From Hericium rajendrae (taxonomy: Eukaryota > Basidiomycota > Agaricomycetes > Russulales > Hericiaceae), in NCBI GenBank assembly GCA_033439255.1, contig CM065886.1:682001-746000 (forward strand): a DNA stretch of 64,000 nt. The letters run 5' to 3'. Under the pieces are notes generated by a model. It saw only the letters and a program-made list of their open reading frames with translations. It made no database searches and was not told the origin of the DNA. The translations under genes were made by a program, and so were the position numbers. Every line of letters begins with the position of its first letter. The first letter of the stretch is position 1. Below, piece by piece: positions 1-64,000 of this stretch.

Positions 1-428
1 TTGCAAAGTATGAGAAAGTGCAAAGGTCTCTTGCATCGCACTTGGTTGATCTTACTCAAGATCTTATCTTATCTTGCTGAACCACAAGCTTGGCCAAAAC
101 TCGGTCCCAACATTTTGACAAGGAAGTAGGAGGTAGAGATGGGCGAAACGACCGCGTCATATATTACGGCGAGTCGTGCATACAAGACCCTATATCAGAG
201 GCCGAAGGATACACACAGTCCTGCGGGGAGCATGTGCATGCTCACGAACGTCGATAGAGGTTGACCGTCGTTGACGGATATTGAAAAACCCACCTTTGCC
301 GTCCGAAGCAGACCCAGGTTGTGAGTCTCCGTAAGAAGGACAAACTACCATTTTTCCGTTGTTTACTCTAAGTAGCTTTGGGAGGAAGAAAGAAAGGCTC
401 TGTCTCTACACGTTATCCCGTGATTCTG
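1..428. other. Stretch without a supported gene
   Basis: I see no conserved coding sequence here. It lies downstream of the minus-strand gene ending at 429 and probably holds that gene's 3' untranslated region. Short open frames on both strands do not resemble known proteins. Confidence 0.5.
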
Positions 429-1912
429 TCATGGACAAAACAATTCCCAATCCCGGTACCATTCATCTTCCGGAGGGGCATCCCAGTCCCAGTCATCCGA
501 GGAGGAAGGAGATACGCCAGACAAGAACTTCCAAAGAACGAGATGATCCCTTTTTTCGCCAGTATCGTTAATCTGCTGGGTGCTCTTCGCGTTCCCCGCG
601 ACCTCACTGTCAGTACTGCTGACAGTTCCACTAATCTCTGTTGCTGACCTCGGCACATCGACAGGCAGCTGCGCTGAGTCCCGGACGGCTTTGTGAGACC
701 TGTCGATCTCGCTTGTACCCAGAAATGCCATATGCAGCTGTCGAGTTGAAATGTTCGCGCGGCCCCGACGCGAAATATGAAATACCACATCCAAAAGACT
801 ACGATCGATCGCCATGGTAAACCAATTCCTTCCTTCAATGCCTTCGGGCTGATATACTCGTACAAGGACTTCCACTCGCATGTCTAGCCTCGAGCCAGGC
901 CCATATTCCTGGTTCCTCTTCAAGCTTGGATCGGAAATCCAAAGATGGTTCCAGACCTGGAAACTGACTCGCTGCTGCCCACGTTCGGGGTTCAATATAA
1001 GATAGCGCCGTGCCTGCACAGTCCCAAGGCATGGCTTTTCCCGAAAGTAGAATACAAGAAACTCGTGCAGCAACTAGGATCGAAAGGCATCAGCATCCCG
1101 TTTCGAAGTAATACTCCTTCCAGTCGGACATACCTGCTCCGTTGCAACGAGTTCCCAAGGTAGAACCACGGTATGCCCTAATATATCTGTGAGCGTGATT
1201 GGCTTGTCCTCAGCACCCGGTTCCCCTTCCCAGAGGTAGCCCAACTTGTGGAGTAGATTTATGACGCAGCGATGGATCTCCCTGATGAGTACGTACGGCT
1301 CGCGGCTCTCCTCGCGGAAGTAGGCGACTGCATTGCTGACGCAGGCGACCTCAGCGTTGACGCTAGCCACCTGACTCCCGATGCGATTCATGCGATCCCT
1401 GTCGTTTCAGCACCAAACGTCAGTGGATGAGCACGCTCCATAAAAAAACACGAGGGTGCGAACCCTTGTGCGAGCGCAAGCAGCGTGTTGATCGCTTCGA
1501 TCTGCCCGGACAGTCTGCGTCGCAACACCAGCAGCTCCTCCTTCTTGAACAGAGTCCAGCCGATTCTCTGCCACGTATCGATCACCATCGCCCCAACAGA
1601 TCCTGCACCACGAGAGGCCATCCTCCGCATCGCAATCCGTTCGTTCATCTTGGCGATGATATCCAAGCAGATTCCCATCGCATGATATAGCGCATTCTCG
1701 ACCGATTGCGAGAGCCTATCCGAACCCGGAAGCGACATCGTTCTTTGTACTTCCGTGACCGTATAGACGATGGAGTCAAGCTCGAGAATGACATCTCGAA
1801 ATTCGGTGGAAGAGTCTTTGGTGTTGTAAAGCGCCTTCCTGACATGATCGGCGAGTTGAAGAAGGGTGATGATGTCCCCTAGCGAGCCAAAGGTGAAGGC
1901 AACGACGGACAT
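429..1912 (-). CDS. Fungal adaptor-type protein with C-terminal ubiquitin-like domain
   Basis: Three exons read 1912-1464, 1398-1134 and 1073-429, with GT-AG introns of 65 and 60 nt. Residues 1 to about 150 form a helical N-terminal domain with the signature FGSLGDI and a KEELLVLRRRLSGQIEAINT stretch. Two other genes in this window (20905-22119 and 41226-42333) share this domain and the position of the first intron. After a short linker the protein enters a ubiquitin-like domain, starting near ITLTDILGHTVVLPWEL and continuing through FLVFYFREKP. From memory this resembles the ULD_2-type ubiquitin-like domain of many Agaricomycete proteins, which often follows this kind of N-terminus. The C-terminus is acidic (DDWDWDAPPEDE). 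Biochemical function is unknown; a signalling or scaffold role is inference only. The start is the first ATG of the conserved N-terminal domain, matching the paralogues. Confidence 0.72.
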
Positions 1913-3642
1913 GATGTCTGGGAGGTGACTATGAAAATGGCGCGCAGAAGCTGAGATACGTTGGTGAGACCACGTTCTGCAAGAATGCCGCCCTGGTATA
2001 TAAGGATGTTATCTGGATGCCTCATGGTGTGCACAGGTCTCGTTCCGAAGAGCGCTCGCGAAGCTATGGAGACTTCCTGACCCTCATAACACGGATAGGA
2101 GCCGGCAAGGCGTGATGGCATGGATAAAAACTCCGACCGGAGTGCCGATTCAATAGAATGGGCTGCGAGCGAAGGCCCCAAAAAATGTCTTGTTTGAGGA
2201 TCAGCAGCAAATCCTTGACGGATCCTTGACGGTGGCGAAATTTTTTAAAGACAAGTGCAACTTCCTGGTAGCAAACCCTCCTTAACGGAAAAAGGTCAGT
2301 GGATAGACACCAAAGAGATGATCATTATGGACTTAGTCTTGCATCAAAAGGGTGTTCGTTACCTTTATCTAGCCTGAAAAGATAAGATACTGCCATAGAG
2401 CGATCCCTCTGGAGAGTCCGCGACAATGATCTGCCCCATTCATGGTGAATAGTGGAGAGGGAAATGAGAATAGGACACAGAGACATGGGTCGTTGACGCA
2501 GGTTGGCCCGGTGATGGCTTGGGTTGTGAGAACCTGGTCTGACTGATGTATTTTGACCGTCGTCAGCTCATCCGCTTCACGGCAGGAGCACAGCTAAAGC
2601 TATTAGGTCAATGCATATACACTCCGGCCTTCTTTTCGGCCGATAGAACAGACGTTCCGTGTATCATGGCGGGGTGAAGGTCAGACTTCTATAACATGGG
2701 CTTACTCAAGGTATGTAGACGAAGCGCGTGCGTTTTGAAGCATGATTCAGCGAACGATCCACTTGCAGATTGCGCGCTGAGTCGTCAATGAATTGTTGCT
2801 GCTAGTCTGAGCAGCCCGATTTCTGGATTCTGTCGCAGACACCGGCCATCTTAGCTTATGTCAGGACGGAGAAGAAACCAGCCAAGCTACGACTCACTCT
2901 CGAAGTCAAGCATTCTGACGTGTGCATCCCCTCCCCTGGAGTAGATTCCAGAGCCCACAAGTATTCATGTCCATGATGTCTTGGGCCGTTGGATCGAAAT
3001 ATATATCAAACAAAAACTGTAGGAACCTTTAATGCCCGTTGCTGAAATAAACGTTAATCCAACACAGCTGCATGAATGCCCAGAAAATCAGGAAATATCA
3101 TGATTGCCTGTTTTGGTTTGGAGATTTTGACTGCAACGATGCAAATCCATACGATGAAGACTATGCAGGATATACTGAGAAATAATCGACAAACCGCGAG
3201 ACCTATGTGGTATGTGCGAATACGAAATTGCAAGGGACGCCAACACGAGCGTTTTTGAGTCGGGATATAAGTTGTGGTCGAGATGCCTGGACCCATGACC
3301 GGTATGTGGAGCACGGATCCAGTCCTCGGCTGTGTGATGATACAGGTAAAAGTGAAAACCGTCCGTTATGAAGTGAGAGTCGACGCTGCAGAATATATGA
3401 GATATACAAAAAATCCAAATATGTACCTGGCAATGAACGGTCAGCACAATGTGAATAGGGCGCACCTGATGTAGAATCACTTACGATATAATTGAAGGAC
3501 ACGCAGAGAGTAGGACAGAAGACAAATGGTCAATCCAGAGATAGATGTCGTGAGAACACTTAGCAAGAGGATTCGCAGGCGCGAATGGCCTCTGGAGACG
3601 TCACCATCAAGTGGTTGCAGGCTATGATCCGGAATATATCAG
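1913..3642. other. Intergenic stretch, 1.7 kb
   Basis: The left part is the promoter side of the minus-strand gene starting at 1912. No conserved protein could be recognised. A minus-strand frame at 3314-3054 encodes one plausible membrane helix (CRLFLSISCIVFIVWICIVAV), but it has no upstream exons that I can join confidently and may be chance or a remnant. Confidence 0.4.
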
Positions 3643-5226
3643 TCACTTTTCTATCACAAGTAAAACAACCTTACCCTCAGGATCCGTCATCGTCGCGAGC
3701 TGGTCCATGACCTCATCCAGATCTACGAGTAGCTCCTTGTTCGGTGTGGCCATGATCTTGCCAAACACGTCGAGCTGCTCTGACAGCCTTTGCTCTTCCT
3801 CCGACTCGAGCTTCATCTTCGCGTCGACAAAGACGCGCCGCAACGGCGCGTTGACAAAGATCCGCCACTCCACAACACACCGCACGATGAGCGGCTCGCT
3901 ATCGCCGAGCACGAGGGTATTGAGTTCCGGGAGTGCGATCGGCGGGCGCCCGCCTTCGGGCGCGGGCTGTTTGTACTCCTCAATCGTGCGCGCCATGTAG
4001 CGTAGCAGCACGAGGTAGAAGATCGATGACTGGCACTGGTCAATGCAGAGCACAGTCAGATTTGGTAGCGCGTGCAGCATGAGCTCGAGCACATCGCCGG
4101 CGCAGGCAAGGCTCTCGATGCGGAGGCCCTCCAGACTGTGCAGGATCGGGCGCTCCGTGCCCGGGTAGGACGTAAGGAGCTGGCCGACAAGCGCCTCGTA
4201 CGTGCCCCAGCAATTTGGCAGGTTGAGCTCGAGACGCGTGACGTTTGGGGCGACGATGCTCGCAAGCAACTTTGTACTGAGCTCGGGTCCGATGTTGTGA
4301 AGCGCAAGCCGTTCGAGCGCGGGCAGCTCGACGGCGTCGCCCGACCAGTCTGCATGGCCATCAAAGGTGCGAATGCAAGAGAGCCAGATTGTCTCCAGCC
4401 CGGGCGAGCGCCCGAGGATAGCCATGAAGTCGGGGAATGTTATGGAGGGGATGTGGTATGGGTGATGTAATTTTAGGACCGTGAGAGCGCCGGTCACGGA
4501 GGGCCCGCACCAATGGGACGGGGCATTGCGGAGTGAGAGGTAGGAGATTTTGGGCATCTTGAAACTGAACGGGACGTCATCGTAGTCGAATGGCACCAGC
4601 CGGTCCTCTTCGCAACTGGTGGGCGCGGCGAGGCACAGATGCTCCAGCATTGGGGCGGATGTGCATGATGCGAAGGCAGTGAGGACATCCTGCATGACCT
4701 CCTGGTTGTCGACACGAATTAGCATGAGTTTCCAGCGATGCGCGTGACGAGCGAGAGCGGACATGGCGTCCCTGAGGGCCTCGCGACGATAATCCACGGG
4801 TCCGGCAAACGTAGTGTTGAAGTCGGCTTGCCGAAGATCCCATAGCGGTCTCCAGTCCAATCGAACCTCCAGCGGAACACGCTTTGAGCGCTTCAGCAAT
4901 GCATAGGTCTGTGCGACGACGTGCTCGTCGAAATGGACCACGGCGATGCGATTCCAGAGGAAAGGCATGCCTAGCGCAATCGACCTCCAGTACCTGCACA
5001 CCTGCGATATGACGACCTCCAGCCGCAGCGCGAATGGAACACCGGGGGCACGCCATGCAGGGTCGTCCTCGTAGGAGAAGATGAGCGAAAGGACCTCGAC
5101 TGGAAGCCTGTTGATCGGACATGTCTTCCGAATGCGCAGCTCCAGTATGCTATCTTCGCAACACTTTACTCCTCGTCGCCTCCAATCCTTTCCCTCCCGC
5201 AGTAAGCGTGTCCAGCGCAGCGCCAT
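3643..5226 (-). CDS. F-box / leucine-rich repeat protein
   Basis: A single uninterrupted frame of 527 residues. Residues about 36-90 form an F-box: INRLPVEVLSLIF, then ISQVCRYWRSIALGMPFLW, the usual Agaricomycete form in which CPINRLP opens the domain. The rest is a series of irregular leucine-rich segments (for example LEHLCLAAPT, ISYLSLRNAP, LERLALHNIG, VTRLELNLPN, LEGLRIESLA, LTVLCIDQCQ, LNTLVLGDSE). In the family, the F-box binds Skp1 of an SCF ubiquitin ligase and the leucine-rich part selects the target; the substrate here cannot be told. F-box genes of this type are strongly expanded in mushrooms. The start at 5226 is the first ATG of the frame, so an upstream exon cannot be excluded. 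Confidence 0.85.
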   Translation of the reverse strand: MALRWTRLLREGKDWRRRGVKCCEDSILELRIRKTCPINRLPVEVLSLIFSYEDDPAWRAPGVPFALRLEVVISQVCRYWRSIALGMPFLWNRIAVVHFDEHVVAQTYALLKRSKRVPLEVRLDWRPLWDLRQADFNTTFAGPVDYRREALRDAMSALARHAHRWKLMLIRVDNQEVMQDVLTAFASCTSAPMLEHLCLAAPTSCEEDRLVPFDYDDVPFSFKMPKISYLSLRNAPSHWCGPSVTGALTVLKLHHPYHIPSITFPDFMAILGRSPGLETIWLSCIRTFDGHADWSGDAVELPALERLALHNIGPELSTKLLASIVAPNVTRLELNLPNCWGTYEALVGQLLTSYPGTERPILHSLEGLRIESLACAGDVLELMLHALPNLTVLCIDQCQSSIFYLVLLRYMARTIEEYKQPAPEGGRPPIALPELNTLVLGDSEPLIVRCVVEWRIFVNAPLRRVFVDAKMKLESEEEQRLSEQLDVFGKIMATPNKELLVDLDEVMDQLATMTDPEGKVVLLVIEK

Positions 5227-6147
5227 AAGTGTTCAAACGCTCCTGATCCCGGGACAGCGACCAACTAAGATGACACGGGGCCCCATGTCGGCGAACATTA
5301 GCGTTGCAATATAATTGGACAAGAGACACACCAACTAGTTGCCGCCCACCGTCGCGGACGATGATATCGATGAATCTCGGGTCTTCGGAGTCGGGGCCAA
5401 TGTTACTTGCAACTCCGTCTCGAGGCCTTCGAGTCGCATACAACAACCAAAGCAGGCGCCAGTCCGACGCTTCATCAGCTTCAGGTGGGCCGTCTCGGTC
5501 CGGCCAAAATCGCATACCTGTCTGACTAAAGTCTGACTCAAACGTTGGACCAACGTCTATAAACAGCGGTAAACGCGTTCTTCGCGCGAAGTTCTGTCAG
5601 AACTCAGATAATTCGTCACGTAGAAGGGGAGACCGATTATGCTCATACATAGACAATCTGATATCAGACTACTGAAAACAGATACGTCAGTTCACAAGGT
5701 AATTGGGAATGAAACGAAGAAAGCATATAAGTACCGTCAGCTTCAGTCCGATTTTGTAGTCAATGACAAATTATGAGAGGGTCCCGGGGGGGGAAAGACT
5801 GAAAGAGGAGAACCCGATGGCCAGGTTTTTATAAGAAATACAGCAGATATTCATGACATCATGCACAGGTAGAGTCCATCCATAACAGGAGAAGGCACAT
5901 CCAAATGAGGGGAAGTCGCGGACAATGCACTTTCACATACTTTCTGACGTTCTCTTTCGAGTAGTTTATTGTGATTGACCACCAGTCCTACGCGTTCATA
6001 AAGGTATATTTCAAGATACATCGAATTCATATTTGTCGCGACAAAAATTGTCGTATTACCTGCACGCAAATCTCACCAACAGATTCCAAGTCATGGTTGC
6101 CGCAAGGATATCTACTAATCAGACTCTATGGATTCATGGCCTCATTA
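5227..6147. other. Intergenic stretch, 0.9 kb
   Basis: Contains the promoter side of the F-box gene (to the left) and the 3' side of the permease gene (to the right). I see no conserved gene, RNA or repeat. Confidence 0.5.
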
Positions 6148-8234
6148 TTACTGAGATCTTCCTCTAATTCTCCGCTCTACCTTCATCTCCACTACTCTGA
6201 AGGGAAAATACAGCAGTCCCGCTGTCACGAAGCCAGTGTATATACCAATGTCTCCAGTGCCGCTTTTCGCCAGAGGCCCTATATACCAGACTTGAGACAT
6301 ACTGGGCACGATGAGGCCTATCGATCCCACGAATGCCATAACGGCAGCAATACCGAGTGGCAGATGACTAGATTTGTTCCAGTCCTCTGGTATGTAGGTC
6401 GAGAAGTTGGCTCGACGGATGATGAAGTGCTCTGCAAAGACGATGGCAGCGAAGGACGCGGTCCAGTAGCCAATGATACCTGAAAATATTTTAGCACAGC
6501 GATCATTGGCTGCCTGTGAAACGCACTCAGAACATCGACGAGAGTATTGTAGAATCGCGTTGCGCCGATGATAGCAACGGGTATCAGACTGCAAAGTAAA
6601 CGGTCAGATCAAAAGAATGGCTGCGAAGGATTACTCACATCGCCGTGGATATGATCGCATAAAAGTATCGGGGTATCTTTGCAAAGAAAGGCGCGATCGA
6701 CATAGCGCTCGTACCAAATGAGTACATCGTAGGTGCGACAGCGCTCGGAATCGTCAAAGCAATGACGACAGTGAGAAACTTGCCAAAGCCCCCCGTCATG
6801 GCAAGAACCGATTCCAGCAGACCGCCGACATCACTGCCGTCACCCAAGCCCGCTTGCCAGGCAGGAACCAAAGGTGCCGCTGCCGCAAAGGCCGCTCCTA
6901 GCATGTGACCCGGCAACTGGGACGACGGTAAGTGACGCATTGAAGCTATGACAGGAAACATACGCTTGAACAAAAGAATCCGAGATAGACGTAAAGGAAT
7001 ATCCTCCAGCTACAGGTCGCGATGAATGTCAGTCAAAGTGAAAAGTCAGGGATGTCAGACCTTGAAGCATGGTGGGAGTGGTACACTCCATAATCGGGTG
7101 TCATAGTGCACCAGCTCATTACGCTAGATGCAACCACCGATGCAAAAGACAAGACCGCAGATGGTTCTGGCGGTGGGGCTGGAATATTGTGTATGTGTCT
7201 TGCCCCGACGCCGAGCATGACCAGGAAGGCTACCAGGTTCGGGAACCATGCGAACGTCTCGTACCTGTGAAAATGGTATATAAACAATGATGAGCAGATA
7301 TCGAGCACGTCACTGACCAGTGTAGAACTCTGTATCCACAGAAGGATACTACCAAGGAGATTACAGCGATGATAACGATTCCGACGGCATCGGTCAGATG
7401 CTCCGACACACTTGCGAGAGTTTGTCCGCCGACGATGACGTTCAGGATGAGGAAGCCTTGCAGCGAGAACACGTTCAGCACGCTTGGAACCATAGAGCCG
7501 TACAACCTGAAGAATTGGATCGTAAGCACAGTTGGGTTTGGATGAACGACGTGATTGCCGCACCCCCAGGAAAAGCGAGATTGAACCATAGCTCGGGTGC
7601 CAAGTTTTGGTCCAAACACTCCGCTGTGACCTGGATCAGCAGAGGTTACTTAGCGTAAATTAGGGGTGTCGTCGTACAAGTAGGCCGGTATCGCGCACGT
7701 GCTGACGGCGCAGATACGATTAGCGTGTGTAGAATTCAAAGAATAGAAGCTCCCTCTCACATCAAGTCAACAACCAGTATTGTCAGGAGGGACACGCGCA
7801 GATTAAGACCAAAGAATGCTGGCGCGACCGTCCCGGTGCTGAATCTTTATTTCTCGATGAGCCATCCTGTAACTCTAAAGGATTTGCAGATAGAGCAGAC
7901 CCACGTTAGCGCGTTGAAGTTCGCGGAGAACCACACAAGACCAAGTTGATAGATCCGTTTATCCGTCCTATCTTCTGGTGGAATAGGATCAATTCTAATA
8001 TATATGGTCGGTGACGGTTAGCAAGAAGGAAATAGGATGTTTGGATTGAACACACCCGTGCGTCTCGATTCCATATCGTGTCAAAAGCCCCGTGAATTTC
8101 TGGAATACCGTCAGGTCTTGGACGGAATCATCTTCGATAGGACTGCCGATGAACACATTTGTGCTTGCGTCCCGAGGATAAGGAGCATCCTCGAGATCCT
8201 TCAAGCTACGCTTGTCCTCGAGCATGGCGTTCAA
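6148..8234 (-). CDS. NCS1 purine/cytosine permease, copy A
   Basis: A multi-exon gene with about ten short exons. The protein starts with a hydrophilic N-terminus (MNAMLEDKRSLKDLED) and reaches the family signature YGIETHG joined by an intron to IDPIPPEDRTDKRIYQLG. Later exons give FSTGTVAPAFFGL, GTRAMVQSRFSWG, VLNVFSLQGFLILNVIVGGQ, WCTMTPDYGVY, QLPGHMLGAAFAA, IPSAVAPTMYSFGTSAM, GIIGYWTASFAAIVFAEHF and VPSMSQVWYIGPLA. These match the fungal Fcy2/FcyB branch of the NCS1 family, 12-helix proton symporters of the plasma membrane that import cytosine and purines. Copy B follows head-to-tail about 640 bp upstream. The last exon ends with a basic tail. Exact exon joins were checked only in parts; I saw no break. 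Confidence 0.88.
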
Positions 8235-8876
8235 CTTTAGAGGATGAAAAATAGCGGTGAACGCTATCTCACTGCTTCGAACACCTTATCTTCGCGTGGT
8301 TCGAACCATTCCGAGCTGTCCTTCGACATGGAAAAAGCTTATCTGAAAGCCAGTGAAGTGTGCACGAGACGGATAGAGGCGGACCTCTAGATAAGAAATT
8401 GACGCCGTGAAAGTCTCGAAATAATTGAGCCCATTTGATCACCTGTCAGTGGTTATATCTTGTCATTTCTCAGACGTCTTCGAGAAGAAGAAGCCGCTCG
8501 TCGGGTCTGCAGATGCAGAGTCACTATGAATCCAAATGAGGACGAATGGCCATACGCTCAACGCTGCTCAGAATTCATGTCGAGAACGCGTAAACGACAT
8601 GTTATCTATTAATTAAGAGGTGAGCAGGAGACGACGTGTTTGTCGAAGTATCATGAAAGGATAACCCACGGGGTTCAAGTCTTCGAGTCGTGTTGAAAAG
8701 TTGAAAAGGTGAAAAGGTTATTGAAGTTGATAGCTTCGAACTTCGCAAACATGAAAAAAGCTTCGCTCAGGCTGATTCTTGCACGGCCTACCCGCGCGTA
8801 AATCTTGCCTTCAAATCTTGCTCTGACGATATATCTTTTCCCTTACAACAACACGAAAAACCACCATCTCACTCAA
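8235..8876. other. Spacer between the two permease genes
   Basis: This 640-bp spacer should hold the promoter of permease copy A (left) and the 3' end of copy B (right). Apart from a cluster of GATA-type motifs near 8285-8395, I see nothing else in it. Confidence 0.5.
8285..8395 (-). promoter_or_regulatory. Cluster of GATA-factor motifs upstream of permease A
   Basis: Motifs CTTATC at 8285-8290 and 8338-8343 and GATAAG at 8390-8395, with a further GATA at 8372, lie 50-160 bp upstream of the start codon at 8234. Fungal nitrogen regulators of the AreA/Nit2 family bind HGATAR, often as clustered sites, and control purine transporters in ascomycetes. Regulation here is inference. Confidence 0.4.
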
Positions 8877-10988
8877 TCACGACTCCTCACCCCACCCTAT
8901 CCGTTTATCCACCTTTTTCTCCAGCAACCGCAACGGCACGTATACCACCACTGCGACCGCAAACCCCATATACACCCCAATATCGCCTGTGCCACTCGCG
9001 GCGATCGGGCCCGTGTACCACACCTGTGACATGCTCGGCACGATGATGCCGACGGACGATGCGAATGCGATGCACGCAGCGACGCCAAGCGGGAGGCGGC
9101 GCGCGGTGGCCCAGTCAGCTGGAGTGTAGCTTGACCAGCGGCAGCGCCGCACGAAGCAGTGGTCTGCGATGATGATGGCAGCGAAAGAGGCACTCCAGTA
9201 GCCGATGATACCTGTATTCTAGGATGATGAGGTTGGCCATGGGGAGAGAGGAGCAGAAGAAACCTTACTGAGGATGTCGACGAGCGTGTTGTAGAAGCGG
9301 GTCTGGCCGACGATAGCGACAGGTATAAGGCTGTGATGCATCATTAGACAAAGTACATTCCTAAGCCAGGAAAGGACCTACATGGCAGTAGAGATGATTG
9401 CGTATACATATCGGGGTATCTTTGCAAAGACAGGCGCCACCGCCATGGCACTCGTGCCGAATGAGTACATAGTCGGCGCGACAGCGCTAGGTATCATTAG
9501 AGCGATCACGACGGTGAGGAACTTCCCAAAGCCGCCGGACATCGCGAGCACGGCTTCGATCAGACCGCCAACGTTGCTGCCTTCGCCAAGGCCTGCCTGC
9601 CAGGCAGGCACGGCGGGGGCGCCGGCGGCGAACGCGGCACCGAGCATATGTCCTGGCAACTGATCCGCTGTTCAATCCTTGCAGGGATATTCGCATGTCG
9701 CTGGGTACTTATACTTAAGACGAAGAATCCAAGGTAAACATAGATGAAAATGCGCCAGCTATAACCAGAAATTATCCAAGATAACGGGAAATCGATATGA
9801 TTGCTGACGTTGGTGCGTCGGCATGGTAAACACCGTAGTCCGGTGTCATGGTGCACCATCTTAGCACACTGGAAACAACCACGGATGCATACGAAAGCAC
9901 CGCGGCGGGTTCCGGTGCTGGAACGGGAATATTTTGGATGTGCTTCGCCCCGGCTCCGAGGAGGACAAGAAACGCAACAAGGTTAGGGAACCAGGCGAAG
10001 CTCTCGTACCTTCGGCAGGACAATTAGTTCTGATCCCTATGTTTAGCAAGAGAAACCAACCAATGCAATACTCTGTATCCACAGAATGTCACTACCAATG
10101 AAATAATGGCAATGATGACGATGCCGACGGTATCCGTGAGATGATCAGAAACGGCGGCCAGCGTCTGTCCGCCGACGATGCAGTTCAAGATCAGGAAACC
10201 TTGCAACGAGAACACGTTGAGCAAGCTCGGGATCAGAGAGGCATAGAACCTGCAGAGACAAAGATCTTAGATCGTGTGACATATAATGCTCAAACACCCA
10301 CCCCCAAGAAAAGCGAGCCTGGACCATGGCACGAGTGCCCAATTTCGGTCCAAAGACTGCGCTTTAACCCCAATCCCATGAGAACAGTTAGGCTAGCCCG
10401 ATGAGAAACCGCGCACAAATATGCCGGGACTGAACACAGACTGTACAAAGCGATGACAGTCAGCGGACTAAAATTGCAGAAAGATAGTAAACTTCAAGCA
10501 CGTACGCGAGATCAACAACCAATATAATGATGAGGGAATCTGCCAAGCCAAGTCCAAAAAATGCTGGACCAGCCGTTCCCGTGCTGAAGCTGTAGAACCC
10601 TTCGTAAACATACTGCACAGGCATAAAACAATTTGTCGACTCACGTCAAAACATTCAGATTGACCGATAGCCATGCCAGAAACATTTGATAGAGACGTTT
10701 GTCGGTCCTTTGCTCCGCCGGAATGGGTTCGATCCTGCATGATCGGAGTCGAGTTAGTCAAGGCAAAGCTCAATTATTATAACGTCGAAAACGCGTCAAG
10801 CGTCGAACTGTCGGCACGTACCCATGAGTCTCTATACCATACTTCCATAGAAACCCCGTGAACCTCTGAGACCTCGTGAGCCGAACCGAAGAACTCTCTT
10901 CCGACTCCTTCGTGCCCTCATAGGCAATGTCATAGCCTGTCTCGAGCTCTCTCGAGGTGCGCTTCTCTTCCAGGCTCATAGGATCCAT
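8877..10988 (-). CDS. NCS1 purine/cytosine permease, copy B
   Basis: A head-to-tail paralogue of the 6148-8234 gene with the same exon layout. Recognisable parts in order: MDPMSLEEKRTSRELETG at the N-terminus, YGIETHG joined to IEPIPAEQRTDKRLYQM, LSVNLNVLT, FSTGTAGPAFFGLGLADS, GTRAMVQARFSWG, VFSLQGFLILNCIVGGQ, WCTMTPDYGVYHAD, GHMLGAAFAAGAPAVPAW, IPSAVAPTMYSFGTSAM, and a last exon with SMSQVWYTGPIAASGTG. The family imports purines and cytosine with protons. I chose the ATG at 10988 because it aligns with the start of copy A; an in-frame ATG at 11057 would add 23 residues. A large transposable element sits only about 170 bp upstream, so the native promoter is probably cut short. I saw no break in the coding exons. 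Confidence 0.86.
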
Positions 10989-11156
10989 GCCTCGCCTGGC
11001 GCTGCTAGCTGAACCTCTCGGTGTCGAGATGAAAGCAAAGGAGACAAGGGCACGCAATCAGCCCCGCGTTCATAGATAATAAGTAGGCCTGTTCGCCCCA
11101 TGATGTTGTCAGCGTCCGAAGAGTCTCAGGAAGTTTGTCGAGAGCAGGGCGCCTGA

Positions 11157-11159
11157 TCA
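11157..11159. repeat. Target-site duplication TCA, left
   Basis: TCA directly precedes the element's first base (CACTGGG) and is repeated directly after its last base at 20589-20591. A 3-bp duplication with CACT termini is the hallmark of CACTA/EnSpm-type insertion. Confidence 0.65.
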
Positions 11160-12395
11160 CACTGGGTGCAGATTTTAATAACTGGTGATGAGATACTGAG
11201 AAATTATCAAATACAAAGTATTACATTTTTTTTGATAACTGGCACCACAATATCAAAAAAACAACAGAAACTTCTTTTCAATAGTTAGAGCTTAACTATG
11301 AAATGAAAAGTTTGACTTTGATTCTCATAGTATCACAATATCAACACAATATTGAGCTCAATATATTGCACTGGCCTATGAAAGAGCTTTTTTAAATACT
11401 TTTTACAATTGCTTTACAACTTCAACATCATTTTTTTCTTAATAACAAATACAATGCTATACTAATACTAGGGCTAGATTATGATTAACAATATTACATA
11501 TATCATTTTGATACATATTATATAACTGAACATGAAAATTTAAAATAATCTTCAGCTATCATATTTGTACCTTTTCAATGTTTTCTCAATATCTGAATAT
11601 CAAGTATAACAAAAATCTTGAAAATTTATTTTAAACAAGCTATAAGAAGAATGTTGAAGATATTATAGCATAAATAAGACAATATTAAAATAAAAGTTGA
11701 AACATCATTTTAATACTGGTGACCAGTTATGAAGATAAAATTTTAAATTTTATACAAATTTTCAAGACAAAGTATCAGCATGAAATTGAAAACATATTAT
11801 GATGTTATTAAAAACAAATAAAAACTATATAAAGAAGAAATAAAAAGACATTCTAAGGATTATTAAAAATAAATTGAAAGATTAACAGAAGAATATTGAG
11901 ATTTAAAAGTGAAACATTATTATAAACTAAAATTGAAAGTACATTAAATCTCATTTACTGTTTAGACTCTATTATTTGCAACTTTATAGTATTATGTTCT
12001 GCAATTTTGTAGTGCTAAACTATATAATTTGATTACATTATATTTTACAATGCTATATTATATTGCAGTGCTACAAGATACACTATGGCAGTGCTATATT
12101 ATGTAGTGCAAAAATGCTGTATCATATAGTGCTACAGTTGTACAGTAATTCAATGTGCAATAATACATAATTGTTATCTTACAATACTACATCATACAGT
12201 CCTGCAATGTTAAATTGTACAGTCTTATAGTGCTGTTTTGTGCAGTGCTGCTGTGCCACTTTGTACAGTCCTGTAGTGCAGCTTTGTGCAGTCCTGCACT
12301 GCCACTTTGTGCAGTCCTGCACTGCAGCTTTGTGCAGTCCCGTAGTGCAGCTTTGCACAGTCCTGCACTGCCACTTTGCATAGTCTCACAGTCCT
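11160..12395 (+). repeat. Left terminal inverted arm
   Basis: The outer roughly 1 kb is AT-rich and unique; from about 12200 it consists of 23-bp repeats. The reverse complement matches 20588 down to about 19301 almost base for base, with a one-unit length difference in the repeat part. Confidence 0.85.
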
Positions 12396-13600
12396 CCAGT
12401 ACAGCTTTGCACAGTCCTGCACTGCAGCTTTGCCCAGTCTCATATTGCAGCTTTGTGCAGTCCTGCACTGCAGCTTTGTGCAGTCCTGCACTGCAGCTTT
12501 GTGCAGTCCTGCACTGCAGCTTTGTGCAGTCCTGCAGTGCAGCTTTGCGTAGTCCTGCACTGCAGCTTTACGCAATGCTGCATTGCAGTTTTGCACAGTC
12601 CTGCAGTACTGCTTTGTACAGTCCTGCAGTGCTACTTTGTACAGTCTCACAGTGCTGCTTTTGGCTTTACATAGTCCTGCAGTGCTGCTTTACACAGTCC
12701 TGCAGTGCAGCTTTGTGCAGTCCTGCATTGCTGCTTTCTGCAGTCCTGCAGTGCAGCTTTGCACAGCCCCACAGTGCAGCTTTGCACAGCCCCACAGTAC
12801 AGCTTTGTGCAGTCCTGCAGTGTAGCTTTGCACAGTCTCACGGTGCTGCTTTGTGCAGTCCTGCAGTGCTACTTTGTGCAGTCTTGCAGTGCAGCTTTCT
12901 GCAGTTCTGTAGTGCGGCTTTGCACAGTCTCATGGTGCTGCTTTGCACAGTCCTGCAGTGCTGCTTTGTGCAGTCTCGCAGTGCAGCTTTTGGCTTTGTG
13001 CAGTCTTGCAGTGCAGCTTTGCACAGTCTTGCACTGCAGCTTTGCGCAATCATGCATTATGGCTTTGCACAGTCCTACAGTGCCACTTTGTGCAGTCTTG
13101 CAGTGCTGCTTTTGGTTTTGTGCAGTCCCGCAGTGCTGCTTTTGGCTTTGTGCAGTCCCGCAGTGCAGCTTTGTACAGTCCCATAATGCAACCTTGCACA
13201 GTCCCATAATGCTGCTTTGTGCAGTCCTGCATTGCTGCTTTGTGCAGTTCTGTAGTACAGCTTTGTGCAGTTCTGTACTATGGCTTTGTGCAGTCCTGCA
13301 GTCCTGCTTTGTGCAGTCCTGCAGTGCAGCTTTGCACAGGTCTGCACTGTGGCTTTATGCAGTCCCGTAGTGCTGCTTTGCACAGTCCTACACTATGGCT
13401 TTGTGCAGTCCTGCACTGTAGCTTTGCACAGTCCTGCAGTGCTGCTTTGTGCAGTTCTGTAGTGCTACTTTGCGCAGTTCTGCACTGTGGCTTTGTGCAG
13501 TCCTGCACTGCTGCTTTTTGCAGTTCTGCAGTGTAGCTTTACACAGTCTCGCAGTGCTGCTTTGCACAGTTTTGTAGTGCAGCTTTGTGCAGTCCTGCAT
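12196..13600 (+). repeat. 23-bp tandem array, orientation A
   Basis: About 60 degenerate copies of a 23-bp unit with core GCAGCTTTGTGCAGTCC followed by TGCAYT or TGCAGT. The long open frames across it on both strands are artefacts of the repeat: 23 is not a multiple of 3, so stop-free units stay open in all frames. Confidence 0.88.
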
Positions 13601-13805
13601 TGTAGTGAGCAGCACGGAAACTCGAGAGCCTCCCTTGAGTTCTATCGCCAAAGCTGAAGGTCGGAGGCATAGATGGAGTAGGACATGTCACACAGCTTGT
13701 ATCTATTTGTGACCATAGGCATACCTCCATTTCCTTAAGGGGCGATATCAAAGCTCATGAAGTGAGTGAGAAGTCGAAGCTCATTCAGAGAATAGAGAGA
13801 CTGAT
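13601..13805 (+). repeat. Central palindrome, left arm
   Basis: The sequence from about 13601 to 13805 (GGAAACTCGAGAGCCTCCC through GAATAGAGAGACTGA) recurs inverted at about 14345-14125 with scattered differences. Between the arms lies about 320 bp of unique sequence. The 23-bp arrays change orientation across this palindrome. Confidence 0.82.
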
Positions 13806-14124
13806 TGAGTGGGGAGAGGTAGAGGGTCATTAGGCAGATGGTGAGAGAGGCATTGTGGGAAGCAGGATTTTTGAAGGAGGGAAAAGAGACAAAGGGAGCA
13901 TGTGATGCAGGACCCCAGAGGACCCCGAACGAGTCAAGGCATGCCTTGCAATGACACGCCTTATTGGCCCAGAGTGCTAGGATCTGGAGTATGAGTAGTC
14001 AAGCAGGACTGGGCTTAGTACTGTACAGTAATGGACCTTTAAATATCTTTTTGTACTCAACTCATCGCTCTCACAAAGAGCAATGGGACATCTATCTACA
14101 CACTATTTGTTTCTCATTTCCTCA

Positions 14125-14345
14125 AATCTCAGTCTCTCTATTCTCTTAACGAGCTTCGACTTCTCACTCACTTTGCAAGCTTTGATATCACTTCTTAAGG
14201 AAATGGAGGTATGCTCATGGTCACAAACAGATATAAGCTGTGTGACATGTCCTACTCCATCTATGCCTCCAACCTTCAGCTTTGACAATGGAACTCAAGG
14301 GAGGCTCTCGAGTTTCCATGCCACTCACTGCAATGCAGGACTGCA
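14125..14345 (-). repeat. Central palindrome, right arm
   Basis: Inverted copy of 13601-13805. It joins directly to the array of orientation B that begins about 14335. Confidence 0.82.
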
Positions 14346-14900
14346 CAAAGCTGCACTGTAGAACTGCAAAAAGCAGCACTGCAGGACTGCACAAAGTCAC
14401 AGTGCAGAACTGTGCAAAGCTGCACTGCAGAACTGCACAAAGCAGCACTGCAGGACTGTGCAAAGCTGCAATGTGAAACTGCACAAAGCTGCAATGCAGA
14501 ACTGCACAAAGCCACAGTGCAGAACTGTGCAAAGCTACAGTGCAGAACTGCACAAAGCTGCAGTGTATGACTGTACAAAGCTGCACTGCAGGACTGTGAG
14601 ACTGTGCAAAGTGACAGTGTAGGACTGCACAAAGCAGCACTGCAGGACTGCACAAAGCAGCAGTGCAGGACTGCACAAAGCTGCAATGCAGGACTGCAAG
14701 ATTGTGCAAAGTGACAGTGTAGGAGTGACAGTGTAGGACTGTGCAAAGCTGCACTGCAAGACTGTGCAAAGCTGCAGTGCAGGACTGTGAGACTGTGCAA
14801 AGTGACAGTGCAGGACTGCACAAAGCTGCACTGCAGGACTGCAGAAAGCAGCAATGCAAGACTGCATAAAGCTGCGCTGCAGGACTGCGCAAAGCTGCAA
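14335..14900 (-). repeat. 23-bp tandem array, orientation B, first block
   Basis: About 25 copies of the same 23-bp unit as at 12196-13600 but reverse complemented (core GGACTGCACAAAGCTGC). It ends at the rRNA-like fragment. Confidence 0.87.
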
Positions 14901-15110
14901 GATGCATCCAACCCTTAAAGCCAATCCTTATCCCGAAGTTATGGATCTATTTTGCTGACTTCCCTTATCTACATTGTTCTATCAACTAGAGGCTGTTCGC
15001 CTTGGAGACCTGCTGCGGTTATGAGTATGATCAGGTGTGAAAATTATTCATTCCCTTGGATTTTCAAGGACTGTCAAGAATGCACCAGACCCGACAAAGG
15101 TGTTGAGCTC
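14901..15110 (-). pseudogene. Captured fragment of 28S (LSU) rRNA, antisense
   Basis: Read on the minus strand, this roughly 200-bp unique stretch matches conserved fungal large-subunit rRNA: it contains CCGCAGCAGGTCTCCAAGG, CCTCTAGTTGATAGAACAAT, GTAGATAAGGGAAGTC and AACTTCGGGATAAGGATTGG. Compared with the rRNA consensus I remember, it shows mostly G-to-A/C-to-T changes (for example GTCAGCAAA for GTCGGCAAA and TCCATAAC for TCCGTAAC), as expected for methylation-driven decay. It is embedded between two 23-bp arrays, so it is a captured fragment and not part of a ribosomal DNA unit. Confidence 0.85.
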
Positions 15111-15119
15111 TACCCGCCA

Positions 15120-16212
15120 TTGAACTTATGCAAAGCTGCACTGCAGGACTGTAAGACTGTGCAAAGTGACAGTGCAGAACTGCACAAAGCTGCAGTGCAG
15201 GACTGCAGGACTGCACAAAGTGACAGTGCAGGACTGTGCAAAGCTACACTGCAAGACTGCACAAAGCTGCACTGTAGGACTGCCAGACTGTGCAAAGCAG
15301 CACTGCAGGACTATGCAAAGCTGCACTACAGGATTGCACAAAGTCACAGTGTAGAACTGTGCAAAGCAACACTACAGGACTATGCAAAGCCACAGTGTAG
15401 AACTGCACAAAGCTGCAGTGCAGGACTGCGCAAAGCTGCAGTACAGGACTGTACAAAGCTGCACTGCAGAACTGTGAGACTGTGCAAAGTGACAGTGTAG
15501 GACTGCACAAAGCAGCACTGCAGCACTGCACAAAGCAGCACTGCAGGACTGCACAAAGCAGCACTACAGGACTGCACAAAGCTGCAGTGTATGACTGTAC
15601 AAAGCTGCACTGCAGGACTGTGAGACTGTGCAAAGTGACAGTGTAGGACTGCACAAAGCAGCACTGCAGGACTGCACAAAGCAGCAGTGCAGGACTGCAC
15701 AAAGCTGCAATGCAGGACTACACAAAGCTACACTGCAAGACTGTACAAAGCTGTACTGCAGAACTGCAGGACTGTGCAAAGTGGCAGTGCAGAACTGCAC
15801 AAAGTGGCAGTATGAGACTGTACAAAGTGGCAATGCAGGACTGCACAAAGCTGCACTGTAAGACTGTGCAAAGCAGCACTGCAGGACTGTGCAAAGCGAA
15901 AAGCAACACTGTAAGACTGTACAAAGAAGCACTGCAAGACTGTGCAAAATCACAATATAGCACTGTGCAAAGCTGCAGTGCAGGATTACGCAAAGCTGCA
16001 CTGCAAGACTGTGCAAAGCTGCACTGCAGGACTGCAGGACTGCATTTGCAAAGTGACAGTGCAGGACTGTGCAAAGTGGCACTGCAGGACTGCACAAAGC
16101 TGCAGTACAAGACTGGGCAAAGCTGCAGTGCAGGACTGTACAAGGCTGCACTGCAGGACTGCACAAAGCTGCACTGCAGGACTGTACAAAGCTGTAGTGC
16201 AGGACTACACAA
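15120..16212 (-). repeat. 23-bp tandem array, orientation B, second block
   Basis: About 45 more degenerate copies of the 23-bp unit in orientation B. The array is interrupted at 16212/16213 by a nested element and resumes at 19178. Confidence 0.86.
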
Positions 16213-16961
16213 CATCAGAAAAATATGCAGGTCCTACATAGTTCTACATATCTTATATAGAATTCATAGGTCCATAGCACCTCCCTTTACTACATAGCTC
16301 TCATAGCTCAAGGGGAGAGCTATGGAGTACTATGAGATGCTATAGAGCTGAAAAGGATGCTATGAACCACTATCATAGCTGTCATAGCTAACTATGAAGC
16401 TATAATAGAATGTCTAGCTATAACAATTATCAGACCTATTATATCTATATGTACTATATTAGATAGGTAGACTTCACACATCTATCCAAGCAATAGAGCT
16501 TATTAAAGCTATTCAAATTATAGCTTGATTAAATAATATATTTAGATATACTTTGAATAAAATGAATAATCACACATATAACAATATCAAGAGGACTGAG
16601 AAAATCATTTTATTTTATTTTATCATTCTAATCTATTAGAAAATTTTATAACTAACTACAAATATATATATATATATTACTAACACTAGAAAAATAACAA
16701 GTCAACACACAAAGACTACAAAAAGCAACAATAAAACCTAATAAGTCTAAGTAATAGTCAGTAAAAGAGTAAGACTTATCGAACTATATAGCAAAAGTGT
16801 AACCTATAACAGAACAAAGACATAAGATAAGCATGAATTAGCAAATATAAAGGACAAAGACTTACCAAACATTAAAGAGAGAAGTACAAGTCGAGAGCAA
16901 GCCCGGAGCGAAGGAAGAAAGTAGTGGTTGAAGAGAGAAAGACGACATGCGTTGTGCGAGG

Positions 16962-16969
16962 TTTATATA
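16962..16969 (-). promoter_or_regulatory. TATA-box-like motif in the nested element
   Basis: On the minus strand CTATATAAA is followed by pyrimidine-rich sequence, an ATG about 20 bp downstream, a short frame (MSSFSLQPLL...), and a GGTAAGT donor near 16875. This looks like a Pol II promoter remnant; no gene follows that I can recognise. Confidence 0.3.
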
Positions 16970-17419
16970 GCTGAGCGCGGACGTGCCCGGTTGGAGCCAC
17001 AAATGTGGCTATCGCGCGCGGCCGTGTGTCACGAGAAAGGCTAGGTATCTAGACTTCTTTAACTTGAGTTGCCTGTCCTTAGATGTACTGTGTATTAGAT
17101 ACTTATGTAGCTCATTAGTTACAACTTTATAAACTATCTATGCATGCTACATTTTTTCTGAGTTTAATGCAATTTGATTTGATTTGCTGAGTCAATCGGA
17201 AATCGTAGACTCGCGCGTTCGGTGGCTGAAACACCGAATGCGCATCAAGTACTTACGAACATCCTCAACTCTTCACTCGACATCAACCTTCAATCAACCC
17301 AGTCCGTCCTCTCCCTCATCTCCTCCCTCCCTCGACAACTCGATCATCGGCAGGAAGCGATAGCAAGCTAACGGGCAACGGGTGAGTAAAATACAGTCCT
17401 ATGGCCTTCATACAATACT

Positions 17420-18780
17420 AATTCAGGGAGTGTCACCCGTTTTACGGGCGATACTCCTGTTTTTTGTCACTCCACGCCCTGGCCCCCATGTCCCACCCCC
17501 CACGACTTCCACTCCCCGTACGCATACCGCCGTCGCCGCCACGCCATGCATCTCCATCATGCCACCCTGGCGTGTTCCGCCAACGTGCACATGTCCACCA
17601 ACATGTACACCCCACCGCGAGCGTGCACGCCTGTGCACGAGCCCGCCAGCACGCACGCACCTGCGCACGTCCTCACATGCCAGCGACTGCGTACGGCCAG
17701 CCTTGCATGCTGGCGACAGCATGCGCATGGTCTTGCTTGCTTACGCACGCCGTACGGTCCTGCCTGCGCCCATCTGCGTGTGCTTGCCCGCGCCCGCCTG
17801 TGTGTGCATGGCCCCGCCCATGCACAACGCTGGCCGTCGCGGGACGTCGTGCAGGCAGCCGCGATGCGAGATGCACAGCGCGGGCACCTCGCATATGACA
17901 TCGGCCACCTGCGCTGGCCACGTTGTTGAGCGTGCGGCTCTCATGTGCATGGCCCTGATACTGCGTGCCCTGTCTGCCGTGTCTGCGCCCTGTTCGCTGC
18001 ATCTGCGCCCTGTCCGCCGCGTCTGCGCCCTGTCCGCTGCATCTGGGCCCTGTCCGCCGTGTCCGCGCACTCGCCGCCCTCTTCGTGCACTCGCTGCCCT
18101 CTTCGCGCACTTGCCGCCGCCTTCGCGCACTTGCCGCCGCCTTTGCGCACTCGCCGCCGCCTTCGCGCAGTCCTGGCTGCCTTCGTGCAGTCCCCGCCGT
18201 GCCAGTGTCCTCTGCGCTGTGCCTGCGCAGTCTCTGCTGCCTTCACACCTTCTAGGCTGCCTCCCCGCCATCCGTGTCACCTCCATGCCGTCCGCACCGC
18301 CTCTGTGCTGTCTGCGCCATCTTCACGCCTTCCGCACCGTCTCCACGCACTCTCCATCACCTTCATGCACTCCCCGCTGCCTTCCGCACTCCCTGCCGCC
18401 TTCCTGCACTCCCTGCCGTCTTCGTGCAGTCCACGCGGCCTTCGCGCAGTCCCCGTGGCCTCTACGCCTTCTGCACCGCCTCTACGTGTCCTGCGCCGCC
18501 TCCACGCCATCCGCGCGCTCTGCGCCGTGTCCGCGCCGTGTCTGCGCCATCCACGCCGTGTCCGCGCCATGTCTGCACTGTCCGTGCGGTGTCTCGGCCT
18601 TTTGCCGCACCTTGCATGCATCGTCAGCGCATGCGCGTGACCATAACGCCACGCGCATGCACTTGGCAGCCACTTTATGGCAGTGCAGCAGGCAGCAGCC
18701 CGGGCGTGACAGTGTTGTCACATGCCATGTCAGCAGGCCGCGCGTGACTGCTACATGATGCGTGCATGGCCGTAATCTAT
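17420..18780. repeat. GC-rich low-complexity stretch with degenerate 20-bp minisatellite
   Basis: The sequence switches abruptly from AT-rich to strongly GC-rich. From about 17940 to 18620 it is built of imperfect units of about 20 bp (core GCCGCCGCCTTCGCGCAC). Long frames are open on both strands, including one of 458 codons, because the unit lacks stops. The predicted proteins are low-complexity Cys/Pro/Arg/Ala strings with no domain, so I do not call a gene. Confidence 0.72.
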
Positions 18781-19177
18781 GTGCGCACAATGCTGCTGAG
18801 TTATATTCATAATTACAATTAGTTTCTGTAGCTGTAGACTAGTTCTTGTAATTGTATTCCTAAATATCAGTAAACTTTTTTTTCGGAAGTCAGAAGTCCC
18901 TCGTTTAATGAAATCAATCAATTTGGCTTGTGATTATGAAGTCTACCATATCTGACATAGGGCTGATAGAGTTCATAGCAAGGCTATGATGGTACATAGC
19001 TCTGATGGTAATGGCTTACAGGTACATAGGCCTATATACCTTCTGCCTACTGCTATGAAGGCTATCATAATGTGCATAGCTCTACATAGATACAAGGGTG
19101 GCTATATAGATCCCATAGCACTATGCTAGGACACATACTTTAGTACTGAGCTATATAGATTTCTAATTTTTCTGATG

Positions 19178-19560
19178 AAAGCGATAGTGCAGGACTACGA
19201 GACTGTGCAAAGCAGCAGTACAAAACTGCAGGACTGCGCAAAGCTGCAGTGCAGGACTGCACAAAGCTGCACTGCAAGACTGCACAAAGCTGCAGTGTAG
19301 GACTGTGAGACTATGCAAAGTGGCAGTGCAGGACTGCAAGACTGTGCAAAGTGGTAGTGCAGGACTGTGCAAAGCTGCACTACGGGACTGCACAAAGCTG
19401 CAGTGCAGGACTGCGCAAAGTGGCAGTGCAGGACTGCACAAAGTGGCAGTGCAGGACTGCACAAAGCTGCACTACAGGACTGTACAAAGTGGCACAGCAG
19501 CACTGCACAAAACAGCACTATAAGACTGTACAATTTAACATTGCAGGACTGTATGATGTA
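19178..19560 (-). repeat. 23-bp tandem array, orientation B, third block
   Basis: About 16 copies continuing the array interrupted at 16212. The distal part belongs to the right terminal arm. Confidence 0.85.
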
Positions 19561-20588
19561 GTATTGTAAGATAACAATTATGTATTATTGCACATTGAAT
19601 TACTGTACAACTGTAGCACTATATGATACAGCATTTTTGCACTACATAATATAGCACTGCCATAGTGTATCTTGTAGCACTGCAATATAATATAGCATTG
19701 TAAAATATAATGTAATCAAATTATATAGTTTAGCACTACAAAATTGCAGAACATAATACTATAAAGTTGCAAATAATAGAGTCTAAACAGTAAATGAGAT
19801 TTAATGTACTTTCAATTTTAGTTTATAATAATGTTTCACTTTTAAATCTCAATATTCTTCTGTTAATCTTTCAATTTATTTTTAATAATCCTTAGAATGT
19901 CTTTTTATTTCTTCTTTATATAGTTTTTATTTGTTTTTAATAACATCATAATATGTTTTCAATTTCATGCTGATACTTTGTCTTGAAAATTTGTATAAAA
20001 TTTAAAATTTTATCTTCATAACTGGTCACCAGTATTAAAATGATGTTTCAACTTTTATTTTAATATTGTCTTATTTATGCTATAATATCTTCAACATTCT
20101 TCTTATAGCTTGTTTAAAATAAATTTTCAAGATTTTTGTTATACTTGATATTCAGATATTGAGAAAACATTGAAAAGGTACAAATATGATAGCTGAAGAT
20201 TATTTTAAATTTTCATGTTCAGTTATATAATATGTATCAAAATGATATATGTAATATTGTTAATCATAATCTAGCCCTAGTATTAGTATAGCATTGTATT
20301 TGTTATTAAGAAAAAAATGATGTTGAAGTTGTAAAGCAATTGTAAAAAGTATTTAAAAAAGCTCTTTCATAGGCCAGTGCAATATATTGAGCTCAATATT
20401 GTGTTGATATTGTGATACTATGAGAATCAAAGTCAAACTTTTCATTTCATAGTTAAGCTCTAACTATTGAAAAGAAGTTTCTGTTGTTTTTTTGATATTG
20501 TGGTGCCAGTTATCAAAAAAAATGTAATACTTTGTATTTGATAATTTCTCAGTATCTCGTCACCAGTTATTAAAATCTGCACCCAGTG
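19301..20588 (-). repeat. Right terminal inverted arm
   Basis: Inverse of 11160-12395. The AT-rich outer part is nearly identical; the inner part differs by one extra 23-bp unit near 19390-19440. Confidence 0.85.
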
Positions 20589-20591
20589 TCA
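20589..20591. repeat. Target-site duplication TCA, right
   Basis: Directly follows the terminal CCCAGTG of the CACTA-type element and matches TCA at 11157-11159. Confidence 0.65.
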
Positions 20592-20904
20592 ATCAGCAGG
20601 TTTTGATGCCAACGAACAACCGGACGATAAGATGGCTCTGTGCTAATTCTGGACGCTCGGTCGCGTGCTATAGCACAAGTGGCAGTGCCTTTTCCGTCGC
20701 TGACAACGAAGTTCAAAAGGACAACATATCGACAAATCCTCTATCCACTGGTACTATGTACTGCTTGTCCACAATTTCCGCTTGGTGCACACCGCAGGCA
20801 GGTGGGAAGCCAAACGCGTCGTTGTTTAGAAAATGCGCTTGACGCTCGTCCACGTCTCGCTTCCTTTTTCCCTGCTTAAATCTCTGCCTCCTGGTTTATG
20901 GCTA
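20592..20904. other. Spacer between the transposon and the adaptor-type gene
   Basis: A 313-bp stretch downstream of the minus-strand gene ending at 20905. It probably includes that gene's 3' untranslated region; no other feature is visible. Confidence 0.45.
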
Positions 20905-22119
20905 TCATGTGGGCAGTTCTTTGAGGTTTGGAATGGGCGACTCTCTTGGTGATCGTGGTCCAAACAAGCCAGGCGGCGACGGCGGTGGGGTATATGTCAG
21001 TTCTTCGAGGTCCTGAACGGGCGATCTTGGTGATCGTGGTCCAAATAATAAATCTGGCTTCGGCGACAGATGGATACGTTCAGATCTTATATAGCTGGGG
21101 TTCCACCATGTCCCCGCGAGGTCAGGCTGAACGCCATTCTGAGTTGGGACGGGCTGCCGTAGAGCCGATGTATGTAGCAGATCTAGAGGTGATGGCGGTG
21201 GGGTGTATTCAAAATTGGGTTGCCAGGGTGTCTGCGGCCGGCCGACAGACATTTCAAGTTCAAGACCCTTCTGTTCCTGCATAGCTTTGGCGACCGCCGG
21301 AGAGCGCCTGCTTCGATAACGCAATGGCTGTGGGACTCGGCGGGGGTATATGGACGCCCGGGATTCCTGGAACCATGAGGACTGAATATCCCAGAGGAAA
21401 CGTCTCATCAATTGATATACGTACCTCGTTAGGCACAGCCTGGCTTGAAAGATGGGAGAGCCCATCCTGATGGTCTAGATTTGCTCTGTCGATATTTCCA
21501 CGACGGATCTCCAATACGATTTCGTCTTGTTTGTGACGGACCTCCGAAACGTGCTCGTCTACTTTGCGACGAATCTCCAAGACGTGTTCGTCTTGCTTGC
21601 GACTAAATCGCTCCAACCGTTCTCTGATGCGGTGCGATCAGTCCGAAGTTAGCGATGTAGAGTATGCTCAAGGACAAACCCGTGTGCTAATATAAGCAGT
21701 GTATTCATCGCCTCTATCTGCCCCGACAGCCTCCGGCGCAAATCAATCAACTCCTCTCTTGTGAACAAGCACCACCCAAGCCTGAGCCAAGCATCCTTCC
21801 CAAAACTCCAACCGCTGCCGAATCCTCTCCTCCAAGCTGTTATCTTGCCATCCATCTGTCGCAGCAGATCGAGACACCTTCGAATGGCGTGATGCAGCCC
21901 ATTCTTGACGGGTTCCGGGAGCCTGTTAGGTCCTTCGATGGACAGCTCGTACTGCACGCTCTCAACAGTGCAGATGACGGAGTCAAGTTCGAGGATGAGA
22001 TCGAGATACTCTGCGGAGGAGCCCTTGCTGTCGCACAGTGCTCGGATCACCGTCTTCGCGATTTGGAGCAACGAGACGATGTCGCCTAGGGAACCAACTG
22101 TAAACGCGAAGACGGGCAT
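20905..22119 (-). CDS. Adaptor-type protein with YTPPPSP tail, left duplicate
   Basis: Three exons: 22119-21680 (440 nt), 21623-21425 (199 nt) and 21327-20905 (423 nt), giving 353 residues with all joins in frame. The N-terminal domain (MPVFAFTVGSLGDIVSLLQ; FTREELIDLRRRLSGQIEAM) is the one shared with the genes at 429-1912 and 41226-42333. Exon 2 encodes a charged helix with three near-repeats of the type KQDEHVLEIRRK, likely a short coiled coil. Exon 3 has no ubiquitin-like domain; instead it has a proline-rich tail with FEYTPPPSPLDLL and LTYTPPPSPPGLF and two FGPRSPR motifs. The TP/SP motifs suit proline-directed kinases or WW/SH3 binding, which is inference. It lies in the left arm of an inverted duplication and looks intact. 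Molecular function is unknown. Confidence 0.75.
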
Positions 22120-23224
22120 GATAGGGCGCGGGCACAGGCGCAGACAAAGGAAGGAGAGGGAACATACAAGATATATGTTCAGCGGGCTCCCACCTGAGCA
22201 GCCTCGTGTTGCACAGGTCCGTGCGTCTATCCTGAGTTTACACCGCTTCTATCACAGCCTCATCAGAATGAATATTTATGTACATTAAAAGCTTACCATG
22301 GTTCCACATCACTACATATCGTCTGGAGCAATATGTTCAGAAGGTTACCTCGAGCTGGATAATATGGTCGCGCGGGGATCCCGGAAGAACGTCTCATTCG
22401 TACATGATGCATGTTCCGGGCTTCAAGCGCACAGCAATCAGAAAGGCCTATGAAATAGCGTTAACCAAGCCTAGACGCAGTCCTGAGCATCTTGACTTCG
22501 ACATAATCGATCGATCGACTAGCTTGAGCGCTTTGCGCAAGCCCTGTCCAAACTCGACGCAGATAAGTCAGATAGAATACGCCCCGTTCCGGGATCTCAC
22601 TCACCGAATTTAATGATTGATGAGGCGCAAGATTCTCTACTCAGAACTCATATCCGTTTGCACCAGCAACCAGCAACTAGCAATCGACCTTGGACTTGAC
22701 TTTGCCACCTACATATTGCCGAAGACACCATGCGAGTTACAGCTAAGTGAGGGTGATTTGAGCGCAGCATCAACGAACTCGACATCGATTCTATGGGAGA
22801 GAATCGGTTTCGAATAGGTCGTCCTACTTTTGTTCTATGCCGACCTGACTCTGTAGTATCTCTCGGCTTGATCAACCCCTTGAGAAGCACTCGAGAGTAG
22901 TCATGAATTTCTCTCAAAGGGCAACTTGCATCGGATGGGTGCGGCGAGAGGAGGCATAAAAAGCAATAACTCATATATGACCGCTTGTGTGGCCATATGC
23001 CTAGATAAAAACATGATCAATATCTCAGAATCCCAGGCGACGGCTCGAAGAGTACTTACCGTGCTGTCCGAAAATATGCTATAACAAAGTTATTGCATTG
23101 CAAGCCAAACGCCAGATCCCATTAAGCTACCTGAGCAAACTGTGCCGCGGGTCGGCCCTTCGGAAACTGCATGCTGAGAAAAGTGACATAAGCAATTGAA
23201 TGAAACCTGAACGTACAGCATCGC

Positions 23225-23520
23225 CTTAAGGACATGAATCTGCGCAATCGAGCTTGTCTGCCTCACAGGACAAAAAGTCATCACCACCGCATCGCCGCGC
23301 AATAACGCGCTCGTCAAACGCTACGACGCGTCCGTCGCCGTAGGCTATCACACGCCCAATGCCGTCGAGAAGGTCATTGTCGCGTCCTGACAGCGCGGCA
23401 TCGAATACGCGTTTGACGCGATCTCGGGAGGCGACAGCTACATGCTCGCGGCGAAGGCCCTGCGGCCAGCGGGACCGCGGAAGGTCGCGCTCGTCCTTGC
23501 CGTCGAAAGGAACAGGTTTA
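23225..23520 (+). pseudogene. Decayed zinc-type alcohol dehydrogenase / quinone oxidoreductase fragment
   Basis: The plus strand encodes KVITTASPRNNALVKRYDAS, then GYHTPNAVEKVIVAS, and after a stop GIEYAFDAISGGDSYMLAAK and ALRPAGPRKVALVL. This order matches the NAD(P)-binding half of medium-chain zinc-type dehydrogenases/enoyl reductases of fungi. At least one in-frame stop (after IVAS) and the lack of the catalytic half make it a host-gene remnant. The counterpart in the right duplication arm is more damaged. Confidence 0.62.
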
Positions 23521-23905
23521 ACGTGAGCATAGATTACTACCACAGCGCGCCTGCGTCGTTCGTGGGCCTGAGTCTGGATGTAGGAGATCGGTATTATCCT
23601 ATGAGTAGACTGGATGGTTAACGGGGACGTCGACTCACCTTGGCGTGCATCCGACGGCGCAATCGCCGTAATTTGGACCTTGGCTGTGAGCCCTATGAGC
23701 TCGTGGAGGACTGTATAACGGACGCGCCATACACCGCAAGGTCTGGAGACTTGAGCGGTATCCAGGACGGATTGGGGTCTATGAAGAGTAGAAAGGTAAG
23801 TCTGAGCTTCAAGAAGATTGTGTGACGAGCTGGAGATGAGTTCGCGAACGTCCACAGGTTAGAACGAAACTTGTCGACAGGATCGCAGACTCTAGCCTGA
23901 TGCAT
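23226..23905 (-). CDS. Hypothetical spliced frame antisense to the dehydrogenase remnant
   Basis: An ATG at 23905 follows a TATA-like element (cctataaata on the minus strand near 24030) that is conserved in both duplication arms. The reading MHQARVCDPVD can be joined over a possible 41-nt intron to SSHNLLEAQTYLSTLHRPQ and SVLDTAQVSRPCGVWR, then over a second GT-AG intron into a frame that runs antisense to the dehydrogenase remnant. The SSHNL...QSVLDTAQ part is recognisable in the right arm (about 39610-39720), where the frame then breaks. I recognise no family. The first intron is shorter than usual, so this may also be a remnant. Confidence 0.25.
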
Positions 23906-25120
23906 GCTCGATAGCTTGTCTGGCCGCCAAATTATTATAATGTTGAGCGATTTGTTGCAAGAATAATTTGTCGCTCTGCTGGCCTCAGAAGATAGACAGA
24001 TCTTGTGCTGGTATAGTTGAGAGTATTTATAGGCAATATGTAGGCTGATGAAAGCGGACCGTGAGGGAGATGGAGGAAGGTGTCAACGTTTTGTCTTCGG
24101 GCTCTCCTGGTATATTCTCGAGAGGTAACCAGAGGTAACCACGGTCCGGGCCGGGCCGAATTTCTAGACCGCGTTCAACTGAATCCTTCGTCTCGAATCT
24201 TTCTCTCGTGCACGCCTTGCAACGCATCCTCTTTTTCTTCATTGGAACCGATATCGGACGAGCTACCTTCTCTTCATAACAGTTAACAGTATAGTCACTT
24301 CCGTCTGCGCAGTCACGTCGCACAGCAACGGCGACACTAAACATGCCACTTATGCCACTCCGACGCATATCCCCAATTGCCAGCACATCCCGCATTCATA
24401 GGCACACCAAGAACCAATGATAACAACTCAGAACCAGCAGCTCCGCTGCTGCATGGATCATGGCGCTCCGGGAGCCTGTCGACGTCAGTTTGGAGCCGGC
24501 AACGTTTTCGTTTTGGCTTGCGCCCCTGCCCTGCCCTCCCCGGACTGCATGGTTCAAGCGATGGATGATTGAGTTCGTTCGTCGGCAGCGTGGGCTACGA
24601 TTGACGTTTGCCTGCAGGTGCGCCGTACTATCATCCGTCCGAGTCCGCATTTTGTGTCTGCGGCCGTCGTGGATGAACGCGCCGTTTGGGCAAGGCGATA
24701 TTTATAGACCTCAGTGCCTGGCTCCGATGAATATGCAGCTGCAGATCGTGCTTGCCTGCCGGCACGCAGGCCCACCTATCCGCGTCGACGCTTTCGCACC
24801 AGACCTTTCGCCATGCCGGCAGCGGTCGGTCGCGCGCGCGCTCCGGGGAGGGCACGGTAAGCAAGGCGGTGCTCGGTGTTCATAGATCGTCGCCGTGCCT
24901 GGCTTCAAGCGGCATGCAGAATGTGGTTGCCTGCAGGTGCGCGAGTTCCCGTGTTCTTCTGACTATTTTTTGCCTTCTAGATCGTTGTGCTGTGGCCGGG
25001 ATTCATATGGACCCGCCCACACCCGCCCCGTTCATTCATCTCGTGCGCGGATGAGGAGGTGCGCTGCTTATCCGGACGAAACTGCCGCTAAGTTAGCTCT
25101 TCTAGATCATTGTGATTATT

Positions 25121-28100
25121 TATAAACGTGCGTCGCGTGGTATTCCGTTGCCTCCGCGTGGGCATTGTGGGGCAGAGCTCGGATCAGCGTTTCTGGGCCG
25201 TTATTAAGGATCTAGACTGCCAGCGAGGCCGTCATCGACCGTCATCCTGCAGTCCGTGCGTCATCCGCTTGTTCTGCTGGTCATGATATGTTCATGGTGC
25301 TCCAGTATCGAAATGAAAGGAAGCGAAGACAATGCCATATCGTGGATTAGGTACCTTCCATTCAGTCATGTGTTGTTCATGGATTGCTTAATCAGACCGA
25401 AATAAAATCTTGACGCCTTTCATGGGGCAGATGAGGACTTGTCAGTGAATGCTGATGTTTCCGTGCAGTTCAGCTGGTGTTGGCGATCAAGGTGTGCATG
25501 GTATGTAGAGAGCTCTTACAATATCCTCTCCTGAATGTCCTCGGCATCTTATTCTTGCTGTGCAAGCGGTACTCACCCTGCTGGGACGATCTTGCGCTAA
25601 CGACACATACAGATGCAATCCGTATCGTGATAATCATAGTATGAGGGGCTGTTCGCTCGATTCTCTTCCATCCTTCTTGTCGCCCCTCTAGCAGGCGAAG
25701 TTTCTGAATATGACCGACTGCCAAGGTTTGAGACTTCCATTGAAGCTTCCTTCAGCACAATAGCGAACAACGAGCCGCCTCACATGGACGGAAGTCATTC
25801 TCCGCTGCACTCGTGGCGCGGGCCAATGACTCGATGTGGGTTTACTGGTTCCATGTCCATCATCGGCATAGTGCTGGCAAAGAACATGGTCATCAGACCG
25901 GCCATGCACTCTTCGAGCCCTGCGAAAGCGGCAGACTTGCTTCCTTGATCCCATCGTGTGATCAGACATGACCTGCTCCCAGGCGTCTCCCGACCAGCTC
26001 GCTACCGCCGCGCGCACGCTGGCTCACGAGGGATGCCCTTCCGGGCGCAGCGTCGTGTGAGCATCCCAGATGTGGTGTCGCATTTTCCGGGCGGAACGCT
26101 TCTTTGTTTCGCGCGTATGTCATCGTACTGCAGGCGACTACCTATGTACGCTTCGGGCATGCTCCATTTGACAAAGCACGAACTCAATTCCAGCACTGCC
26201 ACACACTGCGCGCCTGCTGCGTTCTCCACTGTGCCAACACCGATGCGTAGCACTGCGTCAGCGATGATAAAGCGCACGCGGAAAGTTCAGCCTGTTGTAT
26301 GAATGGGTGGTGTCTCGGGCCAGCCTGATCATCATCTGGGCGCATTCAATCTTCAGCACAGCCGATGCCTGCAGGCCTGGATGAAACAGATCTGGTCCGC
26401 GGGCGGATGCGAAAAGCATGGTCGGGGATCTTAGGAAGGTATCCGTGGTGCATTGATGGAGGCGAAGCGCTGTTACCGGATTCGGCCCATCCAGATCGCT
26501 CGGCTTTGTCTTTCTTCTTTGCCTTCTTGTCTCTCTTCCGACGCTCTCCTATATAATAATGTCTCCCGCCGTGCCATTTGCTACGTTTTCTCCCCCCTTA
26601 TTCCTCAGAGCAACCCGTTCACCCCCAGCGTCAGCGCCCCGAATCGTGTGACATGGCCACTGCCGTTTCTTGCGTACCATCCTCCGCCCATAGTAGGGCC
26701 GCACCACCACCGCCGCTCGCTGTCTGCGAGAACCGCGGTCAGTTCGCGTTCGCGCAAATACAGTGCGACGTATGTCTTGTTCAACGTGGGTCACTATTTC
26801 ATCTCGCTATTGGATGCATACTGACTGCCAGCAGTGTCACAGGCAGATGTCGCCAACTGCTCATCACCGCTCACTGCCATTGAGGCTAAGGTCTTCCGTC
26901 ACGAATTCATCACCATCTTCCGCTACTCCCATCCCGCACTTATCCACCCAAATGACTTCCGGCTACTAGAGCTCGTGGAAGATAGACATCTGCTGCACGA
27001 GGAGGAGAAGGAGACGGTGTTCCTGTCACGGGAGATGATGGGGCGGTTACAGCAGCTGACGAGGCGGCAGCACTCAATACCCAGTCCGACCTCGGCCTCG
27101 CGATTCCATCATGGCAGTCGCATGCATCGACGACGGTCGTGACCCAGACCCAGTTTTTTTTTTGTTTGATTCCGCTTTCTGACTGGAACGATCGCTTCCT
27201 TTTGTCATTGTACATTATCAGGGTATACTACACTACACATGCGTGCGTTGGCCGTGTCTCCGCTCATCATGCAGTATTAGAGTCTTCACAGCGCTCCAAC
27301 TCGAATTCTGCGAGCCGAAGCTAATTACTCTTTTGTCACCTGATCTCGATGCTGCATCAGCCGAGTCGAGGGGAGGTGAAAAAGGTTCCTCGCATACTCC
27401 GATCAGCACGAGTCCAGAACGGACGTAGAGCGGTTCATGCTGAAACGCCGACGGTCCAGGTCAAATTCTTCCCACCTCGCCGGCCGACGGCATCCGGCTT
27501 CTCAAGACAGCGCGCCCAGGTGAGCAAGTTTGTACATTTCATGTCTTCGCATGGCTTCCACTTCTCTGAGAGAAACTTCGTACAGCCAATCTCATCAGGC
27601 TTATTGCGCTCTGGGTGCGGCCAGCGCAGAGCTAGAGCGCGGCGCGCTGCAGCTTTGTGGCGCCGTCGCGCTTCGCACTTGGTATGTACTCCACCGCTGC
27701 GTCCTAGACAACTCGCCGCTGACTTGCGAAGTTCTTCGAATACACACGGCAATGAGCTGATTTTGCCTTGTGGACCGCTACAGTGGTGAGCTTTCTCGCG
27801 CTTTTATGGAATTGATGTAGTCGTCGTGTCATGAATGCTAGGATCTCCGGTCCTGCTCGCATCTTCACCAAGGCGACCCACCGGGCTGGAGTTATGTCCA
27901 CCTGTCTCCCTGTTGACAATTTCCGATCTCCCGCAGGCAGACCTTGCGAAACGGTTATGAAAGTCGATCTCTGATGCTGCAATCGGTCGTTATGATGTTA
28001 CGTACGCCGCAGGATTTCACTTTCGCAGCCTCAGGCTTTGCATTCATCCACCCTTTCTCTTCCTACGCATTTTGTGAAACCTCATCTCGGGCTTTGCCCT

Positions 28101-28636
28101 CGCTAGCAGGTTCTTTACCCAGGCTCATTTGGTCGGGTTGCCGCCGAACACCTTCGCAGATCAAATTCGGACCATCGGGTCGCGAGCATGAGTTGGTGTG
28201 AGCCTCCATTCCGCAGCAACCTAAATGTACCTGAGTATGTTCTCCCGTCGATGGCTTCTATTTCTGAAGTAAGTATTCAGTAATGCTCTCAGTCGGCTTC
28301 AGGGTTTCTCATGCCAGCAGGACCCAGGTGTACAAGTTTGCTTGGTATCTTCTCATGGCCTTGCTTCTGAAGGAGGACCTTCGCGCGGCCGATCGAACCA
28401 GGTACATTGCGCTGTAGACACGTTCGCGCCGCCGCAGAGCGAGAAGTGTCGCGCGTTGGCTTTGTGGCGACATCTATTCTGGTTTGGTCTTCTTCAGCCA
28501 GCCGTACTTGCAATATCCTAGCCTTCAACTGAGAGGCTTGACGGAGGGGATCTGACGCTGTGTCACCGTGTGTCCCCATGTCCGCCGCGCCACCTTCAAT
28601 CGACCGCAGGATCTCACCCCACGAACCTCTGACCTT
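25121..28636. other. 3.5-kb stretch without a supported gene
   Basis: I could not recognise a gene. A few short frames look slightly protein-like: minus-strand 26277-26002 (ADAVLRIGVGTVENAAGAQC) and plus-strand 26881-27142 (KVFRHEFITIFRYSHPALI, ending basic). None has recognised relatives or convincing splice partners. Two diverged direct copies of a segment of about 150-200 bp lie at about 27485-27660 and 28289-28450, sharing aggtg.acaagtttg and atggctt.c.cttct.g.g.. The right end is the Plavaka insertion point. Confidence 0.4.
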
Positions 28637-28668
28637 TGTCGGAGAAACTGGATCGACATTAAAATCCC
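28637..28668 (+). repeat. Plavaka left terminal inverted repeat
   Basis: TGTCGGAGAAACTGGATCG followed by ACATTAAAA. Matches the inverse of 37534-37503 with a few substitutions and one 1-bp indel. Confidence 0.6.
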
Positions 28669-29068
28669 TGACGTAAACAATGTCCTTATAACCGAGATTG
28701 TAAGATCATCACGATCTCTTGCCCGAGATTATAAGATCCTTTAAACCGCCAGCTTGTGTAGATTAGATATCGGAGAAGATTATAATCCTCGGATCATCTT
28801 TTAATGAAATTGAAACGTCATTAGTATGGCAGGCGCCTCGTTGCAATCTACATCAGAATGCTCTGATATCTCAGCGTGGAAGTTTGCAGGCTTCATCGTG
28901 GAAGTTTGCAGGCTTCATCGTGGTCGCTGCTCACCCCTGCACCCACGCCTTCTTCCCAGCGCCCTGCACCTCTTCCCCCCCGCCCTTGGTATAGTCCATT
29001 TCACGCCTGTCATCTATGTATCCTCTGCTGATATATTTTGTTTGAATCCTCAACAGACAGATTCAGAT

Positions 29069-32000
29069 ATGCCGAAGTACGCGTCCCCGAGCAAGAAGAA
29101 AGGATCAAAAAATTCGAGCGGCAGCTCGATCCAGAGAAAACCTAAACAAAGTCCTTGCTCGGTATGCGGCAGGCTAGTCTCACCTCAGGGTAAGGCTGCA
29201 CATGAAAGGTCCTGCGCAGAGAAGCGCGAGCGGCTGAAGGCCGAGAGAGAGTACGAGGAGAAGCTGCTGAAGGAAATGGCGGATGGTAATGAATTTTTCA
29301 TTTGGCGTCGAACGGCATAACTGATCATTTGACGTTCTCAGCTGCGGAGCCTATGCGCTCTGAATCAGCGCAACCACCCGTACCGGGGCCGTCTTCATCT
29401 GCAAATCCCGGGCCTTTTCCTGTCCTGCAGCCCCCTGATTTCGGTGCGTATAATTCAGCGCTGACTTGAACTAAAAATTAAATTTCTTTCCCCTTGAAGA
29501 TATGATAACAGCGGAGGTGCTCTCTGAAGGACCTGTCGCAGGCAACACGGAGGTCGTGGATCCACCCGAACACCCCGGCGTGCTCGTGGACGATATTCGT
29601 GCCACGTATCATCCACACAGTGGCAAGGCGCCGGAGACTAAGCATTTCGAGGAGTATGGCCGGCAATATGAAGATGCCAAGACGTCAATACCTTACGAGA
29701 AGGAGCCTTGGAGGCCCTTCTTCCCATCCCGTCAAGACTTTTCATTTGCCGAGGTCGCCCTCGATGGTTCGCTCAATGAAGAGCAGTGTGAACGCCTCAT
29801 CAACATAATCCGTACCTGCGCACAAGGCAAAGATACTTTCAACGTGAAGAATTTCACAGATCTCAAGGCGATGTGGGAACGCGCCTCCGAATGTCTCACT
29901 GCGGTAAGATAGCCACATTATCACGTGTTAGTTATTCACTCACGTTTCGAAGTTGTAGATGCAGAAAAAAGTCATTTCCGTTCCCTACCGTGACGAGCAG
30001 CGCGAGTACAACGTGTATTATCGACCACTGTGGGACTGGGCCACAGACTTACTGCGGGACCCTCTACTTGCCCTGCATTTCGTTTGGGATGCCCAGAAGC
30101 TCTTTAAATTTGACGGGAAGGCTTTTGTTCGGTTCTACGACGAGCCGTGGACAGCGAATGACTTTTGGGATATACAAGTACGCCTTATATCACATGTATT
30201 GTCATTTGTAGTAGTTCTCTAATTTATACATTATCTGTGCACATTTCAGTCGAAGCTTCCAGAAGACGGAAAACCGCTTTGCTTCATTCTCTATGCTGAC
30301 AAGTCAAAGCTCTCGTCATTCGGAAAAGAGATGGGCTACCCGGTTGTCGCCCGGTGCGCAAATCTCCCTGTCGAAATCCGAAATGGAAGCAGCCTTGGTG
30401 GCGGTCGCGCCGTCGGTTGGTTGCCGGTTGTAAGTCCTATTCCACATCTCAGGTAAGATGAAACTGATTTTATCGACAGATTCATGAGGAAAAATCGGAG
30501 CAAGGGAAGCCCGAATGGCCGAACTTCAAACGAGTTGTCTGGCATGAAGCGTTCTACCAACTACTCGAGTCAATAACAGATCTGTCCAAGATTGGGTACA
30601 CATTTCGCTTTCCTGATGGCACTTCCTATCGACTCTTCCCATGTATAATTATCTTGTCTGTGGACTTCGAAGAGCAGTAGGTTTTCCTTATTTTGGTTAC
30701 AAGACACAATAATAGTAATGACTTCGAACTTATTTAGATGCATCATGGCACTCACTCGGGGCTTTCAGAGCAAGCGCCCATGCCCGATCTGTTATGTACA
30801 GTCCAAGGACCTTGCTGACCTTTCTAAACCGCCCAATCTGCGCACCGCGGCGCAATCAAAGAAAGCTGTAAACGACGCACGGGCGATGGAACGTGCAAAG
30901 GACGCTGAGCAGCATCTTAAGACCTTTGGTCTGCGCAATGTCAACGTAAGTAATGTTCTTCTTACGACCACTATCTCGCTGCTGATCGTTCTGCTTTGCG
31001 GCGGCGGTAGAACGTGTTCTGGACCGTCGCGAATTCCGACCCTCATCATGCACTTAGCTTCGATCGTCTCCACGCATATAATGGTGGCCTGTTCGAAGAC
31101 CACCTCTGGGTCACATTCAAAGCATTACTCGATAGCATCGATAAAACGTTGCTATCAACGTTTGAGAAACAGTACGTCATGATCACCGTGAGAGCCGTAT
31201 TTACTTGATATATCTCATCCAATACAGGGCGGACCTCATTCCAACCTGGAGTGGTCTGAATCACTTCAATAACATCGCGTCGATCTCGTTCTCTGATGGC
31301 GGAAAGTATGAAGATATGGCGAAGGTATGTGGGCGAGATACTTACGCTGTGCCTGTCACCTGAATGCCTTTCTCAGGTCACGGTCTTCGCAGCTTATAAC
31401 CTCATCAAGCGGAGAAGCGATTCTCCTTCCTGGGCCCTCCTGCGCTGTATAAGGAGCTTTACCTTATTGGATACTTACATGGCCTTCGAGATACACACAG
31501 ATCAGACGATTGCTGCTGGCCGTCAGGAGCTGAAAAAATTTGGTGAATTGATCCAGGTCTGTACTAGTTTAACTCGATATAACGGAAGTTTTCTAATTAA
31601 CGACCCATTAGGAATACGTACGCCTTACGCCGGACGATGATAAGTCGTGGGACTTCCTGAAGATGCACTGGCATCAACATTCATTCGATAACGTAGAAGA
31701 GAAAGGCGTGAATCGGAACTACAACACAAAACCGAACGAGAAGCTTCATGGTCCTCTCCGTACGGCGTACGTACGTCTAACCAACAAGAAAGACGTGGCC
31801 AAACAGGTACTGCATTGTTCTTTGTTACCTGCTCAGCCATTCAACGTTCTAACTCTTTGTCAATCTCACAGATTCTACGAAATAATCACCAACAGTTCGT
31901 AGCAACATACATCAGAAGCCGTATCCAGTACTCGGAACAACAAGAAAAGCTCGAAGCTGAGCGACTCGCAGAGATAGGGGCACCTGAGGCCCAAGTACGC

Positions 32001-32725
32001 GAAGCGAAGAAGTCAAGATCTCGCCGATTCTCGGCTGAGAACGTGGTACTTGGCTCACAGAAGGCCTTGTGCTCGTTTGAAGCATTTGAAGCGACGGCCG
32101 CCTTGAAGAATGATGAGGCATTTCCCAACTTCCGCAAGCGCTTAGGGCTGTGGCTTACGCGCAATCTGGAGAACTACGGTATTCCTTTGCCCGATGGCAA
32201 GGACGTAGTCTTCCTCAAGTCCGACAAGGTACGTGCCAACCATGCAAATTGAATTCGTCTTGTGTCAACTCAGTCTTCATATAGATCCAGGAGTATCAGT
32301 TTCTCAAGGTCACGTACGAGTCTATGATCGATTGGAGAGCCAAGACGGACTATTTGCGCTGTAGTCCAAAGTTCCAAGGCGCCCCCCGCTATGACTGCGT
32401 TATCGTCGACACCGTGCAAGGCAATATCTTCGCAAGATTAATCTGTGTCTTTACTTGCCAAGTTGGCGACACGAAATACCCTTTAGCGCTAATGCATCCC
32501 TATGATGCGTCGACAGGTCCGCTCAGTCAGAAGGACGAAGAACTGGGCATATGTCGAGTCCGCGCAAAGCCTCGAAAGTCTGCAGAGTTCTTCTTCGTAT
32601 GGTCCATCATTCGTGGAGCACTTCTTGTAGAAGTGAAGAAGGACTTAGAATACTGTGTCCTTGATGTCGTGGACACGGATATGCTACTTCGGGTACAAAG
32701 GATTTGTGAGTCTCGATCTCGTTGA
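29069..32725 (+). CDS. Plavaka transposase
   Basis: Thirteen exons can be joined with GT-AG introns of 50-72 nt and no frame break; exons begin near 29069, 29342, 29500, 29959, 30250, 30480, 30738, 31011, 31228, 31377, 31612, 31872 and 32285. The N-terminus is basic and holds a zinc knuckle (CSVCGRLVSPQGKAAHERSC). The central region matches Plavaka transposases as I remember them: FVRFYDEPWTANDFWDIQ, KPLCFILYADKSKLSSFG, FPCIIILSVDFEEQCIMAL, RGFQSKRPCPICYVQ, then HALSFDRLHAYNGGLFEDHL, and GVNRNYNTKPNEKLHGPLR near the end of the core. These hold the acidic residues expected of an RNase H-like catalytic core (the D of LYADK among them). The role is DNA cut-and-paste in the nucleus. An in-frame ATG at 28826 would add 81 residues; I prefer 29069 because the basic region starts there. 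The stop is at 32723-32725, or a few codons earlier if a last intron is spliced. Confidence 0.88.
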
Positions 32726-33049
32726 TTTTTATTACATACCTTTCTTCTGTGTTCCTACGGCTGCAGGATAGTTTTGTATTGCTTCATTATCAACTCCTTG
32801 CCTCACCCTTTCACATTCAATTCGAACTTACTAGGTAGTCGAGATCTACAAAAGGAGAGTAAGTGCATTCTGCCTTCCCTACTCTTTCCGCAGGCATTTT
32901 GCTGGCCATGTTTTCATTGACAGCGCGTGCCTCCCCTTCCCTCTTACAAGGTCCAGAAGATTTTGCGCTGCCAACGGCCCACAACACGGCTTCTTCGGTA
33001 CATACGCTCGTACGCTCTCCCCAACCTTTTCCTTATTTGGCATCCAGGC

Positions 33050-33830
33050 GTCGAGCACGACCGATCCCTTCCATGGCCACGAGCAAGCCAGGCTGTGTGC
33101 TCGCTTTGTTTCCCATCTCTTCGCCTGTCCGGAGACCCAGTCCATCCCCCCTATGTTGTCGACTTCCCCCCCGACACCGACACCGCGACTGGACCACTCC
33201 ATTGCCTATGCCCTCCACCGAACGTGACTCCACTCATCAGTCACCTTCGCTGCGCTGTACCTTCTGCAGCGCCTCAAGGCTCGGTTCCCTGCGGCAAAGG
33301 GCTCCTCCGGACACCGATTATTTATTTCAGCGTTCATGATCGCATCCAAGATCAACTGTGACGACACGTACTCGAACAAGTCCTGGTGCATCGTCGGCTA
33401 GGGGATGTTCGCTCTGCGCGACATCAACCAGATGGAGCGCGAGATGTGCAGCTACTTGGAGTGGCAGCTCAACGTCGAGCCCACGACGCTGCGCGATTTC
33501 GAGACGCAGGTTCGCCACGACTTCAGTGGCCCGGGCCCGTACCCTCCCGTCAACCTCCCCCAGTCTGTTCCCGCTCCCTTCCCGCACCCGAACGCGAATG
33601 CTTCGACCTCGATACCCATGTTCGGCCCCAGCCGCACCTCGCCGCCCAAGCCTAGTGCCCCATCGATATCGCCCAACTCGTCCATCACATACTCCATGGC
33701 GACGTCCCTCCCGATACCGCCTCCTCATCGCGCTCGACATCCACATCGCCTGCGTTGACAGCCTCTTCCTCGACGCTGCCCGACACCCAGCCTAACTATG
33801 ACATCAAACTCAGCCACTTGGTAAGCTCAG
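33050..33830 (+). pseudogene. Captured Pho85-type cyclin gene fragment, decayed
   Basis: The plus strand encodes EQARLCARFVSHLFACPETQ, then HSIAYALHRT, LHSSVTFAALYLLQRLKARF, GSSGHRLFISAFMIASKIN, CDDTYSNKSWCIVG, GMFALRDINQMEREMCSYLE and WQLNVEPTTLRDFETQVRHD. This is the cyclin box of fungal Pho80/Pcl-like cyclins, partners of the Pho85/CDK5-type kinase. Two in-frame stops are seen, TGA at 33225-33227 (where the family usually has Arg) and TAG at 33399-33401 (usually Gln). Both fit single C-to-T changes. The frame shifts once near 33700. It lies inside the Plavaka element between the transposase and the accessory gene, in the same orientation as both, so it looks like a captured host piece. Confidence 0.82.
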
Positions 33831-33884
33831 GTATGTAAGCGACTGGTCTCCATTGTGTACGTGCGGATGCTAAGTGTCTTGTGC

Positions 33885-34560
33885 AGCTTTGCCAGCACGT
33901 GTCTGGAGGACCTGGTGGACGAAATCCCGAGCTTGTGCAAGGAGCAGCACAGATGCAGATACCTGCAGAAGAAGCTGGAAGAGGATGTCCCTCAGCACCG
34001 CGACATGATCTTCCGCGAGACGTTCGGACTTGATGACAGGTCGGTACCCTCTACGGTGCACAGCTACGGTCAGCTGACAGGCAGAACAGATCCTTTCGGC
34101 AACTACCTCTGCCAGAAGCTGTTGGAGTACTCCACCAATGAGCAGCGCAACGTGATCTGCAAATCCGTCGCGCAAGATTCGGTGAACATTTCGCTGAATA
34201 TGCATGGCACTCGCGCTGTTCAGAAGATGATAGACTTCCTATCCACCCGCAGACAGGCACGTCAGATTCATGGTTCTTTTTGCCTTTGGCGCTCACTGGG
34301 TGGCCATTGATCATGAATACCATGGCCAGATTCATTCTATCATTGCCGCGCTCAGCCTTCATGTTGTAGTGCTCATCACGCACCCTCACGCTGCTGCATC
34401 TTGCAGCGCTGCATTGACCATGCTTCGGCCTCGTCAAGACCTTATGTTGCTCGCCGTGTCCGCTAGCATCCAATATTGGGTATATCATTTGAGTTGCTGG
34501 ATCAGTACGTGCAGGTACGTCAGTCTTCGCGCTGCGCGCTCCGCTCGTCAGGTCTGATTC
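33885..34560 (+). pseudogene. Captured Puf4-like Pumilio RNA-binding gene fragment, decayed
   Basis: Recognisable Pumilio repeat pieces appear in order: LEDLVDEIPSLCKEQHRCRY and LQKKLEEDVPQHRDMIFRET; DPFGNYLCQKLLEYSTNEQR and NVICKSVAQDSVNISLNMHG and TRAVQKMIDFLSTRRQ; IHSIIAALSLHVVVLI; and, in another frame, CCILQRCIDHAS. They correspond to several successive Puf repeats of Puf4-like proteins, which bind mRNA 3' ends. Sequences between the pieces look like retained introns (for example before IHSII, ending ccatggccag), so the capture was at DNA level. Part of the repeat domain is missing between VVVLI and CCILQ, and the frame is broken. This host-gene remnant lies inside the Plavaka element. 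Confidence 0.82.
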
Positions 34561-35017
34561 AGAAGCTTCTGATCACTTAATTTACTTTGTCTACAGTGGT
34601 GCACCACGACGTTGCAATGGTTTGATACATGTGCATCAGCGACACATAGTGCTTATGACTACGCTGCCTGAGGACATGTGGCCAATGCATAACGAGAAGT
34701 GTAGGCATGCCGCACTTGATTGGCATGTTTCATTAGGTGTTCTTTTCCATTTCGGTGAATGCCTTAGCCACGAGATCAATCCTCCGGCGGCCAACACAGT
34801 GAAAATGGGGCAGCCTTAACAGGTAGACGGGGATCGAAGGACACTGATCGTAGACAAGCGATGAGGTGCGCAATGTTTTTCTACATATCTGTGACATGCT
34901 TCTTAACACGATGACAAGCGCCTCCTATCTCTATGGTCCAGATATAAACCTTCGAATTTAGACGATGGCCGTAGGGCATTTCCTCATCCTGTTTCCTGCA
35001 GCTATCCCTATCCTCAT

Positions 35018-36891
35018 ATGGCAGGCTCAGATTTATACGACTCGGAGACCGGCGACGACAGTCATGCCATCGGCGCCGCTGCTGCAGAGGCCTCTGAGGA
35101 CGAAGAGCAGGACGAAGAGGAGCCGGTCGACCCCATCATCGAGCTCCTTAGTTTGCAGGCCATCGAGACTCCGCGGCCAGAGGCGACGAAGGCAGAAGTG
35201 GAGAAAGTGAGTCCTGTTGTTGCTCTTTCCTGATGATCGTTGCCTTACTCTTTCCATAGGCCCTGCAGCTCACTCAGCTTCGTCTGCAGAGTTATAAACA
35301 ACTGCTGCAGCAGCTGCAGATCGATCACAACGATCTAGAGGCAAGGTTCAAGGTGCTTGAAAAAGCGAACTCGAAGGCAGCCCGTGGGCTCAAAGGCAAG
35401 CTCAGCGAGATGGATAGAGAGATACGTGATGCCGGAAGTAAGTACTGTTTGGTCGTCGAGCCTTGGATCAACACCGCTCTCTTCAAGAACCCCGCACCGG
35501 CCGTCGCACCTATCAGCTGCAGTCACTTCAACAACGAACAGTCCGCGCGTCTTGGTCAGATCGCAGAAATATATGAATTCATGCCGGTGAAGCTTCACGA
35601 TCCGATGCAAAATCGTCCAGGTTTTGGCTCTACGGTTTGTATTTTCGACGCCTCTCAACTTGCCTGAGCTCACCTGTTCCTTCACTTGCAGTTTATCGAT
35701 GCACTTGGCGACCAACGATCGTCAACTATCTATCGCCTTCGCACAAATGCCGGCGAAATCCTTGACTTGCCAAGTACGATGCTCAGCTCCGCGAAGGCCC
35801 GCTCGAAGTCTGAGAGGTTGATTGAACTCCTGGGGCGTACTACCCTTCAGCATGAGACCGACGACGAGGATAAGCATTTTGACTACGCTATCTTGCCTCC
35901 TGTTCTCTTCCCGCCGCATCCCTCTGGAAAACATGATAGGGAGCGCGACTTACCTCTAGTTTTCAAAGCACCGGTGCTTTCCAAGGTGCAGTCTTTCGTT
36001 TCTTTTTGTGTACATCCCACTAACGTATTCATTTTGCCTCTATAGCTTCTGCGATGTGCGCTTTTTGGCGCGAAGACGACCCAAGGGCGGCCGGACAAAG
36101 CGAAGTCTAAGCAGACCAAGGGCGAATCATGGGAGATCCCCCAGACAACGCCTGGGATGATTGCCTTTGCCGCTACCACTGTGAGTGATCTACTGTAGCT
36201 ATACATCCGATTTGAACTTACAGTTGTATAATCCAAGGCACGCTTTCTCTGCACACACGACACGGAATTCACTGTCATTGGCCGCCACTCCAAGATCAAT
36301 TACGCCCAAGACTTCATGTTCTACAAACGGATGATCATCGATGGATTGGCTGGCAACATGAAAACATTCACCGCCCTAATCGACTGGTTCGACGCAGAGC
36401 TCCGCCTGCGCGGGAGGTCTCATGAATCAGGTGCCTCGTTGGGTACGGACGAGGCCCAGGGAGTACGGACCACATCTGAGTACGAGAGCATTATGGCCGG
36501 CTTGCGGCGCGTCGCAATCAGCGACGCGAACATGCCGACGGTTGACGAGGAGGCTCCCGCAGAGTCTACGCCGAGTGCAGGCGATGAGCAGCCAGCTCCG
36601 GAAATGCAACGCGCCATGCCCCCGCCTCCCCCCGCAGCTTCCGGAACCCGAGGCAGACGCGCTGGCCCTATCACCGCTGAGACAGCCAACGCTATGGCGG
36701 CACTCGAGGCATTGGCGCACGTCACTGAAGAATCACCCAGTGTAGAGGCTCTGAAACGCGCTCCCAAGCAACGCAAGACAAAGAAGGTTCCCGCGGACAA
36801 GGTCGCTCCAGCAGAGAAGGCCGCTCCGGCGAAGAAACCTGCTGGAGCTGCAACCGCAACTCGACGGTCTACCCGCGGTGGAGGCAATTAG
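35018..36891 (+). CDS. Plavaka-associated accessory protein, coiled-coil with basic tail
   Basis: Five exons: 35018-35205, 35260-35634, 35692-35985, 36046-36180 and 36238-36891, all joining in frame. The protein has an acidic N-terminus (ASEDEEQDEEEP), a predicted coiled coil (about residues 60-125, ALQLTQLRLQSYKQLLQQLQ onward), a conserved middle and a basic, Ala/Pro/Lys-rich C-terminus ending RRSTRGGGN. The middle has motifs I remember from a large, uncharacterised Agaricomycete family: KYCLVVEPWI, LHDPMQNRPGFGSTF, ALGDQRSSTIYRLR, LRCALFGAKT, TTPGMIAFAATTARFL, DTEFTVIGRHSKINY and FMFYKRMII. Function is unknown. Its place inside the transposon suggests an element-borne role, perhaps binding subterminal repeats like TnpA of plant CACTA elements; that is inference. 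Confidence 0.78.
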
Positions 36892-37146
36892 ATGTCGGGG
36901 CCTGGCATCACAGTCCATACGAGTTTACCATACACGCAGCTTTCTTCACGATTTCCCTCACAGTATCTTCTTACTATGTAGCTCCATGAGCGGACTTAAC
37001 ATTCGCGTAGTTCCTTGTAGACCTGGCATCGCGACTCGCTCCTCTCGCCTTGTGCTGACCATTACAATCGAGTGGAATCATTATAATTACATTTTAATGT
37101 CGCGAATGCCATATGATATATTACATATATACACCATTACATGCCT

Positions 37147-37235
37147 GCGTGGCCGAGGGGGATGTGCGTGAGCAACGTAGGTAGATTATAATGTCCTAAG
37201 GTGAGGGGTTCGACTCAGGGAGCTGCCAGACAAAA
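37147..37235 (+). repeat. tRNA-derived, SINE-like fragment
   Basis: An A-box-like TGGCCGAGGGG (10 of 11 to consensus) at about 37150 and a B-box-like GGTTCGACTCA (10 of 11) at about 37207 are spaced as in Pol III promoters, and a short A-rich run follows at 37230-37250. The acceptor and T stems do not pair, so it is not a working tRNA gene. It lies in the right subterminal part of the Plavaka element. Confidence 0.38.
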
Positions 37236-37379
37236 AAAACCGGGAAAAAAGGCGGGGTCGGGGATTGAGAGATTGCCGGTCGATTAAAATGACCACATAT
37301 TTCTTTTCGTCCCAGAATCTCGCGGCCAGATAACAATTTAGCGAGATCTATCTTTGACGATTACAACCCACATTGTAAG

Positions 37380-37470
37380 GTAGATTAGAATCTAGACTAC
37401 AATCTCGGCGGTTAGATAACAAGATAGATTATCATCTCGGCAGTCAAGTGTACAATCATTGTAATCTGAG
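37380..37470 (-). repeat. Plavaka right subterminal repeats
   Basis: Copies of CTACAATCTCGG, TATCATCTCGG and GTAATCTGAGG are the inverse of the left subterminal CCGAGATTRTAAG motifs at 28692-28795. Such repeats are the usual binding sites of CACTA-type accessory proteins. Confidence 0.55.
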
Positions 37471-37502
37471 GCTGTACTGTTTTCCCTTCTTTTACATAAA
37501 AT

Positions 37503-37534
37503 GGCCTTTTAATCCCGATCCCATTTTTCCGACA
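37503..37534 (-). repeat. Plavaka right terminal inverted repeat
   Basis: Reads, inverted, TGTCGGAAAAATGGGATCG followed by GGATTAAAA. It matches the left terminus at 28637-28668. Confidence 0.6.
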
Positions 37535-38379
37535 TTGTGCTCGCTAGTGCTTCACTCAGCAGTTGGAAGATTGCATCCTACGCCTTAGGTACCTCTTCGT
37601 CGACTTCGTTAGTCCGCTAGCGACATGCTCATGTTTACGCCGACGGACATCGTCCTCACGCTTGTGAGCACGTTGAACACATTTCACAGTTGTCGTTCTT
37701 TCTGTCCTCTTGACCAGCGCGTCGACGCAGCGTGCGGGCTTTGAGCGACGATATCATAGGTGAGGTTTCTGACGAGTTCTTAGATATTCTGACAGTGTCT
37801 ATGGGTAGAAGTCAATCCAGCAGTGACGACTCGAGGCATCGTCTAAGCGGTCTTGCAGTTTCGTCCCGGATATCCTTAGAAGTCAGTCAGTATGGTATGT
37901 CAATGATACACGGTCAGATCAATCAACGCAACCTTTTTGTCGTCTTATTTGTTTATCTATGTCGAGTTTGAGCAGGCGCGCAAAGATCTCAAGCTCTGGT
38001 CGATCGATCGACGCAGTCGAAGTCGATGCCCAGTGGCTCTATAGCGCCGCTTCACCGGCGTTTCCGATCGTTGAGTAGACTGATGATCATCTTTCAATAC
38101 ATCCAAGTACAATGACGAATGAGTGAATATGCATCGTGCACGAGTAAGACGCTGTATTCCAGCATATCCCTCTGATTTCAACGCCGGAGCTAGCACTCGA
38201 ATGAGATGACACCAGGATCGTGACAAGCAAACACAGATGACGCACCGACTGCAGGATGATGGTCGATGACGGCTTCGCTGGCAGGCTAGAGCCCAATAGT
38301 CCAGAAACGCAAGTCCGGGCTTTGCCCCACAACGCCCATGCGGAGGCAACAGAACGCCATGCGACGCACAGCCTAATAG
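37535..38379. other. Stretch without a supported gene
   Basis: No gene recognised. A block at about 37985-38070 (ggtcgatcgatcgacgcagt, then cgccgcttcaccggcgtttc) resembles 40835-40925 of the right duplication arm in direct orientation, so it looks like a partial third copy of that sequence. Confidence 0.4.
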
Positions 38380-39397
38380 TGATCACAAGGAACTAGAAGA
38401 GCGAGCGACGCATTAAACAGACCTTTTATGCAGAGAAGGAGCGCAGACTCCTCATCCACGCAGGACACTAATGAACGGGGTGAGTGTGGGCGGGCCCATA
38501 TGAATTCCGGCCACAGCATGACGATCTATAAGGCAAAAAAATATTAAAAGATACCTGCAGGCAACCACATTCTGCATGTCAATTGAAGCCAGGCACGGGG
38601 ATGGTCTATGAATACCGAGCATCGCCTTGCATACCGTGCCCTCCCCGGAGCGCGCGCATGTCCGTCCGCTACCGGCATCCTAACCGCGGCGAAGAGTCTA
38701 GAGCGAAAGCGTCGACGGGGATAGGTGGTCCTGGCACCGGGAAACAAATATGCATCGAAGCCAGGCACTGAGGTCAATGAACACAGCCTCGTCCAAAGTG
38801 CGCACGTTCATCCTCGGGAAACGCCAAAGCTCGGACGGAAGATGCGGCGGCCAATGTGCGATCCAGACTAGGCAGGGAAGGGCAGGGGTATGTTGTATAT
38901 GGCGGGACGCAAGCCGAAAGGAAAACGCATCTCGGATTCAAGCAGGTGGGATCACGAGAGGTCCCGGAGCGCTATGATCCGTACAGCAGCGGAACTGCTG
39001 GTTCCGAGTTCTTCTCGTTGGTCCTCCGTGCACCTATGGACGCGAGATATGTTAGCAACTGGAAATATGCATTCGTAGTGGCATAAGCGGCATGTACATT
39101 TAGCGTCGCCGTTGCTGTGCAGCGTGAGCTGCGTACAGCTCGTGCGAGACGAAGCAGGCATTTCGTTTAACCGTTAAAAAGAGATTCGTAGCCCAGGGTT
39201 CAATGAAAGAAAAGAGGACACGCCGGGCATGTACGAGAGATGAGAGGATTTCAGTTGAACGCGGTTAAAAATTCGGCCCGTCCCGGACCGTGGTTACCTC
39301 TGGTTACCTCTCTCAAATATACCAGGAGAGCCCGAAGACAAAACGTTGACACCTCCCCCATCTCCCTCAAGGTCTGCTCTAATCAGCCTACACATTG

Positions 39398-39930
39398 CCT
39401 ATAAATATCATGCTTTATACCAGCGCGAATTCTATCTATCTTCTGAGGCCAGCAGAGCCGCAGATTATTCTTGCAACAAATCGCTCAACATCAATCTGGC
39501 GGCCAGGCAAGCCATCGAGCATGCATCATCAAGCTGGGGTATCTGCGACCCTGTAGACAAGGTTCGTTCCAGACACCTGTAGACGTTGACAAATGTCATC
39601 TTCTACTCGTCGCATAATCTCTATAAGGCTCAGGTTTATCTTTCCGCTCTTTATAAACTCCAATCCGTCCTGGATACCGCTCAAGCCTCCAGGCTTCGCG
39701 GTGAATGGCGCGCTCTTGCAACAGGCTACTCACGAGTTCGTAGAACTTACAGATAAAATCCAAATTGCGGCGATCATGCTGTTAGACGTATGTCGAAGTG
39801 AGCCGACGTTGCGCTCGGTCATCGAATCTACTCACAGGATAATACCTAGTCTCCAACATTCAGGCCCAGGCAGGCACGTTGGGGTAGCAATCCACGTTCA
39901 CGTCAAGTTCAGCGTAAGACCACGCTAGCC
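39398..39930 (+). pseudogene. Remnant of the hypothetical TATA-driven frame, right copy
   Basis: The TATA element (ttgcctataaatatc) and the following ATG region match the left arm. The part corresponding to SSHNLYKAQVYLSALYKLQS and VLDTAQASRLRGEWRA is present, after which the frame differs from the left copy. Family unknown; decayed. Confidence 0.35.
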
Positions 39931-39959
39931 CTAGTCGCTCGCCAGCATCACCGAGCATT

Positions 39960-40390
39960 CGCTACATGGTCTCTTGGGATTCTCACCAATTAAGACTGCC
40001 CATGACTGATATCTCGAGGTTGCTCTCGGTAAAGCTGACTTCTTTGCCCGGAGTTGGCAGCCGGCACTCGACCGTATGGTCGATGTCTTAAGCCTCCGGC
40101 GGGGGCATCATCACGGTGCGCTTCCGCAGACCATCCTTCCGTGGTGCTTTGCTCGCGTGTTACGTGTCCTCCGCATCCGTGATGGTGCCCACGACGTAGT
40201 CAAACCGGCCGTGCCCCGCAGCCGTAACCATCCGTCCTGTGATGTGCGCAGCGCAGCGCGCCGCTGTAATTTATGGCCGCGGCCGCGGACTTTTCGAGAT
40301 CATGGTTGTTCGGCGAAGCGGTCGTGATGATCTTTCATTCCGTGAGCTTCGCAAACTGCATAGATGGCATAGAGTCCTACTACAGCTGCG
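39960..40390 (-). pseudogene. Decayed zinc-type dehydrogenase fragment, right copy
   Basis: On the minus strand a frame with QFAKLTE, a stop, then KIITTASPNNHDLEKSAAAA and FDYVVGTITDAEDT matches the left-arm remnant at 23225-23520 and the NAD(P)-binding part of quinone-oxidoreductase-like dehydrogenases. Frame changes and stops show that it is dead. Confidence 0.55.
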
Positions 40391-40570
40391 TGTCCCGGTC
40401 AGTAAAGCATTCGCTGGAACCAAATCAAGCACTGACACGAGCCGCCCTAGATGAGGATTGGAGCGCGTTGTGCGAGAAGCCTGGAAACGTGTGCAGGCCT
40501 AAGGCGGCGGCGGTGACTGATTGATGCTGAAAATGGGTATTATTCTATATTATCAGCTCCACCAATCAGT

Positions 40571-40748
40571 GGATGACTTTCCGCGGCCTTATTTTTATTC
40601 TATGATATGTTTTGAAGCTCATTTAGATTCAGAGTCCGCTGATTTGTGCGACCTGATTGGATGAAGAGGTCATTTTGGACGTTAGCGAGGCATTTGAAAT
40701 GGCCTCCGGAATATCATACCATAGATTTAAGGCCGCGGAAAGTCATCC
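40571..40748. mobile_element. 178-bp MITE with perfect 21-bp TIRs
   Basis: Both ends read inward GGATGACTTTCCGCGGCCTT plus A, without a mismatch, and AGT is duplicated on both sides (40568-40570 and 40749-40751). The inside is AT-rich and non-coding. A 3-bp duplication would suit a CACTA-type or similar mover, but the parent element is not in the window. Confidence 0.78.
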
Positions 40749-40751
40749 AGT

Positions 40752-41225
40752 AGGTATGGTGGGTGAAACAATCTATTTTGTCTTACATGTCTGCGTCGAA
40801 CTTGACTAGGACCTGTTGTGCACACAGCGCGGAAGACTTGGTCGATCGATTGATAGCGTCGAAGCCCAGATTCTCAGTACGGTGAACGCCGTTTCGCAGG
40901 CTTTTCTGATCGCTGCGCGCCGTAGCGGCCCTGAACGTGCATTATGCGTGGGTTAGACGCCGACTTGTACGATAAGGATCCACCCTGCCAGGTTTCCAGC
41001 CCTACTGAACACCGCTCTAGATAATAGTCATGCAGAAACATGGAAAGCTTTCGATTTACGAAGATATTCTAATGAGGCTATGATAGATCAGCAATACATA
41101 ATGAAGCAGTGAATTCAAGATAGAAGAACGGACCTGTGCAACACGAGGCTGCTCAGGTGAGGGCCGAATAGACTTATATTCTGCAAGCTCCTTCCCCTGT
41201 CCCTGGTTTGCATGCACGCCTCGTC
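40752..41225. promoter_or_regulatory. Upstream region of the right adaptor gene
   Basis: The part nearest the gene (about 41125-41225, cctgtgcaacacgaggctgc) is conserved with the region upstream of the left copy (about 22190-22120), so the promoter was duplicated with the gene. The distal part carries the duplicated tcgatcgattga block. Confidence 0.4.
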
Positions 41226-42333
41226 ATGCCCATCTTTTCGTTCACCGTTGGCTCCCTGGGCGACGTCGTCTCACTTCTCCAAGTTGCGAAGACAGTAACA
41301 CGAGCATTATGCGATAGCAAAGGTTCCTCTGAAGAATACTTTGATCTCATCATCGAACTGGACTCTGTAGTCCGCACCGTTGAGGGTGTGCAGCACGAGC
41401 TGTCCATCGATGGACCCAATAAGCTCCCGCCATCCGTTGAAAATGGGCTGCATCTCGCCATCCAAAGGTGTTGTCATCTTTTGCAGCAAATAGACAAGAA
41501 GATATCTGCGTGGAGAAGAGGGTTCGGCATTGGCTGGACGTTCGGGAAGGACGTTTGGCTTCATCTTGGATGGAGCTTATTCACGAGAGAAGAATTAGAC
41601 GGTCTGTGCCGTAGACTGTCGAGGCAGATAGAGGCAATGAACACACTGCTTATATTAGCACACGGGTTTGTTCTTGGCAATATCTCCCCGTTGATCCCGG
41701 TATGACTGTATTGCATCAGAGAACGGCTGGAGCGGTTCAGTCGCAAGCAGGACGAGCATGCCTTGGAGATACGCCGCAAACACGACGAGTACGCCTCGGA
41801 AATTTGTCACAAGCAAGAAGAAATCAAATCGGAGATCCGTCGCGTCGCGAACGGAATTAGTGGTAGAGGAAATCCCAGGCGTGAAAGCTATGTTTCGAAA
41901 CAAAGTGATCTTACCGAGGTAAGTCCACTTGTCATCGATATACTCTCTCTTAATAAGTTAGCACTGCTTCCAGCAACCCTGGGCGCCCTTCTCTTCTCGC
42001 TTACAGCACGTCGGATTCCCTCTCCCGCGTCCACAACCTTCGCACAATCAGGGGCGCACCTCCACGGAAGCAGACATACCTGCTCGAGGCGAGGCGTCAT
42101 GGCCTAGCGAATGGCAATTTGATACCGATATTGAATACACCCCACCGTCGTCACCTCTGTTAGACACAAGGGCCACACAGCAGCAACGTGGAGGGTTGTG
42201 GGCAACGTGGCAACCCGAACCTAACATCGAATACACCCCACCGCCATCGCCTCTGTTAGATACAAGGACCGAACAGGAGCAGCATGCAGGGTTACGGGCA
42301 ACGTATTTCTTGGCAACCCGAAACTCACTTTGA
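41226..42333 (+). CDS. Adaptor-type protein with YTPPPSP tail, right duplicate
   Basis: Three exons: 41226-41665 (440 nt), 41720-41918 (199 nt) and 42007-42333, giving 321 residues. The first two exons have exactly the lengths of the left copy, and all joins are in frame. The N-terminal domain reads MPIFSFTVGSLGDVVSLLQ and FTREELDGLCRRLSRQIEAM. The middle exon has the charged helix (KQDEHALEIRRKHDEYASE; HKQEEIKSEIRR). The tail has two near-identical modules, DIEYTPPSSPLLDTR and NIEYTPPPSPLLDTR, each followed by a Gln-rich stretch. It lacks the ubiquitin-like domain of the gene at 429-1912. The preserved frame despite divergence from the left copy suggests selection on both. An ATG at 41208 would add six residues; the conserved start is 41226. 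Confidence 0.76.
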
Positions 42334-42472
42334 ATACACCAGACACGAAAGGTCACTGAATATAAAACACGACTACAGTACATCCTACCAGTAGTACAAG
42401 CATTGACTGATCCACCCGATATCAGATACCCCCAACATTGCCAGATCCGCAACCCATTTTTTTCCGGTACAA

Positions 42473-43976
42473 TTATGCTTGCACATTAATCTTTAGCTCT
42501 GAAGGCATCGGTACGCCCTCAAGGCCCGCCAACAAATTATGCACTGCCAGTCTCGCCATAGACACCCGCGTCTCGAAGGTTGCACTCCCGATGTGGGGCA
42601 CGATCACGCACCTGACAGACAACACATTAGCTTCAGTGCGCATCTCAATATCGTACCTCGCACCTGGGGGCCTTCACCAACGGATGGTCAGCGCCGATGT
42701 TGGGCTCCCCCTCAACGACGTCCAGCCCGGCGCCCCACAGCCACCCTTGTTTCAGTGCCTTCGCGAGTGCATCCGAATTTACCAAAGTGCCCCGGCTGGT
42801 GTTTATAAGGACAGCGGTGTCTTTCATCTTCTTCAAGAAATCCTCATCAACGACGTGCCAGGTCTGGTTACCACCTGGCGCGAGAAGGAAGACGACGTCG
42901 CTTTCCTTCGCAAGAACGTCCAGCGTCACTCTCCGGACGGATCGCAGCTTGTACTGTTCCTTGAGGGATGTCTCAAGAGCGGTATCTGTTGGTGACCCCG
43001 GTTTGGTCACGTAGATGCAGTCCGTGATCCCGAAGGCGGCGAGCCGCTTGAGAACCGCTTGCGAGATACGGCCGAAGCCAAAGAAACCGATGGTCCGGTT
43101 GGGAGCGAAGGGCGTCGTGCTAAGCTGAGGTCCGCAAAAACCAAAAGGCGACCAGGCGTAACTGGGCCACTACGGGTTGCAGTCGCGGATTAAAATCGGA
43201 ATGCTCGTTTGACTGGTTGAGAAGACCAACCTTCCCCTCTTTGACTAGTGCTGACGTCGAGTCTCCTCGGTTACGCATCGCCGTCAGAGCCAACATGACA
43301 GTCAAGTCGGCGACTATGGGAGCATGCTTCGGCATTGGAGTATGTACCATGCTGGGAAAACTGACCTGCATCGGTAAGAACATCCGGTGTATAGCCAAGC
43401 CGGATGTCTCTCTTGGAAATACTATCGACATCGATATGTTCTGATATCACGACACATCCATATTCAGTACGGTGAGACCACAGCGACGCAATGACACTCA
43501 CCATATCCGACCGAGTTGGTAGAAACAACGCGCAGATGCGGACCAGCTACAGGAGAAAGTCAGACTACGAATCTATGAACCACCTCAAAGATTATAACGA
43601 CCTTTATCCAAAACCTCATCATCAATCTAGACGAGGATAATCAACGCGGATTCTGACTCGTATAAGCATAGCCGTACCTTATCATTGAGCATAACAAGCA
43701 GCCCTGCAGCCCCGGGGACGTTGTCGAGCAGCCAATTCTGATTGCATTGAGAATCATGCTCCCAGACAACCACCTAGTAGCTATCGGTTACGATTTGACA
43801 GATCGAGATGACGGATGAGCATACCTCCAGATCCTTCCGTTCATGGAGCATAGGCATCACATCAAGCCCGAGGTCGCGGGTGACCACGACCTTCCACTTG
43901 TTACTGTAGGTGGAAAGGAATTCAGCTGGGCACTACAATCCGTGGTGCTCGAGAACCAGACCAACCCTGAAGCCAT
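42473..43976 (-). CDS. D-2-hydroxyacid dehydrogenase, glyoxylate/hydroxypyruvate reductase type
   Basis: A minus-strand gene of about eight exons. Order of recognisable parts: [68 protein letters not shown] joined to [34 protein letters not shown], the NAD(P) fold [69 protein letters not shown] and [20 protein letters not shown]. The catalytic Arg (TSRG), Glu (VEGEP) and His (PHIGS) of the family are all present. GRHPR-type enzymes reduce glyoxylate and hydroxypyruvate. The first ATG (43976) gives a tiny first exon (MASG) and is a weak choice; the rest is firm. It converges on the adaptor gene with a 139-bp gap. Confidence 0.85.
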
Positions 43977-44394
43977 CCTAAACAATCGCGGCCTGCAGTT
44001 CGAAGCCATGTAGATTCGAGCCCGAAAAGTCAAGAAGAGAGTTATGTGGGGTTAATGAGAGGGGGTACGAAAGCTATGGGGGCTCTAATACTTTCCGTCG
44101 CGACCATGCCCAGATGAGCACCATCGTATTCGCAACAGAGGAAAGGAGTTGCGGCGGTCCGCGCGCCCGGCGCGTCTCCCCGCATTCCGCGACTGGAGCA
44201 ACCGATCATTCCGCATGTTCCGGTCACAAGGTAGAACGCGTCCGGAGACAAAAACGCGGCGGCAGCAGGACAACCAGAGAAGATGGTTGGAATTAAATAA
44301 TTCGTTGTAATTAAAAAGCGAGATCGATACAAAAGTTGGTTTAACAGGGGTGCTACAAGATTGCTCTGTACAACTGTGTTATGCGTGGATACAT
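43977..44394. other. Spacer between LTN1 3' end and the dehydrogenase start
   Basis: A 418-bp tail-to-head spacer of two minus-strand genes. It should contain the dehydrogenase promoter and LTN1 3' untranslated region; no distinct motif stands out. Confidence 0.4.
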
Positions 44395-47300
44395 CTATAA
44401 GATGTCGGAGCGGCAGAGAGGACAGCTTGGGGAATGGCTTGTGTTGAACCACTGATAGGGGATTAGCGTCGACAAAAAGAAGACGGAGATGGGGTGTCTT
44501 ACCTTGTACAAACATGATGCGTGGAAACGGTTTTTGCAGGTCTTGCAAGGTTTTCTCGGTAGGTCGCCGTCCATGACGCTGATGATACTACAATTCAGAT
44601 GTCAAATGATTGGCTCTAATACGATAATAAATTTCTGAGACTTACGAGTAACATATCGCACACTCCACTTGTCCCTCGAAATGAAGTGTGACATTCTTCT
44701 TGAAGAGGATCAGCGCGTCAACGATATGGCCGTTCTGCGCCAAGTCAGTCAATGCAGAGTTACAAGAAGTCCAAGCATACCTGGCTCCACACGATCTGCT
44801 GCACGCCGAGAAGCCACCCTCTCCACCGGCTCTCAGTGACGCCCACCCTCTTCGAATCCTTCACCTCGATCCCATGAAGCGGCCAGTCGGCCGGGATCTT
44901 CAGCGTCAGCTCGAGGTTCTGCTCGTCGACGGTATACACCGCGGTGACCTCATTGAGCTTGCTGGCTACCTTCACGGTAAGGTTCTCGACATTCAGCTCC
45001 TCTGCGGCCTCTGGGCTCTTGACGTTCGCCAACTCCCGGCCGATGATAACGGGAGAGAAATGCTGGGCGGTGTAGTTGGTGACAGTCGTAAGGAGAGTAC
45101 GGTCCTTGCAATCCAGGAGCCATGTGCGGACGAGGGAGGGGATGGTGTTGAGAGCGCGGTAGTAGACATGGGCAGCAAACACCTTGCGACTGAAGTCCTC
45201 CTTGGGTTCGTAGGCTAGGCAACGTTAGATCTCTCGTCAGTGATTCAGAAATGGATATGGCTCACAATCAATATAGAACTCATCAACGGCCCACACATCG
45301 AGCTTGAAGACTTTGCTGGGACCAGAATACAGATCCAACAACGTCAATATCATCGGTACAAAATGCGACGAAATAAGACCTAGATCTCGCAGGTGTTCTG
45401 TATACCCCGAACGCACTTTGAGGGACTAAGATAAGAATTCAGTTCGAATACTGAAGCGCATGATCACCAAAAGCACGTACGGCATTCGCAAAGAGATCGA
45501 ACGTGACCATCCACGACAACAAGTAGCCAAAAGCCTGAAGGTTACTCGTGAGCGGGTTCCCATAGCGTTGAAAATACAACGTACAGGTTGATAGTCTCCC
45601 TCATACACCCAATCGATGGATTGTTGCAGCAATTGCACCAGCTCAATTGGCAGCTCAGGCTTCATCGGTGCTTCCGTCTCAACGGCAGCTTCGATGACAA
45701 CGTGCTCCGTGCGCTTGCTAGCGGCTTCCCGAAGAAGGTCATAAGCCATTTTTTGGACGTTGATGGAAGGATCGCTCAGAAGATGCGACATCTGCAAAGA
45801 TTCAGAAAGGCGAACGTGCAGTAATTTTTGTTGACTTACCTTGGAGAGCGTTTCGTGATCCATGAGCGATGCTGGCAGATTTTGTACAATTGATAAAGCC
45901 GCCTCCCTACACACAGACCGGGGCTTAGAGTCCGATACAGAACCTGTGATTTGTGATGAGCCCCGCGCGATGAGGGTGAAGCAGACCACGCACCAGGCTT
46001 CGCTGCGACAAGGTCACGCAGCAAGGTTAAAATGTTTGTTTCCCGCTCTTTCCAGGACGCTCGAAGGGGCTTGTTATACGTCACTAGATCTTGAATGACC
46101 TGTATGAGCTTCACAGTTCTCCACATGATAGTCAACGTCTCATCGTCCTCAAATGACGAGTTCTGTACAAAAGATGAGCAAATCGACCAAATCCGCGCAA
46201 GTGAACCACACTTGCCTCGAGGTTGTTCTCAATGACATCGAAGATCAAATCCCAGTGCGCTCCGGGCACATTCTGCAATATGGGCACAAGGTGGAAAAAC
46301 GCAAGCGTCATCTCGCTCTCCAGATCCTCGTCGAGCTCTTCATCCGAGCCAATCCACTGCTGGCACGCCTTCAGGAAGTTGACCGCTCGGGGCTGTGGCA
46401 GGAAGACGATGTCCGACTCAGGATCCGGCGCGGACGCAATCAAGCGGCGGAGCAGCAGGAGCCCTTCGGTGTTGGCCTTGCTCGCGCGGATGCCCAGTGC
46501 GCCAGCCGCGAGTTCATTCCGGTAGCGTTCGAGAAGGGGAGGCTCTGGGCCGAACTGCGTGACGGCGAGTACGATAGCCATGGAGAGTTGAGGTGCTGCG
46601 TTTCTGTTAGTTCACATGTCATGCAGGCACATATAGTCGAAGCTCACCTTGCTTCTCAACCTTGCGAGCAAGAAGCATCCACTGGTCTCCCTCATCTTTG
46701 TCCGTATCACCAAGTATATGCTGCAACACAGTATGCAGAATCCTCGACTCGATGTAGGTATCCTCGTCTTGACTGCTCTTGACGAACTCGCTGATGAAAC
46801 CCGCGACATCATCCAATGGCCCGCTGATCTTCTCACCCATCGCCGCTTTCACAACCCTGGCGTGCCACCCACTCTCCGCAGGCGCCATCAGCAGATACGT
46901 CGACAGCTGCTGCACCTTCACGATGATCTCGCGCAAGAGGTCTTTAGACGCAAAGGGCGCGAAAACCAGGCTCGGAAGCGCAGGAACTTGCAGGAATTCC
47001 TCCGCATAAAGTGAAAGCGCGATGAGGTGCTTGAAAGCCCACAGGTTCTGCTTTGCTGACTGTCGGTCGCCCATGAAGGTATACAAGAACGCGAGGACGA
47101 CACGGGCGTAAGATGACAGACCAAGGCGGTCGAATTCACCGTCTGTCTCATTTGCAACGTCGAAGGATTCGGCGGGAGGGATGAGGGGAAGGGTGATTGC
47201 CAGAGATGGGTGGGCAGGGTCAGACCGTAGTTCCAGGAAGGAAGACTCTAGAGCCTGTCGACTCGGAAGGACATCCGACAGAAGCTCCGAAACGGAGAGT

Positions 47301-50300
47301 AAGGGTTTACTCTTTGTAGCTAGCTGGACTATGTCCTGGGGCCTGGAAAAAAATACAGGTCAATGACAGGAGAACAGATTCAAAATGCAACGTACCAAGA
47401 CAGAACGCTAACATCTCCAATTGCTTCGCGGAGATGGCTCTTAATAGACCTCCTGACAGCCAAACGAACATCTTCAGGAGCCTTAGCCCACCACGACTCC
47501 GCAAGCTTTTGTGAAAGTGAGATCAGGCCGGTATCATCTAAATCAACAGAGCTCGGGAGCAACTCTGTGAGAAGGTACACTAAAGGCATCAACGATGAAG
47601 TCAACGCGACATTTGAGGCAAGTTGAGGATGGCTCTCGAAGCATGCAGTTACAAGCTCCAGAGGCAGAACCAGCTTTGATATATTATCTTGTTGACCATG
47701 GAATACGGTGGTAAACGTCTCGATGAAATCGGATATAACCAGTTGGAGGAGCGTCTCGAACGATTCATACGTAATGAAGAATTCTAAGAAGACGTTGAAT
47801 ACCAAGCTATTAGTAAAATGCATGCGGCCGCTACTCACCGGAGCTTTGAACGACGCGCAACAGAAGAGCCTGTGCTTCTGTTGTCTGTGCCTCTGTCGCG
47901 TCCGCGAACAACTTGCTGATGGTCAGATCGAGCTCTTGGCCTGCCGGAGTAAGGTGCTCCGGAAGAACATTCCGACTCGCAGCGTCGAGCAGCGTAGGAA
48001 GAGTAGAATACAATGTTTCGGGATGCGCAGAGACATCGGAAAGTACGGTGCGCCATAATGATAGGACACGCTCATCGTCACCGCGACGAGACAGGTATGT
48101 TGTCAATATAGCAGGCGATATCCGCAACAGGTTCGAGGACTGCTGCACCACTAGACTGTCCAGAGCCTAGGAGGACCAACAAATATATCAGAGCCGGGCA
48201 CCAAACAACGTGCAAAGATACGTACCAAAGCAAGTTCGGCATCCTCAAACAAAACAGCCCCGAAGGCATCGACCACATCAGCCAGAAGTGAAACGCTCTG
48301 CCGTGCACGCGCATCATCTTCCCCCGTCAAAGCATCCTGCGAAGCCGTCACCGTAGCATGTGCGATCTCATTCACCATAGCAGCAGCAGCCACCCGCACA
48401 GGCCCACCAGCTTCGCCCGTATCATACAACGCCTTGAAGAGCGCAAGCACGCCCTGCCGATCACCGTCACCGGGCCCCTCGACGCTCGTCCGCAAAGCAG
48501 GCGCGAACGCCCCCCAAGCCGCCTCAAAAAGACCTACGAAGCGCATCAACATTAACATCACATGCCTCCGCGTCCGCAGACAGACTCACCTTGATCAATC
48601 CCCCACAGCGCACCCAAGTTCTGCGCGATGAGCGCCCCCGCGCGCGACGCGTCGACCCGCAGCCGCCGGCTCACGATCTCGTCCCACACCCGCGCGTACT
48701 GATCTACAACAAGCGCACGGGCCGCCGCCGCGGGATCTGTGTCTGCGTCCTTACCTGAGGCGCTATGCAGCCGCCGGACGATCAGGGCCATGCATTCCAA
48801 AAGCGACGACAGGAACGCTGCTGAGGCCGCCGCGCGTCCTAGGGAGTTCAGCGCGCGGCCGTCGATGGCGGCCCAGAAGGACGTGAAGAAGTCCGCAAAG
48901 GGGTAGGGCGATAGCGAAGGGGATTGCATGAGGATCTACGACGTGCGAGAAATTAGAAAAGGATCTTTGGACAGGGTTGGAGACGTACAGAAGAGGGGAT
49001 AGTGGACACGATGATCAGCACGGTGGGATAGCCTTCTATGGGCGATCCGGAGGCGCCGAGCTGTAGGAACCGCAGGAATTCTTGGTATGCTTGCGACTGC
49101 TGTTCAGGCGCTGAGGTCTCGACGGCGTGGTGAGCTTCATCTTCATTTTCCGAGCCTGACTCGTTTTCCTCGTCCCTCTCTGGAGTGAACGCCGCGTCGA
49201 GCTCCCATGCCTGCGGAAAACCTGTTCATTGTGCTCGTCAATCAAATGAAACTTTCGTGATAGAAGGGTTAAACACACTTTTGAGGAACATAAGCAGCGG
49301 TTGCCACATGGCGCTCCGCACCTGGGCATCGGGTTCTACGAAAGCAGACCGCAGAACAGCGGTGCTCAGAAGTTTGACCATTGGCTCTGCCTCGGCTATG
49401 AAAACAGTCATCGTGATGATCCCCACCAGAGCGACTTTCGTACCTTTCCATCTTTGCAGCATTGTTTGCAAAAGCAGCCATGTCGCAGAACGTACAATCG
49501 GCTGACCAAACCCGAAACTCTCGATGTCCGCGAATGGACATACAGACGCGTGGTGCAAACCACTCCATAGCGCAGGGTTAGACAGGATATCTGAGAGACC
49601 CTCGGGCAACTTTGCGTCACTGCCTTGAGCGATGGAACCTGACTCGAGATTGACAAAGGCAGAAGTAAGTAGAATTTATTCGCGTACCTAGTAACCAATG
49701 GAGCACGCCGAGCCCTCCCACTCTGAAGCGGGCATTGCGATCTGACTCGTTCTCTTCGTCCGCTTCTGCCTTCTGCGACGCGTCCGACGCGTCATCATCT
49801 TTCTTGATCTGGGAAACGGGGACCAGTCGGCCGTGCACCCGCCTCGACACGGGCTGAGTGACAGATGTCTGCACCGGGTTCAAATACGTATACAAGCCCG
49901 CCGGATCCAGCACTGCCCTCTGCACGAAGGACAAGAGCGCAGCCAGCGCGGAGCCCTGGAGGGCGAGCTTCTGATTCGATGCTGATGGGAGGAGCGAGAT
50001 GGTGCGGTCCCAGGACTCGCGCACGGGCAGGGAGAGCTGGCGATCCACTTCGCGGGCGGCCATGGCCCAGCTTCCGAGAATGGATTCGAGCTGGTCTTCG
50101 GATGCGGTCTCACGGAGGAAGAAGAGAACCTGGTCGCGCAGATGCGGGATTTTGAGGAGCGAGGCGTGCAGCTCGCCGGTGAGCATGCGAATGCGGCGGG
50201 AGCGGTGCAGAAACAGCGCGGGGAGATGGTGGAGCTGGAGATCCTGTCAGTTCATTGTACGCCGAATCGCAAGGTAGATGACGCACCCAGACTGGTATCA

Positions 50301-50661
50301 TGAGAGTCAGTGCATCCAACACTTCGTCGCTCCTGACCCGATTGACCCAGTGCGCCTGGAGCTCCTCAAGCGCTTTCGTCTTCGTAACTGCATCCTTCTT
50401 ATTGAACCGCCGGAGTACAACCAGTAGTTCTGGTGGCAGCTGATGCGCCAAACCTAACGAATCGAGCGGGTCTTGCTGAACGGGCGCGGGCTTCGTCGGT
50501 GGGATGTACACCTTCTTACGCGGCTCCTTATTCTTGCCCTTGTCCTTCCCCTTCGGTTTCTTCTCCTTGGGAATCGGCTCGGCGGGTTGGCCACCAGCTG
50601 CTTTGCGAGCGATTTTCTTGCGTGTCCCAGACGATGCAGATGGTTTACCACTCTTGGCCAT
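44395..50661 (-). CDS. LTN1: E3 ubiquitin ligase listerin
   Basis: A 6.3-kb minus-strand gene of many exons. The N-terminus ([20 protein letters not shown]) is followed by a Lys-rich stretch and then the conserved opening [20 protein letters not shown] with [21 protein letters not shown] long helical HEAT/ARM-like region follows, for example [20 protein letters not shown]. The C-terminus is a variant [39 protein letters not shown] and [18 protein letters not shown], with the Cys/His set complete across two introns. LTN1 is the ligase of the ribosome quality-control complex; it binds stalled 60S subunits with Rqc2 and ubiquitinates nascent chains. Length and domain order match the family. I did not resolve every exon, but I saw no break. 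Confidence 0.92.
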
Positions 50662-51066
50662 GGTAGAAGTCCGAGAGCTGAGAGATGTTGCAAGGGAACC
50701 CAGATGGACGCGTTAGAGATATTGGTCACCCTTGAAAATCTCCAGCCAATTGTTGATGTCTGAAGTTATGCTCCGACGTGCGCCAGGTGTTGTATAGGTT
50801 GAAATACAAGCACACAATTGTTTTGTCAAGGGCAAGTTATTCCAAGCTTGGTGACCCGCCGATGCAGATCTCAATCTGCGTCATCAGCGCCGGTCGAACT
50901 AGATCGAACTCTATCGATCGAACCGGTCGCGTCGAGCAGTTCGCTTGTTTCCCCCCGCATCCCAGCGACAGCACGACGGCAGATCTTTGAGATTCAAAAG
51001 ATTCCTAGGGTATATTGATAGTACAAAAGAATACAGAGCCTTTAGAGCAAGTAAATTGAAATAAGA
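50662..51066. promoter_or_regulatory. LTN1 promoter and 3' region of the neighbour
   Basis: A 405-bp region upstream of LTN1 on the minus strand. No TATA box is evident. Inverted ATCGAACTC/TCGATCGAAC repeats around 50900-50935 are visible but of unknown meaning. Confidence 0.35.
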
Positions 51067-51644
51067 TTATGAAGAATGCTTTGACTCGAGTGCGGCCAGC
51101 TGATCCACCAAATCATCCATCACATCTCTCTGTCCATTGCCGGCTTCACCACCGCTCTTCGCTCTATCATGGTCTTGCCCCTGCACAGGTAGTAGTGCCG
51201 CAAGTGAGGATGGAGTGTCCTTTCTCACCGGCACCAGAGGCGTCCCCGTAGGCTCGAAGCCAGGCGCGATCCGGCGCAGGGCTTCACGCTTCCGCCGCTC
51301 CTTCTCCTCTTCGCGGGCGCGGAGATATGCTTCTCGGCGTGCCGCATGCGCAGCGATGGTTTGTCGACGGGACGATTCGAGTGTCAGGATGTGGGTTTCG
51401 AGCGTGAAGGGGTAAACGAACTGCAAATATAAGGTGAGTGCACGCGCCTTGTGGGTGAGTGAGTAACAGTTGGTGCACGCACATATGGGGTCACGCTATC
51501 GGGAAGTGGGTGTATATCAGGAGGCATCTCGACCTGAAGTTTCCATGAATTTTATGAGAGTGAGGCTGGGTAGGCGTGGACTTACTGGTCGCGGCACACG
51601 GAGACTTGGTGATTGGATGAGCGGCACGCGAGATGCTGCAGCAT
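51067..51644 (-). CDS. Short conserved fungal protein of unknown function
   Basis: Three exons on the minus strand: a start at 51644 (MLQHLACRSSNHQV...), a middle exon VEMPPDIHPLPDSVTPY, and a last exon FVYPFTLETHILTLESSRRQ continuing through a long charged helix (AHAARREAYLRAREEEKERR) to RRIAPGFEPTG, then a low-complexity tail with VRKDTPSSLAALLPVQ. Short proteins with FVYPF, REAYLRAR and APGFEP are conserved across fungi as I remember them, without an assigned function. The first exon is less certain because of its odd composition. The gene is divergently transcribed from CTP synthase. Confidence 0.7.
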
Positions 51645-51970
51645 ACTGTGACTTGGCTGGGCTGATTATAGGACACCTAACAGATAACCAAGGGTCAACT
51701 CACTATTTTCTCCTGCCATCATCGTCGACTACTGCGAGCTAAAGAGCGTGGTGAACGTCAAGGTGAGTGAGCTCGAGGGGACCACCGAGATCTTGGCGAG
51801 ATCATATGTGCAGGGGAAGATCTCGGCAGTTCCCGCGCCGTATCGACGGGCCAAGGATACGGTCCGCCACTTTACGAGTAAATTTGTTTTTCTTCCTCCT
51901 CCTGGCGTTCAGCCAGAGGACACCCTACACTACAGCTCTTGTCGTATCTTCGTCAACAATAATCACCAAA
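51645..51970. promoter_or_regulatory. Divergent promoter between the small protein gene and CTP synthase
   Basis: The 326-bp interval separates two start codons facing away from each other, so it should drive both genes. Pyrimidine-rich stretches (tttttcttcctcctcctgg near 51885) precede the CTP synthase start, as is usual for housekeeping fungal promoters. A short frame from 51748 is probably untranslated leader. Confidence 0.5.
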
Positions 51971-54483
51971 ATGACCAAGTACATCGTGGTATCCGGTGGT
52001 GTCGTCAGTGGAATCGGGAAGGGGGTAATTGGTACGAGATTGGTAGCCCAACTCGTTCAGAATATGTATTCAAGTCACCGTCCGATAATCCAGCATCGTC
52101 CACGGGGCTCTTGCTGAAAATGACGGGCCTCAAGGTCACGGCCATCAAGATTGACCCGTACATGAACGTTGATGCGGGAACCATGCGTCCGACTGAGCAT
52201 GGTAAGATCTCGCACAGATCGTCTGTGATGTGCGCTTGAATTTCGCGAGATAGGTGAGGTATACGTTTTGAACGACGGCGGCGAGGTCGATTTGGATCTT
52301 GGAAACTACGAGCGATACCTCAATGTCACGTTGTCCCGAGATAACAACATCACGACTGGCAAAATCTATCAGCATGTCATAGAGCGGGAGGTACGTCCCA
52401 GTGCTTGAGTGAGCTTTATCGCGAAGCTAAACGGTATCTTAGCGTCGAGGAGATTATCTTGGAAAGACAGTACAGGTCCGTATCTCATGATCCACCGTCT
52501 AGTTTTTGCAAGAACCGTGTCCTAACTCTAATCTTATTTCACTTCGCGCTTGTCCACGATCCCGTGCCACTCCCCGCCCCTCCCTAGATCGTGCCTCATA
52601 TCACCAACGCAATCCAAGACTGGATAGAGCGCGTTTCAAAAATCCCAGTCGACGAGACCGGCGAGGAGCCCGATGTCTGCATCGTCGAGGTATGCCCACT
52701 ATCAAGTGCCGTTTGCTCAAGCATTCACACCAAAGCACCTAGCTCGGCGGCACAGTCGGCGACATCGAGTCTGCTCCCTTCATCGAGGCAATGCGCCAAT
52801 TCCAATTCCGCGTCGGCCACGAGAACTTCGCGCTCATCCACGTCTCGCTCGTGCCAGACATGCACGGCGAGCAAAAAACAAAACCCACCCAGACCACCGT
52901 GCACGCGCTCCGCGGCCTCGGTCTCCTTGCAGATCTGGTCTGCTTCTTACGCGATGTACAGTCCATGCCTGTCCTGACGCCTTTCTAGATTGCATGCCGC
53001 CTCATTGTACCACAGCCGCTGGAGCAGGCGACGAAGGAGAAGATCTCCATGTTCTGTCATGTCGCTTCGGAACAGGTTGTTGGCGTGCACGACGTTTCGT
53101 CCGTCTACCATGTGCCGCTACTGCTCCAGTCGCAGGGCATCGTGAAGTTCCTCCACAAGCGGCTGAATCTGTCCGGCATCCACCTGACGCCCGAGATGAA
53201 GGAGCGGGGCGTGCTGCTCGAGAATCGCTGGAAAACACTGACAACTGAGTACGTTTACCGCTCAATGCCGACTTGGTTCGCGTAAGCTCATCCTGCGCAG
53301 CCAAGAGCGACTGTTCGACCGTGTCTCGATTGTGCTGGTTGGTAAATACACGGACCTCAAGGACTCGTATATGTCCGTCATAAAAGCTCTCGAGCACTCG
53401 GCATTCCGATGCCATAGGAAACTCATTTTGCAGGTGCGTCTTTGACTGACACTTGACTCGCATGCGCTTATGGGGTTGTCAGTGGGTGGAATCGTCAAAC
53501 CTGGAGCTACGCGCACAGGAGGAGGATCCTGCAAAATACCACGACGCCTGGCGAACAATCGTCGGCGCTGGGTATGTCGCGCGGTCAATTTTGCATGAGC
53601 TTCCCACTGACATACTACCAGCGGCATCCTCGTCCCGGGTGGCTTCGGCCACCGCGGCACAGAGGGCATGATGCTCGCGATCAAATGGGCGCGCGAGCAG
53701 AAAATCCCCTTCCTCGGCATCTGCCTCGGCTTCCAACTCGCCGTCGTCGAGTTCGCGCGCAACGTCCTCGGCATGCCGCGTACGCCCCTCCCCTCCCCCC
53801 TCTCCTTCCCCGCTGACACGCCCACGCCCGCAGACGCGACGTCCGGCGAGTTCGAGCCCGAGTCGAAAGAGGACGTGATCGTGTTCATGCCCGAAATCTC
53901 GCGCACGCACATGGGCGGGACGATGCGCCTGGGGCTGCGCCCCACCGTCTTCGGGGCCGACACGGAGTGGTCGAAGGTAAAACGCCTCTACGCGGGCGCG
54001 GAGCGCATCTGGGAGCGCCATCGCCACCGGTATGAAGTGAACCCGAAGTTCGTGGAGCGGCTGCGCGCGGGCGGGCTCTGCTTCGTCGGGACGGACGAGA
54101 AGGGCGAGCGCATGCAGGTGATGGAGCTGCGTGGTGCGTTCTGCCCCCCTCTTCGCCCTGTCGCTTTAGCTGATGACCTCGCAATGCATCTAGACCACCC
54201 GTTTTTTGTGGGTCTGCAGGCGCATCCAGAGTTCTGCACGCGGCCGCTGAACCCGTCGCCGCCGTTCCTCGGGTTCGTCGCCGCGGCGTGCGGTCCGAAC
54301 GTGCTCGAGGAGTACATGGAGGACCAGATAAAGACCTTCGAGCCGCCGCACCCGAAGGTTTCCATGACGAGCGAAGCAGAGCTCGTCCAGCGCTCCACGC
54401 AGAAACTCATCACTCCCATTCGGGAACGCGCGCTCACCGGCGAAGTGCTCATCGGCGAAGTGCTCGAAAACAACAGTGAATAG
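51971..54483 (+). CDS. URA7: CTP synthase
   Basis: A plus-strand gene of about ten exons. The N-terminal synthetase part opens [20 protein letters not shown] (first intron inside codon GVIA), then [96 protein letters not shown] and [20 protein letters not shown]. The C-terminal glutamine amidotransferase part has the nucleophile in [18 protein letters not shown], then [20 protein letters not shown] and the His-Glu pair in [15 protein letters not shown]. The enzyme makes CTP from UTP, ATP and glutamine in the cytosol, the last step of de novo pyrimidine synthesis. The start is fixed by MTKYI. No break seen. The symbol follows the yeast gene. Confidence 0.95.
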
Positions 54484-54760
54484 ACGGGACTCCTCACGAT
54501 GACAGGCTTGCAAGTGGAGGTACTGCCATTCATTACAATGAACGTAGCAATAGCATATTACGCATGTGTAGATCGACATGTATCTATGTATGTAAATGAC
54601 GCCACATACTTTTAGACTGGACGGCCGGGCCCGCAAGAACTCTATGAAATGGGTGATGCAATCTGATAGCGAGACGTACGGCGACGGGGATGCGATGTAA
54701 AGTGTAAGATAAAGGGATGTAAGGTGGGGATGGAGGGGTGGGTGTGATGCGTGTAGTTAA
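54484..54760. other. Convergent 3' region of CTP synthase and the helicase gene
   Basis: A 277-bp interval between two convergent stop codons. It should contain both 3' untranslated regions; nothing else is visible. Confidence 0.5.
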
Positions 54761-57156
54761 TTAGGGGAAGTCGTCAGAACCACGGTCCTCGCGAGGTGCG
54801 CGACGGCCGAATGATTCCTCGCGAGGCGCGCGGCGGGGGAAGTCGCCGGACGAACGACGAGGGAAGTCACCAGACGAACGGCGAGGGAAATCGCCGGACG
54901 AACGACGGGGGAAGTCGCCGGATGAGCGAGGAGTGAAACCCTCGCCAGACGAACGGGGGGTGAAACCCTCGCCGGATGAGCGACGGCCGAACTGTGGGCG
55001 GTCCGAGCGCGGCGGGCGGTCACTACGGTCGACCCACTCGCTCCTGTCCCTGCGCGGGCGATCGCTCAACGGCGACGCCGTCCTCCTGAAATCGCGCGTC
55101 TTGCCAAACGACCCGCCTCCGCCGCCACCACCGCCGCCACCACTCCGTCTCGCCCCGCTCATTCCGATTTTTGCGAGGAACGCATCGGAGAAGTGCGGTG
55201 CCTGCGGCAGCCCGAGGGCCTCCATCGACCACGTGCGCAGACCCTCGAGCACGTCGTTCTTCTCCGCGCGCATTTCGGCCGCGCGGCTGACGTAGTATCC
55301 GAGCAGCGAGCCGAGCGTCTCCCGGATGGCCTCGACGTCGAGCGAGTCGAGCAGCGTCGCGATGTGCGTGCTCATGGCAGCCATCCGCGCCTGCACGTCC
55401 GCGGGGAACTCCACGGGTCCAGCCGGCGCGGCAAAGCGGCCGTCGCGGTACTGGCGCTGGGGTTGCTGCACAGGCTGCACATTTGTCCAGAACGCGCTGG
55501 GGTCCTGCTCGTACTTAGCGACGAGCGCGTCGACGTCCTCGGTGAGCTGGTGGACTGTGAGCGGCTTGATGGGGATTTCGGATAGTTGCCACCGGACAAA
55601 GTTGGCTTCGAAGGGAAGCAAGACGAGGTCACCGCGACCCTTCGAGCCGGCGCGGCCTGTGCGGCCAACGCGATGAACGTATTGGTCAGGGCTTGAAGGC
55701 ACGCCGACCTGAATGACACGCGTGACACCAGGGTAGTCGACACCGCGCGCGGACACGTCGGACGAGACGAGGATCGAAGCACCGGTCTTGTCAGCGCGGA
55801 ACGCGTCCGACGTCGACGAGCGCGAGCCCTGCGTGCGCTTCGAATGGAGCTCGTAGATACGCGTCTTGCGGCCGCTGGGCAGGATTGTCTTGGCGAGGTC
55901 ACGCATCAGAGTGTTGAACAGTTGCGTCATCTTCGTCGTCGGGAGGAAGAGAAGAATCTTGGAGCGGCCGGTGTTTGTGAGCTGGTCATGGGCAATGAGG
56001 CGCAGGATGTGCGGGATCTGGTGCTCGGCGGTCGGAAGGACGGTATGGTACTGAGGGATACTGGCGTGCACCGGCGTGTCGTTTTCGGGGACGACGTCGA
56101 TGAACTTGTGGCTGGGGTCCAGGTACGCCTGCGCGATTTGCCGGATGGGACGAGAGAGCGTCGCAGAGAACAGGAAGGTCTGGCGTTGCGGGGTCTTGGG
56201 GAGCTGCTCAACGATGGCATCGAGGTCAGGCCTGAATCCCATCTCCAATAACGTGTCTGCTTCGTCCAGGATGAGCTAGCAACGTAATTAGCCTCGTGAA
56301 TGGAAACAGAGACCAGATTACTACACACCGTCTGAGCCTTCCGAAGTCCTTCAGAGAGAGAAGGATGATTCTCGAGAGCGTCGCGAAGACGTCCCGGGGT
56401 TGCCACCACGATGTCCACGCGTCCATTCCGCCATTCGTACATCTGCTGCTTCATGGGCAAGCCGCCCACAAGCGTCCGGACTTCCAAGTCGTGATGATGA
56501 GTAACGCGCACCGCTTCGGCCGCGATCTGCATCGCGAGTTCTCGGGTGGGACTGATAATCAGAGCGCCAACTTCATTGTGTGCCATCTTGCGTTGAACCT
56601 TCTTCTCCAGGACGGGGTCCTTTGCGAGACCGGCATCACGAACCGCTTGAGCACCAGCATATTCCAGAGCCTTGAGACGAGCTTCGATTGCAGGAACCAA
56701 GAACGCAATCGTCTTCCCGGTACCCGTCTTGGCCTTGACAAGCAGGTCGCGAGCCTTCTCTGACGACTGTGAATCGGCGGAGGGGTCGGCGAGGGATGGG
56801 AGAAGGGAGAGCACGGCAGATTGCACGGACGACATGTGCTTCAGTTTGAAAGGACTCTCCGTGAGGGCCTTCAACGTCTTGTCCGAGACCTTACCGGCGA
56901 GACTCCGGAACTCTGGCTGTTGCGAGTATGTCTCCTCGCTGGCGGGCTCCTCGCTGGCGATCTTCTCGCTGCTGGTCTTCTCGCTGGTGGTCTCCTCGCT
57001 GGCGGCCGCCTCGGCCACGTCAGCAGGCTCTGGCGACACCTCAAGGGCACTTGCAGCACCATGAGCATATCTTCTTATAGATAGTCGTGAAGGAAGGACT
57101 AGTCGCAGAAGGTCAATGAAAATAGAGATGCGGCAGAGTCGTGGCGAACGCACCAT
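54761..57156 (-). CDS. DEAD-box RNA helicase, mitochondrial Mss116-like
   Basis: Two exons, 57156-56329 and 56275-54761, with a 53-nt intron placed just before the DEAD motif. The start (MVRSPRLCRISIFIDLLRLV) is a basic amphipathic sequence typical of mitochondrial import. Motifs in order: AKTGTGKT (I), PTRELAMQ (Ia), ATPGRLRD (Ib), LILDEADTLLEMGF (II), LFSATLSRP (III), VSSDVSARGVDYPGV (V) and YVHRVGRTGRAG (VI). A C-terminal helical extension like that of Mss116 follows, then a poly-Gly run and an Arg/Ser-rich tail with near-identical repeats of RSSGDFPR and RSSGEGFTP. Mss116-type proteins unwind structured RNA and help splice mitochondrial group I/II introns. Mitochondrial location is inferred from the N-terminus. 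An acidic TSEKTSSEKIASEEP linker follows the presequence. Confidence 0.92.
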
Positions 57157-57850
57157 GGCGCCTGGCCGAAAGAGTGACGAAAGACCGATATGCCTCGCGG
57201 TGAACCACACGGGCTGTCGACGAGCAGGAAACGAGCTTTGCAGCCCGAGCTTGAAAGGCTCAACGTGGGCTCGTGAAAGCAGCAGAAGAGGATACGCGGC
57301 GAGAAAGCATGGCCAGACCCATCCTTGCGACGGTCCTTGACATGTCCTGCAGTAAGTCCCTCCAAAGACGATAAGCGCCCGTCGCGTTGTCGAGATCGCG
57401 TCCCGCCAAACGCGCGTTCCGAGTCCGTTCCGCGTCTCTCGTCTCCCCGCCAAGTCGCGCCCACATACAGAGGGTCTCGTGCAGCTCGACGACACCGAGG
57501 GCAAATGTGAAACATAGTCGTATTTCTACTCTCTAAACCCCCAAGGCAGCTCGACTTGGTCGTTTCGCGAGCTCGCGCCCTTGGTAAGTGCGACTTCATC
57601 GTTTTTTGCTCTCCTTTGTACGTTCGACTTGTTCTTTTCGCTCTCTATCGGCGCATACGCACTCCCCCTCGCTTTTTCGCCGTCTTTCTCATCTAAATCA
57701 CGCACGAAGACGACGCCGACACGCCCAGACGCACGCAAAGACCGCCGGCCAGGTGCCCTCTTCACCGCGCGACAATTCACCTGCCCGTCCAGCAGCAGCC
57801 TTTCCCCAAGAACCGTATCGACACGGCGCGCGTGAACTCCGCACCACGGC
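57157..57850. promoter_or_regulatory. Helicase upstream region
   Basis: About 700 bp upstream of the minus-strand helicase start. It should include the helicase promoter. I see no conserved coding sequence; the frames across it do not match anything. Confidence 0.4.
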
Positions 57851-59600
57851 GCGCCATACTTGACGATGACGCCCTTGGGACGCGACGCACGCCTCGGAGT
57901 CGCCGCGCGCAATTTTGGGCTGGCAGTATGCGCGGAGGGCCACCAGTCACAAAAGGTGCGCTTGCACGCGATTTTGTATGTATCGACAACTGACCGATTT
58001 GCAGAACACTCGTGTCGAGACGAGCATCTCTGCGACGGCGCCTCTGACGACAGGCCACGCTACGACGCAGATGTGCCCCACATCGCGCGCCCTCGACACC
58101 TGGCCGGGAGCCGCCGCGCGCGACGTCGGACAGCGGAAAACAGTGGCAATGATTCGGGGCGACGCAGAGGCTGTCCGTCACAATGGGTGAGTTTGCGCAC
58201 GATTCTGTACATGGGAAAGACTTACCGACTTGCAGAAATCTCGCGTCAAGACGAGCCCCGTTACAATACTGCGACAGCACACAACCTCCATCCCCAGGAA
58301 GGCGACAAGGGTGCGTGGAAGTCCGCCGCACAGCGCCCCTAACTTGACGATGACGCCCGTCTTGCGCGGCACATGTGGGAAGTTCGACGGCGGGATTCGA
58401 CAGCGACGCATCGATGCAGCGCGAGAAGATGTGGGGCGGACGTGCCCAAGGCGCCGCAAATGCGAGAAACGGTGCGTGGATTGCCCATCTCTATGCGTGC
58501 CGCGATACTGACGGCTTGCGCCTTGGCTAGGTACTTGACGATGACGCCCTTGGGTAACTTGACGATGACGCCCTCGGTGTCACCTTCCAGCGTCCTTCAC
58601 GCGAACCACGGGCCCGAACGACCCAGAACGCGCCCTCGGGACTGACCGACGACTGGGAGCCGCCGCGCGCGACATGGAACAACGGGAGACGGTGGCAACT
58701 GTCCGTCACAATGGGTGAGTTTGTGCCCGATTCCGTACACGAGAACGACTCACCGACTTGCAGAAATCTCGTGTCAAAACGAGCCCCTTACGATACTGCG
58801 ACACCGCCAACGACGGTCCCAGAAAGGCGACGAGGGTGCGGGGAAGTCCCCGCACGGCGCCCTTAACTTGACGATGACGCCCGTCTTGCGCGACATCTTC
58901 GCGGCGCGGGCGGGAGGTTCAGCGGCGGGATTCTGCGGTGATGCGGCGCGAGGAGATGTGGGGCGGACGTGCCCAAGGTACCGCAAATGCGAGAAGCGGT
59001 GCGCGAATCACCCATCTCTATGCGTGCCGCAATACTGACGGCTCGCGCCTTGGCTAGATACTTGACGATGACGCCCTTCGGTAACTTGACCATGACGCCC
59101 GTCTTGCGCGCAATCTTCGCGGCGCGAGCAGGAGGTTCGGCGGCGGGATTCGGCTGCGAGGAGATGCGAGGAGATGCGGGGCGGACGTGCTTATGGCGCC
59201 GCAAATGCGAGAAGCGGTGCGCGAGTGTCCCGTCTCTACGCATGCCGCAATACTGATGGCTCGCGCCTTGGCTAGGTACTTGACGATGACGCCCTCGGTG
59301 TCATCCTTCCGCATTCTCGACGCGAGCCACTCTCAATTCGGCCCGAGCGACCCGGAGGCATAGAGGACGAGAGCCGACAGCCGACATGCGTGCGTCCGAT
59401 GCCTGTGACATCACGCGCCGCAGTTTGGACAGCGGGATTCGGCGGGGAGATGTGTGGGATCGGCGGGGATACGCGCAAGGGGCTGGGAACGCGACCAGTG
59501 GTACGCGACTCCCCAGTGTCTGCACATGCGGAAATACTGACACGTTGCGTTGTCGGCAGGTACTTGACGATGACGCCCTTGCGTCGCCTTCTCAGGACGC
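57851..59600. repeat. Tandem array with TGACGATGACG boxes and intron-like blocks
   Basis: Nine copies of TTGACGATGACGCC (one with a C for G) lie near 57858, 58343, 58534, 58560, 58868, 59061, 59086, 59280 and 59564. A unit of about 526 bp is duplicated (58170-58560 against 58696-59090), each copy starting with a block from CACAATGGGTGAGTTTG to ACTTGCAG that looks like an intron, and ending GGCTCGCGCCTTGGCTAG or similar. A third, more diverged intron-like block is at 57945-58005, and a shortened third unit follows at 59084-59300. One frame repeats GRTCPRRRKCEKRC-like peptides, but frames break between units. No family recognised. Confidence 0.6.
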
Positions 59601-60209
59601 AAGTCTGCGCGCCCGACGGCATCGCAAGGGCATCCGAAGTGAGAGAGCGTGGAGGAGTCGAAGGGGAGACAGGGGAAGGCGATAACATCGAGAAGACGCA
59701 GGGAGAGGGAGAGCGGGGACGCCGAAGAAGGATCCAGCTACGGAGAGCATCAAGGTCAGCACCCCGCGACACAATTCTGGAACAGCAACAGCATCACTCA
59801 CTCGGCGAGCCCAGTCCGAACGATCGCCTCCGACGGAGTCATACGCATCTTCACGTCGCGAGCGTAGGATGCACCGTGCGATGGCGGTGGCGGGAATGCA
59901 GGGCGGCGCGGCGGCGATGTGTGATACAGTCGCGATCGAGGGGGATAAAATTGCGATGGCCTGTGATTCAATGGACGCGGGTGATTGGGCGTCCGCGCAG
60001 CGAGTCGACCGGAATGCATCGCAGGTGAGAGGGCTTGATTCCACCCCGCCACCGAAGGCGCGTCACCGCCGTCGGCGCAATGCGGCGCGCGAGAGAATCG
60101 ACCGCGGGATGTTGTCCGGAGGTGCGTCGCGAGGACGCGAGCATTGGCGGACTGCGATACAGCGCGCGAGCAGGGTTGCGCCCCGCAGCTCGCCAGTGTC
60201 CTACACGCC
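59601..60209. other. Transition between the two module arrays
   Basis: No recognisable gene. A frame of 212 codons crosses 59390-60028 on the plus strand, but its composition (Arg-rich, low complexity) and lack of conserved motifs do not support a protein. Confidence 0.35.
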
Positions 60210-62960
60210 AGTGAATCATTGACGGCGAAGTCCTCAGCCTGCGAGCACGCTCGCCGCTCGGCGCGGGCCGTTGAATTCCGGCGTATCGGGGACAGAAAAG
60301 TTACTTTTCTGTAAGTCCAGGTGAGCGTTGTTTATGTCTCGGCTATTCACAACAGAAACGACTCACCACGACGACGCAAGGCATCTCAGATGCTTCCAGA
60401 ACACGCGCCATGGCGCCCGACGGCAACCCCTCGACACCCACCCCATTGGCTAGCTCTACGGGCATGTAGGCCGCTCGACGCGGGCCGTTTGAATCCCGGA
60501 AAACCGGCGACAAAAGCACGACATGCTGCGACTCCAGGTAAATATAAGAAACCTCGAGTGATTGCAGGGATGGAGAGAGCTTACTAGGACAGAGACTAGC
60601 CATTGACAACGCGCGTCCTACGCACACAGCGGAGGTATGCGTCGGGCTGCGCCCGACGCTCGCCGACTGCGATACGGAATTCGATAGTTTCGCTCTGCGA
60701 ACACGCTCGCTGCTCGCCGCGAGGCCTGGATCCCAGGATTTTCGAGGCATAAAACCTCGTCTTTGGAGGCTCACGGTCAGCGCGATTTCCGTCCGGCTAA
60801 TATCACAGGAAGGCGTACAGGTTCCGAGCGAGTGCGTGTGCTGGGCAAGAACTCGCCGGCGACGTCGTGGCCCGCGCGGGGCAGCGAGCGCAGCTCACAA
60901 GCGCCGCCTCGACGTCAGCGGATGCCCACTGACATCTACAGCGACGAAGCATGTCCTCGCTGGGCTTAGAGTTCCCGTAATCAGGAAGCCCCTCGACGCA
61001 GTGAAAACAGAAGCCGTGCTTCGCCCATACGATGCGAATGCCGGCCCATCTTCGAAAATCGCGAGCAGACGGGCGCATCCTGGGAGGCCGGATGAGTCGT
61101 AGTATATATTGGGCCAAACGAGTGATGTACGAACATCGTACCAGCACACCGAGAGCATGTGTAGGCATCTCGCCCGGCACGTAGGAAATACGTACATCGG
61201 GCTGCGCCCGAAGTACGCAGGCGATATCTGAGTGGTGACGAAAACCGTCGACACGGACATTGAAATTCTTGTTCTACGGGCCCAGCGGCTCTGTAATTGC
61301 GTGACCGAAATATCAATACTCTGGGGGTTCAGGTGAGTCTTGATAATCACGCAGCGAATCACAGAACAAGACGGCTTACTAGGTTGCAAATCACGTATCC
61401 TGAAATGACGCAGGGAGCGCGTACGTCGGGCTGCGCCCGAAGTACGCAGGCAAGACCCGAGCATCGACAGAGAACGTCGACGCGAACATCGAAAGTCTTG
61501 TTCTATGGACGTGTAGGCCGCTCGGCGCGGGCCATTGAATCCTGGAAAAAAGGAGACCGGAAACGACCTTCCTGAGAGCCTGGTGAGCCCTCATTTCGCT
61601 CGCCTAGTAGTTTAGAGTGACAGAACTCATGGGAAGACACTGAGCATGTCCCACAACATCCCAGCACCACGTCAAAGGTGAAATCTGCAAGATGACGGGT
61701 CACCGGGCTGCACGCGGCTCCCATGTGCGGCGTCGGCATCGACCACCCGTCGATGCTGTCTTCGAGAGCCCCCGCCAATGTGCGTGCTCGCCGCTGCCAC
61801 GGGGCACTGGATGTCGGGAAAACGGCGACCGTAATCAACGATTCTGTGGACCTGGTGAGTCTCGATTCTTCTCAGCTAATTTCGACGCGAAAGACTCACC
61901 AGAAGGCATCGCGCACATGCAGAACACCCCCGCAACCGAGGAAAGACATCCAGGAGCTCAATGGGCATGTTACCGGGCTGCGCCCGGCTCCAGCGCGCAC
62001 AGGACATCAGCGTCGATGGGAACACATCGACGTTGGCTTCGAATAATTATCCTAACGACGCGCTCGCTGCTCGGCGCGGGCCTTTGGACCTTGGAAATCC
62101 GGCGCTGCAAAGTGGGCGTTCTGGGCGCTGAGGTGAGTACAGGATTCAGCTCTGTGAATGACGGGTTCACTCACTCTTCCCTTCCATCAGGAAGTTTCAG
62201 ACCGCGTGGAGGAGCGCAACGAATGCACGAGGCGCATCCTAGTGCCGCACGCACAACGCGAGCATGGACGGAGGCCCGTCAATGCTGGCTGCACCAGCCT
62301 GGCGACAGGGACGCACCCCGTCATTCCATGGTCTCTGCAGCACAGCAGAGCATTCGTGGGGATATGCCCCGCTTCTGCGCAGGCAGTCCGAATCAAGGAC
62401 GAGGCCTTGACGCTGCCTCCGCAGAGTGGCTGAAGGGTACGCGAGGCCCTTGACCTCGAAATTTTGGCGACGAAAAGCCTGTATCTCGGAGTGTCTGGTG
62501 AGCACCAAAATGACTCGGCTGAAGGTGCTGAAAACGGCGTACCAGCACAGATATAAGACATCTTCTGAGCTTCACGGGCGGACTCGGTGCGATGCCCAGC
62601 CCCTGCCAGCATCGACGCAGCATCGTCGATGCTACGTTTGAACAGTCGTCATAACGACGACGCAAGGCATGGGGCCTCGCATGTGCTTCTGTGTCTCCCG
62701 GTGAGTACTGCACGACATAGCTAATGGAAATAAGCAGAGACATACCGGGTTGAGGACATGTGCTCCCCGTCACCTCCACGACAATGCCTTCACCATATCA
62801 TAAGACCCGGGTCGCTCGTCTGCCAACAACAGTGACAACGGCATGCTCTGCCACTCACTTTCTCGCCTGCAATTCTCAACAGAAGCACTAGGTTTCACCC
62901 GCTACGGGCGAAGGTAAGGACAGGCCATTCAACGGGAAGAAAAAGCAGTACATACCATGA
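60210..62960 (+). repeat. Degenerate modules of about 280-300 bp with donor-site dyads and hairpins
   Basis: At least eight diverged modules are visible. Several contain GCTCGGCGCGGGCC followed by TTGAATCCCGGAAAACCGG-like sequence and then a splice-donor-like GGTGAGT (60320, 61332, 61854, 62132, 62497, 62700; GGTAAGG at 62913). Most donors are followed 35-45 bp later by ACTCACC, CTTACT or ACATACC. Four GC-rich hairpins with loop TGC lie at 60639-60659, 61191-61217, 61420-61447 and 61973-61987. Exon-like parts show no conserved protein on either strand. It could be a decayed repeat-exon gene, a spliced non-coding RNA, or a degenerate satellite. Confidence 0.5.
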
Positions 62961-64000
62961 GTGCTGCGCTGGCCTCTCAAATTTGACGATGACGCCGTTG
63001 ACCGTTGGACCGAAAGGTGCAAATGTACGGGAGGGCAAAAAGAAAGGGGGGAGGAAGCTTCGGGGATCAGGGTTATATGGACACGCGCGGAGGAACATCT
63101 CTTCCTCCGTGCCTCGTTCCGGAGCCCTGATCTCGGTCACAATCTTCCGATCCCTTGCGCTGTTACGTTGAGATACTCGGCTTTCGATTTCTGGTCACTT
63201 TGACTTTGTTGCATTGCTAGTTTCCTGGTTTGTACTTGGTCCTCCTTCCGAAAAATCTGTCAGTACATATATCACAGCATTCAAATTTACTCGTAAGAAT
63301 TTTTTGAACCTACTGGGGTACCCCATCTCTGGATTGCAAAGAAAGTCATCGGGACGGTGAGGACCCGAGATGAGAATGTACGAACTTGAAATATCTTGAC
63401 AAAGTTCAATGGTTCCCTGTAACTTAAAAGCGCGTTCTAATTATGAGCATACAACGATCTAGCAGAGCAGCCAGTCGTGCTGGGCTATAGTGCAGAAAAT
63501 ACGATACAAAGGTGGATCACCGTTGTATGTCGCCGACTCTAAGATAGCGAGACGGTGCGGCGAACTCCTGCATCCAGATTGAGCAATCTGTACTCGTGAT
63601 CGTGCAATCAAGCGCCCGAAACCGAGTTCTGATAATCTGCACGGTGCAACTGGCTGGCTAAAGTAATATTGTCTTTCCTACATGCAATCAAAGGGCCCTA
63701 GAGGAGAAAGGTAAGCACATGCATTTTCTGGACAGAAAATGAGAGGTGCTCTCTCGCACCGAGCATGCATCGCGGCGACACTATTGGATTCTGAGCGTCG
63801 TCAAGCACTACGAAAGCAACGGATCAGCAGCTAAGTGTCAATTCAGTCAGCTCGATCCCAGACTGACATGACATACAGGAATCTATTTTTGTTTTGCCAA
63901 GTCCGTCGAGATCCTCCGATCAGTTTCTGCTCCGTCAGTAGTGTGAACCTTCCTCCGGGCAGTCCATGCATGAAAATCCAGTCCAGCCTCAAGTAAAATC
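62961..64000. other. Right end of the window, no supported gene
   Basis: A last TTTGACGATGACGCC box lies at about 62981. Beyond it I see no coding sequence, RNA gene or repeat that I can support. Confidence 0.45.

Follow-up and report, generated by a model that had tools for sequence, protein, structure and literature searches.

The transposon described here, a cut-and-paste element of PlavakaA type in the genome of Hericium rajendrae, very probably took up copied DNA of a cyclin gene and a Puf4-like gene, two host genes that are not related to each other. The copies lie in the spacer that separates the transposase gene of the element from its second gene, which encodes a DUF6698 protein; we put the probability of this reading at roughly 0.85, and the cargo would by now be dead or dying. 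The element occupies positions 28637-37534 of the window, by which we mean the whole stretch of 64,000 nucleotides that was analysed (C9:682001-746000, in a searched genome of 46.8 Mb on 19 contigs). A first-pass annotation of this DNA had placed a cyclin piece and a Pumilio piece side by side inside a Plavaka element, both in the orientation of the transposase. Our alignments confirm this arrangement far beyond chance and correct the limits of the two pieces to 32929-33833 (cyclin) and 33834-34426 (Puf).

The element measures 8,898 bp between its termini, TGTCGGA..TCCGACA. Comparison of the termini, together with a genome-wide pattern search, places the left TIR, TGTCGGAGAAACTGGATCGACATTAAAAT, at 28637-28665 on the plus strand, and the right TIR, an imperfect inverse of it that ends in TCCGACA, lies at 37506-37534 on the minus strand. 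Directly outside these termini the TSD TT can be read by eye at 28635-28636 and 37535-37536. The termini and the 2-bp TSD together enclose the transposase gene, the cargo and the second element gene, which supports the earlier claim that two unrelated host genes were captured. The transposase gene (29069-32725, plus strand) was modelled by eye as 12 open exon stretches and ends with a stop at 32725; the model omits a further short exon, likely near 29340-29445. Joined from the second stretch on, its 874 residues match PF18759 at E 1e-42 (147 bits, with a cut-off of 26.3). The second gene (35018-36891, plus strand) is predicted to encode the DUF6698 protein, with a match to PF20414 at E 8.6e-8 (32.5 bits, with a cut-off of 23.7).

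Searching the genome for the pattern TGTCGGAGAAACTGGATCGACATTAAAAT with up to 3 mismatches gave 10 matches, and a reversed control pattern gave 0. These matches correspond to both ends of three further copies, on contigs C8, C3 and C19, to the left end of the window element (whose right TIR is too diverged to count in a search with 3 mismatches), and to single ends on C7, C12 and C16. The single match on C7 is part of a 182-bp MITE (L061 91-272, C7:2407990-2408171) without cargo; a reverse-transcriptase-like ORF, an impression gained from its translation, adjoins this MITE. The termini TGTCGGA..TCCGACA are present in 4/4 long copies, and a 2-bp TSD was read by eye in all five elements for which both ends were read: TT in the window, TA, CG and GC in the copies on C8 (L056), C3 (L057) and C19 (L058), respectively, and AG in the MITE. 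PlavakaA has TGT..ACA termini and 2-bp TSDs, which together with a Plavaka transposase are common to the window element, and its motifs C(2)C and H(3-4)H sit between the second D and the last E (Kojima 2025, PMC12730594). The transposase exon translations contain CPIC and HWHQH, both recognized by eye. Judged from its transposase domain, TGT..ACA termini and 2-bp TSD, the element appears to be of PlavakaA type. The four copies that form its clade appear to be divergent members of Plavaka, since none of them was listed when the genome was searched exon by exon for PF18759 (at least 132 matches, from the best 123 of 166 candidates). Among the best 52 of 84 candidates in a search with the clade transposase, other Plavaka elements are 23-28% identical to it.

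The cyclin piece (32929-33833, plus strand) is truncated at its 3' end and is 92% identical to its closest relative, on C5 (L009), and 87% identical to a second locus, on C1 (L010). When 33050-34560, the stretch on which the capture was first proposed, was compared with the genome it comes from, the cyclin part matched C5 at 93% and C1:3755k at 89% (10/10 candidates scored), and the Puf part matched C1:3850.7k at 85%. Upstream of the piece, at 32726-32928, an extended cyclin homology was no better than controls, its score being reached by 155/200 shuffles. A retained intron (32998-33047, plus strand; GT..CAG, with splice sites placed by eye) is found as the same stretch in L009. A stretch of 146 residues in that relative matches PF00134 (2.5e-11) and PF08613 (4.6e-7), and among solved structures it matches Cyclin-Y alone at E 0.01 (E 0.0041); the gene is thus a cyclin as claimed, while the Pho85 type originally given to it is possible only, in view of the structure match. 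Alignment to L009 and codon counts identify two in-frame nonsense codons on the plus strand, CGA>TGA at 33225-33227 and CAG>TAG at 33399-33401, both of them C-to-T relative to L009. Cyclin-derived fragments also occur elsewhere in the genome, at eight places and as three very short matches. Partial copies are scattered over C13:250965-251271, C2:150k, C2:183k, C15:846k, C18:353k, C2:1408k, C4:1892k and C1:3755k, and one locus on C18 (L014) is an open, diverged cyclin paralog.

The Puf4-like piece (33834-34426, plus strand) contains PUF repeats (PF00806, E 1.4e-19) and has PUF4 as its best solved-structure match (E 7.4e-28), in agreement with its first identification. Its closest relative is a PUF gene on C1 (L011), to which it is 84.8% identical over 33834-34384 and 88.2% identical over 34377-34426; about 156 bp of that gene (L011 4309-4464) are missing from the piece. 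At the downstream end, an extension over 34427-34620 likewise fails to exceed controls, with 28/200 mononucleotide shuffles reaching its score; an alignment made by eye continues to about 34445. The intron-like sequences reported in the Puf piece are indeed retained introns of L011, as is the intron of the cyclin piece relative to L009. The first Puf intron is poorly conserved, and over 34182-34296, a stretch of both exon and intron sequence, 2/115 bases are different in L011. Because introns are kept in both pieces, the source was genomic DNA and not a transcript, and capture at the DNA level is well supported.

The cyclin and Puf blocks abut at 33833/33834, where 0-1 bp is common to both relatives (by eye). 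A second copy of this joint was sought in the same genome and none was found (17/17 candidates scored), so that the window cargo is single copy. A chimeric cyclin-Puf protein was considered and rejected: the cyclin carries two nonsense codons, and a possible splice from CAG/GTATGT to TTGTGCAG breaks the Puf frame (by eye). The search for parent genes that the first-pass annotation had recommended finds the closest relatives of the two pieces on different contigs, C5 and C1, and thus not adjacent within this genome, which indicates that here the element did not form around two resident genes that were already neighbours.

Divergence of the cargo from these relatives is consistent with decay after capture plus an uncertain share that arose before it. 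With L010 as the outgroup, the window branch of the cyclin domain shows 9 synonymous and 6 missense changes along with 2 nonsense changes, the L009 branch has 5 synonymous and 1 missense, and the L010/stem branch 14 and 10; the synonymous share on the window branch (9/17) compares with a neutral expectation of 32% (p 0.06). The Puf exons, compared without polarisation over 297 bases, show 15 synonymous, 10 missense and 0 nonsense differences, one of the missense differences bordering a 2-bp difference in L011 and therefore possibly an artefact. This synonymous excess over neutral decay suggests that some of the differences may already have existed before capture. Synonymous divergence from the relatives is 0.29 for Puf and 0.13 for cyclin (Fisher p 0.035, uncorrected), a difference that makes a single joint capture less than certain, and the two pieces were perhaps captured at two times. 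Over the whole cyclin piece, 32/64 changes assigned to the window branch are C>T/G>A and 17 of these 32 lie at CpG (p 0.028, given that 206/587 C/G sites are in CpG). Methylation decay had been proposed from the nonsense changes, and both of these are C-to-T; by eye only one of them (CGA) is in CpG context. On the L010/stem branch, which belongs to a copy without the TIR, 17/32 such changes are likewise at CpG (L009, 0/7), so that C-to-T decay by methylation is possible, but the support for it is weak and it would not be peculiar to the element. Compared with the window, the two relatives show frame-breaking differences of their own, one base missing within a C run in L009 (C5:749k) and two bases missing in a PUF repeat of L011 (C1:3850.7k). 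These may be either assembly errors or gene damage, and 'parent' here therefore means the closest relative found.

Host DNA fills the same spacer in the other copies of the element. A query with the transposase, its sister copies drawn from the best 52 of 84 candidates, found three other loci that match nearly the whole protein, namely L056, L057 and L058, and a query with the DUF6698 protein found only the four clade transposase loci (10/10 candidates scored). From the transposase stop to the second ATG the spacer measures about 2.3 kb in the window, 2.1 kb in L056 and 1.5-1.6 kb in L057 and L058. The spacer of L056 contains polyubiquitin units (L056 5050-6187; PF00240, E 2e-53) that are about 78% identical, intron included, to a host polyubiquitin gene on C1. 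These units are altered, one carrying a stop codon and one keeping 73/76 residues, and their synonymous distances to the host units fall within the range found among the host units. In L057 (4684-5507) and L058 (5118-5976) the spacer holds short, tandem, degenerate repeats around the ubiquitin junction LRLRGG-MQIFVK, which match the host polyubiquitin gene over 24-40 bp (best E 3.8e-11 and 1.7e-9) and are weak at the protein level (best E 0.7 and 0.05). The latter two copies are 80-81% identical along the element; since they are so alike at different sites, on different contigs and with different TSDs, the filled spacer travels with the element, and we count them once, as one line. No ubiquitin trace was found in the window spacer (best E 2.5). 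Inspection of other Plavaka copies for cargo, as first suggested, thus revealed polyubiquitin-derived DNA in the same spacer of three sisters, and the spacer is filled in 4/4 long copies found, with at least two different contents; none of the four has an empty spacer, and the state before capture is thus unseen. A second polyubiquitin array was observed at C14:305973-307455 (L060), where 3/4 units read have substitutions in common relative to ubiquitin, N25A and Q31T among them.

These spacers raise the possibility, to which we would give somewhat less than even odds, that the transposase and the DUF6698 gene flank an exchangeable slot that genomic copies of unrelated host genes have refilled repeatedly. 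The polyubiquitin of one line and the cyclin plus Puf of another would then reflect a continuing gene-capture habit of a CACTA-related fungal transposon, an idea that we advance just as tentatively.

Several other origins of the cargo have to be weighed against capture by the element. The main rival is that a second mobile element, for example a Helitron, fused cyclin and Puf and subsequently entered the Plavaka spacer. Helitrons with extra genes are known from basidiomycetes (PMC4289320), and the distribution of the cyclin fragments also favours this origin: when 8 mismatches were allowed, the 29-base TIR was not found in the cyclin loci L009-L017, each of about 9-10 kb. Nor does any cyclin fragment coincide with one of the 10 TIR matches of the genome-wide search, the only one of the two to cover the C13 fragments, so that something else also spread cyclin DNA. 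However, a Helitron accident does not predict that three sisters would hold unrelated host DNA at the corresponding place, and such an element has left no further cyclin-Puf joint among the 17 candidates scored; we consider it improbable. A different question is whether the source genes belonged to another lineage, with horizontal transfer, or were diverged paralogs, rather than being L009 and L011. The synonymous divergence of Puf, its poorly conserved first intron and the synonymous excess in cyclin would all be expected in that case, but nothing closer than L009 and L011 was found in the same genome, and the near identity to L011 at 34182-34296 is difficult to reconcile with a distant source, which leaves this alternative unlikely, albeit one to keep in mind.

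The cargo might instead be a retained accessory gene, the spacer housing genes useful to the transposon in the way that TET/JBP genes are housed in other Plavaka. Cyclin, Puf and ubiquitin (3/3) do share the transposase orientation and a fixed place, although three of three in one orientation would arise by chance 1 time in 8. Of the TET/JBP-like matches below the cut-off, 6/8 are found at 6-8 kb from the transposase of another Plavaka, whereas of those above it 0/38 have a PF18759 match within 10 kb. The well-kept ubiquitin unit of L056 (73/76 residues) and the synonymous excess in cyclin and Puf could be taken as signs of retention, but the nonsense codons in cyclin, the spliced joint that is out of frame for Puf (by eye), the altered ubiquitin units of L056, one of them with a stop, and the degenerate short repeats of L057 and L058 all argue for decay, and we regard a retained function as quite improbable. 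That the genes were simply resident and the boundaries of the element wrongly drawn found no support and is scarcely credible, given matching termini and a TSD on both sides, a second element gene beyond the cargo, and the same architecture in three other copies.

If, as we favour, the element itself copied the two host genes, the route was most probably interrupted gap repair or template switching following excision, a mechanism proposed for plant elements. Such a route fits the copying of DNA, the chimeric cargo, its near-blunt joint and the use of a single tolerated site: a broken element end would prime on unrelated loci, and because filler would be harmless in the spacer, captures at that place would survive.

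Gene capture by fungal TIR transposons, Plavaka included, is already in print, and the cyclin-Puf and polyubiquitin cargo extends a known phenomenon. The first-pass annotation knew of no description of such capture for Plavaka, but one exists, as TET/JBP genes have been captured in several superfamilies including Plavaka, with all TET-bearing Plavaka belonging to PlavakaB; the same source also describes CACTA as related to Plavaka (PMC12730594). That paper treats TET/JBP cargo, with 0 occurrences of cyclin or ubiquitin in its main text, and no report of cyclin, Puf or ubiquitin in Plavaka was found in titles and abstract openings, a scope that mostly left aside subscription journals. The transduplicated histone H3 of hAT elements in Dothideomycetes (PMC3538342, PMC6710886) is likewise host sequence between fungal TIRs, but in another superfamily and with one gene amplified to many copies, whereas here two genes are fused; in the hAT of Pseudocercospora fijiensis the captured sequence is without introns, which the window element keeps. 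Plant Pack-TYPE elements (PMC8903248) and the soybean CACTA element Tgm-Express (PMC1947982), also carry host-gene fragments in TIR elements, with the difference that here, in each of the four long copies found, the cargo has the same position within the element. Pack-TYPE elements are, moreover, non-autonomous (PMC8903248), whereas the window copy has a predicted transposase gene with open exon stretches. The Pack-type label first attached to the element is therefore loose, apt as to host-gene capture and not as to non-autonomy, and 'transduplication' fits better. This term denotes a cellular gene or fragment between TIRs that is replicated through the genome with the element (PMC3538342); here host fragments between TIRs are present, the window cargo is single copy, and the ubiquitin-derived spacer of L057 and L058 has been copied with the element. 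In the Pleurotus Helitrons with cap genes, also basidiomycete elements, the extra genes likewise lie downstream of the element's own gene, but these elements are rolling-circle and lack TIRs, and their cap genes are reported to have no copies outside Helitrons (PMC4289320). Our observations would add PlavakaA to the TIR transposons for which DNA-level host-gene capture is known, those of plants and the hAT elements of fungi. They show one element in which two unrelated genes are fused, and cargo at one place in every long copy read; a survey of this spacer in other fungi would open the mechanism of capture to a direct test.

Among other Plavaka in the genome, no similar cargo was seen by position: within 10 kb of the at least 132 PF18759 matches there were 0/8 cyclin, 0/10 PUF and 0/21 ubiquitin matches (positions only). 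The six sub-cut-off TET/JBP-like matches near Plavaka transposases (C2:33965, C2:3866436, C4:1122998, C4:348987, C9:549710 and C14:67218) are 6/6 in divergent orientation, resembling known TET-bearing Plavaka. Within the window, imperfect inverted repeats at 21501-25287 and 38217-41842, in three pieces that are 71-75% identical, flank the element at a distance and include similar ORFs (21655-22248, minus strand; 41172-41702, plus strand), neither of which has a Pfam match at E 0.01; an ORF at 1391-2008 (minus strand) looks alike. Large arrays of a 23-bp tandem repeat occur at 12195-16212 and 19178-19552, in both orientations, and 11159-12538 and 19225-20589 form an inverted pair with 96% identity.
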